The notes under the pieces were generated by a model. That model did no database searches, was not told the DNA's origin, and worked only from the letters and a program-made list of their open reading frames with translations. From NCBI GenBank assembly GCA_961205875.1, contig OY540817.1, forward strand, positions 3,693,001 to 3,757,000: a stretch of DNA of 64,000 nt. The letters are read 5' to 3'. Below are positions 1 through 64,000 of the stretch, one piece after another. The DNA is from Sialis fuliginosa (taxonomy: Eukaryota; Arthropoda; Insecta; Megaloptera; Sialidae). The translations under genes were made by a program, and so were the position numbers. Every line of letters begins with the position of its first letter. Within the stretch, counting starts at the first letter, position 1.

Positions 1-420
1 TTATAACCAACTTAGGAAGTTCTCAATTTGAATTTCAACTATGTATTTTTTATGTATGTTCGGGCATAATTTTGACAAATATGCACCGATTTAAATGATT
101 TTTGTTTGAAAGAGTATACTCCCGAGGTGGTCCCAAATAAATTTTATCAGAATCTGACAATGGACTTCGAAGATATGTCACTCAAAATAATAATTTAATA
201 AAGAAACTAACTGTTATCCGTGACTTTGTTCAAGTGGAATTTACGTTAGTGAAAACAACACCATAAAATTAAGTTGGGTAAATAATACAGATTTCTGTTA
301 TGATAGTTATTAAGGCAAAACAGTATAACCTATAATGCATACAAATGTCATACATCCATTTTTTTTATCTAATCAAATGTTCTTCCTCAGGATGCAAGCT
401 CTCTCCCGGCCAAATTTCAT
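1..420. repeat. Dispersed repeat fragments at left edge
   Basis: Positions about 40-190 closely resemble 22020-22160 (same order of GGGCATAA, ATATGCACC, GATTTTTGTTTG, GTGGTCCCA and ATTTTATCAGAAT), and a shorter version is near 56590-56650. Positions about 395-470 hold a separate repeat-like block ending in AAACAAACAGACACA. No coding potential was seen. The ninein gene must continue to the left of this, so the segment is probably intronic. Confidence 0.6.
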
Positions 421-496
421 CAAGATTGATTCAGCGGTTTATTCGTGAAAAGGTAACAAACAAACAGACACATACTTTTGCATTTATAATACTTAC

Positions 497-1403
497 GATG
501 GAGTGCAGTTTCTGCTTGCTTCTGTTGCTTACACAATTGTTGCTGTAAATGTCTATTTTTCATATCTAACTGGCACAATCTGGCGTTCAAGTCTTGTATA
601 GTTCCTAAACTAACACGACAAGTCTGTTTACTCCCCCTCGTCGGAACGTACGACCGCAAGCCTTTCCACTTATAATAATACACCGGCTCTTCTGTTAGTT
701 CGTCTTGTAAATTACCAACTTCCTTTTTTAAATTATCACGTTCTTTCATTAAAAGTAAGCACTCTTGATCTAACTCGGATCTCAAACTGGAATCCAATTC
801 TTCGCCATTTTTTTCATCTATACGTTTCTTCAACTCATTAATTTCTTGGTTCTGTGATTCGATCGTTTGTTCTGAATATATTTTATAACTTTCTAATTCT
901 TCTTCCAACTCCGTAAACTGTTTTTCGTAACTGTTTTCTTCAATAACCGGTAACTTGGATTGGTTAGTAAATTGTTCTTCTAGAACTGTCATTTTTGAAA
1001 GTAGTTCTTGTAATTTCAAATCGCTCTGTTTCTGCTCACTTTCAAATAGCTGCCGTTCTTCCTCTAGTTTCTTTTGCCAGTAATCTTCGCACAGTTCGTA
1101 CTCCTGACGCATTAATTCTAAACTATCTTCTAATTCGTTGCATCTAGCTGTCGCAGTTTTATACTTTTGTATTATTTCGCTATCGACTTTATCAGGCACA
1201 TTTGATAAAGAGTTTTCTTCAACAGATAGGACAGATAGGTCATTGCTATTTGCAATATGTTTGTTTAATTCATCTACTATTTTTAATAATATTGGCTGCG
1301 TAAAACTACCATCGTTTAAACAATCATCGCCTTTGTCATTTATATTTTGTTGTATGTCTACATAGTTCTTGTTTTTCACAAGAAATCCTATCAAATCATT
1401 AAT
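497..1403 (-). CDS. Ninein-like exon 3 (coiled coil)
   Basis: A 907-nt exon from acceptor TTTTAG|ATTAAT to donor CATC|GTAAGT, with phase 0 in and phase 1 out. It encodes about 302 residues of coiled coil. Near its end the helix pattern is broken by an aromatic/basic stretch (YYYKWKGLRSYVPTRGSK), after which coiled coil resumes. The next exon is not in the window. Confidence 0.8.
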
Positions 1404-4400
1404 CTAAAACAAAATTGTTATTAAATTTCAAAAAATAAAATAATTTTTGACTCATTGAATTTAGGGATTTAATTTTATAAAAGAATTAAATTCTCAATAA
1501 AATAATGTCCTGAAAATTTGTCATAATTCACTAATACAAACTTTAGAACATACTAAAGAATGATTTTACCGTATTATTTAAACGATAAACCTATTTTGAA
1601 AAAGATAAATGTTTTTACTAATATTAATTAATATATGTACATACCATTAAATTAAATAGTTTCTGATCTTTTTCAGTATAATCATTAAATTGATTAATAA
1701 GATCATTTTGTTGTTGAGTTTTTAGAGTTTCGGATAATTCTGAAATTAAATAATTAAATTAATATTTTATTTTTTGATAAGGTACCGGCACCAGTCTTGG
1801 ACAATACCGCACTACTTTATTTAAATGTACTAAATAATATAACTGTAAAACAGCATAATTTAATAACAATCGGCTAATTGATGTCAAAATGGTGGACATT
1901 TAAATTAATTATTAGTGTAATCTATGTATTAATTATTATACAAGTATTCCTCGACTTACGACGGTTCACACTTATGACCTTGTGTTTGTCTCTTTCATAC
2001 ATGCACATATTACATAAATGAAACAAACAATTGCAGGGATTTCCCTAAAATTTAATATATTTATTATTATTTATGTATATATTTTAGGGAACCCGCAACT
2101 GTTTCTTATGTATACGAAATGCGATTTGTTTTACAACAAGAAAAATGTCAAAAGCAAAAATATGTGACATATTGTACACATTTTTTTTATGAAACTCGAC
2201 TTATGATCTATTCTAATTATAACCGATGTCTAGGAACCTATCTCAGTCGTAAGTCGAGGAATACCTATATTATCATAGCATCTGCTTTACATTGTTTCAA
2301 ATTTTATGATTATTTATTTTATAACTTTTGGGTCGTAGTACTTATCATTTTGTAATCATTAGCAAGTGTCCATCACTGGGTGCCCATTACTGGTTTTACT
2401 TTATCTATTACTGGAGAAAAAATATAAACAAAATAAAAGGCTATAATTTAAAAACAAACTATATTTGCAGACTTTGGTAATTAAATTGATTTAATAAAGA
2501 GTTACTTGCTTTTATTAGTAACATAAGTTCATGAGAATTACAAAAAAAAAACATCAATCCCCCAAAAAAACAGTATATATATTATATACAGTTTACCTTG
2601 CTCTTAAAGCATCCAAGACTGGTGCAAATACCTTAATTCATAATTTTCACTAATTAGTAAATGAAAGTAAATTAAAAAGTATAAATACCATCACTGCAAG
2701 TTTTATTAAGTATATCCACTGAATTGATTGATTCCACATGTGTAGAATGTTTACTGTTTTTAATTGTGGACAGTTCTGCTTTCATATTTTCTATTGTTAT
2801 AGATAATTCGTCATTCTGATCTCTCAACACTGTATTATCAAACTGCAACTTTTTAATTTGATTTAACAACATTTCAATCATTTCACTTTCCCTTGTTCCT
2901 TCAAGAATTGAATTGTCTTGTTTTTCCTTTTCAAGTAATTTAATCTTTTGTACTAAAAGCATATTAGTTTCTTTCAACTCGTCCAACTGACATTTCAAAT
3001 CTAGTTTATCTCTTTCAAGATCTGTGACATCGCTTTGAATTGAAACAATCCTTGCTTTATTATCTACATCTTCACTTTCAATCTGAAGTATTTTCTTTTC
3101 AAATTTGTGTACAATTTTTGACGTTTGTTCTTTTTCATTTGTTAGCTGTTCGCTCAGTTCTTTAATAGTTTCTCCGTATTTGTATTCTAATTGTTGTATT
3201 CTTTCTTTGGATGCTTTTTCCATTTTTGCATGGTTGTCGTCTATTTCTTGGGCAAGAAACTGGGCTCTTTGGTTGGCTTCAAATATATTATTTTTTAACT
3301 TATCTCTTTCAGCAACTGTTTGTTCAATGACTGACTTTAGCGATTGGATTTCGTAATGATAAAGAGATAATAAAGCTTTAAATATTGATACTGGAGGTAC
3401 ATGGGTATATTCAACAGGCGTAGAGTTAATTTCTGAATTTATAATTGCGTGAAGTTCCTCTTCTAGAACTGTGTCTAACTTCAATATATCAATTTCTTCT
3501 GTCACAAATCCTAATTCGTTTAACAGACTTGAAGCGTCAGAAATCCCTGCGTTTTCCCACATTTCTGTTACAACATCTGAACTAACAAACTTATAACTAT
3601 TTAAATTTAATAATGTTGATTCTGGGATATAATTTTGAATAACATCGTGATCGTCTGATAAGTGGTTATCAGAAAATACAGATTTCTGTGTTATTTCTTC
3701 ATTGGATTGAATATATTTCATAAACATTTCAAAATTGATTTTCTCCATACATTCGACTGAAAAGTTATCTTTCAAAATATTCAATAGTGCTTTATCCATT
3801 CCCGTGTATTCGCACATTCTTAATAATTCTTCACAATTCATGTAGCCGTTTTCATCCGTTCTCCAATACTTCCAGAACTTTTGCATTGTATCTAGTTCAG
3901 AATCTTTATGCAAACTACCGTCAAATAAATCAAGAGGCACGCTATCATCGATTGTATAAATTGTAGAGTTTGGAAAAGATGTACAGCGTTTTAGTTTTAG
4001 CTCGTTACGATACTTGTTGGTATGGACGTCACTCTGAGAGTTTGATCGTTTAACTTTATTTTGCGTGGTATTGTCTTTTCCGATATTTTCATTTTCTGAG
4101 TCGTCTTTTTCAGGAGACTGTATGATGTTGTCTCCGGGTCGTGATCGGCGACCATATTTTTTAGCACCGTAAACAAATTTCGGTAACACTTCTCTGTCTG
4201 GAGAATTCCGATCTTTTTTTTCCGTTTTTGTTTCATTGTCGTTAACAATGTGTGTGTTTTTCAATAGTGTTAAAAGAGCTTCTTTAAAATCATAGAAAGA
4301 CACTCTGTCTTCATTTGGTTTTGTCAATAATGAGTACACTAATTCTGAACTATGATTTTCTAGCTGCAATATAGAACATAAATCTACAAGTTCATTTTTA

Positions 4401-4486
4401 TCTAAAGAACCACACTGCTTTAAATCACATGTGTTAAATACATCAAGTAGTTGTTCTTCATAGGGATCGCATAGAAGATCACTCAT
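497..4486 (-). CDS. Ninein/Bsg25D-like centrosomal protein, 5' part (3 exons)
   Basis: Exons 4486-2689, 1739-1645 and 1403-497 join in frame through GT/AG sites and give at least 933 residues; the gene continues beyond the left edge. Ninein-family proteins anchor microtubule minus ends at centrosomes. Residues 21-32 form a degenerate EF-hand loop (D..CGSLDKNE). Residues 102-116 carry PKFVYGAKKYGRRSR, which matches the conserved block after the first EF-hand in ninein and ninein-like proteins. A second EF-hand-like loop is at about 209-220 (DENGYMNCEE) and a third helical repeat at about 307-350. From about 375 onward the protein is long coiled coil rich in E, K, Q and L, with an aromatic/basic break near YYYKWKGLRSYVP in exon 3. 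The ATG at 4486 was chosen because it starts the EF-hand module at the usual distance. The family is secure from the motif order; ninein versus ninein-like is not distinguished. Confidence 0.85.
1645..1739 (-). CDS. Ninein-like exon 2 (coiled coil)
   Basis: A 95-nt exon between acceptor TTTCAG and donor GTATGT. It restores the frame of exon 1 (G|AA gives Glu) and encodes 31 further codons that read as heptad-like helix (ELSETLKTQQQNDLINQF). It is too short to stand out alone; frame continuity on both sides supports it. Confidence 0.75.
1781..2632. mobile_element. MITE-like element, copy 1, in the ninein intron
   Basis: The ends are inverted repeats built on GGTACCGGCACCAGTCTTGGA and CCAAGACTGGTGC. 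The body matches 44430-44970, so these are two copies of one non-autonomous family. This copy is longer because another element (1947-2261) sits inside it. The superfamily was not determined. Confidence 0.75.
1947..2261. mobile_element. Nested TA-flanked MITE (Tc1/mariner-like)
   Basis: Terminal inverted repeats TTCCTCGACTTACGAC and GTCGTAAGTCGAGGAA are flanked by TA on both sides. The insert is absent from the sister copy at 44430-44970, which shows the empty site. A TA duplication is typical of Tc1/mariner; no transposase remains. Confidence 0.75.
2689..4486 (-). CDS. Ninein-like exon 1: EF-hands and first coiled coil
   Basis: This 1,798-nt exon starts at the ATG and ends at TGATG|GTATTT with phase 1. 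It encodes 599 residues plus one base: EF-hand-like N-terminus, a Ser/Lys/Asp-rich linker, the second and third EF-like repeats, and coiled coil from about residue 375. Confidence 0.85.
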
Positions 4487-6890
4487 TTCAAATTGTCATA
4501 AAAATCTGTAAATAAACAGAACAACTTTATTTGCTTTTATTTATAGAACATATACACTATTAGCAAAATACTTTTACAAGTGAAAACAGTTAAGGAATTT
4601 CTAAAAGTATTTAGGTACAAACATAACGTGTTAATTAATCGATAAAATTATAGCACAATTAATTAACAACAAATTGCATTTATAAAACAGATCAATTTTG
4701 TAATTAGATTCCATTTTCCATTTGAACATGAGCTTTAATGTACTTACCAATAACATTAAATCACAATAATATTAACAAATAATAGGTTTTCAGTGGATCA
4801 CTCTAAATTAACATTCCGAAAATAAACTGAAGAATTGTTTTAATTAAATGACTGCATTTTCCGCACCCTACTTTAATAGATTTTGACATTTGCTTAAATG
4901 CATAGATAATGAACATGTACGTATTACGTGACGTATACACAAACACATGACATTGACATTTTTAAATTGAAATACATACTAATTGGTTAATTGAATTTTT
5001 ATCACAAGAATCCGTAGGTTATGTACAAGTACATACGTAATGTAGTTAATTTTTATCGATTTATATACATACGTGGCATACGTGTTATGTATTTAATTTT
5101 CTATATACTTTTACTACACCACTGAAAATATTTTATTTGGGTAATTTAAATCCAGTGGCGTGTTATATATTTTATATATTGTAGGCAATTTAGGCAACAA
5201 TTAAAATAATAACAAACATAGTATTTATCATATTAAACTAATTTTTATTGGAATAAACATAATAAAAATAAATACACATAATTGATATAAAAATTTTAAT
5301 TAAACAATTACCACATTAATATTATAAATAAATGTTGTGCTTCTATTTCATTAAAAAGTGTATTTTTATTTGTATGAAATGTAATTGTTTGGTAAACAAT
5401 ATAAATTAAATATAGACTATAATATGTACAACTTATGAAAATATTCTTATATACTCATTATGGTGAGTCGAAAATAAGATATAAAAATCATCAATACAAA
5501 CATAACGCATGTTTAGAACGGGCTTGTCACTAGAGTAGAATGTGCTGCATCTATTGTAACATGTAGGAATTTTTATTTCACAATTATTTAATAAAAACAG
5601 TTAGTTGCAGTGGCGATTGAATCTCCATTTTTATACTATATTAACCCTCTTTCGCTCCAATAGATTGTCCTACCCAAGGACAGTTAAAGTGTACATAATT
5701 ATTAAAGCATCAACTCTATTCTGAATAACTATATATGTACATGTATGTACAGTTGTGATATCGGGACACCTATATTCTCCGTATTAACCTGTATCTGTTG
5801 TTTGTATTAATGAGTTACCCATTTATTTTCCAATTTTTAATCAACCCTATAAGACATTTACTTATATAATTAAATCTAAAAATTTGATTATGGAATTGCG
5901 CTAACTACAGTTAAATAATTTTAATATATCTGACTAGAGGATGTCAAAAAACTAGTTGATTAATTGCACGTTTATGTTTTCATTTTTAAAATAAAAATAT
6001 CTAAAACCCATAGACATCGAGGATGGACAGTGCATTCTGTATTAACTCAATGGTGTAACATCTGTTCAAAAAAGGAGAGAGAGATGCAGTGTAGTTTGGA
6101 ACATAGACATAGAGTTACACAGTTATTCCAAATCTGTTTCTATCTCTTTCTTTTGACACGGTTTTGTGGGTTCTGTGTTCGAGTCAGATGCCTGGTCCAT
6201 TTCTCTATGTCTATGCTAAAACCTATATTACATTGGTCAATTTAAAATTAGTGACCTTGAAACGTTTAATGATTGCCAATTACTTTATTTATTTGAATCA
6301 TTTTATGTTAATTATTAATTATAATTAATTTCTCTAGATTGGTATTGCAGATTATGTTAGAGAAATTGTTGAAAAAATTGACAAGTGTAAAACGTTTCAA
6401 TGTAAACACACTTTACACAAAAAGTACCTGTCAATAAACATTATAATTTTATCTGCTATAACCTTACAAATAATGAAAATATAAAAATGCATTTATTATT
6501 CGAATTGTTAACAAAGCTGCAAACTGAACCCTTTTGATTTTGGGAAAAATAAATTTAACCAACTTTCAATTAAGATTTCGGTACAAATTTAGTTATTATT
6601 AAGAATAATGATGAAACAATGTTTTTTAAATTTTAATTGATATAATACTGGGTTCATATTGGTGATGATTGATAACCTAACTTTAACCTCCAGTTTCACC
6701 AAATTCTGTTATTTTTAACAGCCATGTAAATCTCTAAATGGACCAATCAGAGCCCAGAATTTACTATTTAACCAAGCTGGCAACACAAACATAAATTCTA
6801 GTGAATTTGGGTATATAGGTGAAGTTAAAAATAAAAACTTGAGTTAATGAAGTTAGGTCAGCAATAACTACTTATTTTGTAAAATTTAAT
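4487..6890. other. Intergenic, AT-rich, no gene recognised
   Basis: This lies between the ninein-like start (4486) and the 3' end of the MTMR gene (7328), both on the minus strand, so it should hold the ninein-like promoter and 5' leader. No conserved core promoter was identified. An imperfect inverted repeat built on CATAGACAT lies at about 6006-6226 and may be an old MITE. Confidence 0.5.
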
Positions 6891-7156
6891 TAAGTTATTT
6901 ATTGTTTTAGCATCCCAAATTATTTGATATTAATTCTGACATTTGTTTGTGATCGCAAAGTAACTGCACAAAAATGAAAAAATCTAATTGTTATAATTTA
7001 TTTAAATTATTTTGTTTTTTCGAAAATTAAAATAAGATAAATCAAATTAAAAAATATTAAAAATAAACATCTGGAATACAGACGTAACAATGAGACTTAA
7101 AAAAAACATAGATTCATCATAAAATAATTTGGGATGCTAAAACGATAAATAACCTA
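6891..7156. mobile_element. Small palindromic MITE downstream of the MTMR gene
   Basis: About 33 bp at each end are inverted copies with one or two differences (core TTTTAGCATCCCAAATTATT and its complement). Total length is about 266 bp with no coding potential. It lies just beyond the MTMR stop codon. Confidence 0.75.
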
Positions 7157-7327
7157 ATATTTAATTGTATGAATCTGGAAAAGATATATATATTACATAT
7201 TATTATTTTCTATTTTATAATACAGTCTCCGACATAACAGTCTTTTTAATAATATATATATGTGATGTACTTTAATAAAATAAAATAAACAACTTGTATG
7301 AAATATATAAGTAACGTGCGTTATGAT

Positions 7328-7471
7328 TTATCTATGTTCATTGGAGTCTACAATAGTCTGATAGCAAGGTCTGCAAATGGGCACATCTCGGTTACTCATG
7401 TGCCCCGGTAATGACTTGTGTTTGTCAATACATCGAGTACAAAACACATCGCCACATTTCCAACAATGATA
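7328..7471 (-). CDS. Mtmr6: MTMR last exon: FYVE-related zinc finger
   Basis: A 144-nt exon after a 60-bp intron. It encodes [14 protein letters not shown] and, after a His/Pro-rich loop, ICRPCY, then stops at TAA. With the Cys pair of the previous exon this gives eight Cys, as in FYVE domains. The RKYHCWKC version of the basic R(R/K)HHCR motif is altered. No AATAAA was seen nearby on the minus strand; an ATTAAA is present around 7272. Confidence 0.88.
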   Translation of the reverse strand, partial: YHCWKCGDVFCTRCIDKHKSLPGHMSNRDVPICRPCYQTIVDSNEHR

Positions 7472-10400
7472 CTGAAATACAAACGTCAACAATTAAATTG
7501 TGTTTAGGTTGCGGTTTTAACTTTCACATACCTTTCTACTGAAATGATCAAACTGTGTACTACATGAACACTCTTTAACGTTCCGGAGTGTCTTCCAGTC
7601 AATTGCGACAGAGCTCAGTTCCTCTGTGATGTTATCTATCTCACTGTTATTGCAGTTGATGGGTTCGCTTATGTCTATTGAAAGTTTTAACGGGTGCGAA
7701 TCTTCGGCAGATTTTAGTTCGCTCAGAGATGATCTCTCGTATAAGGTTTTATTATCAACTAGGTTAGAATCATCTGGTTTAGGGCTTACAGGAGATTTTA
7801 ATTTGCTAAGGGTTGTTGATTTTGTCAACAGTGATTTCAGTGATGAGATTTTCTGTAAATAAATTAAATTATTTTCAAATAGTTGTAATTTTGGTAAAAA
7901 TGATCGTAATGAAATTTTTCAAAAAGTAAATTAAAGCTTGATATTTCTATTTTAAGATTCTTTCAAAAATTTTAATTCCATTGGCATCTTAAAAAGTTAC
8001 AGGCTGATATTTCTTACCTTAGTTAAAAATTTCATATGATCTTCTAAGGAACTTGTGTGCTCACAGGTGGCTAATAATATATCATTCAAAGGTTCACGAG
8101 GATGTACTCCGTTTTCAAATCTGCTATACATTCCTCTCCAAAATCTAAAAGTTTCATAAAACCACAATAAGACAATTATAAAACAATATATATCTAAACT
8201 GTAATAAACACCTTATATTCTGCGGAGACAAATTAGGTTGTAAAACTCCTGAGTTATCATCTGCGGCATACAATGGATTTATATATTCATTAGTGTGATT
8301 AGCCATGTAACCCCATAACGAATATGTTCTTTCCGAAACTCTGCAAAATATAACAATCGTATTATACAAGTTAAAAAAATACAATCTATATTTACTAACC
8401 TTAAATCAACTCGATCTTTTTCACAATTCCCTATAAAAGTACCGTATTGACATGAGTGTGCGTGATCGTGCAATGTAAGAAGAAAACGTTCATTGAATTG
8501 GAAAGCCGCAGGTCGTTGTTGAGTCAGCTGCCACGTTGCGTCTAGCATTTGTGTGAACACTGGTGATACTTCGCGAGCATCGCCTTGAATATGTCCACAC
8601 CGTTCAGAAAACTTGTGTCCGAATGCCAGCCAGTCTTTTTCTATAAGTGCCTATAATAACCAAACACATTTATATTAAAAAATTCAACAAAAAAAATGTG
8701 ATAATATTTTCATTTAAAAAGAATCTGACAGTTATAGTGATTGTTGTAAAATTAAACATAACCTCAAATAATATACGTTTAGTAAGGTTATATTGTATTT
8801 TTAAAATTTCTCATGATATATGACATAAGTACCTGTTTTTAGTACTGTTCTAATATTTTTTTAGGCTAATACGGAGACTCTGGGGGTCCTCTGTCAGATT
8901 TGTGAAAAATCACGTATATAGTTATTCAGAATAGGGTTGACGCGCATGCGTGACTAGATCATTGTTAACAACTTTTATAAATCACGCATTTTATAAAACG
9001 ACTGACCACGTTTAGCTGTGTTATATTTAATTATTTAGTTTATGTTAAAGTAGTCCAGATAGATTGGTTCGTTTTCAGGTAGAGTTAGGTTAGGTTTATA
9101 AATTTCTGTTTATGCACTAAATAATATATTAACATAGATACAACATACTCTACTCTTTTCTAACACATTAACACGTGACTTTTAGAGTTTTTGACAGAGG
9201 ACCCCCAGAGTCTCTAATAGAGGAAAGTTTTATACTGTAATATTAATTTAAATAATAATTATATAAAATTTCAACTAACTTGGAAGCCCTGAATAGTGCG
9301 ATAATATGGATCAAGCATCAATTCCGCTAAGGAACAGACTTGTGCAGTTCGATCCCATCCGTCTGAACAATGAACCAGCACGCTTACGCCTGAATCTACA
9401 GCTTGAGCGACAAACCACGCTGTGTCTAAAATAGATTTAATGTGGCGTAACCAACCGCTACCTTCTAAACCACCGAGGAAACCGCTCATTGTTTGATTCT
9501 TCTGTTCGCAAGCTAAAATTACCCCTCTTTAATTAATTTGCTCACTTGTATAATAAATAAATGTACTTACTGTCGATTAATTTGACAAGACTGTTTCTCA
9601 TAACGTGTATATTCTCAATTCCTATAAAATGAAATTTAATGTTTTCGTAGAATGCTTCATTTTCGTAACCTTTTCCAGCCGCACGGTTTGCCATAGCATT
9701 TATCTGTAAAGAGAATTGATGTATTTCAATATTTGATGAACAAACAACTAGATTTTGTAAAAGTTGAATTAATAATTTACATCTTTTTGGCATCTTAGTG
9801 TAAGCTGCATCTTTATGGTAGCAATAAAAAGTTAAAAAATAAACTGTTAAAAAAAGGTACAGGAAAAACGGACCATGTTCATTAAATAAAATAAAAATAG
9901 TTTAAAATTATTTTAATTTGCCGCGTTGAACTTATTAAAAAACTAACCATGCAGTGGTGTTCATTGTTTTAATGGGGTACTCTATAATATACAGTAGGGT
10001 CTCTTTTTACGCGGTAGATACGTTCCATAGAAAACCACATGTTAGAAAAAACATCTGCCAAGTAAATTCACAGTGCTTCCTCGTGCTAAATTCACTAAAA
10101 CCGATAGTGTTCAGATAAATTGCCTGGCATTGGTTAACCATTTAATTTTTATACAAATTTTATTAAAAAATCTTAGTTCGAATTTTTTCTTAAAACGCAC
10201 CTGAATATTTTTTCATATATTTTTAATTTTTTGACAATTTCAATTTAAATCTTAATTTATGCAAATGTAAAAATGACATTTAAAACGTCAAATTGACATT
10301 TAAAACGCCAAAGTGACATTTAAAACGTCAAAATGACACTTAATATATCCAATCAAATATCAATTTAGAAAAACAAAACACGAATTTTTAAAATAAATTG

Positions 10401-13400
10401 AGATAAATCTTTGTAAGGGAATATTTTACAACAAACGTAGTAGACCCATATTGTAGGAAATTTAAAAATAAATATTTTGGAGTGTCACTCCTCCCCCTTA
10501 CACACGATTTTAATGATTTTGAAATAGCACCGTCCTCAAGCCAGACCCAACCATCCGATCAAGTTTCAACAATATCGGTTCAGTGGTTATTATAGGAAAT
10601 TTAATGCTCTACAAAAAAGATTCTATAAAATTTTCACGTAAAATGTGTAGTTCTTGAGATATGTTGAAAAAATAAATATTTTGGGGTGTCACCCCTCCCC
10701 CTTACATACGATTTTGATGATTTTGAAATGGGACCGTCCTCAAACCAAACCTAACCATCCGACCAAGTTTCAATAATATCGGTTCAGTGGTTCATGAGTT
10801 ATGCGTGTGACAAGGATTCAGGGTACAGACGGACACACGGACAGACAGACAGACACGGAACGAAAAGTGTTTGTCTTGACGTGAAACGGATAAATAAATT
10901 TAAAATTTTGAAATTGGAGAACTTTTTTTTTGTCTCAATCTGAAACGATCACATAGCTTCTCGTATCTTCGATATTGCGAGGAAGCAAAATGGGTGACTG
11001 TGTCGGGATGCACAGTCGAGGAATTGACGTGAATACGTTCCAAATCCAAGGTCGCGTCATTTGCGGCAGTGGGGTTAAATAAAACTCAGACTTATGAAGT
11101 GCTTGCGTCGTCGTTGACCAAGCCGCTGACTTTCGCATTTTAGCGTGTTCTCAGAGGCGCAGGAGCCGGGGGGTGGGGGTAATAGCTACTTCCACCCCCC
11201 AAATTTGGATCCTGTTTTTTAGGGCGTGAAATTATAAAAATATGTTTTTTGTAATTTTTTTACTCTTAAAAATTATTGAATTTTTGTAAACTGATGTTAA
11301 AGCTCACAAACAAATTGTAAAATGTAACCATGAGACAAAGAATAATACAAAGTGAGTACAGTGAAACCGCGTTAGTACGCTTTACTTAAGTATGTTTTTA
11401 AAAATCTTTTTAGGTCCCGGCATTCTTCCATAAAACCCCATGCTAAAATATTTCGTTAGTACGTTTTTCTCGTTCCTTTAAAAACGTATTATCAAGGTTC
11501 TACTGTATTTCTATTTATTTATTTATTAAACAAATAATACGATATTCATCAAGCTAAAGAAAATTTAAATCAAATTTGAAATTTAAGAACACCAAGTTAA
11601 GTTGGGTGAGCTTAATTTTTGAGGTTCGTACTGCCCCTCCCCGCAGAAAAAAATTGAGACGCTCTTTCCAATGCTATGCGTCTTTTATATTTCATACTGG
11701 CTTTTGCGCGTGTTTTAGCCGACATGATTTTTTAAATATTATTATATGAAGTTTTTCACCCACTAAAACTAGTTAAATGTTTTGATTTGTACTTTTACCT
11801 CGTAGATCTAATTGAGATCTATAATTTGAGACCAAAATCAGCGTGATAGCTGCTTTGAGTGTCGAACTATATTGATTGTAAATTTACACAAGCGCGCAAA
11901 ATGATCGCTGCGCGCTGAACCTCCTTCGTCCGTACTACAGGAGTGGCTCAGTGATACGGACCAAAATGATACCAAAATCATCCCAGTCGTACTTTTAGTT
12001 TCTGAGTTATTCAATGATTTTAGATCACTCTGAAAATATTACATTCAGTTTCTAAAATACCCCCCCCCCCCTCACAGGATTTGACTGGCACCAGACGTTA
12101 TTCACGTCAAAATCACATAAATTAAACGCCATAATGACATTTAAAACGTCAAAATGACATTTAATATATCCAAGCAAATATCAATTTAGAAAAACAAAAC
12201 ACGAATTATTAAAATAAATTGAGATAAATCTTTGTAAGGGAATATTTTACATCAAACGTTGTAGACTCAAATTATAGGAAAATAATGCTCTACAAAAAAT
12301 ATTCTATAAAATTTTCACGTAACATGTGTTGTTCTCGAGATATCTTGAAAAAATTAATATTTTGGGTTGTCATCTCTCCCCCTTCTGCACGATTTTGATG
12401 ATTTTGAAATGGGACCGTCCTCAAGCTAGACCCAACCATCCGACCAAGTTTCAATAATATCGGTTCAGTGGTTCATGAGTTATGCGTGTGACAAGGATTC
12501 AGAGGACAGACGGACACACACACGGACGGACAGACAGACAGACACGGAACGAAAAGTGTTTGTCTTGACGTGAAACGGAAAGATAAATTTAAAATTTTGA
12601 AATCGGAGAACATTTTTTTTGTCTCATTCTAAAACGATCAATGAAAAACGTTTGAAAAAAATTCGTGATGCATGGATACCATAGAGAAGATTAAGTTCTA
12701 TAATTTTTATCATAAGCATTTTTTACGTAAAATCAGCCGTTTTGGAAATATGTATGTTGAAAACTATTGTTACGCCGATTTTTCGCTGCGTTCACAAAAC
12801 TACCCTTCACTTTGAGCAACGATTGCGAGAGTAGGCTGGGAATTAACCGAATAGTGAACATGATATTTTTTACGTAGAATTTTATGTGGAATCTTTAATT
12901 CCTGTAATATTTTTTTCTCCGAACAGAAGTTCGGATGAAAAATGGGAAAAACTGGAATAAATTTCATTCCGGGGGTAGTTTTTTTACGTGAAAGGGGATG
13001 TTCCATCCACGATTTAGGTGGGAACTTTTCGGGCTCTTATTTCAAACCCTACTAAGAGTTTGTGGACAAAGTATCAAAACTTTATGAATTTGTTCTTCTA
13101 AAATATCTAATTTACTTGGACTATATGTGAAATCTTGTTAAACGAAGATTTAAATAATAACAATTCCTTGAATTGCCGCCGAAACGGGGAATCCCTGAAT
13201 TTGCATGAAAAATCGCACCACGTAAAAAGAGATCTCTTACTGTACTGGATAAAGAAAAACAGTAAAATAAAACAATTACCTTTGGTCGTGTATCAACTAT
13301 ATACATATATCTTGATCTGGGATTTGATCTGAGAACGCAATCTAAGAGGCGTTCATCCTCGACACAACGGGCACTGAAACCAGCTAGCGGTTGTCCGCAC

Positions 13401-16400
13401 CGACAGACAGCTGCACCGTTATGGTGCAAGTAGCTGAGTGCGGGCAAGCGGCCTCTAGCGCGGAACCTTGCACTGCCCAACAGGATTGTTGTGCTAGCTC
13501 TAGCAGGCACGTAGATGTGACGTGGATATGTATCACAAAGCTGCAATATTAAACAATATTCAACTTAAAATTAACTCGATTTTAAAATTGGCGTAAAAAT
13601 TGGTGTAAAATCAAGGTTAGTAAATGAGGAACCTTTCAAACGTTGTTTCATATATTAAGTTGTTTTCATATTATTTCGAATTTTTGGATATTTGTATTTA
13701 AAAAAAGTACATACCTATTATTGTTTATTACAGAAGCACAAATTATTACATATAATATTTCTTCATAAAAATTTAAAAATGATGTCAGAAATCAATGCTT
13801 AAAGAAAATACATTTGTTGGTTACACATAAAAAAACACTTGTTTAAAACTATAATTTATAATAATAAAATAATAAAAATTTAGATTTAAAACTCAGTACA
13901 CTATCAATATCAAATGAAAGTATTTAAAAACAACTTACAATAAATCAGCTTAACTAAAATAAAGAGTAAATATAGTTTGACAGCCATTTATAATGTCAAA
14001 GAGTTCCTCACGATGACGCAATATCCCGTCTCATGCCACTCCCCGCACAGAGTTATGAGGCAACCTTGTACTTTACTAACCTTGGTGTAAAATGATAGTT
14101 TTTCACACTCGTGCAAAAAACGCATTTTACACCCGAGGTGCACACAATATTTTTTCTACAACCCTATTGATTATATAATATTAACAATAATATAATATAA
14201 TAATTAATTTATATACTTTGTATTATGCTATATTAATATTAAAATTCAACACAAGTAAGCTTTTTTGTGAATAAATAAAACCATTATTTATCTTAGTATT
14301 TTAAATACTTGAAACCATACTGATATACTTAATATTTTGTTGTTGGTTATTTTTTTTTTTTAATTTACTATGATTGAAAACTTGCTTGTTTTTCCTCTCA
14401 GATTGAATGTGACAAATTACAACCCTTTATCTGTGACGGGGCAAAATATTGAGATTTTTTCGCTTTTTATTTATTATACAAAATCGTAATATCTCAGTTT
14501 CTATGCGAAGTAGATAGTGGATCATTTTTTTCCTAAAACTCCTGTACTTATGTAGGATTTTTCTCGATGAATAAGAATAATTACAACCATTCATCTGTGA
14601 CAGGGGGCGAAATATTGAGGTAAGCTATATGTATAAAATCCTATGAAAATTAGCTTTACATTTTTTATGCTAATACATTTAAGAGTTTAGGGATAAAAAG
14701 AGTTAGGGTTCAAAGTCTTTATATTATAAAATTGATTATTTAAGCTATCTATTTTTTATCTAATTTTTCGACCTTGTCCCAGCGATTACTCAAAGACCAA
14801 TGGACCGCCAGGTTATAAGATATATTTTGTTACATTAGCGTCCAGTATTATCAAGTTTAACTAAATGATCCTTTAACTAACTGTCGTATTATTAATAGAA
14901 TCAAGGATAATACATTTAATCAAATGGGTTTTTTATTTTCTACACTATGTTTTTACAACGCATATTATGTATATTTTTCATTGAGAGCTTTAATATTGAT
15001 CTAAATCACGTTTGTAATATACAAAATTTAGGTGAAAGGAACATTTAGCGCTAAAGGAGCTTTAAATTGATTGATAATACCGGGCATAGGTAACATAATA
15101 AGCAGTGACGATAATAGTAAATCAAGTTAGAAAAAAGTTTGCCACCAGCGCACTTTTTTGCAATACGCTCCCTAAACCGTTAAATATTGAACATAGTAAA
15201 GCCTTGGCACTTTACAGAAACGGTGTCCGTCAGCGCTTCGACCTTGCAAATCTATTATATGTGATTCAATAAAGAAACGCCGCCGCGTTTCGACGCAGCT
15301 AAAATGTCACTTGTATTGAATTACATATACATAATAGATTTGCATGGTCGAAGCACTAAGGACACCGTTTCTATGATGTGCCAAGACTTAAAGAATTGTG
15401 CAGATTGTAGAATAAAAACATCTAAAATAAAGTCCACGACACTATTTGTCTAACTTTCATATTTAAGTCACAATGACTGCTTTTATGTTACAAAGAAAAT
15501 TTAAAATGTTTGGGTCCTGTTTGCGTGGACTTGTGACTAGGGTGACCAGGTCTCCGGTTTTGACCCGGAGTTTCCGGGTTTGCACACTGGATCTCCGGGC
15601 TCCGAGTTTGGGTACAATTTCACCGGGTTTTGCAAAAAATGATAACGACTAAAAAAAAGATCATCAAAAATAAAGCAGGGGACACAAAAGTGCAGATTAT
15701 GGTAAAATTTTTTATAAAAATAAAAATAAAAAAGGGGTCTTCATTTACATCTCTGGGTTTACCAAAACTAAAATCTGGTCACCCTACTTGTGACCTGAAA
15801 AACATTAATCCTTATCGAAATAAATGATTTCGTCGTCATAAGTACTTAATGTAGATACAATTTGCTCTTTACAGCACCCAATTTGGTCTTATAGTTTAGG
15901 AAATAACTTTATGGTAACATACATATTATTCGCGCGAACTAAAGACCCGTATCGGGGCGTGGGGCAGGAGGGAACGATTCGCATGTGTTTGGCCGGCATT
16001 CGGTCCTTTGATCGTCAATTGTTTACTTTGTTTTCAATAATTAACTTTTAAATTTAAACAGAATAAATATTATTTGTACTTTTTGTTCTAATTCGTTTTT
16101 ATTAGGTAATTTAGGTGTTGATTAGTTATTATATTTACAATAATAACAATCGTGTTTGTACTTAATTCAACTGTAGTATTTAAAAATTCTAAACAATAAT
16201 TCCCAGGGTTTCGAACCGTTATTTTTTTCGTTTCGGTTTTCGTTCCGGTTCGAGTAAAACAATATATTTTGGTTTGGTTCCGGTTTTCGTTCCGAAAAAA
16301 ATAACAGGTTTTCTGGTTTTTTCGGTTCAGCTCCGAGTGATTAATTAAAAAAAAATTATTTATATTAAAAAAAATTTTCTACCATAATTTAGAACATTTT

Positions 16401-19400
16401 ATGGTACTTGTGTGGTAGCCCGAACGACAATTGAAGTGGGAAATAAGATCATGTTAACGCGCGTATTTTAACATGTACTGAACCGTAAAAACCGATATGT
16501 TTATTTAGGTTATGTTCCGGTTTTCGTTCCGGCAAAAAATAACGTTTTTCCGGTTTTCGGTTCAGTTCCGGTTCGAAGCCCTGATAATTCCGTAGTCCAC
16601 GTGAGCTAGTGAAGTATAATTAATACTTACATCATAATTGTCGTTTAGAGGCGTGAGAGTCCAGTGTTCGCCGGGAACTCTCATTCGAAGGTACTCGGCT
16701 TGGAGGTCGTGAAACGCCCACCCGATGGTCCGTGGAGAATATTCTTGTGTCGAGTAATGGAAACAGTACAGGTCCGCGACAGTCGGTGGACGAGACAGTC
16801 GCTGTAGAGCGGCGGCCGCGTCGTGAGCGTCACGTTCCCGCGGAACCACCAGTGTTGCTGATAGGAAATGTTTGCAGCGGACCAGTAGCGGGGAACCGGA
16901 TGTGGTGAGGGGTAACCGGTCCACGCTTGCGATGTGCGTTAGCAGGATCTACATAAAACATTAAGTTAGTATACATTAAGTTAGTATAGTAATCCTTCCA
17001 TTTATGCGGTTCTAAGAGTTTGCAGAAAAGGGTGGAAAGACTTTAAAAACTTGTTATAACCCGAAACCCCTTGCACTGTGATTTGTTGCTACACGTCGTC
17101 GTCCACACGTTGATGTTCGCACGAAATAGTCACGTAGTGAAACGACGGCAAATTAACTTAGGTGATACCGGGGAACTGCAACTTGCAACCCATCGCGGCG
17201 TTACGTAGGTTATACATTATACAGTGTATTCCAAGTTTAAGCCAAAGGAAATTTAACATGGGGACAATTAGAAGTGGTGTAGTAACCTTTGATCGAATTT
17301 AACGATGTGTGATTGGTGCATTTTGAAATGCCGCCACAAAATTTAGTAAAATTGTCATTAGTATTTTGTTTTCAATTTTATATCTGCCAAAAAATATTAT
17401 TAGAATTTTATCTAGGATGCTTAAATTAATGAAATTAAATTTGAAAACAAAATACTGTTGATTAATTTAAAATTTATCAGTTAGTTTCACTGATCTGGTA
17501 TTATTTAACTGGATAGTGGATACCTATGGAATTACTATTAAACCGGATGGTTAAATTTCATACTTTTTCTAACAGTATCGTTTCCATTTGCGCACGCGCG
17601 AGACGCAACACTGAACTAAATTTTGATATAATATAGAGGTACGTGACGTGCTTCAATAGTTTCTTTATTCAATTGTTAATCAGATTTGACAGTTAATATG
17701 CATCTATGGTTGTTTATTTAGTTATGATTTGATAATTAAAATAAATTACAGGTATTCGCGTGTTAAATAAGTGTATTGTAGTTGATATACAATCGAACTT
17801 GTATGTATTTATTTATACAGGGTGGGGCAATAGTGTGTGGAAGTTCGATAGCTCGTAGACTATAACAGATAAAAAATTTTTTCTAATGCAGATGTAAACT
17901 GTGGGTAAATGCGCATACATAGAAATTATTTTCAAATATACAGGGTGTTACAAGAAAGTGTGGCTCGCTTAAGGTATTTTTTTTTAAATGGAATGCCCTG
18001 ATTATTTTTGCATATTTAAAACTTTTCTTGGGATGTTTATTCATATCAAAAATATTAGCCCCATCTGATGTCCGGTTTAGACATATTGTAATCATTTTTG
18101 AATTATTGAGCAAAAAGTACAAAATTCAACAATATTTACTAAAAAAAAATTTTTTTTTTTCAAATAAAATATAACACCATGTATAGGATCTTCATGTTGC
18201 CCATAAAAACAGCATTTTATGTATCTGTCTCAATTTCACACTGCTCATTAATGAATTTATATGATTGTAAATTATTAAAATTATTAAAATAATAAAGCGT
18301 CTGTTTGCTAGCTGAAAAAAATTCAAGCTGTTTTTATGGGCAACATGAACATCCTGTACATAGTGTTTTATTTTATTTGAAAAAAAATTATTTTTTTTTA
18401 ATAAATATTGTTGAATTTTGTACTTTTTGCTCAATAATTCAAAAATGGTTACAAATAACCATAAGGATGAACAAACAAAAAATGTTTGTTATGTAATTCT
18501 ACATAACATCATTAAAAAATATATAGGGTGTTCCATTTGAAATAGTTGAGAAAAATAACTTTGAAGTTCTCAAAATTTGAAAATTAATTTTGAACACCCT
18601 GTACATGGTGGCTCTAAGATATTCAAGCAAAAGTACCCACCAACCTCCTACAATAAAGTCCATATTTAATTTCGTCTTCAAAGCTGCGGCCGCGGAAGTG
18701 GTGAATTTTTAAGTGGAGTAATGTAAAAGTCAATTTTTTTGAAAAATATATTATTACGTCTAAACCGGACATCAGATTAGGCTAATATTTTTGATATGAA
18801 TAAACATCCCAAGAGAAGTTTTAAATATGCAAAAATAATCAGGGCATTCCATTTAAAAAAAATTACCTTAAGCGTGCCACACTTTTTTGTAGCACCCTGT
18901 ATATTTGAAAATAATTTCTATGTATGCGCATTTACCCACAGTTTACATCTGCATTAGAAATTTTATTTTATCTGTTATGGTCTACGAGCTATCGAACTTC
19001 CACACACTATTGCCCCACCCTGTATATTTAACAAATCAATTTGATAAATTTGAATTTCGAACATCCGTTGACGCATGCGCATAATCAGTTTCGGTTGTTA
19101 GGAAATATTCAATTTCAGCCATCATGTCTGACTTATCATCAGTCCAGACATGTCAATGGTTAGTTTCGAGGCGGCATTTCAAAATGCACCAATCACACTT
19201 CGTTAAATTTGACCAAAGGCTACTACAACATTTCTAATTGTCCCCATGTTAAATTTCCTATGGCTTAATCAACTTGGAATACACTGTAGAAGATGTGGTA
19301 ACAGATTATCGAGCACTGTTACCGGACGAGTTCAACAATAGTCACAAAAGCAATTTAATAAATATAATCATTATAACATAAATAGTCATTTTAATTTTTA

Positions 19401-22400
19401 AATAAAAATAAAATAAAATAAAAAGTTATATTTACTATTATACAACCTCACCTCAGTCCCAGTGACCTAATAGAAGGTGAGTAAAACAAGTGGAACTGAA
19501 CTTACAAGGAAATCCTGAAGTCCTCAAATCAAATACAACTTCACACACGGACGACATCAGGGGTTCAATTTCTGAGGTAGAGTTTAGGCCTACCTCCTGA
19601 GTAGGGTTTGCAATCCCGCAATGCGGGATCCCGCACGTTTTGGAGATCTGCGGATCCCGCACTGAAAGTGCGGGATCCGCGCGGAATTTTTTGAACATTG
19701 AATTTGTAGGTCGCATGCGTTTTGAATACTTGTAAAGCGTAAATATGAATAAAAAAAGGTAACAATTTTGAAAAAAATTAAGGTTGAGATGACTGAATAT
19801 GAAACTAGTGAAGTAAATTATATCTCTTGTTAACGATTAGTTAAGTGGTTACACTGAGTGCGACTCAGGCGACGAAAGAAGCTCGAACAGCCCCGATATT
19901 ACAACAAAAAAACATAAAAAATACAAAAATTTAGAAGAAGAATAGCAGATTAAATGAAAGTTAACCACAAAAATTTAATACACAAAATTCGATGTACACG
20001 ATATTTTTTTAACAGTATTGTCCCTAAAATACAACCGTAAATAATGATATTTAGTGGTTTAGTTTTACGTGACATACCGTATATACTAGGGTGTTTTTTA
20101 ATATTTTTTTCGGTCCCGTTAGCCTATGTTTTAGCTTTGGATCAAAAGTTAATTGTCCCAAAATTTCAGACTCATAGATCAAACCTGTGGACGGCGCAAA
20201 CCGAGTCATTTTCCCATTTGATTAACATGGGAAAAATTACTTTTTTACTTATGCGTGAATATCTCGTTGAAAAATTTCTCACAGCAGCATATCATAGAGA
20301 ATTAAATTTCTTACAAAAAAGATCCCAAGTGCTCAAATCATAGATCGAATATTTTTAAAGATATGTTCGTTTAAACATTATCATAAAAAGAAAAATCCAA
20401 TTTTTATGATAATTTTTAAACAAACATTTCTTAAAATTTATTGGATTTATGAATTGAGCACTTAATTCTCTACAAAATATTCCCCTGAGAAATTTTCAAA
20501 AAAAATTGTTTTCAACGAGATATTCACGCGAAAGTAAAAAAGTAATTTTTCCCATGCGTTAATCAAATGGGAAATAGATTCGGTTTGCGCCGTCCACAGG
20601 TTTGATCTATGAGTTTGAAATTTTGGGACAATTGACTTTTGATCCAAATCTAAAACATAGGCCTGCGGGAAACAAGGGCTAATTTATACGCAACGAAGGA
20701 GTTAAAAAATTGAAATGGATAATCGAACAAAACGACAAAAGTAGTTAGAAGCATCTTGTTCTTGTACCTAACATATTAGACAACCTCCTATTTACAGGTG
20801 TATTTTATGAATTTTACATCGGTCTATACGGTACGAGTTACGTTTACGTATCATATGTTACCACTATGAAAATATTTTTCATTAGTTAATTGTCATGTTA
20901 ACTAAATAATAGTAACTTTAAGTATGAATAACAAAATTTTTGGAAAAACTGCGGGATCCCGCGGGATTTGAAGATTTCCCGCAAAAATCCCGCGGGAAAA
21001 AAAAGTCTGCGGGATTGCAAACCCTACTCCTGAGTAACCCAAACAAACTATTACGCGCTGTTTTCATAGAACCAATTAACCGCATAAATGGATGGATAAC
21101 TATACTTCTTAATGTTTATTTCTATATCCAAAGGATGTGAGAACAAGAAAATAATGCATTTTAACCGACGTCAAAAAATAAGATTTTCAATTCGACAATA
21201 CATACAGGGTGGGGCATTTAAAGTGTTACAGTTGATTATCTCAGAACCATCGCATATTTGAAAAAAATGTTTCAACCAAAAAATGTTTGGTTGTAAGGGG
21301 GTAATCGAATAGTAATATTTACTTGCTATTTTAACATGGCCTTCAAGGATATTTGAAGATCAACATCATTTTTTTAAATAGGAACCTATAGTTTTTATTT
21401 AGTAATCTTATTTTACGTGAAAAAAACTTTTTTTTGAACAACCCAAGCTTTCCAAGGTATCTAACAAAATAATTCGAGATTTTGAATTTCAAGAATTTTT
21501 TACTCAGAAACCATAAACTTTAGAAAAAAAGTATAAGATACAAAAAATTTTTATTTTGGTCTAATGAAACTTGGAGAATTATTCTAGATTTTTTTTAACA
21601 TTTCGTACTTTTTTTTGTTTTTGCTAAAATAAAGTAAATAGAAAACAAATTTAAAAGTTTTTAAATTTTTTTAAATAACCTTTTTTCTTAAGTTTGTGGT
21701 TTCTGAGTAAAAAATTCTTGAAAGTTCAAAATCTCGAAATATTTTGTTAGATACCTTGGAAATATTGGGTTGTTCAAAAAAATGTTTTCAATGAAAGATT
21801 CGTGTTTTTTCAAGTACAATAAGATTACTAAATAAAAACTATAGGTTCCTATTTAAAAAAAAATGATGTTGACCTTCAAATAGCCTTGAAGGCCACGTTA
21901 AAATAGCAAATAAATATTACTATTCGATTACCCCCTCACAACCAAACATTTTTTCAAATATTCGATGGTTCTGAGATAATCAACTGTAACACTTTAAATG
22001 CCCCACCCTGTATATATTTGTTTATGTATGTTTGGGCATAACTCCCACAAATATGCACCAATTTGGATGATTTTTGTTTGTTAGAAATAGTTTACGTTTG
22101 ATGTGGTCCCATATTAATTTTATCAGAATTTGACCCTGGAATTTGAAGATACGCCATTCAAAAGGGAAAATTAAAAAAACATTTTAAGAAAAAAAAACCG
22201 ACTTAAAAAAAACTGAAAAGTGCATAAAATACAAAAAAAATTAATTGAAACAGTTTTTTAAGTCGGTGCCAAGCCAATAAAATACTTTTAAGAAAAAATA
22301 AAAATAAAACGACTTTAAAAACTGATAAATTTAATTTTTGTATACATTTTTTTAAGTCGGTTTTATTTTTTTCTTAAAAAGTTTTTTTTACTATTTTTCT

Positions 22401-25400
22401 CGTATTTATTACAAGCAATGGAGCACCTAGAATTTTTTTCGAAGCCCTAGATTCGCTATGGTCGGTTTTGTATCTACAAAAAAAAGGTAAGCTTGAGTTG
22501 AAATAAAGATTACGTATTGCCAAAACCTTTCTGCGCTACGCAATCTTTATTATATTATGCTCCTTGAGTGGTTTTTTCCCCTCATGTTAAATCAACGGAA
22601 TTAACGCCACTATTCGACGCATGTCTGGAATCTCGAAGAGTTCTCCTAACGAATTGTGATTTATATAATGTGTCATGCAGAAAAACCTCACCGCAAATTA
22701 CGTCGTTAGTAAAGGTTGCGTTTAAAATACACAAACGAATTAGCTAATTTAAATAAATTACTTATAATAACATTGATTAATGTAAAAAGTAAACGCTTTC
22801 TACAAGGTGTTGAATCGTTATGGATTTTTGTTTAAATTTTACTGTTGTGATAATAAATTTATAAAATTATTGGTATGTGTCTTTGAACATACGCCATTTT
22901 GTAGTGAAAAAAGGAACTATTCTTATTGGGTCAGCTCTCAGTTATTAACCCTTTCATGCACACATTTTTCTTTGGGTTCAATGGACTTGAAATTTGTCAC
23001 TCGGGGGTTTTTGGGGTCGCTGATGACGAATCTGAGCACAGAATTTCAAAATTCAAAATGGCGGATCCAATATGGCGGACAAAAATACAAAAAGTTGCTC
23101 GAAGAAAGTGAAAGTGGGCACTCGGGGGTTTTTGGGATCGTTGATGGCGAATCTGCGCTCAGAATTTCAAAAGTCAAAATGGCGGATCCAATATGGCGGA
23201 CAAAACTACAAAAAGTTTTATCATTTTTATCCGCCATATTAGATCCGCCATTTTGAATTTTGACTTCAGATTCGTAATCAGCGACCCCAAAAACCCCCGC
23301 ATACTAGTTTTCAGCGTAATCTAATAAATTTTATCTTTTTTGACCGCCATATTGGATCCGCTATTTTGAATTTTGAATTTTTGACTTCAGATTTATAATC
23401 AGCGACCCCAAAAACCTTTATAAAGCTGATTACCGATTTTTTAACTGTAATAGATTTGACACATTTACATATAATCTGCAAAATAGCTACTTTTTTGCTC
23501 TATATTTTTTTATAAAATGCAGTAATTATTTAAAATAAAAAAGCGCATATTACTTTTCTTTTATAACATTTGATGTCCTAGGATACTTACGAAATGAATT
23601 AAGTCAATATAAGTGCATGAAATATATGTTATAATATTAAAAAACTGAATTAGAAAAGGCGTAGCTGTACAGCAACACTATGCAACAAAGGGTTAATTTG
23701 AAAAACGTGTTTAATGGGAAATTGTTTTAAGAATTATACCTATTTTCTTTATAAAAGAAATTAAATACTGTAATAGTTAAACGTACATAATCAGTAATCA
23801 CATAGTAATCACTGATTTAAATGTTTACTAAACATCGGTTAAGTTAGGTTATATGACAATTGACCCGATTGCGATAGTTTAGATTTTTGCCGCTGAAAGC
23901 GTCGCACAGTGTGCGATTTTGAAAATCTAGCGGGACAAAATTATTAAAACAAACAATTCGATTAAATTTCATTATGTATATATTTGTAAATAAAAATAGA
24001 TTATAAAAATATATAATTTACATAATTTCTGTATTTATTTATATCAATTATATTCACTGTCAGTTGTATCATCTGAATCACTAGTATTATGATCACTATC
24101 ATTTTGTTGCTGTCCTTCTGTTATTACACTAATATTTGGTGGCTGTATTAATTTCAAAACAGCCGGATCAATTGGTAATGCTTTTGTCTTCTCGATTTTC
24201 TTCAAAGACGTTATAACAGGGTCGGAGCTTATCAGCAAATTGTGCAGAATGTCCGTATTTGTCAACTTTCTTGACACTTTTCGTGAATATTCGAGCCGGA
24301 ATTTTCTAAATTCTTTATGTCGAGACTCCTGCGCTTCTTCAGACATTTGTCCAATAGGAAGAAGAAAGTTTTGTATTACTTCTGGCCCATGTAGCAATAT
24401 CTTATGAAGAGTAACGGGCATTGGGTACCAGTGGTACAATGATATGTATAAATCTGCGGTTTCGTCACAATATGATTTAAATGTATTTATGTTAATCTCA
24501 TATCCTGATGTCAATGTCCGTAGTATAACGTAAAACCTTTCAATAAGAATTTTATTTACACCTGTTATTTCAGCAGTTATTGTAGGGTTCTTAAAAAATT
24601 TCCTTGCACTATTCCCATCATTGGTGTTTCCACCTCCTTGTTTGGGCGTGTCTAATAATAAGCCTGTTTTTGACCTAAACTGGTCTATTATGTGTTTTTT
24701 TCTGGCCGCAACGCTTTCTTTTTCTTCTGCCGTGCGGCATTGCCATTTCTGCACGTTTAACCGATAGGATATGTGTAAAATACACTCCATTAATCTTATC
24801 TGGGCATGCAGTGTAGATAAGCCCCAAGAAAAGTTCTCAGCATCGCTTTTTCGTTTTCTTATAAGTTCTAAGTTATTCATGTCTTTAGGAGTCGCTTGAC
24901 AAATATAACATTTTTGAGTGGCCTTATTGGATGCCAAAATGTTGCAAACTTTGCCATCGACCATGGTTTCTTCAAATATGTGAGCTACTTCGATCACAGT
25001 ACCGTTAAACTCAACAATTGTCGGTGAAATTGTTGCAATTTGATCACGGACACTTTTAAATTCTTCTAATACTAGCTGCTCAGTCTCCTTTGCAAATATA
25101 AATTTAATAGGCCTGCAATATGACGTCGATGACGGTCGGGGGTTCTGCCATAATATAACCCTGTTATTTATTTCATTGAACCCGAATATTTGTAAAGGCA
25201 CTAATGATGTTGTCAAAACATTTGCGTCTTCAAAATTCTCCGTGTCGGCTTGTTGTTTGTAACGACTTTGTCCACCACTACCATCACACCCCCATTTAAA
25301 AATTATTGTTATGTTTCTTATTTTTAATACTCCATCAACAATAAATCTATCCAAAACTTCAGTTTGAACTAAACTTAGTCTTTTTATAGTCAAGTCAACA

Positions 25401-28400
25401 ATTGACTGTAACTTTACTTCAGCCATTGATTCATTGATTATACAATCTTCATTGGGTGGATAACATAATGTTTTGGCATTTTTTATTTGTTCATAGGCTG
25501 GGTAAATATTAAGCCCTTTTGCTTTTGCTGATTTTCTTATAATATTGTATCTTCGCTGGCTCAATTTCGCTCCATGTATTAAGGCCAATGCTTCTTCAGG
25601 CGAATACTTTGGTATATTTTTTTGTTTATCTGCTTTTTGAACAGCTTTTTTTATTTTGGTCGCTCTTTTCGGACTCGAAACTAATTTCCCGAGCATAGAA
25701 GCAGCATTCCTTTTACCTGACTGCCTTAGCTTTATATTGGTTGCATGAGTCAACTCGGTTAAAGTACTTCCCGTAACTAAAGATTTAACCTTCCTCGATT
25801 TCGATTTTAATCCACTTAAATCGAAGTCTTTTTTTGGTCGACCAGGTTTTCGCACACTTTGTGATCCACTTGTAGTCGGTATATCAATATTTTGTATAGA
25901 TATACTGGTATTCAACCATTCCTCGTGCTTATTTAAAAAGTCTTTCTTACTGCGATGACACGATCGCCACCTTTTATTGAAATTCGTCATAAATGAGTGA
26001 ATGACACGATTCAGTTCTTGAAGCATTGGCTGAGAACAGTGCTGAAGATTGAATTTGGCTCTAACATAATCCAGAATTATATTTTCAGGCTTTGCTTCAG
26101 ACGTTTGAGAGTTATCATCATCATTTTTCAATTTTTCAAATAGTTCTCTTTTTGTCAAAGTTAGTATCGCACCTGTTAAAAAATAAATAGTTTGAAAAAC
26201 TGCAAATATCTGCACGAAAACATTAATCCTACTTCTTCTATATAATATTTTGAATGAAATAAGTACAAAATCAGAGCATACAAAGGCATACAAAATTTTT
26301 GGCAATCAAAGAAAATCAATATTTTAAAAATAAAAACTTACTATTTTCTTATTGAAATTAATCGAAAATTTATACAAAATAATGAACTCAAGCATATTAT
26401 ATCGTATTAATAAATAAACTACATACCTTGTTGGGAAATATCCATTGCACAAAAACTGATCACAAATGTTTATTTTCACAATAACGTCCTTTTCAACCGA
26501 GCGTGTAGATACTACTGACCATACCTTTTGAACAGAACAGGTATAAACCGGTAATTGTAAAGCGTCTGGCTTAAAAAGCCTGGCGCCTATTATTATTATA
26601 CTTGGTAAATGTTTTGTCTAGTTCATTATCTTCGATTCTAAGGTATTATAAGTTAAATTTAAGATAGTTTTTTTTTTATATTTTGTCCTGCTAGATTTGC
26701 AAAATCTTACACTGTGCGTCGCGTCGCTACCATCGACAACACATTTCAATTATAAAACTGTTATGTCCGGTATTATAAAGGAGCTAGCATAATTTGCTAG
26801 CTAGCAAGCACTTTCAAATGAGGTTTCTAACATATCCGACAGTTCTCTTTTAGTTTCATGAAATGTTTGACAAATTTCGCGCACGCGTGGTATATAAACA
26901 CCAACAGTATTAAAACAGTGGCGATATTATGAAAATTATTTTGTACGGTCAAAGTCGTCAACTGTGTTACAATAAGTTGAAGAATCACTGCTCTAAATTT
27001 CATAGCTAATCCATAGATACTATCACAGAATTAATACCCCATTTGAAAGTGCTAGCAAATCTAGCTCCTATATAATACTGGACATTATTGTTCCAAAAGT
27101 TGCAGAAATATATCAAAAATAGGTACGGGAAAATTGTACCCGAGTTCATATTTGTTAAATAAAATAAATAAATTCGTGAAAATGTATCCTTTAAATCAGG
27201 GCTTCGAACCGGAACTGAACCGAAAACCGGAAAAACCGTTATTTTTTGCCGGAACGAAAACCGGAACAGAACCGAAATAAAAATATCAGTTTTTACGGTT
27301 CAGTACATGTCAAAATACGCGCGTTAACATGATCTTATTTCCCACTTCAATTGTCGTTCGGACTATCATACAAGTACCATAAAATATTCTAAATTATGGT
27401 ACAACATTTTTTTTAATACAAATAATTTTTTTTTTAATTAATCACTCGAACCGAAAACACTGCTGTTATTTTTTGCGGAACGAAAACCGGAACCGAACCG
27501 AAATATATTTTTTTGCTCGAACCGAACGAAAACCTAAACGAAAAAAATAACGGTTCGAAGCCCTGCTTTAAATTCCCCAATCGAATTATTGTCATATTAT
27601 TTAATCAAAAATTTAATATAATATATTATCTATAATTATTAAATTCCATGAATTCAAAAATATTTAACTGTTCCGTCGGGATTTGAAAATGAAATCCACA
27701 TCTTTGAGATGAGAGTTTTTATAGAGACGGTTACGGGAAAACGTAACATCCGTTTTAATTAAGTACTACGTGGGTTCACGTAACTTTATTTATATTGGAT
27801 ATCTTCTCTGTTTCGTGATAAGCATACAGTTCACTATAATGGACGTATTTGGGATCAAGAACACAACCAGGAAATAATATTTCTCACAAGATGAACTAAA
27901 TACAGTAGGGTCTCTTTTTACGCGGTAGATACGTTCCACAGAAAACCTTACACCCGGGAAAAAATTTCAGATCTGAAGTGATCTCGGTTGATCTTCATTT
28001 TGGAACAAATCAGATCTTTGTAAATAAATAAACTTTTGTCTACCTTAAATAACAAATACACATATACTACCTATATAGAAACCTTGTTTATAATTTAATC
28101 AATTTAAAAAAAATTGTACAGAAACGTATTGAATGATATTTAAGGCCCGTGTATTAAATTAATAAATAAATTCACAACACACCCCCTGTCACAGATTAAG
28201 GGTTGTAATTGGTCTCATTCGATCCAGCGGGAAAAATACTTCGGGATACTAGGGGTGTGGGGGGCAAAACAAGCCTCTATCTAGCACAGGAGTCGAGATA
28301 TTTACGATTTTCTATAATGAATACCATAAGTAGCGAAACAGAGAAAAATTCACCTAGTATCCCGAAGTATTTTTCCCGCTAGATCGAATGAGACAATTAC

Positions 28401-30565
28401 AACCCTTCATCTGTGACAGGGGGTGTGTTGTGAATTTATTTATTAATTTAATACACGGGCCATAAATATCATTCAATACGTTTCTGTACAATTTTTTTTT
28501 AATTGATTAAATTATAAACAAGGTTGTAGCGACGTTCCTACACTAATATATTAGATTTCCAAAATTTTAATTTAAATATTTCATACACACATTTATTTTT
28601 AAGAAATAATTTTATTGCAGTTTGGCGACAAATTTCTTACAGGATTATAAAACTTTCAAATCTCTTAATTCGTTTTAAACACGTTCGATTTGGAATTCCC
28701 GATAATGCTGGCGGAAAGGTCCAATAAGGCTTAAAGGCTTTAAACATGCTTTAAACATGCCGACCGGGGTTTTTCCAAAACGTTCCGAGTACGTTCTGAA
28801 TTTTCCCCCTCTCTAAATATCTATCGCTATCCTTGTCTAACCGCTCTGAAACGGGATCTTTCATTTTTCGAGACAAGACAGTTCGTTTCAACTCCTGACA
28901 TAGTAAACATCTCGCTAAACACTCGGTTTCAACTCCTGACATAGTAAACATCTCACTACAGTACCTTCGCGCTGAATACACATAATACACTATAAGTAAC
29001 ATACATCATACAACATATACATTTATACAACAATAAATAAATAATTACTAAAAACTTCAAAAGTGTTATTATTCAAAATGTACCTTGCACACAGTCACTA
29101 AAAGGTTACAGGTAGTATATGTGTATTTGTTATTTAAGGTAGACAAAAGTTTATTTATCTACAAAGATCTGATTTGTTCCAAAATGAAGATCAACCGAGA
29201 TCACTTCAGATCTGAAATTTTTTCCCGGGATTGTAAAATTAGGGATACGTTCCATAATGTTCTAAAACCGTGTAAAACCAAAACTGAAAACCGTACAAAA
29301 AAGTTTATAAAAATTCACGAAAATAAGAATGCCTAAAAAGACATAAATAAAATTAGTTCGAAAATCTGAAAGAAATTAATATAAAATTTAAAATAAAATA
29401 AGTTAGTTTTTCAATTTTATTTATTTAATTTAATTTTATATTTTTTTCATCAGAATTATCGTCACTCGTCACTATATCTGAAAATACAATAGACCAAGAG
29501 CCGGCTGCAAAAAAACTAGCCTATCGAGTAACAGGGTAAAAGTTTTTTAAAATATAAGTACCCATAGCGACCATAGAAAAATCATTTTGTGCCTGGGCGG
29601 AACTTGTTAATTTTTCAGGGGGGGGGGCTAAGGAGTTTAAAAAGCATGTTAAAATGTATAACCAAACCAGCGGAAATTGACTTTTTCTTTTTTTTTTTTT
29701 TAAATCAAAAATGGCGCCTGCAGGGGGATTTAAAGCAAATAAAAAAAAGGTATACCAAGGCGTGTGGGGTGTCTAAATGTAGATCTCAATTAGTAGAATA
29801 TGACTATATTTTTTATTTTTTTTTTAACTCAAATTTGGCGCCAGCAGGGGTTCTTCCAACAGTATTTTACTTTGTCCCCAAAAAAATCTGAAAAAAATTT
29901 GGTAACGAGGCTTTGGTGCGACTACCAACGACAAATACTAAAGTCAACAATATCTTTTTAAATTTTAGAATAATAGGGAGTGGCGTCATATAATTTTTTA
30001 TTTTTATTTAATATTATTAAAAAAATAACATGCCTTGGTATAATTTTTTTTTTTATCTAGCTTTAGTTCCTTAAACACCCCCCCCCCCCTAAAAAATTCA
30101 CAAGTTCCGCCCAGGCATAAAATGATTTTTCTCATAGTCGCTACATTTTACCCTAATACTCGATAGGCTAGTTTTTTTTTGCAGCCAGCTCTTGGTCTAA
30201 AACTCGTATAACAAAAAGTTTACATATTTAAATTTCTTTCATTCAATACCCAACTTGCCGAAACGAGGAATCCCTGAATTTGCATGAAAAATCGCACCGC
30301 GAACTTCAAATCCGCGTAAATAGAGACCTTACTACATTACGTTCCCTTTTGGATGGGGGGGGGGGGGATACAATACATCACCATGCATTACGTTAGGTTT
30401 ATGAATTAATATAGGTACGTACAATTGTATAGTTTTTTTTGAACATACCCATGTTTCTTTCTTAGCGTCCGGGTCAACAAAAATCAGGTGAGTGGCAGTG
30501 AGGTACAAAGTTCCTTGGGAAGGGTTTCTGCTGTTGTACCTGTCCAGCATGCGCACATTCTCTAT
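7328..30565 (-). CDS. Mtmr6: Myotubularin-related phosphatase, MTMR6/7/8 type (10 exons, 5' incomplete)
   Basis: Exons 30565-30449, 16948-16631, 13540-13280, 9703-9571, 9512-9280, 8650-8400, 8340-8212, 8144-8018, 7852-7532 and 7471-7328 join in frame to 677 residues ending in TAA. The family removes the 3-phosphate from PI3P and PI(3,5)P2 on endosomal membranes. Visible parts: GRAM-PH (1 to about 115), [15 protein letters not shown] (about 233-248), and catalytic HCSDGWDRT with Cys at about 325. Downstream are [21 protein letters not shown] and TYSLWGY, then a Ser-rich linker and a FYVE-related zinc finger with eight Cys (about 618-666). Collinearity with vertebrate MTMR6 is strong through the phosphatase; the C-terminal zinc finger is a feature of invertebrate members. 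The first exon begins [10 protein letters not shown] at an acceptor, so the start exon (about 8-11 residues) is missing. Intron sizes range from 58 bp to 13.5 kb. Confidence 0.93.
7532..7852 (-). CDS. Mtmr6: MTMR exon: Ser-rich linker and start of FYVE-related finger
   Basis: A 321-nt exon (TTACAG|AAAATC to GAAAG|GTATGT). It encodes a Ser/Leu/Lys-rich, probably flexible linker, then a Trp and the first zinc-ligand pair as ECSC, spaced C-x-C instead of the usual C-x2-C. Confidence 0.88.
8018..8144 (-). CDS. Mtmr6: MTMR exon: post-phosphatase helix
   Basis: A 127-nt exon (TTTTAG|ATTTTG to CTAAG|GTAAGA). It encodes [18 protein letters not shown] and then a helical stretch. The FWR.MY pattern is shared with vertebrate MTMR6. 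Confidence 0.88.
8212..8340 (-). CDS. Mtmr6: MTMR exon: end of phosphatase domain
   Basis: A 129-nt exon between introns of 59 and 67 bp. It encodes [12 protein letters not shown] and NPLYAADD, the conserved SLW segment near the end of the myotubularin phosphatase domain. Confidence 0.9.
8400..8650 (-). CDS. Mtmr6: MTMR exon: C-terminal phosphatase domain
   Basis: A 251-nt exon (TTATAG|GCACTT to TTAAG|GTTAGT), phase 0 in and 2 out. It encodes [33 protein letters not shown], and [16 protein letters not shown]. Confidence 0.92.
8872..9216. mobile_element. MITE in a small MTMR intron
   Basis: The ends are a perfect inverted repeat of about 21 bp (GACTCTGGGGGTCCTCTGTC and its complement), flanked on both sides by TAATA or a close variant. 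It makes up most of the 629-bp intron between the catalytic exon and the next one. Confidence 0.75.
9280..9512 (-). CDS. Mtmr6: MTMR catalytic exon (CSDGWDR)
   Basis: A 233-nt exon after a 58-bp intron. It encodes GSGWLRHIK and then [14 protein letters not shown], the Cys-x5-Arg phosphatase loop with the two Asp residues typical of active myotubularins. The gene therefore looks catalytically competent and not a pseudophosphatase. The donor is GTTAGT. Confidence 0.93.
9571..9703 (-). CDS. Mtmr6: MTMR exon: [11 protein letters not shown] segment
   Basis: A 133-nt exon (TTTACAG|ATAAAT to CGACA|GTAAGT), phase 0 in and 1 out. It encodes [19 protein letters not shown] and [15 protein letters not shown], which are strongly conserved in the MTMR6/7/8 group. 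Confidence 0.92.
10271..10340. repeat. 20-bp tandem repeat, about 3.5 copies
   Basis: Three full units of AAATGACATTTAAAACGTCA with one or two substitutions each, and a partial fourth. The same unit occurs as two copies near 12130-12165 and seven copies, inverted, at 58601-58740. Confidence 0.85.
11359..11505. mobile_element. Short Tigger-like MITE nested in a larger element
   Basis: TA|CAGTGAAACCGCGTTAGTACG at the left and AACGTATTATCAAGGTTCTACTG|TA at the right form imperfect inverted repeats flanked by TA. Length is 147 bp. The sequence resembles Tigger-type terminal repeats. Confidence 0.7.
13280..13540 (-). CDS. Mtmr6: MTMR exon: N-terminal phosphatase domain
   Basis: A 261-nt exon, phase 0 at both ends (ATTGCAG|CTTTGT to CCAAAG|GTAATT). 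It encodes 87 residues including [25 protein letters not shown] and [14 protein letters not shown]. These are classic myotubularin signature segments. Confidence 0.92.
13590..14650. repeat. Intronic repeats, no gene
   Basis: GGTGTAAAATCAAGGTTAGTAAA near 13601 is matched in inverse at about 14080 (TTTACTAACCTTGGTGTAAAAT), giving a loose 0.5-kb inverted repeat. Positions 14400-14640 carry a block containing ACAACCCTT.ATCTGTGACGGG that recurs near 28185-28420. No coding potential was seen. Confidence 0.55.
15199..15391. mobile_element. Palindromic MITE, copy 1
   Basis: The two halves are inverted copies around GCCTTGGCACTTTACAGAAA and GACCTTGCAAATCTATTATA. A second copy is at about 62428-62614. 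Length is about 190 bp with no coding potential. Confidence 0.75.
15538..15786. mobile_element. hAT MITE with perfect 8-bp TSD
   Basis: Terminal repeats TAGGGTGACCAGG and CTGGTCACCCTA are flanked by CTTGTGAC on both sides (15530-15537 and 15787-15794). The 8-bp duplication and TAGGGTGACCA ends are typical of hAT elements. Length is 249 bp, non-coding. Confidence 0.9.
16204..16583. mobile_element. hAT MITE (CAGGGTTTCGAACCG family), copy 1
   Basis: The ends CAGGGTTTCGAACCG and GGTTCGAAGCCCTG are flanked by ATAATTCC at 16196-16203 and 16584-16591. Much of the 380 bp is internally palindromic, with alternating CCGGTTTTCGTTCCGG motifs. Other copies are at 27197 and 55564. It ends 47 bp from the MTMR exon at 16631. 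Confidence 0.92.
16631..16948 (-). CDS. Mtmr6: MTMR exon: rest of GRAM-PH and linker
   Basis: A 318-nt exon, phase 0 at both ends (TATGTAG|ATCCTG to TATGAT|GTAAGT). It encodes 106 residues including [17 protein letters not shown] and VPRERDAHD, then [14 protein letters not shown]. It is much richer in GC than the surrounding intron. Confidence 0.92.
17220..19288. mobile_element. Foldback element with nested foldbacks
   Basis: The outer arms (TACAGTGTATTCCAAGTT.. to ..AACTTGGAATACACTGTA) run inward for over 100 bp, through a block ending TTTGAAATGCCGCC. Inside lies a second inverted repeat (17815-19026, ACAGGGTGGGGCAATAGTG ends) and inside that a third (17938-18903, ACAGGGTG with AAGTGTGGC). 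No coding sequence was seen. It lies in the large MTMR intron. Confidence 0.8.
17815..19026. mobile_element. Foldback element, middle layer
   Basis: The inverted arms start TACAGGGTGGGGCAATAGTG and continue through GTGTGGAAGTTCGATAGCTC almost without mismatch. The arms meet a further nested ACAGGGTG palindrome at 17938-18903. Confidence 0.8.
19602..21026. mobile_element. hAT element with perfect 8-bp TSD
   Basis: The ends TAGGGTTTGCAATCCCGC and GCGGGATTGCAAACCCTA are flanked by CTCCTGAG (19594-19601 and 21027-21034). The subterminal regions are rich in GCGGGATCCCGC palindromes. The 1,425-bp interior has no transposase and is occupied by a foldback at about 20090-20680. Confidence 0.92.
20090..20680. 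repeat. Foldback inside the hAT element
   Basis: Inverted arms share GTTAGCCTATGTTTTAG, AATTGTCCCAAAATTTCA and GTGGACGGCGCAAACCGA. Apparent short reading frames on both strands here are a by-product of the palindrome. Confidence 0.7.
21203..22012. mobile_element. Foldback element (ACAGGGTGGGGCATTTAAAG), copy 1
   Basis: The two arms (TACAGGGTGGGGCATTTAAAG and its inverse) run through ATCATTTTTTTAAATAGGAAC to an AT-rich centre. A diverged second copy is at 50894-51714. The flanks show that it inserted at a TA within an older repeat. Confidence 0.8.
22013..22900. repeat. Old dispersed repeat and AT-rich palindromes
   Basis: Positions 22020-22160 match the repeat at the left edge of the window. 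Positions 22185-22390 hold several inverted copies of AAACCGACTTAAAAAA and TTTTTTAAGTCGGT. No gene was seen. Confidence 0.6.
22950..23430. repeat. AAAATGGCGGATCC repeat cluster
   Basis: Two direct units of about 125 bp (near 22985-23100 and 23105-23215) contain CTCGGGGGTTTTTGGG, GATG.CGAATCTG and AAAATGGCGGATCCAATATG. Two inverted units follow (23225-23300 and 23340-23415). Short open frames here are repeats and not a gene. Confidence 0.75.
23905..23941 (+). repeat. Transib left TIR, 23-RSS-like
   Basis: The heptamer CACAGTG (23905-23911) is identical to the V(D)J recombination-signal consensus. A 23-bp spacer follows (23912-23934), then ACAAAATTA (23935-23943), which matches the first six bases of the RSS nonamer ACAAAAACC. 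Confidence 0.93.
24044..26445 (-). CDS. Transib transposase (RAG1-core-like), 2 exons, intact
   Basis: Exons 26445-26427 (ATGGATATTTCCCAACAAG) and 26172-24044 join across a 254-bp GTATGT..AACAG intron to 715 residues starting MDISQQGAILTL. Transib transposases cut at CACWRTG ends through hairpin intermediates, and vertebrate RAG1 is related to them. Basic KPGRPKK (about 115-121) recalls the GRP core of the RAG1 nonamer-binding region. [11 protein letters not shown] holds the first catalytic Asp (303), MVDGKV the second (412), and the acidic SEEAQE block (617-622) before EFRKFR the catalytic Glu, probably 622. Zinc-site candidates are CYIC (428-431) and the His pair of [10 protein letters not shown] (596 and 601). 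YCRPIKF and DGNSARKFF are also shared with RAG1. AATAAA lies just past the stop, at 24039-24034. A 753-residue unspliced reading from 26305 is possible but lacks family support at its N-terminus. Confidence 0.95.
26680..26716 (-). repeat. Transib right TIR, 23-RSS-like
   Basis: Read inward on the minus strand: CACAGTG (26716-26710), a 23-bp spacer (26709-26687), then ACAAAATAT (26686-26678). The spacer length is the same as at the left end, so both ends are of the 23-bp class. CGTCG at 26717-26721 is the target duplication and is followed directly by a second CGTCG in the host sequence. Confidence 0.93.
26764..27084. mobile_element. TTA-flanked MITE (PIF/Harbinger-like)
   Basis: The inverted ends TGTCCGGTATTATA and TATAATACTGGACA are flanked by TTA on each side. 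The subterminal parts repeat GCTAGC motifs and TTTCAAATG in inverse. A 3-bp TTA duplication suggests PIF/Harbinger. It begins 42 bp after the Transib target duplication. Confidence 0.75.
27197..27565. mobile_element. hAT MITE (CAGGGCTTCGAACCG family), copy 2
   Basis: It has the same ends and body as 16204-16583. It is flanked by CTTTAAAT at 27189-27196 and 27566-27573. Length is 369 bp. Confidence 0.93.
27953..29240. repeat. Nested inverted-repeat element
   Basis: Outer arms of roughly 130 bp share GGGAAAAAATTTCAGATCTG, GATCTTCATTTTGGAACAAA and AAGGTAGACAAAAGTTTATT in inverse. A second, tighter palindrome at about 28090-28530 (CACACCCCCTGTCACAGAT and inverse) lies within the left part. Confidence 0.7.
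29497..30200. repeat. Foldback repeat with G-run and C-run
   Basis: Arms contain ACCAAGAGC.GGCTGCAAAA, CTAGCCTATCGAGTA and AAAATCATTTTGTGCCTGGG in inverse. The inner edges carry a G-run and a C-run. The terminal portions also occur around 59760-59840 and 60950-61030, inside the hAT element at 59268-61471. Confidence 0.7.
30449..30565 (-). CDS. Mtmr6: MTMR exon (first seen): start of GRAM-PH
   Basis: A 117-nt exon, phase 0 at both ends, from acceptor TTTGTAG|ATAGAG to ACATGG|GTATGT. It encodes 39 residues including [15 protein letters not shown], the typical GRAM strand pattern. The true start codon is upstream and was not found. Confidence 0.92.
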
Positions 30566-30658
30566 CTACAAACAAAATAAGCATCATAGTACAAACTAAT
30601 CAATAAGAATACTTCTAAATAAATACCTCTATCAACCAGCATTAAATGTCTGATATTA

Positions 30659-30996
30659 AGGGTCGATTACATTGAGCGAGATTACAAGCTAACAAGCCAG
30701 CTTGTTAGCTTGTAAGATAGTGATGATGACACACAAAACTTTCCACTCGCTCAGTAGCCAACTAGATAGCGAGTAAACCACGTGTTGTGAATACATTTTA
30801 TAGACACTGAAACCAGGAATCACCGAGATACTAGCAGCTAGCGAACTAGCTACTATGATGACACACGGCTAGTTTATGAGAAGCTAACAAGCCTACAAGC
30901 CAGCGAGTAAAGTAGCCCGCCTTTCAACTTTTGTAGCAGCTTGTTAGCTTGTGAACATGATTACACTGAACGAGTGTAAACAATGTAATCGACCCT
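30659..30996. mobile_element. TTA-flanked MITE (PIF/Harbinger-like)
   Basis: The inverted ends AGGGTCGATTACATTGAGCG and CAATGTAATCGACCCT are flanked by TTA (30656-30658 and 30997-30999). Subterminal parts repeat GCTTGTTAGCTTGT and its complement. Length is 338 bp. Confidence 0.8.
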
Positions 30997-31039
30997 TTAT
31001 TAAGAATTTTCTTTGGAGCAAAAACTAAGCTAATAGCCC

Positions 31040-31575
31040 AATCAAATTGTATATTTGTTCTGCATTGTTCTACAGTCATTTTTTTTTATTGTTGGGGAGT
31101 GTATTACATTAAGTTGGCGCGGTCTATGACCTTGAGCGTTGTCCGCTATAAGCGCGAAAACTTTAAACGTAATTATCTCGTAAATCGTTCATCCTACGTT
31201 AAAATTTATTACCACCTTTTTTGTTCAACAGACTTGAATCTACAAATTTGTTCACAGGTCTAACTATCTATCATCAATTGGTAACGAGATATAAAGTAAG
31301 GAAGTTAATAAAAAACGATTTTTTGCATTTATTTCGTAAAAAAGCTATTATATTGATAAAACGTAAATGGCAATCTTTTAAACTATTAATTTGCAATATT
31401 TTTTCTCACAACCATTATTTCTGAAAACTCATGGTTTGCCAGTTATAACCCGCGAAGCAATGCAAAAAAACATTTTTTCGTTATATTTCAAAAACCATAA
31501 TGCAACCTTCAAGAATTTTGTTATCTACACTTTTGTCATTACATATTTTGAAGGAAATATAACAAAAAATTGACT
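31040..31575. repeat. Repeat copy 1 (AGTTGGCGCGGTCTAT family)
   Basis: This is about 90% alike to 49713-50340 by eye, including CCAATCAAATTGTATATTTG, AAGTTGGCGCGGTCTAT and TTGTTCAACAGACTTGAATC. The other copy is more complete and has an inverted end. No gene was seen; 31576-32026 is unassigned AT-rich sequence. Confidence 0.7.
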
Positions 31576-32026
31576 CATTCTGTAGAAATGTTCAAATAGA
31601 TTTACACATACATAATATAACAGTACTAACAAATAAAAAAAACATTTTTTTGTGCCATATTTATTACTCGATTCATTAGTTTATGAATTTATCGTTTAAT
31701 CAGATTTATGGGAGTGAAAGAGTAATTAAGAGAGGGTAAAAATACTATTCTTGGGGTAATTTTCATAAACTACAACTACTTAGCTCTCAAATGAGATCGA
31801 CTGCATTCAAATTTGTTGAAAATTGGTTTGAAACGAAATTTTGCGCAAAATTTTGTTATTTAAACCCACTGTGCGGCGGTGACGCGATTTAATAAAGCGT
31901 AAAAAAAATAATTAAAATTGAACATATTTATTTAAAATTGATAAAATGAGAAAATACGTCTGTGAGTGAGACTTGGCCACTACAATCAATCGATTCAAGC
32001 TGTCAGAACTCTTACTATGAGTATCT

Positions 32027-33150
32027 CTACAGGATGTCCAAAATAAGCGTGAAATGCATGGGTATTTCCTAAACGGTAAGAGATACAGATTCGGTTAAAT
32101 GAAATGAATTATTTGTAAGGAAGGGATGAGTATTACTACATCAAAATATATTAATAATTATATGTGGTTTAGGTGATATACCCAAAAATCTGAAAATTCG
32201 AAAATTCTTTAAATGGCTATAACTTTTTTGTCAAAGTAGGTATGCAATTTTTTTGCAGTTTTATAAAGCACATTTTGTGTATAATTGATTGATGTATTTT
32301 AGTTTTCAAGTTAAAAGCTCTAACTTTAGTTTTTCTTATGGGCCACTAAGTTGGCTATAGTATATTTGAACGTATTTTTTAATCTATTTTACGATATATA
32401 GTTCAATAGCTGATGAAATATTTTTCTGCCCCATCTGAGCACTAGGCAAACTTACGAAAATCGTTTATTCATCATGGAAAAAATAGTCCCAACCTCCACA
32501 CAAAAAATTGCATGTTTGAGGGCGTCTGCCCGTCCCTTATCCCCATCCTACGCGTCTGCTTTTGTTTTTCCGGTCATCTACAGATCAAAAACTGCCATCC
32601 CTCCAAAATTCATCAATGCTCAAATGGGGCAATTTTCAAAAAAAAAATTGCATCTTTGAGTGCGTCTGCCTGCCCCTTATCCCCACCCTACGCGTCTGCC
32701 CATTGCACTTTTACTATCTAACTTTTCATAAACTAACTCCCTGTGGTGATTTTATTAGTGCTCCCATGGGGCAAAAATGCACTTTTTCTTTACATGTTCA
32801 CTAAGGAATTAAACCCTTTTATCCCCGGGTGTGGAGGTTGGGACTATTTTTCCCATGATGTACAACACATGAATAAACCTAGTGCTCAGATGGGGCAGAA
32901 AAATATGTCATCAGCTCTTGTACTAATAGAATTTTTTTTTGTAATAGTTTATTGTTTTAAAATATTCATTTGTTATTTTGATAAGATTTTTCAGATTTTT
33001 TGGTATATCGCCGAAACCACATAGAATTATTAATATTTTTTTATGTAGTAATAATCACCCCTTCTTTACAACTAATTCATCACTTTTAACCGAATCTGTA
33101 TCTCTTACAGTTTATGAAATCCCCATACATTTCCTGCTTATCTTGGAGTA
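32027..33150. repeat. Foldback element
   Basis: Arms share AGAGATACAGATTCGGTTAAA, TATTACTACAT and CCCCATCTGAGCACTAG in inverse. The middle has a direct duplication (TTGAG.GCGTCTGCC with CCTACGCGTCTGC) near 32515-32570 and 32650-32700. Several short overlapping frames on the plus strand arise from this and are not taken as genes. Confidence 0.7.
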
Positions 33151-34861
33151 TAATAAAAGATACGCTAGCCAAGTTGAAAAGTAGGTGAATACATACAATA
33201 ATACATACAATTTGAGCCAAATGTAATAAAAGAATAACAATTCCAAACATAATAAATATTTATCTTCGTAGCTAGTTTGTTTTGCTCTATTTGAATCGTA
33301 CATAAATATTTTATTGCTCACGTTTCACAAATCTAAATAACATTCGAGGAATATATCCCAGAACACAGAGTATTGAGTGTATTCCAGAGGATAACAACCA
33401 GGGAGTTGGTTTTAATCCAATATTTACTGAAATCTGATCATCAAAATCTACATTTAAACAATTGCACCCCTTTTGCTTTGTATTTCAGGGAGTGGGGAAT
33501 TTGTACAGTAATTTAATATCTTGATTTTGAATGGTTTTTGCGGTTTTATGCCTTTATAAAATAAAATTGTGTTTATATTGGAATATTTTATTTTTGTGGA
33601 TAATAAAATCTTTTGTTTGTTGTAATATAATTTGTATACATTTTAATTTACTGTTTTGCTTCCTCGTCATATCGAAGCTTTGTGATCGTTTTAAAATGGG
33701 AAAAATGTTCTAAGATTTCCAAATTTTAATATGATCTTTTCGTTCTCTGAATCCTTGTCACACGCATAACTCATGAACCACTGACAATGAACCGATATTA
33801 ATGAAACTTGGTTGGTTGGTTGAGTCTGGCTTGAGGACGGATGACTCTCTAAAATATTATTTTTTTGAGATATCACACGTTACGTGAAAATATAGAATCT
33901 TTTTTGTAGAGCATTAAATTTCCTATAATATCCCTTACAAATATTTATTTCAATTTGCTTTAAAAAATCGTATTTTGTTTTTTTTTAAATTGATATTTAC
34001 TTTGACATATTAAATGTCATTTTGACGTTTGCATAAATTTAGATTTTCAAACTAATATTTTTTAGTAAAATAAAAAAAATTGTTCAATAATTAACTATTT
34101 TTAGCGAATTTAGTACGAGGAAGCACTGTGCATTTATTGGCAGATGTATTTTTTTTAAATCGCTATTTTTTACTTTGACATATTAAATGACATTTTGACG
34201 TTTTAAATCTCATTTTGATGTTTGATAACAGAATAAATTTCGGTTTAGATTGAAATTATCAAAAACCATAACCAGGCGCGTATTAAGAAAATTGTCGAAT
34301 TCATATTTTTTATTAAAATTGTATGAAAATTAAATGCTTTGGGTGTGCTAATATAAAATTTAAAACATTATGATGTTTCTACACTGCATGTACAATATTC
34401 ATAAAATTTATAACATACACTACGATAGTCACTGAATATTTACAGTCCCTTTGACCGGCCCATCTACCCTCCCTCCCTCCCCCCCCCACCCCCACACAAC
34501 CCTTTGCACGAGCAGCTTTATTGCACCATTGCGCCGGTACATATATTTACATTGTTATTTACGTAGGTACGGTGGTTGAAGTGCTGTCGGTTCTATCTAC
34601 TATAGGAGAGGAATCCCTGTTTGTAGCCGCGACCACGTAAGGGGGTGGCGATAAAACTGCACTGAAAAAACGAATTACTTTCGAGAGGTAATCACGTTAA
34701 AATGGGTCCTAAGAGAATTAAGATTATTACATACTTATACGAGTAGATTATGGTCACTAAAGGAGTCGAAATATATCCGACTTAAAAACAGTTTATTGAA
34801 TGTTTTTTTATTTTTTTACATAAGTGAAATTGATATTGAATAAATAATCAATATACTACAG
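33151..34861. repeat. Truncated dispersed repeats, no gene
   Basis: Positions 33690-34260 hold, in inverse orientation, the block found at 10330-10910 and 12160-12620, with the TTTTGACGTTT repeat unit present twice. Positions 34470-34500 are a CCCTCC/C-run tract. Nothing coding was seen. Confidence 0.55.
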
Positions 34862-36122
34862 CAGGCCTGCACAACATACGGCCCGCGGGCCACATGTGGC
34901 CCGCCAAGAACCACTTTGCGGCCGGCGAAGACTTTGGTGAAAATTCATAATATTATAAATTAAAAATAATATTCCTTAGCTTTTTACTTTCTTATACCAT
35001 GTAGGTATATGAAATATACATTAGTATAAGTAAGTATAGTGAAGCCGATTTTTTTCGAACTCCGGATTTTTTCCGGACTATTTTCGCCATGATGTCTGTG
35101 TGTCCGTCTGTCTGTCTGTCTGTAAGCGCTGTAACTCAAATACGACAAATCGTAGAAGGGTGATATTTTATATTTAAGATTAATTTTTGGCTGGGAAGAA
35201 AACGTCCTATTTTTGAAAACGATCTTTCAACCGGATACGGATGTTTACCTACGTCGATTTTTTAATTTTTCGAATTACTCTGAAACAGTGCGAAATAGAG
35301 AAAAATGATCAAGTTAAAAAATGTAGGTAATATCTATATCTATAATTTATGTTCTATTCATTTTTTTGTAAAAACGAATTTTTGAAAAAAAAAATTATTA
35401 TAATTCAAATGGTACATAACAGAGGAGAAATATCTGCCATGAGTGTCATGGGACTTTCTTATACGTATTACAGAGATTGAACAGTGTGTGTATTTGCCGT
35501 AGGTAACATGGGACTTTCTTATACGTAATACTCAGAGTGAACTGTGTAGGTAAATCTAAATAATTACATAAAAAAATTCTTTCTGGCTAAATCATAAATG
35601 TTGGAAAAAAATGTATGGGGAATAAATTATAGATAATAACATACTCGACATTTTTTATCTAAAACATTTTTTTCTTATTTCAAAAATCCAAAAATTTACA
35701 AGAGTAAACATCCGTTTTCAGTTATTACGTTAAAAAAAATCACTTGTTATATAAATATAAAATTATTCATTTTGTTCTTTCTTGTTAGTTTGTTAGAAAT
35801 GTTTTAATAAACAAAGAATCACGTATACAATACACTGTTAGGTTAGGTTAGGTATAAGAAAGTCCCGTGGTTCCCAAGGCAGATATTTTTTATAATATTC
35901 CGAAAGGTATGTACAGAAAAATAATATAAAAAAAATAAAAATATTTATTTAATTTTTAAATAATATAATCAATAAAAATTATTTTTTTGTCAGATAAAAG
36001 AAATATTCTCCATTATTATTATTTTCTTAATAGCTTTCGCCCCTGTCCTATTTTCTTTCGGCCCGCACAAATTTTTCATAAAGTATTACGGCCCGCTTTA
36101 CATTTTGAGTTGTGCAGGCCTG
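34862..36122. mobile_element. hAT element with perfect 8-bp TSD
   Basis: The ends CAGGCCTGCACAACATACGG and CAAAATGTAAAGCGGGCCGT-like inverse sequence close with CAGGCCTG and are flanked by TACTACAG (34854-34861 and 36123-36130). GGCCCGCGGGCC and CGGCCCGC motifs mark both subterminal parts. The centre (35040-35900) is a younger block with CTGTCTGTCTGTCTG that recurs inverted at 45640-46145. Confidence 0.93.
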
Positions 36123-36179
36123 TACTACAGGCTTGATCATAACAGTGAGCCACCATATTATATTTTAGGGTCCCGTACC

Positions 36180-36895
36180 TTAAAATAAAAAATGGGTGTG
36201 GCTGTGTCGGGATGCACAGTCTAGGGACTGACGTGAACACGTGCCAAATCCAAGATCGCGTCATTTGTGGCAGTGGGGTTAACCGTTAACCAAGCCGCTG
36301 ACTTTCGCATTTTGGCGTGCTCTGTACCTCCTGTTCCTTTCAGTTACTGGTCATTACCTTAAGAGCTATCGTAAAATATACCATTGTATATTTTACGATA
36401 GCTCTTTCCAATGCTTTGCGTCATTCATCTAGGTTTTACGCGTGTTTTAGCTGATATTATGGTTTATTTTTATTTTTTATTATAATAATAAAATTTATAA
36501 TAATGAAGTTTTTCACTCAATAAAACAGGTTACATGTTTTGATTTTTACTTGTATCTGGTAGATCTAATCGAGATCTATAATTTGAGACCAAAAACTTCG
36601 TGCTAGTTGCTCTGAGTGTCGACTGATTGTAAATTTACACTAGCGCGCAAAATGATCGCTGCGCGTTTAGCTCTCTCCTCTGTCCGTACCACATTTCCGC
36701 GGGAGGACGATCAGTGTTTAAAGAATACAGACCAATACGCCGGTTAGAATGATACCAAAATCATCCCAGTCGGACTTTTATTTTCTGTGTTATTTAATGT
36801 TTTAGATCACTCTGAAAACGTTACATCAAGTTTTTTTACCCCTCCCCCCCTTCCGTAACTGGCTGACGTGAAACACTAGACGTTATTCACGTCAA
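36180..36895. repeat. Dispersed repeat shared with 10985-12100
   Basis: It shares GTGTCGGGATGCACAGTC, CCAAATCCAAG.TCGCGTCA, ACTAGCGCGCAAAATGATCG and ATCATCCCAGTCG with the interior of the element at 9992-13242, in the same orientation. No coding sequence was seen. Confidence 0.7.
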
Positions 36896-37029
36896 AAAAC
36901 AGAACTCTTTTAGGATCACTCTGTTGTCTGTCAGTCTGTTCGTCGTTACCCTTTTTTCAGGAACGGCTGAAGTATCAAGTTGAAATTAATATCAAATACT
37001 AATATACTAAGGTCTACAGCCCCATATAG

Positions 37030-38652
37030 TGTGTGTAAGTTTTCCGGATTCTCAGTGCTCCGGAACAGGGTCAAAAATGCCTTTGTTTGTAACAAATTAA
37101 GGTTTTTTGACGATAGTTCGGCTAATATTTTGAATAATTTTTTTTTTAAATATGAGATGATGCACTATGAAAATACAAATAAAATGATACAGGGTAGAGG
37201 TCAAAAGGTCATTCCGTTCACCCGTAAAAAAATAAAAACCGCGGAAAACACGATATTTTTAAATTTAAGATAAAAAAATAAATAAAACTTTTAATTTTTT
37301 TTAAATATCTTCAAAATATAGCTTTTAACGGTACAAACTGATGTGCAACATCTCATCTCATAGTTTTTGTTTAAATGGCCACAATAAAAAAACTAAGAAT
37401 TTTTTTGAAGGTCAAATTCATTGGGTGCAAATAGTGTGGAGCCAAATTTTATTTTTTTTAAATGTAGGTTTTAAAGAGTACTATCAAAATTAAAAAAAGT
37501 TATTTTTTTCAATTACTCCTTGACTCTTTTTTGGCTATTTGTTTATAAATTGTAATAAACATATGGCAGTTTAACCTCTTAATATTGCTTGAATTTTTTT
37601 TTATTTTCTTTCACGTAATAGCATTTGACAAGATGAACAGTATAAAAAAAAAACATAAGTAAATATTGATTCCTTAATGAGTTATTCATTTTTTTAGTTT
37701 TTGGCCAATTATTAATAAACAAATTAACATTTTGACTTAAATCTTGAGTAAATAGCTTCCTAAAGCATCTGTCTATCTGATATGTCAAGAAAAAAAATGT
37801 ACAGTCATTTTACCAAATGTAATAACGATTTAACTGTACGCCTTTAATTTTCTCGTTTCACTTGTGATCACGTGACTCCTATGGTTAATATGTTTAACAA
37901 TTAGTAACAAATTAATAACTTGGCCAATTTTTGACGTAGAGACATGTTTTTTTTTTTAAACCCGGTTATTTTTTTCCGTAGAATTCAAATATGTAATAAT
38001 ATCTGTATATAAATACTTCTAATTTGTTATAAACAATAAAAATACAATTATTTATTTATTAATTTAAATTTAATTGCATCTGTTTCCAAGGCAACATGAA
38101 TTGTAGACTTATTTATTAGTATTTAAAATTCAAATTTTGAGGGTGGTTTTCAGAGGGTCAAAGAGTGATTGAAAAAAAAACATTTTTTTTTATTAGATAG
38201 TACTCTTTAAAACCTACATTTAAAAAAAATAAAATTTGGCTCCACACTATTTGCACCCAATGAATTTGACCTTCAAAAAATTTCTTAGTTTTTTTATTGT
38301 GGCCGTTTAAACAAAAACTATGAGATGAGATGTTGCACATTAGTTTGTACCATTAAAAGCTATCTTTTGAAGATATTTAAAAAAAATTAAGAGTTTTATT
38401 TATTTTTTTATCTTAACTTTAAAAATATCGTGTTTTCCGCGGTTTTTATTTTTTGACGGGTGAACGGAATGACCTTTTGACTTCTACCCTGTGTCATTTT
38501 ATTTGTATTTTCATAGCGCATCATCTCATATTTTTTAAATTTTTTTATTCAAAATATTAGCCGAACTATCGTCAAAAGACCTTAATTTGTTACAAACAAA
38601 GACATTTTTGACCCTGTTCCGGAGCACTGAGAATCCGAAAAACTTACACGCA
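37030..38652. repeat. Foldback element with about 500-bp arms
   Basis: The left arm (about 37030-37530) and right arm (about 38155-38652) are inverted copies with scattered differences. Shared blocks include TTCTCAGTGCTCCGGAACAG, ACGATAGTTCGGCTAATATT and CCAAATTTTATTTTTTTTAAA. The central 620 bp is AT-rich without coding potential. Confidence 0.8.
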
Positions 38653-38739
38653 TATTCTTGAATCCAAAAGCAAGCGATTTAGTCAAAAAAATATCACTAC
38701 TAAGAGATTTCACGAAAAAATATAATTCGACGCTACTAA

Positions 38740-39210
38740 TTTGTATTCTACGTGAAAAAATTAGTATCTTTGGTAGGAAAATTTTTTCTTAAAAATGCTT
38801 TTTTCTCTCGGTAGAGGGCGCTGTAAGATTAATCAACAAACTCAAATATATGACAAAAAGTTGCATCTAATAGCTTATTAAAGTCAAACTACTTTTAGTA
38901 TTACCCAGAAACAATTTTTAGTCAAAAGGTAATTTAAAGCAGCTGTTGTAGAAAGCCCACATGTGAGAGGCAAGGGGACTAGCATTAAAAAAGCACCCCA
39001 AAGGAATCATACAACTGCTACGTCCACGCCGTTGTTTCTGGGTAATGCTAAAAGTAGTTTGATTTTAATTTTAAGCTATTAGATGCAACTTTTTTTCAGA
39101 TATTTGAGTTCGTTGATTAATCTTACAGTGCCCTCTACCGAGAGAAGAAAGCATTTTTAAGAAAAATTTTTCCTACTAAAGATACTAATTTTTTCACGTA
39201 GAATACGAAT
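38740..39210. repeat. Foldback element
   Basis: The arms (38740-38914 and 39034-39210) share TTCTACGTGAAAAAATTAGT, CTCTCGGTAGAGGGC.CTGTAA and AGTAGTTTGA in inverse. The loop is about 120 bp. Confidence 0.75.
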
Positions 39211-40238
39211 ATGCAATAAAAAATATAGGTTTTTATTTAAAAAATCAAAGTTGACTTTGTTTGACCTTGAAAAATGATTAAAAGGTTAACCGCAAGGCTA
39301 CCATTATTTTACCAAGTAACTTTTGTTTGAAACGTTTTGCTCAATTTCGCTTACTTTTCAAGATATTTGACTGCGTTGATTAAAATGACTCACCCTGTAT
39401 ATTTCCCTTAGTTTTTACAGTAAATAATAATAATTATTAAGTAGTTTTGAAAACGTATATACCACGTTTAAAAATATCAAACTTCATATCTACAGAAACC
39501 ATTATTTAAAATTATATTTCTTCCTGAAGGCAGCAGGTACTAGTAGGTATAAGTTTGTGAAACTGTATTCTTGAATAGTCGAAAGTTAGTGAAATCATTA
39601 AACTTGATAAAATAAATCTGAAGGAAATACGAGAATATATATTATAAGTTACAAACATTTTCTAAACTTTTGTAACTTTCCTACTGGTGACAATTGCTGT
39701 CATTTTCAAGACCTATTGTTAGTGACACGTATTAATTTAAAACCTGTCATTTATTTAAATAAAAAAGCTTCAGTGGGTCTGGGTATAAAATACAACGATA
39801 AGTTTAATTTACCACCTCTGTACAATTAAATGTTTTCTGCATTTCTATAGTTTGATGAAAAAAATAGTAATACAAAATTACTAATTAAACAATAATTTAA
39901 TTATACATTAAAAATCCAACAATCCAATATATCTAAATCAATAAATTGTCATCGTATAGACCGGAAAAAAATTCTATGAACTAAAAGAACTACAAGAACG
40001 AACTAGTTCATTAAAAACCACTGAACTATAGGGAGCGCTCTCTGTCATATGAACTAAAATGCCCAACTCTAGTATGTATGTGATGCATACAGGGTACACC
40101 TACACATCATATTAATTTATTATAGTAGTTGCTGCGCGGAAGCTGTATACTGTATAGGTATATCCCAATGCGTATTTACTGAAATCAGATATATCCATTA
40201 AACATTTAACATATTATAAATTAGTAGTACGATAGTTT
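39211..40238. other. AT-rich unique-looking sequence, no gene
   Basis: A lone CACCCTGTATAT at about 39390 is probably the remaining end of an ACAGGGTG-type element. No open reading frame with gene-like features was seen. Confidence 0.4.
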
Positions 40239-41167
40239 AAAGGTGCGGTTACATCAAGCGCGCCGCGCTGCGCCGAACACGCAAAATGTTTATGCTTGTG
40301 TGATTTGAACGGTAAACCACGTACGAACGTGCACGTTCGTGCGCGTACATTTAGAGGTGCGGGTACATCAAGCGCGCCGCGTTGCGCAGAGCAATTCGGC
40401 ATAGCGCAGCGCGGCGCAAAACAAAAAAATAGTGTTCGTGCAAACCTACCATTGTCAATGGACGTTAGCGTTTTTGTATAGGTTCCATGATTAGTTCGCC
40501 ATGAATTGCGATACAACTGTTAATTAATTAAACATTCTCAAACGCATTAACACCTTGATCTGTACACATCGATTTCTTAGTTTACTTTAGAATGACACCA
40601 GTCATTCATTTTGTCAACTACAATAGTCCAATTCAAAATTTCAGTTAAAAGTTCTTCAACCCGTTTAAACTGAACGCACACGAACGTGCATTTTTCTTTG
40701 ATGTACCGACTCCGAGCGGATCTTAAACGTACGCGCACAAACATGCACAAACATGCGTGTTCGGCGCCGCGCTGCGCCGAACACGCAAAATGTTTATGTT
40801 CAAAACGTGCATGTTCGTGCGCGTACATTTACGATCCGCACGGAGTCAAAGAAAAATGCACGTTCGTGTGCGTTCAGTTTAAACGGGTTGAAGAACTTTT
40901 AACTGAAATTTTGAATTGCAGTATTGTAGTTGTCAAAATGAATGACTGGTGTCATTCTAAAGTATACTAAGAAGTGTACAGATCAAGGTATTAATGTATT
41001 TGATAATGTTTAATTAATTAACAGTTTTATCGCAATTCATGACGAACTAATCATGGAACCTACAACAAAAACACTAATGTAGATTGACAAATCCCCTCTT
41101 ATCCCGTAGTTTTGCACGAACACAATTTTTTTGTTTTGCGCAGCGCGCTTGATGTAACCGCGCCTTT
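40239..41167. mobile_element. TIR element with ATAGTTT duplication
   Basis: The ends AAAGGTGCGGTTACATCAAG and CTTGATGTAACCGCGCCTTT are inverted, and both are flanked by ATAGTTT (40232-40238 and 41168-41174). The interior holds repeated GCGCCGCGCTGCGC and GAACGTGCA motifs and a second pair of inverted arms (about 40575-40720 and 40830-40990, ACGGGTTGAAGAACTTTTAA). Arg/Ala/Cys-rich frames here follow from the GC repeats. The superfamily is uncertain; a 7-8-bp duplication would suit hAT. Confidence 0.8.
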
Positions 41168-41329
41168 ATAGTTTCGATCTAGAGGCTACCAGATTATTTC
41201 CTGAGAATAATCAGACTGCACCTCATGGACCTACCTATATTGGTATACTGTTATTCGATGGGTATATATGTTACGAAACAAAAAAATAAACTGACAGTGA
41301 GAGTTAACTTACATCCACTTTTAGACACG

Positions 41330-41930
41330 TATGAGGTTTTCATAAGACATACCTAATTTCGGCATACCCCGTGTTTCGACATAAGAACCTCATTAGGAGT
41401 GATTGGGGCATATCTACTTTAGACATACTTATTATTTTCAATATAAGAGTCTCATTAGGAGTGATATGGGCATACCTAATTTAGGCATACCCAGGAATGC
41501 TTTCCTGGGGGTTCGCAGGGGTTCACGCGAACCCTTTGATTTGAATGCTATGGTTCATGCGAACCCGCTGTTAATCAGAAAAAAATACTTTCGTTTTTTA
41601 TGATTATCGGTGATTCTCTACTACTCTTTCGATTTTTAACTGTTTCTTTCAAATATCTATCATATTTCGTCATTTATGGCGCCAATATTCAAATGAACGA
41701 TAAATTGTTTTTTTTCTGATAGTTTAATATTCATCAGCTAGTGTGCTACTCTGCCAAATAATATTTCAATGGGAATATTAATATTAAAAAAAATGTTAGA
41801 AAATATTCACTGCGAATGCGGACCCCCTGGTAAAATTTTTGGAAAGCATCACTGGGCATACCCCATATTTTCGACATAAGGGTCTCATTAGGAATGGTTG
41901 GGGCGTACTTATGAAAAATTCTAGTCGGGC
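41330..41930. repeat. Imperfect tandem repeat around a hAT insertion
   Basis: Units of about 75 bp with CATAAG..CTCATTAGGAGTGAT and GGGGCATACC recur near 41340-41420, 41425-41490 and 41850-41910. The hAT MITE 41492-41854 inserted into one of them. Confidence 0.65.
41492..41854. mobile_element. hAT MITE with perfect 8-bp TSD
   Basis: The ends CAGGAATGCTTTCC and GGAAAGCATCACTG are inverted with one indel-like difference. They are flanked by GGCATACC (41484-41491 and 41855-41862). The body carries GTTCGCAGGGGTTCACGCGA-type short palindromes. Length is 363 bp. Confidence 0.88.
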
Positions 41931-42767
41931 TGCGTTTACCGGATAACACAAGGAAATTAACTAGAAAATCTAAAAAATAGTGTTAAACAGAGAAAAATAT
42001 CGTTTGTGTTTAAAAGCAATTTACCTCCATTTTTTACAACAAAAAAAGAAAGGCAAACATTTGTTTTTATTTACGTATGACAGATATATTCATTACGTTA
42101 CCTTTCTCATATCCCTATATCAAAGGAATTGGAACACGTACATTTCCAGGGAACAGTGGGGGAGGGGGGGGGGGGGATTCAAATATCTTCATCTTTCACA
42201 TTTCCATATATTTTGAATACCATTTTATAAAATGTTGACTTGACAAAATAAGGAGATATTGAAATTGAATTGCTACAGAATAAAATTTAAAACCAATCTT
42301 TTAGAATGCATATCGTGAGGATATTTTTAGCTTAACGTTTCTTATTTTTCTTGATTTATGTAAATTATATAGCGGCAATAACGGTTTTACCGAAATGTGT
42401 GTTTTGTGAAATATATTTTGTCATTTAGTATTGATTATATATTGACGATACACAAAATGAGTTTAATGATAAACACTAGGTTTTGTAATAGGTACATCCA
42501 TACAGATTGTCCCATAAGTCAGGACCTATAGAATTGATATTTTTTGTCAGATTACGTAATAAATTTTCCTTATGGACCCTAACTTGTACATTTACAGCCT
42601 GTTTACTAATTACCTAATACTAGTTTATATTATAATCTATCTACTAGTACTTGTAAAAAAATTATTAAAAATTTATTTTCGTTTACTGCCAGTACTGTAA
42701 CTGTAATAATATTTTTTTGATAAGGATCGAATATACTTAATTAATGTCTTTATTAAATTTTAATCAT

Positions 42768-43828
42768 AGGTTCCCAAACTTAATTGTCCCACTACCAACT
42801 TTTTAGCTATAAAAAATCACAATTTTACATTTTTTTATATATGTACAAATGTACATCTAGTGTTATATAATAATAATATAAAATTGTCGTACGTTTTTTT
42901 AGTATTTATTATAAAAGGAGGTGAATGAAACTTATGTCATTCAAAAGGTATACTATGCCATGTTTATTTATTTCGACTCGCATCGTTCAACAGCAAAGCA
43001 ACGCCACCAAGCGGCAAAAATAAATAGTTTTGGGTTTCTGTCAAACATAGAGAATGCAAATAGAGATTTCATATCGCATTCTATTGCAGTGTTTTTATTT
43101 GGAAATTTTTGCTGTAAAACCACTAAAATATATAATTATAATTAGGAGGACCAATAAGAAATCGCGTTTTTTAATGAATTGTTGTTAAAAAACTAACATT
43201 TTGGATTGACTGATCATAAAAAATTGAAGAATGGAAATCTACTGTTGAAATGCCAGATAAATGAGATAATTCAATGCATGTTATTAAAGTTTGCCAAACA
43301 AAGCGAAACTAACTTTGTGGTAGAATAATATTTATTTTTAAAACGATAATGTGTACATAACATTGTCTTCAAATATAATTTTTTTGGTTATGTTTTGGTA
43401 CTTGTGGTGCCTCTGGTGGTCAGTTTATGAATTACTTTCATGAATCAAACAAATTAGAAACAGTGGCGTAGATAGGGGGGGGGGGGGGTTAAGATGATCA
43501 ATCACCCCCCCATGAATTTATTTAATGAGAAAATTTAAAGAAATTTTTTTAAACTCGTCTAGTATGAAGAAAATAGTACAAGTAAATAGGGCAAATTTGG
43601 TAAATTAAGACTAAAAAAAAAGGTCTTCAGTAATTTTCAATTTTGTATGATATCCCCCCCCCCCCCCCATTGCAAAAAGCTATCTACGCCACTGATTAGA
43701 AACGTACATTGTGTAATGAAGGATTTAATAATATTAAAAAGGCCCCATTTTGTCCTTCTGGGGCTCCCCAACTACACCCAGATCTCTCCAATACTACCAA
43801 GGGAGCCGAGGACCGCAGTTTGGGAACC
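42768..43828. mobile_element. Degenerate hAT-like element
   Basis: The left end AGGTTCCCAAACTT and right end AGTTTGGGAACC are inverted, in the style of hAT GGTTCCCAAAC ends. The flanks (TTTTAATC and TTTTAGAC) agree at six of eight positions. It contains the younger hAT MITE 43461-43694. No transposase was recognised. Confidence 0.6.
43461..43694. mobile_element. hAT MITE (CAGTGGCGTAGATAG) with perfect 8-bp TSD
   Basis: The ends CAGTGGCGTAGATAG and CTATCTACGCCACTG are flanked by ATTAGAAA (43453-43460 and 43695-43702). A G-run follows the left end and a C-run precedes the right end, so the transcript could form a very stable stem. Length is 234 bp. Confidence 0.93.
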
Positions 43829-44429
43829 AGTGTTTTAGACTAATTTAAACACAGTAGGGGGGTGGGGGCTGTGTTGTTGAGGTTTTTTGTTAAGGAGTTT
43901 CAAAAGTTAATTGAAGAGCAAAAAGGACTTCAGAAATTACGCCGGCAACTTTTTAATTAAATTTGTTAAATATAATTATTTTCTTTTTCCTTTAAAAATT
44001 ATTTGGGGAGGTGAGTGGTGAGTATAACTAATATTTCGCCTCGGGCCCAAATCTTCCTTAGTCTACCACTGGTAAAACATACATGAGGAATGTTGATATG
44101 CATAAATTATAAAAAGTATAAAAGTAAGCATTAAATATTATAACTAATTTGTATGAAACAGTAAACATTTTGTCGCCTAAGCTATTCGTATACAAATGCA
44201 GACTGTTTTGTAGATTATACGCGCGCAATGTATATCAATTAAAATTATATTAAATTTCCCCCAAGAGATTCCGTTGTTAATTAATATTTATTAGTGACTT
44301 GAATACAGTTTTGTTTGCACAAATTTTATTATAAAACCACAAACTATTGTTATGATGCTCTAAAATTTATTTATTATTATTGTTTTTAATTAATTTTGTA
44401 TTCTCGTTATATGTTTAATTAATTGTTAA
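43829..44429. other. No gene; possible old hAT end
   Basis: GGGCCCAAATCTTCCTTAG then CTACCACTGG near 44040-44075 look like a decayed hAT terminus. The rest is AT-rich without recognisable content. Confidence 0.4.
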
Positions 44430-44970
44430 GGTACTGGCACCAGTCTTGGATCATACTTCATACCCCACTGTTGGACTCTTGTTTAATTAAATGTATATAG
44501 GTAGGTACTTAATAAGAAATATTTGTTGATATTTGATTACTGTCATTATTGAATCATAATCTATAGACACTTAACTGTAAAACAGCTTAATTTGATGACA
44601 ATCGGTCAATTGGTGTCAAAATGGTGGACATTTAAACTAATTATTAGTATAATCAATTTCAAATTTTACCATTCTTTATTTTATAAATTTTGTGTCATAG
44701 TGCCTAGTGCATATCATTTTGTAACCATTAACAAGTGTTCATCACTGGATGCACATTACTGGGTTTACTCTGTCCATTACTGGAGAAAACATAAACAAAA
44801 TAAAAGACTATAATGAAAAAAAAAAACTATATTTGCGAACTTTCGTAATTAAATTAAATTAATGAAGAGGTACTTGTTTTATTAGTAACAAGATTTACAA
44901 AAAATAATCCCATCAATCCCAAAAAAACAGTATACCTTGTTTTTAAAGCGGCCAAGATTGGTGCCAGTAA
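44430..44970. mobile_element. MITE-like element, copy 2 of the 1781 family
   Basis: GGTACTGGCACCAGTCTTGGA at the left, CCAAGATTGGTGCCAGTA at the right. The body matches 1781-2632 but lacks the 1947-2261 insertion, so it represents the older undisturbed form. Confidence 0.8.
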
Positions 44971-45299
44971 CTAAAAAATATTCAATTTTGCTTTAAACGA
45001 ACATATAAAATTTTTCCATATGACCTACTTTGCAGGAATAGAAGGTTTTTCAGGGTAATAAATATTTAAATTTTAATGAACGCACTTATAAAATCTTATT
45101 CTTTTTTAAGAGTAGGTTAGATTTGCTCAGATATAAGGATGAGGTATTATTAAGATTCATATATTCACAAAAACAGATTAATAATGCTTCTGTTCCATAC
45201 AAAATTAATCTGGTAAGCTATAATTTTATGATCTAATCGAGAGAAAAAACTGTTATTCATATTAGATGAGTGGTTTATTTCATATTTTTATTAACTGAC

Positions 45300-45640
45300 T
45301 TTAAAAAGAATGAAGTTCTCAATTCGACAATATATATTTTTTATGAAATAAAAACAAATTAATTGTTTAAACGTCAAATTTAATAGAATAAAAAGTATTC
45401 ACGCAAGCTTTCGATTCACAGAATCATCGTCAGGCTAAAATATAATAAATAACAATTAATATAATGAAAAATATTGATATTTTAAAATAAAAATTCAGAA
45501 AATATACCTATTTATTAAAGATCAAAATGTGAGAACGATGTCATTAATAGTCATTATCTCAACAATATTCATGTGACAACTGAAATGTTTGAAAAAAATA
45601 ATTTTTTCAAACATTTCATTATTTAGACACACACACTGTT
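45300..45640 (-). repeat. Repeat with hammerhead-like core (possible Penelope-type remnant)
   Basis: On the minus strand, CTGACGA (45433-45427) is followed by a small hairpin GATTC-TGT-GAATC and then GAAA (45412-45409). This is the order of a hammerhead core (CUGANGA, stem II, GAAA). Penelope-like retroelements are known to carry such motifs. No reverse transcriptase was seen and stem III is not convincing. Confidence 0.35.
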
Positions 45641-46145
45641 TACTCTCAGTAATACGTATAAGAAAGTCCCATGGTACCTATGGCAAATACACACACTGTT
45701 CAATCTCTGTAATACGTATAAGAAAGTCCCATGACACTCATGGCAGATATTTCTCCTCTATTATGAACCATTTGAATTATAATACATTTTTTTCTTTCAA
45801 AAATTCGTTTTTACGAAAAAATGAATAGAACATAAATTATAGATATTGATATTACCTACAATTTTTAACTTGACCATTTTTCTCTATTTTGCACTGTTTC
45901 AGAGTAATTCGAAAAATTCAAAAATCGACGTATGTAAACATCCGTATCCGGTTGAAGGTTCGTTTTCAAAAATAAGACGTTTTCTTCCCAGACAAAAATT
46001 AATCATAAATATAAAATTTCATCCTTCTGCGATTTGTCGTATTTGAGTTACAGCGCTTACAGACAGACACACAGACATCATGGCGAAAATAGAATGGATT
46101 CAGGGAAGGTTAAAATGGAAAAAAAATTTCGAAAAAAATCGGCTT
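45640..46145 (-). repeat. GTCTGTCTG-type repeat, inverted copy
   Basis: It matches 35040-35530 in inverse, including ATACGTATAAGAAAGTCCCATG (twice here), ACATCCGTATCCGGTTGAA and TTACAGCGCTTACAGACAGA. A related block with CTGTCTGTCTGTCTGTCTG is at 48330-48560. Confidence 0.75.
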
Positions 46146-46161
46146 AGCAATATATTACTTA

Positions 46162-47727
46162 TACAGGGTAGTTCAATAGTGCGTCCGGCTTTCGTAGCGC
46201 ACTTCCCGTAGGAGATAGAAAAAAAAGTTTGGTACATAATATTATTGGTTTGAAAAGATCAACGTCGTAAAATTATTTTCAACAATACAGGCTGTCCCAT
46301 TTTTGCGCTATAACAAAAACAAAGATTTTTTTAAATGGAATACCCTGTAACGTTTTATGTCTTCCGATGTCATTTTTTAACCTCTACATTAACGTCTGTT
46401 CATTTTTTAATTTAGTGACAGTGTTGCCAAATTAGAATTTTTTTTCCGAAAAATAATCCATATTCAGGCTCAACTATAAAAAATCGTAGCGACCTAATTT
46501 TTTTTGAAGTGACGAATTTTTTTAGCAACAATGTTAGCCTAGATAAAGAGTAACATTTTGATAATAAACAATTTTAATTTAGTTCTACAGGGTGTTAATA
46601 AAAAAATGTCAAAGTTTGCAATCTTCAAAATGATAAAACTCATTTTTTTCAAATGTGACTACCCTTTTTTTATTTCACTATTCGATGGTTTTTTTTCTCC
46701 TTTTCAATTTGTATAAGGGATATCTTATGTCTAAACCCCATACTTTCTGAGATATTCAATAATTTTCACAAAAGTAACCATTTCACCACGTTTTTATGCA
46801 CCGAAGTAGGCTGTGATGATGCAAAAGAAATGCCAAAATGTAAGTACTTAAGTATCAATGTAACATTTAATTAAAATTTATAATTAAAACGGATAATATT
46901 TATGTAATTAAATTATTTATTTTATTCAAAAAACTATGATAAGTAACAAAATTGAAAATACACATAAAATATAACAGTACAATAAATGTTCGAAATGTCT
47001 TCCATTTTCATCCAGGCACAAATCAATTCACCGGCATTTGTTTTGTAATTATTTCGCATTTATTTTGCATTTGTTTGGCCTACTTCGGTGCATAAAAACG
47101 TGGTGAAATGGTTACTTTTGTGAAAATTATTGAATATCTCAGAAAGTATGGGGTTTAGACATAAGATATCCCCTATACAAATTGAAAAGAAGAAAAAAAC
47201 CCATCGAATAGTGAAATAAAAAAAGGGTAGTCACATTTGAAAAAAATGAGTTTTATCATTTTGAAGATTGCAAACTTTGACATTTTTTTATTAACACCCT
47301 GTAGAACTAAATTAAAATTGTTTATTATCAAAATGTTACTCTTTATCTAGGCTAACATTGTTGCTAAAAAAATTCGTCACTTCAAAAAAAATTAGGTCGC
47401 TACGATTTTTTATAGTTGAGCCTGAATATGGATTATTTTTCGGAAAAAAAATTCTAATTTGGCAACACTGTCACTAAATTTAAAAATGAACAGACGTTAA
47501 TGTAGAGGTTAAGAAACGACATCGGAAGACATAAAACGTTACAGGGTATTCCATTTAAAAAAATCTTTGTTTTTGTTATAGCGCAAAAATGGGACACCCT
47601 GTATTGTTGAAAATAATTTTACGACGTTGATCTTTTCAAACCAATAATATTATGTACCAAACTTTTTTTTCTATCTCCTACGGGAAGTGCGCTACGAAAG
47701 CCGGACGCACTATTGAACTACCCTGTA
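46162..47727. mobile_element. Near-perfect palindromic element, two 650-bp arms
   Basis: The left arm 46162-46811 and right arm 47078-47727 have the same length and differ at only a few positions by eye. Ends are TACAGGGTAGTTCAATAGTG and its inverse. Each arm contains internal ACAGG.TG motifs (ACAGGCTGTCCCA or ACAGGGTGTCCCA, and CAGGGTGTTAATAAAAAAA). The loop is about 266 bp of AT-rich sequence. No coding potential was seen. Confidence 0.93.
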
Positions 47728-47754
47728 TATTATGTATATTTCATATACATGGAT

Positions 47755-49609
47755 ATAGTACGTCTGGTTCGTGGCAAATAAAGCCAAAACGCTGCACTTT
47801 TTGATTGGGGTATGCCACTTTCGGTGGTCATATATAAGGTCAAATGAAACATTTTCAGATAGGGAGCCACTTTAAAATCCGTGTAGAACACCATTATATC
47901 GGCTATTAAAGATGGCCCTCACGGTTTTTATTAAATTGGCTGTATCTCAGCTCCTAATCATCTGATTTCAATTTTCTTTTGTTTATTTTAAAGTTCTTAT
48001 TAAAAAAAATAGTTTTTATCATTATTCATTTTTCTCTAAATCTTAAGGGTTCCCCACAATTTTCCGAAATCTGAAGATTTCATTTTTCTTACAAACTTAA
48101 TTGTTATATAACTTTTTTATTGTGCCCAATATCATTTCTTTACCTCATATAAAAAAGAAAGACATTTTTGTCTGCGTTCCATTGATAACAAGATAATACT
48201 GTTTTAATTAACAACTTCTTTGGAAATACCGTATTAAACTAAGAAAAATAGATTATTTTTGGATCATTCCATGTCAAGTTTACCTGTATTGGTTTCTCAG
48301 GTTCGAGATTTTGATGGAAATGTCCATTTATACCTTCCCTGAATCAATTCTGACTATTTTTATCACCATGTCTGTCTGTCTGTCTGTCTGTCTGTGTGTG
48401 TATCTGTTTGTCTGTAAACGTTGTAACTCAAAAATGACAGTACATAGAGGGGTAAAATTTTATATTTAGGATTAATTTGTTTTAAGAAAGAAAACATGAT
48501 TTTTTTAAAACCGGAAACGGATGTTTACTGTAATTTTTATAATTATTCGAATTGTTTCTGAAATGGTACGTGTTGGAAGAAAATGTTTAAAGAAAAATTT
48601 GTTTAGAATATTATTATTTATAATTTATGTTATGTTATTTCTCCCAAAAAAAGTTTTTGAGGTTATAATCGTTTTTTTCAATTATATTTGAAATGGTTCA
48701 AAGCAGAAATAAATCATTGAAATAAAAGTTGTAGAGTTTGTTATTTTCTATAGTTTATGTTCCATTAATTTTTTTGTATCTCTTACCAATTAAAAAAAAA
48801 AATCTTTTTAATTATATTTTTAATTTTTTTTCATTTTATTTGAACAAGTTCATGACAGAATGAAATGTTCATGACAAAAAATGTAGAGAACGTTATTATC
48901 TATAGTTTATGTTCTATTAATTTTTTTATATCTGTCATCAGTAAGCCAAAATTATTTGTTTTAAAATAGTAGATACACGTACATTTTTTTATTGTATAAG
49001 AAAGTTCAGTGACATCCATGACAGATTTTTCAATTTTTTAACTATGCCATATGAGAAAATTGATCCCAACATAAAATTTCATATGATAAAAGGTAAACTT
49101 GACATGGAATGATCCAAAAATAGTCTATTTTTATTGTTTAACACGCTTATTCCAAAGAAGTTGTTAATTAAAACAGTATTATCTTGTTATCAATGGAAAG
49201 CAGAATAAAATGTCTTTCTTTTTTATTTGAAGTAGAAAAATGATATTGGGCACAATAAAAAAGTTATATATAAATTAAGTTCGTAAGAAAAGTAAAATTT
49301 TCAGATTTTCAAAAATTGTGGGGAACCCTTAAGATTTAGAGAAAAATGTATAATGACAAAAAATAATCTTATCAATAAGAACTTTAAAATAAACAAAAGA
49401 AAATTGAAATCAGATGACTAGGAGCTGAGATACAGCCAATTTAATAAAAACGGTGGGGGCCATTTTTAATAGCCGATATAATGGTGTTCTACACGGATTT
49501 TAAAGTGGCTCCCTATCTAAAAATTATTCTTTTAACCTTATCTATGGGCACAGAAAGTGTCATACCCCAATCAAAAAGTGCAGGGTTTTTTTACGTACCA
49601 GACGTACTA
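47755..49609. mobile_element. Foldback element with about 520-bp arms
   Basis: The left arm (47755-48284) begins TAGTACGTCTGGTTCGTGGC. The right arm (49091-49609) ends TACGTACCAGACGTACTA. The arms share CACTTTTTGATTGGGGTATG, ATTTTAAAGTGGCTCCCTAT and GGATCATTCCATGTCAAGTT. The central part includes the CTGTCTGTCTG block at 48360-48420. It begins 28 bp after the previous palindrome. Confidence 0.85.
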
Positions 49610-49712
49610 ATATAAGAAAGTAAAAAAAAGGACGATTCTTTTTTAAAATACTGCCTCGAGTCGATTCGTTCACCGAAAAGAATCCTTCATGAATTACACA
49701 TCTCTAATGTTA

Positions 49713-50440
49713 GCCCAATCAAATTGTATATTTGTTCTGCATTGTTCTACAGAGTCATTTTTTTTATTTTAAATTGTTGGGGTGTGTGTTCTAAGTATTA
49801 CATTAAGTTGGCGCGGTCTATAACCTTGAGCGTTGTCCGCTATAAGCGCGAAAACTTTGAACGTAATTATCTCGTAAATCGTTCATCCTACGATAAAATT
49901 TATTACTACCTTTTTTGTTCAACAGACTTGAATCTACAAATTTGTTCACAGGTCTACCTGTCATCATCAATTGGTAACGAGATATAATGCAAGGAAGTTA
50001 ACAAAAAACGATTTTTTGCATTAATTTCGTAAAGAAGCGATTATATTGAAAAAACTTAAATAGCAATCTTTTAGAACTATCAATTTTCAATATTTTTTTC
50101 TCACAACCATCATTTCAGAAAACCCATAGTTTGCCAGTTATAGCCCGCGGAACATTGCAAAAAAACATTTTTTTGTTATATTTCAAAAACCATAATTCAA
50201 ACTTCAAAATGTGTAATGACAAATGTGTAGATAAAAAAATGCTTTATATTTTTTGTTATTAAAAAAATAATTTCAAACAAAAAAATTTTTTTTTTCCAAC
50301 AAAACAAGTATAGAATTTTGTTATCTACATACTCAGAACACCCCCCCCCCCCCCCCAACAATTTAAAATAAAATAAATGACTCTGTAGAACAATGTCTTA
50401 CGAACTACTTTATTTTGATAATTTGATTGGATTATGTATA
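49713..50440. repeat. Repeat copy 2 (AGTTGGCGCGGTCTAT family)
   Basis: GCCCAATCAAATTGTATATT with TGTTCTACAG.GTCATTT at the left is matched by an inverse form at about 50380-50440, so this is a TIR element. It contains the same body as 31040-31575. A long C-run lies at about 50341-50356. Confidence 0.7.
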
Positions 50441-50893
50441 TGTATATACTCGTACTTTGAGTAAATGTAATTAAAAAAAAGTAAACATTCAAAAATATAT
50501 TTCAAAACATGACATAACCAAGTGCTACTTCGATATTTGCACGAACTTTTGTATAAATCGATTTTGGAGAGCTACTTGTAGCTCGTGGCCTACTACGACG
50601 TCTTATCGAATATCAACAGGGAGGTGGGGGTGGGGGGGGGGGGGGAGAACTATAATTGTAATTTACGGATCACATATTTTATTGAAAATTTAGTTAAGGT
50701 TGAATTTTGTGGTTTTCTATCAATGACTATTAATATGGTAATTTATATGATCAAATATGGTTGTTTTCAGTTAGATGGGGAGCTGTGCGGGGGGGGGGGG
50801 GGGGTAGATGAGGAGATTAACGATCAAATAATGTATGTTAAGAGTTTAATTTGAATAAAATAAGATTATTCTTATAAATGATCTATAGATATT
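50441..50893. other. AT-rich sequence with two G-runs, no gene
   Basis: G-runs at about 50625-50645 and 50790-50803 each follow GAGG- or GGAG-type sequence. An apparent 89-residue frame spans both but contains poly-Gly and has no recognisable domain. Confidence 0.4.
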
Positions 50894-51714
50894 ATACAGA
50901 GTGGGGCATTTCAAGTGTATAGATTTTTATCGCATATTTGAAAATAATGTTTGGTTGTTGTGTGAGGGTATAATCAAATTGTAATATTTATTTGTTATTT
51001 TAACGTGGCTTTTAAGGTTATATGAAAGTCAACATCATTTTTAAATAGGAACCTATAGTTTTTATTTACTTATTTTATTTTATTAATTTTTTATAGAAAC
51101 TTTTTTTTGAACAACCTAAGCTTTCCAATATATCTAACAAAATAATTCAAGGTTTTGGGTTTTCAGAAACTATAAACTTTAGAAAAAAGTACAAGACACA
51201 AAAAATGTATGTTTTTATTAATATTAAGTGTAAATTTAAAAATTTTAAAACTTTTTCTATTTATATTTTATTGAATAAACAAAACAACACAAAAAACGAA
51301 TTGTTAAAAAAATCTAGAATAATTCTCCAAGTTTTATTAGACCAAAATAAACATTTTTTGTATCTTATACGTTTTCTCTAAAGTTAAAGATTTCTGAGTA
51401 AAAAATTCTTGAATGTTAAAACTCGAAATTATTTTGTTAAGTTAGGTATTGTTCAAAAAAAGTTTGTTATGAAAAATTCGTGTTTTTCACGTAGAATAAG
51501 ATTAGGTACTAAATAAAAACTATAGGTTCTTATTTAAAACAAATGATGTTGACCTTCAAATAACCTTGAAGGCCATTTTAAAATAACAAATAAATATTAC
51601 ATTCGATTACCCCCTCACAATCAAACCTATTTTGGTCTAAACACAATTTTCAAATATGGTACTGACAATGAGATAAAAATCTGTAACACTTTAAATACCC
51701 TGTATTATACAATA
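50894..51714. mobile_element. Foldback element, diverged copy of 21203-22012
   Basis: The ends TACAGAGTGGGGCATTTCAAG and ACTTTAAATACCCTGTA match those of 21203-22012 with substitutions. The arms share TAAATAGGAACCTATAGTTT. Greater divergence between arms suggests an older insertion. Confidence 0.75.
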
Positions 51715-52589
51715 TAACTATTATACAAAATAAAACAAAACATTTTCGTAAATAATTTGAACTTGATATCGAATTTAAAATTCACAAGTGTATAAAGGCT
51801 TACTGAAAAGTATAGCAGTGGTATACGCTCAATTTACAATATATATTTTAAAATTCAGCCAAATACCCATTTTTTTAAATATACTTGTACGATTTTATAA
51901 AAGCACCTTGTGATGGTTGTCTTCTCACAATCGCAAAATGTTTGTTGAATTTTCAGCACGGAGCGAATAATTAATTCAAAAATAACAACCACGAAAGCTT
52001 AAAATAAAGCTGTTTACTTTCCTCCACTTTCAGAAAATTAACACCTCTTAATTTTCCTTTTAACTATATACATAATACATATATATTTAGTGAGTGTTGT
52101 GCGCATTTGTTTATACGATCACACGTCTACTGGCTAAACTTGAAGCACTCCCTTGTTGAGGAAGAACTTCCGGAACCGTAATATATTCAGTATTGGAAAA
52201 CAATAAATCAACCTTTTATCGGCACAAAGCCATTTTCGTTTCTAGAAAACATTGATCACACAAAAATAAACCGATTTTAAAATACTCAATATTTGATTAG
52301 TTCTATTCATTTCTAATATATAGCCTAGATCAAATTTTAAAAATCTGTTTGTCAATTTGCCATTATTTATCAATGTATCAAGGGGTTACATAACTCCAGA
52401 ATTAAAAAAAAAAAGTTTTTTTATTGTTATTTATACTTTTATGAACATTAAAACATTTTTTTATCGAAAATGGCTATTAATAACGAAAATATAACCTACC
52501 TAACAAAATCGAAACAGAACAAAAAGTAAAAATAATTTTGTAATCATTCCCTCTGCCCTGCGTCTAGTTGGCACGCTCCCTCTTTGCCG
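51715..52589. other. No gene recognised
   Basis: AT-rich sequence without inverted ends or gene-like frames that I could support. A short GC-rich tandem (CACGCTCCCTCTTTGCCG) begins near 52570. Confidence 0.35.
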
Positions 52590-53115
52590 CACGCTCCCTC
52601 TTTGCCGCACGCCGCGGCACGGGTCGCCATCGCGCGAATAATATGTCCCCGTATGTATATATCGATATTTATTAAACTGTACGACCAAAATGGATGCTGT
52701 AAAGGGCAAATTATATCTACATTAAGTACTCATGACGATAAAATAATTTATTTCGATAAGGATTAATGTTTTGTGGGTCATAAGTCCTCGTAAACAAAAC
52801 CCAAATATTATAAAAATTTGTTTTTGTATTGAACGGTTTAGGCAGCGTATTGCAAAACAGTGCGCTGACGGCAAATTTTTTTCCGACTTGATTTACTATT
52901 ATCGTCACTGCTTAGTTGTTATGTTACCTAACGTAACAAAATATAGCCTATAACCTAAATCAGATAAGTGGTTCTCGAGTGATAAGCGCACTAACCGACA
53001 GACAGACATACAGAGAGACGTTCAGCTTTGTATATATACCTAGATACCTTAGATACCTAGCTGGAAGCTAATTTGCTTTTGCACTCAAGTAAATTCTTTA
53101 TAATACCGGGCATAA
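52590..53115. repeat. Inverted copy of the 15073-15960 composite repeat
   Basis: It contains, inverted, TTTCGATAAGGATTAATGTT, GATTTACTATTATCGTCACTGC and TAATACCGGGCATA, in the order expected for an uninterrupted copy. It lacks the MITEs found at 15199 and 15538. Confidence 0.65.
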
Positions 53116-53549
53116 AAGTTAATGAAATCTTTATACACATTTTTAAAATTTATGAAGATCATATTATCTTATTTAAATTAATAATATCTTTATATCGACT
53201 CCTATAAAATATTACTCTGCAAATTTTGTATTACAATAATGTGTAAAATTTGGTTAATAAAAGTGAAGATAGAGATATAACCCAAACGCCACTATATCTA
53301 TGAAAAATATAATATTTCAAGAATGCTAAGAATGAAATCTACATACTTCTAAAATTTTACGCAGAATATATTTCTTTTTTTCATTAGCATATTTTTCTAC
53401 AGCTTTCAAAAAGGTGTAGGGTAAATATGACCACCCATATACATTACTGAATCAGCTCTCTTATAATTTAAATTTATTACTTTGTGAAGTTTCGTTTTTC
53501 CTTCAGTTACATCACAAATTATTAAATTAAAATGAAACCTTTTAAGATA

Positions 53550-54196
53550 TACAGGGTGTCCCAAGACTGTGTCATAGTTCAATATTTCATTTATTATAAC
53601 AAATGGAAGAAAACTTTAAATACAAAGGTTGTCAGGTTACACAAGCCGCATATTTTAAAAATAGTTAATATAGGGTGTACTATAAGTGCGTTACAAATCA
53701 AAGTTATGTGTTTTTAAATACAATGTATATATTTTTGATTGATAATATCTTTAAGCATTTATTTTTTTTAATATTTTGATATACCTAAGCATGTGTGGGA
53801 TTATACTGAGCGGTTTAGAAATATCGCAATAATAGAGCATATACCAAAACTATGTTTAGCAGAAAACAATTTTTTTTTGTTGTAATTAGAAAATAACAAG
53901 GTGTTGAAAATATGTCAATTTTCTTATAAAAATGGTCATAATTTCTAAACCGCTCAGTATAATCCCACACATACTTATATCAAAATATCCAAAAAAATAA
54001 ATGCTATAAGATTATTATCAATCAAAAATATATACATAACTTTGATTTGTAACGCACTTATGGGACACCTATATAAATGTAAATATTTTTAAAATATGCG
54101 GCTTGTCTAACCTGACAACCTTTGTATTTAAAGTTTTCTTCCATTTGTTATAATTAATGAAATATTGAACTTTGACACAGTCTTGGGACACCTGTA
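53550..54196. mobile_element. Foldback element (TACAGGGTGTCCCAAGACT)
   Basis: Arms of about 320 bp share TACAGGGTGTCCCAAGACTG, AACAAATGGAAGAAAACTTT and CCTGACAACCTTTGTATTT in inverse. The arms nearly meet at an AT-rich centre near 53880. Confidence 0.85.
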
Positions 54197-55563
54197 AGTT
54201 AAAAATAGTAATCAATAGTATCAAATGTGATTAGTTTTTGTATTAACTAATACAGCTATAATGTTAATTCGTGGTATACTCGTCACATCAGACATCAGTA
54301 AACAAACTGAAACGAACCAATAGCAATTGAGTATTTTGACGAGTAGCATGTCTTTCTGATGTCATATCGCTCTGACAGATGTGCCAGGTTAAAATTACTT
54401 GATTGTATACACTGCTTGTCACAATTAGTGGGACACTTTTTCAATGTAACACAGTTTTGGTAAAAATTGTCATATTAATATGAAAATTCATAAAAATCAT
54501 TAGTGTGGTGTTGTTTCAAAGCCCAAAGAGTAAAAACTTTGTGCGTGCATCGATAGCGGTTGTACAACCCTTGGAGGGGTGAAAAATGGAAAGTGACAAT
54601 TTCAAGTATTGAAAAAAAAGTTTAAAAATTGTTTATTTCAAGATAATGATAAAATTCACATTAATTTTTATACGTAGAACTTATTTGAACCCTAAAGGTA
54701 CAAATTATTTTTTTAAATCAATATTCAATTCTATTTACCACCTGTTATCATCCCCTACATTTAGGTTATTAGAAATATAGGAAAATATGAAAGAAATTTT
54801 AAAAATCTTCAAGGGTTGATAGAAATAATCACAATAAATATAAATTTACAATTTCAATAAAATCCAGTAATTTTCAACCACTTTTCTACCCTTTAATATT
54901 CAACCCCCTGTGTATTATAATTAATTCGAACAACGTAGGTAAAGATAAATTTTTGAAATTTACAAAATGGGTAGTAAACTGTATATACAACTGTACTGTA
55001 TGTTAAAAAACACAAATAAATTATAAGGGTAGGCACCAACCCTTAAATACTAAATCGCCCCAAATAGTAAGGTAGAATATTAAATTTAAGTGTGATTTTA
55101 TAAGAAATCAATTAATGCTCTTATTTGAAGATTTTTGTGAAAATTTTGTGCACCACAATTCACCCCTACGGATGTAGCTATCCTAAATTTAAAAAATATA
55201 CACTTTTTTTAAAACATCGTATCTAAAAATTCAGTGGAATTTTTTTGTCATCCTTTCGTAATATAAAAGACCGACATTTGATCTTCCTACACCGGTAAAA
55301 TTAAAACAATACACTATCAGGAACTACCCTTAAATTATTATTTATTAAAAATAAAATAAATTTTATTTCAATTAATATTGAAAATATAGGTATCTATGGA
55401 AATTAATGGACAATTTACGAGTTTTTCGTAAGTTTGTGTCAAATTAATTCAATCGTTTTGAGATGTTTCTGATAATGTATTGTTTTAATTTTACCGGTCA
55501 CGAAAGAACAAATGTCGGCCTTTTATATTAAGAAGGAGGTTCTCAATTCCGTTGTATTTTTTA
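54197..55563. other. Repeat-like sequence, no gene
   Basis: CTTGTCACAATTAGTGGGACA at about 54413 resembles a transposon end but no partner was found. Positions 55257-55540 form a loose inverted repeat (AAAAGACCGACATTTG and CAAATGTCGGCCTTTT). Confidence 0.4.
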
Positions 55564-55893
55564 CAGGGTTTCGAACGAAAACCGAAACAGAACCGAAATA
55601 AAAATATCGGTTTTTACGGTTCAGTACATGTTAAAATACGCGTGTTAACATGATTTTATTTCCCACTTCAATTGTCGTTCGGACTATCATACAAGTACCA
55701 TAAAATGTTATTATGGTAGAAAAATTATTTTAATACAAATAATTTTTTTTTAAATTAATTACTCGGAGCTGAACCGAAAACCGAAAAAACCGTTATTTTT
55801 TGCGGAACGAAAACCGGAACCGAATCGAAATATATTTTTTAACTCGAACCGGAACGAAAACCGAAACGAAAAAAATAACGGTTCGAAGCCCTG
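55564..55893. mobile_element. hAT MITE (CAGGGTTTCGAAC family), copy 3
   Basis: The ends CAGGGTTTCGAAC and GGTTCGAAGCCCTG are flanked by ATTTTTTA (55556-55563 and 55894-55901). The body matches 16204-16583 and 27197-27565. Length is 330 bp. Confidence 0.92.
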
Positions 55894-58250
55894 ATTTTTT
55901 ATGTATTTTATGTAGTACATCGAAAAACATTAAACACGTGTTTTTTTTTTGTTTTTTTTTTTTTACTAACAAGGCGTTTTAGTTTTAAGGTTAGAAAACG
56001 CATTCGAAAGTTTAACACCATTTAGTACAATGCTAACGTAACGCTACTCATGCACAGCTTTTACGACATTTCTCTACCATAATTTTATTATCTGCGTGTT
56101 TTTGAGATGTTAATTGTTAATGACGATATTGACATTAGTTTAACAAGATTTAGAATAGCAAATACAAAATGGTGGACAAAATCGCAGAAGTTTCAGAAAC
56201 TTTCTTTAACGCCACTTGCGAAGTGTATACAGTGTTTATACAGAAGTTTATACATGTTTACGATTTTGGTAGCAGTTATATAAATCTAGAGGTGGCGGAT
56301 GAAAAATTCAATATGACGCATCCAAATGGCGGAAACTGGGCAAATATCGGTGGAAAAATGTCTAACACTCTTCTTTCAAATGACGGAAACAATAAGCAAA
56401 TCACGAAATTTTAAGAAATTGAACCTTATGAAGACAGGATTATTAGATCTTTTTTTAAACATTCTAACCTTAAACCGCTATGTTAGCCAAAATAAAAAAC
56501 AAAACACGTTTTTAATGTTTTTCGATGTACTACATTCGGTGTACAAAGTTTCAAGAATATCGGCGAGTGGCACTTTAGTAGTGTTATATAGGTACTTGTC
56601 AGACAAATATGTACCGATTTTGTTGATTTTGAAGATACCTCACTCAAAAGAGAAAAATAAGAAGCCTTTTAAGAAATAATTTTTTTTAAAGAAAAAATAA
56701 AACTTATTTTAAAAAACTGTTAAATTGAATTATTATATACTTTTCAGTTGGTTTTTTTTTCTTAAATTTTTTTATTGTAATATTTTATTAGAATTTATTA
56801 TCAATACTGTCAAACACCCTAGTTTTCATAACAACGCAATGAAAGGATTGATAGCTATAAGATCACACTATAGAATTCTAAAGTACATCATCTTTACACT
56901 GATAAAATCTGAATATCCATACTTGAATCTTCTCACATAAAAACCGTTAATGACGTTATTTTGTTACTGCTGATATGAAAACGCACCTCCCTCGACAATG
57001 AAAGAAGAAATCTCATTATTTCGGCACGTGTATGCGAAGGAGGGGGGAGATTAATAAAAGAAACATAATGGTTTTTGAAACTTTATATTTTTTGTCCAAA
57101 ACGCGACAACACGTAATGAGTTCAACAAAACAACAGAGGGTATAATAAATATTTGTATATAGGATGAATGTGTTGGCCAGTGGTGGTTCTTAATGAGGTT
57201 TAATGAGAACATGTATTTGCTTGTTTTGTACAGAGTATATTATACAGAATGATTCAGCACTGTCGTGTCAAACTCGAACAGTATATTCAGAAAAATATTT
57301 TACTCAAAAAACATTATATGAACATGTTTCCAAAGATTTTACTCAAAATTAGTTTTTATTTAATATCTGGAGAATCCATTGTGCTAAAGTTATGATATTT
57401 GATACAGGGTTTAGTGTTATCGATTTCTCTTATTAAGCAATTATAATTTAGATCAGGGCTGTATGGGGTCAGTGGACCAATCGATTTTACTTCCATGTTC
57501 TGAAAGAAATGGAAGTATTGTAATACCATCGAAAAATCGTGTCCGATAAAATGACAAATTCTGATTGTACTAACTTCAAAACGTAAAGAAAAGTTAATTT
57601 CCGCATGGCGGCTGTGCGTGTGTCTGTGTGTCCGTGTGTCTGTGTGTCAGGATGTAGATTTTTTTTCGTTCACGATAACTATTGTAAAAATTTACCGATC
57701 TGAATTATTTTTGGGGAAAATGTTTGTCTCAGTGAGTACTCCAGACCTATTGATTTTGGTGTTAATCGGATTAGGGGTTTTGGAAATATTCGAAATTTTG
57801 TAACTTTTTTCGTCTAAAAAGTGAATATTGCGAGTATTATCTCACTAATTTTGATAAGATTTGGTACATGTGCAGTTCAATTGAATCTAAGGGACATTTA
57901 TTATTTGTACGTGCCTAAACAGCCATTAAAGAGGTGAAAAACACACTTAAAATTTGAATTTTAAATACTAATTAATACGTCATTAATTCATGTTGCCTTG
58001 GAAACAAATGCAACTAAATTCAGATTGTCAAATTAGTTGTTCTACGAATGTGTATTATGTTTTTGACATTGTATATTTATATACAAATGGCAATAACTGC
58101 TGTAAGTATATGTTTTTTATGTATTACGAAATTTATATTCATAGTAGTAGATTATATTAATAAAATATTTTTCAAAAAATGTATATTTAAAAATTATTTA
58201 AAAAGATAGAAAGAACATGGAAGTCATGTATGGTTCTCCATACCGATATT
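55894..58250. other. Mixed old repeats, no gene recognised
   Basis: A fragment at 56580-56660 resembles the repeat at the left edge of the window. Positions 56290-56400 contain AAATGGCGGAAACTGGGC-type motifs. Positions 57600-57650 have CTGTGTGTC tandem motifs. The frame at 56169-56414 has no domain and is not called a gene. Confidence 0.4.
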
Positions 58251-58254
58251 TTAT

Positions 58255-58990
58255 CTAGTTGCGTCCGTCTGTCCCCTGAATCCTTGTCACACACACTGAA
58301 CCGATATTAATGAAATTTGGTCGGATGGTTGGATCTGGTTTGAGGACGGTCCCATTTCAAAATCATCAAAATCGTGTGTAAGGGGGAGGGGTGACATTCC
58401 AAAATATTTATTTTTTCAAGATATCTCAAGAACGACACATTTTACGTGAAAATTTTATAGAATCTTTTTTGTAGAGCATTAAATTTTCTATAATATGGGT
58501 CTACAACGTTTGTTGTGAAATATTCCCTTACAAAGATTTATCTAAATTTATTTTAAAAATTCGTGTTTTGTTTTTCTAAATTGATATTTGCTTGGATATA
58601 TTAAATGTCATTTTGACGTTTTAAATGTCATTTTGGCGTTTTAAATGTCATTTTGGCGTTTTAAATGCCATTTTGACGTTTTAAATGTCATTTTGGCGTT
58701 CTAAATGTCATTTTGACGTTTTAAATGTCATTTTGACATTTGTATAAATTTAGATTTAGATTGAAATTGTCAAAAAATTAAAAATATATGAAAAAATATT
58801 CAGGTGCGTTTTAAGAAAAATTTCGAACTAATATTTTTTAGTAAAATTGTATAAAAATTAAATGGTTAATCAATTCCAGGCAATTTATATTAATACTATC
58901 GGTTTTTATTTAAACTGTTGAATAATTAACTACCTTTGGTGAATTTAGCACGAGGAAGCACTGTGCATTTACTTGGCAGATTTTTTATAC
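58255..58990 (-). repeat. Inverted copy of the 10050-10910 repeat block
   Basis: It shares GACGGTCCCATTTCAAAATC, AAGGGGGAGGGGTGAC and GAATTTAGCACGAGGAAGCA in inverse with the element at 9992-13242, but lacks the CGCGGTAAA-type terminus, so it is truncated. Confidence 0.75.
58601..58740. repeat. Seven tandem 20-bp units
   Basis: Seven consecutive exact-length units of TTAAATGTCATTTTGACGTT, with A/G change at position 16 and a few other substitutions. The same unit has about 3.5 copies at 10271 and two near 12130 and 34180. Confidence 0.95.
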
Positions 58991-59821
58991 TATAGAAAGT
59001 TATAAAATGTATATTGTACACATATTTCTATATTAGTATTAACTAGGTAATAAATATTACGAGATGTCGATTTCAACAAATGAAATTAATAAACACAATC
59101 ATGAAGCTAATAATGTGTAATTCGTTTAGCCCAGCCCCAATCAATCCCGACACACTAGGGCGCGGCGGTTATCGCCTAGATTACAGTTTCCGCGGCGCTC
59201 CAGCCGTAAACACATCGTTTATTGCACGCACAAATACCAAAACAGATGCCCTATAATTTCTAATCACCATGGGCGCCGGCAGGATTTCTTTCAGGGGAGT
59301 GCATCTAGGTATATAAAATACAATTTATTTAAAATTCATATCACGCGGGTATTTTAATATGCATCTGTGGAACACATCTTCGCCTGCATGTGAGGATAAT
59401 CACGTCTCTAGCGGTTGAAAATAAAAATAAAATGATTTTTTCGAACACTATGTTTTTTTGAAAGCTAATATTTGGTCAGGTTGAAAATTACATAGAATGC
59501 GACTTCCAAAAAAGTCAGCCAAATTTATGCAAAGGCCGATTTTGTATGCTTACCTGGTTATAGACTTTGTGAAAAATAAAAAGTTTTGTGCCAGGCATTT
59601 CTAACAGGCATTGACATGGCACAAATGTATTTTTCAATAGAAAAATATATAAACTTTCATTTGGTCATAGTTTGAAACTGTTACTCGATTGGTATAGTAA
59701 TGAGTCAAAAAAAATTTTTTTTTAAGTTTTGTGCCAAAATATTACAACATGATTTAATAAGGTGCAAATGTTTTCACAAGTTCCGGCCAGGCACAAAATG
59801 ATTTTTCTCATGGTCGCTATG

Positions 59822-60955
59822 TAGTATAGGAGCCAGCTGCAAAATCGGTGTAGATTTAACAACCGTCTGCCGTTGTGGTTTTTTTGAAGTACTCACTCAG
59901 ACAAAGCTCGGACGATGAGTCCGGGCCACCAGCTTGTAGGGATTTAATAGGGCCCACGAAAAATATGCACAAAAAAATCACGTCACAACCGTTTGAATGA
60001 GACGGTTGCTTATAGTAGACCCCAATTAAAGATGTTTTGGATATACAGCAGAAATTTTTGCGTAGGGGTTTAATTACAGGAGCCCCTCAAAATTTCGACC
60101 CAAAAAAATCAGATAACAAACGGACCAGACCTGGTGTAAATTTAATGGCAGAATTTTTTATGTAGGGACTTCGGTGCTATAAGGCCTACAAATGACCAGA
60201 ATTGGGTCCAAATCTTAAAAATACTGTAAAATCTAAAATACCGAATGAAAATATTTGCCACGCGGAGTATACCTCTGTTATGAACTATAAAATAGATATA
60301 TACCCATGGTAGAAGTTTTTATTTATGCTATTCCCCACCAGCCCTGAAGAAGATATTTTAATTTTAATTTTTTAGTTTTTTAATTTTCTTATTTTATGAT
60401 TAATGTAATGTTTGGGGGGGCTGTGAAGAATGACTTGGATAAAAACTTCTGCCATGGGTATATATGAATCTATTTTATAGTTCATAACAAAGGTAAACTC
60501 CACGCGGCATAGACATTTTCATTCGGTATTATAGATTTTACAGCATTTTTAAGATTAGGGTCCAATTCTGGCCATTTGTAGGCCTTTATTTTATTTTTTA
60601 GTTTTTATGTAAGTATATATCCAAATAAACATATTGCACCAGGTCTGGTCCGGTTGTTATCTGATTTTTTGGGCCGAAATTTTGAGGGGCCTCTGTAATT
60701 AAACCCCTACGCAAAAATTTCTGCCGTATATCCAAAACATCTTTAATTGGGGTCTACTATAAGCAACCGTCTCATTCAAACGGTTGTTACGTGATTTTTT
60801 GTGCGTATTTTTCGTGGGCCCTATCTATTAAATCCCTACAAGCTGGTGGACCGGACTCATCGTCCGAGCTTTGTCTGAGTGAGTACTTCAAAAAAACTAC
60901 AACGACAGACGGATGTTAAATCTACACCGATTTTGCAGCTGGTTCCTATACTAAT
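59822..60955. repeat. Foldback inside the hAT element
   Basis: The arms share GCAAAATCGGTGTAGATTTAA, AAGCTCGGACGATGAGTCCG and CGTAGGGGTTTAATTACAG in inverse over about 500 bp each. The centre near 60330-60430 is AT-rich. Confidence 0.8.
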
Positions 60956-61060
60956 GGGTACTAACATTTAAAAAACATTTTACCCTGTTACTCGCTAGGC
61001 TAGTTTTTTTGCAGCGAGCTCTTGGTCTAATACATACGTGTGTGTCATTTTTTTTAAATA

Positions 61061-61157
61061 ATGAACGACATAAGACGATTTTTATGCAAAAAGCGCAAGA
61101 CTGATAATAACAATCATCAGTCTGATGATGATACACCTATTAGGACATCCAGTCCAG
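61061..61157 (+). pseudogene. hAT transposase first exon fragment
   Basis: ATG at 61061 opens MNDIRRFLCKKRKTDNNNHQ, then an acidic/Ser stretch SDDDTPIRTSSPG, ending at AG|GTATGT. This short basic start followed by a Ser/Asp-rich linker is the usual opening of ZMYM-type hAT transposases. Position near the right end of a hAT element fits. No downstream exon was found before the element ends, so it is a relic. Confidence 0.55.
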
Positions 61158-61479
61158 GTATGTTATTTTTTTTAATATTCTTCGGTCCGTATTATGCGTG
61201 AAGATATCTTATTCGCATCATATTTTTTGATAAAACGTAATTTTCATCAAGTATTATAAGGTCAAAATGGTACATTTAATCATATATTAAACATATATAG
61301 TATGTTTAATATATGATTTAATGTTTGAACAACGACCAAGGCGACTTAAACTGTTATTCAAAGAGTGAATTTTAAAATAAAAATTGTATTTCTTAATTTT
61401 TTCAGGTTTTTTTATTTTTTGACAGGGGAGGTGCAAGTGCACCTCCTTGCTCCCTCCTCCCGGCGCCCATGCTAATCAC

Positions 61480-62427
61480 TGATATTATTGTTATTTGTCG
61501 GTATATTTGTTTTTAAATTTAGAATACCGGAAATTAGGTGTGAGGTATAATAAATAATAATAAATATACAGGACAATTTACAACGAGTGTAAAAAATTAA
61601 TAGTAGATCGATGATATGCAAGTCTTGAGGCTTCTGTGGTGATCTGCACTCTTATGCCATGTTTAGATCAAAGAAAACAAAACAGCAACACGGTGTTTGA
61701 AAACACATCGTATTTAAAAATGTATAGGGTTTATTGCACTTTTGTCAAAAAGACACGATGTTGCTGTTTTGTTTTTCGGTCTAAACAAGGCATTAGAAGA
61801 GCCCTGAAGATGCCCTCTGCAATGTGTGATGAAACGTTGGCCTATAACACGACCAAATCGACGCGACTTACACCCAGAAACCAAAATCCATATCACAGTA
61901 AATCGAAGATGTTATTTCAAGCAAAACATGTGCCCTGAAATTCTTCGTGAGGCAGCTACAGCCTTCCCATAGTTTTTATTTAATAGCAGGAGAATCCATT
62001 ATGACAAAGTCATAATGGATTTAATATTAATTATAATGGATTTAATATTAATAAGTGTTCAATTTTCAGTATCGACCAATAATTACAATGGTTAGCAGTC
62101 ATTTTGCTGCAGGGTAACTATTTCATTGAAAATAACAACTATTTTTCCAATCTCTACTTATTAATATTAAACCGATTATTAAATAAATGTACCTATGGGT
62201 TCTTCAGATATTAAATAAAAACTAATCATTTTTTAGGAGCTGTAACTCCCTCAAAAAGAATTTCCGGACGCATGTCAGTATGACGTTTTTTGCTTGTATA
62301 ATATCCTTAATCCATTGTCAAAGATTTTTAAATTCGTTGTAAATCATCCTGTATACGGATTAATAAATTACTTTTTCGGTGTATTGTGGACATTTTCGAC
62401 TAATTGTAAATTGATTTAGATTATTAA
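61480..62427. other. Repeat relics, no gene
   Basis: Positions 61655-61800 contain a palindrome built on AAAACAGCAACA and TGTTGCTGTTTTG. It is followed by CTGAAGATG..GAAACGTTGG, a string common at retroelement ends. The 100-residue frame across it is not considered a gene. Confidence 0.45.
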
Positions 62428-62614
62428 GGTTTGGCACTTTACAGAAACAGCTCTGTCACCGCTTCGACCTTGCAAATCTATTATATGTGATTTAATACAA
62501 GTGGCATGTTAGCTGCATCGAAACGGCGCTGCGTTTTGACGCAGTTAACATGTAATAGATTTGCAAGGTCGAAGCGGTGACGGAGACCGTTTCTGTAAAG
62601 TGCCAAGGCTTTAA
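62428..62614. mobile_element. Palindromic MITE, copy 2
   Basis: It matches 15199-15391: TTTGGCACTTTACAGAAAC at the left and GTTTCTGTAAAGTGCCAAGG at the right, with GACCTTGCAAATCTATTA subterminally in inverse. Confidence 0.8.
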
Positions 62615-62923
62615 GCTTGACAATGAAAGAGTTCGGATGGATTGATGAAAGAAAATAAAGATATTTTCCATTTATTTAGGATTATACCAAAGTAAAATAT
62701 TTTTATTTCTGTCAGCTTCAATGGAAATTTTCATTAATAATTATAAAACAGTTATCTCTTTGTTATGATGTTTGAAACAAAAAAATATTTCTATAAAAAG
62801 ATTAGAGGAAATATTCCATAACCCAGTTTAAGAAAACAATAAATAAATAATATAACAAATATATCTTTAATAAACGGATATACATAAATACAATTATAAA
62901 TCTATTTTTATAACAAATATAAA

Positions 62924-63743
62924 CAGTGGCGCGTTATCCCATGGACAAAAAGGGTAATTGTCTGAGGCTCCCACCAACAACTGTAAGAATACTTGCAACA
63001 AATATTTGACGCCATACATTTTGTTTATTCATCCCTGTAATCTGTCGTGGAACTTTTAGTTTTTTCGTTGTAATTGCGATTTTTTTAAAATTTATGTTTT
63101 GTTAAGAATTATGTGCATAGGCGCATGCCGTTTTTTTTGTCCATGGGGGTAAGATTTTCGTAACTAGTGTTGAAGATCTGGATGCGGGCCATGAATATTT
63201 TGGGTCACAATTCTAACCCGAAGTGAACATAAGCGATTTTCAAATCTTGGATTGTGATCGTGCATTATTGGATATTTGAATATATCAATTAAAGCGATAA
63301 GTTAAATAAATGTGATTTAAATACAAAATTTCGTGAAAAATCGAAAAAATATCGATTTTTATCAATTTCTTTTATCGAATTTTAAAGTATAATACATGTT
63401 ACTATATAGATTTTGACGCGCTGATTTCAAATCCTTCAACTAAAATCATATCCGACCACCCGTTCAAAAGTTACGACCATTTTTCTGAAAAATTTCGAGA
63501 ACGGTTTCAGATACAGACGAAATCAAAAACACAAAATTTTTTAGTCAGATTTCATAGTTTAAATTCTACTTTTCATAGAAATATCAATATAAATACATTT
63601 TAAAATGTACAGTTTTAGCTGAAAAATTCATTAACTCGGTGACAAAAACCGTAGAATAAATAGATCTCCCAAAAAAAATTCTCCGAAACAATAAATATCT
63701 TAATTCAACACTGTATATGTGGCCCCAAAATAACGCGCCACTG
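62924..63743. mobile_element. hAT element (CAGTGGCGCGTTA) with perfect 8-bp TSD
   Basis: The ends CAGTGGCGCGTTAT and ATAACGCGCCACTG are flanked by AATATAAA (62916-62923 and 63744-63751). GACAAAA.GGGTAA and GTCCATGGGGGTAAG occur internally. The 820 bp carry no transposase. Confidence 0.92.
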
Positions 63744-64000
63744 AATATAAATAGAAACTTAATACTTATATCTTTTCTTATAAAATATAGTAAATTCACC
63801 TAGGTTTCAAGTATAACATATTGGAAAATCTTAAACTGTCTATAAACATGCAAATGTAGCAATTAAAATGCGTTGTGTCAGACGACGACAACAAACATTA
63901 TAATAGAATTTTGGGCAACAAGTAAAAACATATGGATCTGGAAAATAATAGAGCGATAAAAAACACCGACCTTCAAATACAAATAACGCGATTCAACAGT

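Follow-up and report, generated by a model that had tools for sequence, protein, structure and literature searches.

Transib is an established superfamily of which active members have been described, several of them insect elements. HzTransib of Helicoverpa zea (structures 6pqn-6pr5) is 3518 bp long, has a GCTCG target-site duplication (TSD) and a deduced protein of 489 aa (PMC1852546), and is called functional in a review (PMC8355894). Transib1 (3030 bp) multiplied recently into near-identical canonical copies, and its invasion from Drosophila simulans, in which it spread through D. melanogaster, is dated to 2013-2016 (PMC12230796). It is also a candidate cause of lethal insertions in D. melanogaster (PMC12974806). 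For hopper and transib2 of D. melanogaster, a 5-bp TSD, a CCANTGG target motif and many insertions are reported, with 533 Illumina insertion sites in Drosophila lines for hopper (PMC3276498). Transib TIRs are described as having symmetric 20-22 bp spacers, some with 12/23 asymmetry (PMC8355894). Subgroup I Transibs, all with asymmetric TIRs, are nearer to RAG1-like proteins, and Subgroup II includes symmetric as well as asymmetric TIRs (PMC9435367). Autonomous Transibs are described as usually having a single copy, or a few at the most, in a genome (PMC4411706); for Helicoverpa armigera, 40 Transib sequences (32 full-length) and 188 copies in all are given (PMC7764229).

We analysed a 64,000-nt stretch of DNA (the window; C9:3693001-3757000) and found in it an element that is very probably an autonomous, recently active member of this superfamily, multiplied to at least 31 full-length copies in its host genome. 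The kind of element is a known one. Like HzTransib, it has a RAG1-like core, TIRs and a 5-bp GC-rich TSD, but it is 2812 bp long, with 715 aa in two predicted exons. Its family resembles Transib1, likened here by description only, in the recent multiplication of near-identical copies, and hopper and transib2 in its 5-bp TSD and many insertions, although the core of its target is CGNCG rather than CCANTGG. With vertebrate RAG1 and the RSS it shares a DDE core and zinc-site motifs (by alignment), a GRP motif, and a CACAGTG heptamer with a nonamer-like run 23 bp further inside; unlike them, it has no RAG2-like gene, its spacing is symmetric (23/23) and its presumed reaction is full transposition. 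No prior description of the element, or of the Mutator-Transib fusion reported below, was found among the literature matches listed (titles and abstract starts), and as far as these searches go the family is new as a sequence.

The element in the window and its transposase

The element occupies 23905-26716, with the transposase on the minus strand. An MTMR6-like host gene has coding exons on either side of it (about 30446-30565 and 16565-16948, minus strand), and the element shares that gene's orientation. The stretch between these exons, 16949-30445, is approximate, and small intervening exons are possible. The 37-bp left TIR (23905-23941, plus strand) and right TIR (26680-26716, minus strand) are identical at 33 of 37 positions when the outermost bases are compared end against end, and CGTCG, a duplication without strand, lies directly outside both ends, at 23900-23904 and 26717-26721. 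The complete element, its TIRs and its perfect 5-bp duplication are therefore where the initial annotation had placed them, to the base. The TIR match alone is not decisive, because palindromic repeats abound in the window, where the best of 400,000 random inverted 37-mer pairs reached 35/37. The boundaries are decided by the genome: the TIR pattern (35 places, up to 3 mismatches) matched it 73 times, against 0 for a reversed-pattern control, and the same two boundaries recur, at equal length, in 31 places.

Both TIRs start with CACAGTG, and at both ends a spacer of 23 bp is followed by ACAAAAT, in runs (ACAAAATTA on the left, ACAAAATAT on the right) that extend 2 bases beyond the TIR. Against the letters of the RSS, to which heptamer and nonamer were compared, the nonamer agrees at 6 of 9 positions at spacer 23 at both ends. 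Column-pair shuffling reached this level of agreement in 1.2% of trials (0.012) for spacer 23 alone, and in 4.5% (0.045) for any spacer of 12 or 22-24. The TIRs have the CAC start and the RSS-like organisation of Transibs, within which an RSS-like nonamer is suggestive, not strong. The 23/23 spacing is close to the symmetric 20-22 bp spacers described for Transibs (PMC8355894), and the symmetric ends suggest Subgroup II.

The minus-strand open frame of 753 codons yields a protein of 715 aa with 0 internal stops if a predicted 254-bp intron is removed, which agrees with the single uninterrupted spliced transposase that had been proposed. Splice consensus and the open frame predict exon 1 at 26427-26445 (MDISQQ plus one base, with the ATG at 26445) and the intron at 26173-26426 (GTATGT...AACAG), both on the minus strand. 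The predicted donor GT is at 26426 (CAAG/GTATGT), and exon 2 (24044-26172, minus strand) begins at 26172 (TTTTTTAACAG/GT) and includes the stop codon at 24046-24044.

HzTransib 6pqn is the best solved-structure match of the transposase (E 3.9e-120, 405.7 bits, residues 189-663 of the 708-aa exon-2 product). Vertebrate RAG1 chains match from E 6e-8 and weaker, at 35 bits or fewer, and RAG1 is the sole Pfam family up to E 1 (E 1.2e-9, above the cut-off). Comparison with Transib and RAG1 families had been set as a test of the initial annotation, and significant matches were found to both, as expected of a Transib/RAG1-core-related transposase. In an alignment with HzTransib and RAG1, D303, D412 and E619 fall on the RAG1 catalytic residues, and C428/C431 and H596/H601 form the zinc-site pairs CxxC and HxxxxH; we take these residues to have the corresponding catalytic and zinc-site roles. 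The GRP motif at residue 117 resembles, at motif level only, the nonamer-binding-like region with GRP that is a Transib feature (PMC9435367).

RAG1 similarity together with CACAGTG ends could also suggest a RAG-like (RAG1L-RAG2L) transposon rather than a Transib. We find this scarcely credible and regard it as refuted by the single-gene anatomy and the ranking of matches: no second frame of at least 110 aa, and at that size cut-off no RAG2-like gene, was found inside the element, and HzTransib outscores every RAG1 chain by a wide margin. The excerpted text of one study adds that the absence of the RAG1 N-terminal region and less than 22% identity to RAG1/RAG1L mark Transib (PMC7204232). The suggestion that the element is a living relative of the V(D)J recombinase ancestor holds in part. 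Its protein does match RAG1, but because the TIRs are symmetric and a RAG2-like gene is lacking, the element is better described as a Transib cousin of RAG. A scan of the window with Rfam (gathering threshold) and for tRNA was empty.

Multiplication of the family in the host genome

The host assembly comprises 392,097,322 bases (392 Mb) in 20 contigs, and all copy counts from it are lower bounds. A DNA search with the element gave at least 46 matches, at least 31 of them running from base 1 to 2812, on 12 contigs. All 31 full-length copies (the window copy and L009-L038) were inspected. They differ from the window copy at 0-13 positions over 2812 bp; eight, the window copy among them, are identical over that length, and nine encode an identical protein. 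The set contains 28 variant positions and 13 haplotypes, with a mean pairwise difference of 7.7 and a maximum of 14. Insect mutation rates lie near 3e-9 per base per generation, and at that rate the 6 singleton variants in 87,172 bases correspond to some 20,000 generations, as a rough figure only. Among coding variants, 11 of 24 are synonymous against 24% expected without selection (p 0.028), a weak signal given that the variants share history. The family is rich in intact near-identical copies, though Helicoverpa armigera offers a parallel.

The 73 TIR-pattern matches are made up of the 62 ends of the 31 full-length copies, an extra right end at L013, four ends in two chimaeric copies, four in two older copies, a solo end on C11 and a fragment on C14. 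With up to 3 mismatches allowed over the 35 places, the search revealed no crowd of short derivatives carrying these ends. The older copies are L041 (C6, TSD TGCCG) and L042 (C9, TSD CGCCG), which have internal deletions and are about 90-96% identical by piece, and the fragments L043 (C1) and L044 (C14), 88-98% identical by piece. Given these identities of about 88-98%, this family or a close relative was present earlier. The initial annotation had most genomic Transib copies decayed, which is not so within this family, where the 31 full-length copies outnumber the altered ones (two chimaeric, four older deleted or fragmentary, and one solo end, again as lower bounds).

Duplications beside the other copies bear directly on mobility. 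A perfect 5-bp, GC-rich TSD flanks 29 of the 31 full-length copies, as in other Transibs, with the consensus CGNCG (C 27/29, G 25/29, any base, C 23/29, G 27/29); 13 different sequences occur among the 29, and CGTCG is the commonest (7). The same TIRs with 5-bp CGNCG-like duplications are therefore present at other copies, the observation on which the initial annotation had staked its reading. The two copies without a plain TSD are both explainable. At L013, a full element is followed directly by a second copy of its last 218 bases, and CAACG bounds the whole on both sides; we infer an insertion into another copy with later loss of the outer left part. At L028, the element is flanked by CAACG at a distance of two additional bases at each end, perhaps donor bases carried along.

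Empty sites were sought by comparing joined flanks with the window and with the loci fetched to date only, which gave 21 spanning matches for 8 of the 31 copies. The L020 site lies in a tandem repeat whose empty neighbours carry a single CGTCG and are identical over the 39 bases shown. The sites of L016, L033 and L038 each have at least one paralogue with a single target, more diverged than that of L020, and the L028 site has one paralogue (87% over 84 bases) with a few bases missing at the junction. Flank matches of L025, L030 and L036 diverge too far at the junction to be taken as empty sites. For some copies, then, empty paralogous sites with a single target exist within the same assembly.

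All of these copies come from a single assembly and some of their flanks are themselves repeats, as might be expected if assembly errors or segmental duplication of a single locus had produced the near-identical copies. We consider this most improbable: the 31 places lie on 12 contigs with different 12-bp flanks and paired TSDs, the TSDs are of 13 sequences, and there are empty paralogous sites. A host-domesticated Transib gene, to which the unbroken frame lying between two host-gene exons might point, is equally hard to believe for an element that has the anatomy of a mobile one (ends and TSD) and has recently been copied to many other places, and we consider it refuted by the recent spread. 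An autonomous, recently active Transib fits better, and the near-identical copies and empty paralogues would be traces of its transposition.

A full 715-aa frame is present in 19 of the 31 copies, and the other 12 carry one of two shared nonsense mutations, E254* (nine copies) or S507* (three). Since each group is found at different places with paired TSDs, the stop-bearing copies moved after the mutation arose, and the simplest reading is that they were mobilised in trans by the transposase of intact copies. In the mechanism we favour, the 715-aa protein would bind both RSS-like ends and cleave their CAC...GTG tips by RNase H-type DDE chemistry; the excised element would then be pasted into a GC-rich CGNCG target, giving the 5-bp duplication. 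Recent multiplication in this manner would have produced at least 31 full-length copies, including the 12 with a broken gene moved by the protein of intact copies.

The shared nonsense mutations in 12 copies are also what a dead but young family would show, one that had a recent burst and has since fallen silent or died out, its copies still near-identical only for want of time to diverge. This alternative, which concerns present activity only and otherwise agrees with our explanation, is possible but on the whole unlikely: 19 copies are still open, and the nine that encode the same protein and the eight that are identical over 2812 bp argue that a source was functional until the very recent insertions. 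We therefore favour a family that appears to have been recently, and is perhaps still, active, the window copy not being a lone lucky relic, although with 12 of 31 copies broken the family may already be declining.

Chimaeric copies and other Transib families

Two copies on C8, L039 and L040 (TSDs CGGCG and TGGCG), are chimaeras of 4183 bp that differ from each other at 3 positions. Both lack Transib bases 1537-1880 and have 1718 bases of a Mutator-like element in their place; a fuller form of that element (about 2775 bp in common, with inverted ends) occurs at C14:6685458 and C8:7242376. Their variants place both in the lineage with 292C, 583C, 1026A and 2066T. A nested insertion plus a deletion explains their origin, and because there are two sites, at least one transposition followed the formation of the chimaera. 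The Mutator domain is complete (PF20700, E 1.3e-67, profile positions 3-357 of 357) and is joined in frame, within a frame of 904 aa, to Transib residues from about 251 to 715, the catalytic core, while Transib residues up to about 139 stay in a separate upstream frame. If made, the fused product would be a double-headed transposase spanning two superfamilies. That a new kind of element is arising in this way, in an element that has already moved, is a long shot, and we claim no function for the fused frame, an in-frame junction having about a 1/3 chance.

With the window transposase, a protein search gave at least 65 matches in the host genome, among them those of at least two additional Transib families whose transposase frames are open; the DDE, zinc-site and GRP motifs are present in both of these. 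Family B is 40-42% identical to the window protein and has four near-identical copies with stop-free frames of 680 aa, plus a fifth copy at 97%. Paired TSDs (CAGCG, CACCG, CAACG) flank three of the four, and the fourth, L057, has an altered right end and no paired TSD. Family C (34% identical) is known from one locus, which is 5362 bp long and has perfect TIRs of 39 bp, a CACCT TSD and a frame of 722 aa. A RAG2-like gene was considered as the reason for its length and rejected, since apart from the transposase the locus has no frame longer than 132 aa, and tandem repeats of 122 bp occupy part of the remainder. Weaker protein matches with stops point to further decayed Transibs. No relative was found among viral contigs (protein search, close relatives only; TIR pattern) or phage records. 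In the same assembly, mitochondrial COX1 and COX2 lie on contig C20; both have open frames under the invertebrate mitochondrial code, and their sequences look insect-like.

The 19 intact copies, the broken copies apparently moved in trans and the at least two further families make a natural set for studies of RAG-type transposases, in which their target choice, control and tolerance of RSS-like ends are testable. With CACAGTG and a 23-bp spacer at both ends, tolerance of 12/23 spacing would be directly testable.

Chimaeric and compound copies

In two chimaeric copies of the window element's family, the Transib core is joined in frame to a complete Mutator transposase domain, giving a 904-aa frame. 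These copies lie on contig C8 of the host assembly, at the fetched loci L039 (L039:1001-5183 = C8:22773227-22777409) and L040 (L040:1001-5183 = C8:7901802-7905984); their target-site duplications (TSDs) differ, and the fused copy is present at two sites.

In the compound element L013 (L013:601-3630 = C3:36181835-36184864), the last 218 bp of the element are repeated gaplessly after a full copy, and a single CAACG duplication bounds the whole. This arrangement probably arose by self-insertion followed by recombination. The L028 element (C3:31686685-31689496) has two extra bases per side between the element and its CAACG duplication, perhaps donor flank brought along by imprecise excision.

Further Transib families

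A second family (2875 bp) is represented by four near-identical copies (L056-L059, on C12, C14, C3 and C1) with 680-aa frames free of stops. The third Transib, of 5362 bp (L062:1286-6647 = C1:1192858-1198219), has perfect TIRs of 39 bp, a 722-aa frame and, close to one end, a 122-bp tandem repeat of about seven copies.

Other features of the window

Frames on the minus strand at 423-4495, which we take to be ninein-like, have weak EF-hand and Cep57-type coiled-coil matches, with scores below or near the Pfam cut-offs. Much of the window is occupied by large inverted or palindromic repeats (46160-47729, 59822-60953, 40452-41090 and 20122-20662). These probably represent additional DNA transposons or else elements of the foldback type.
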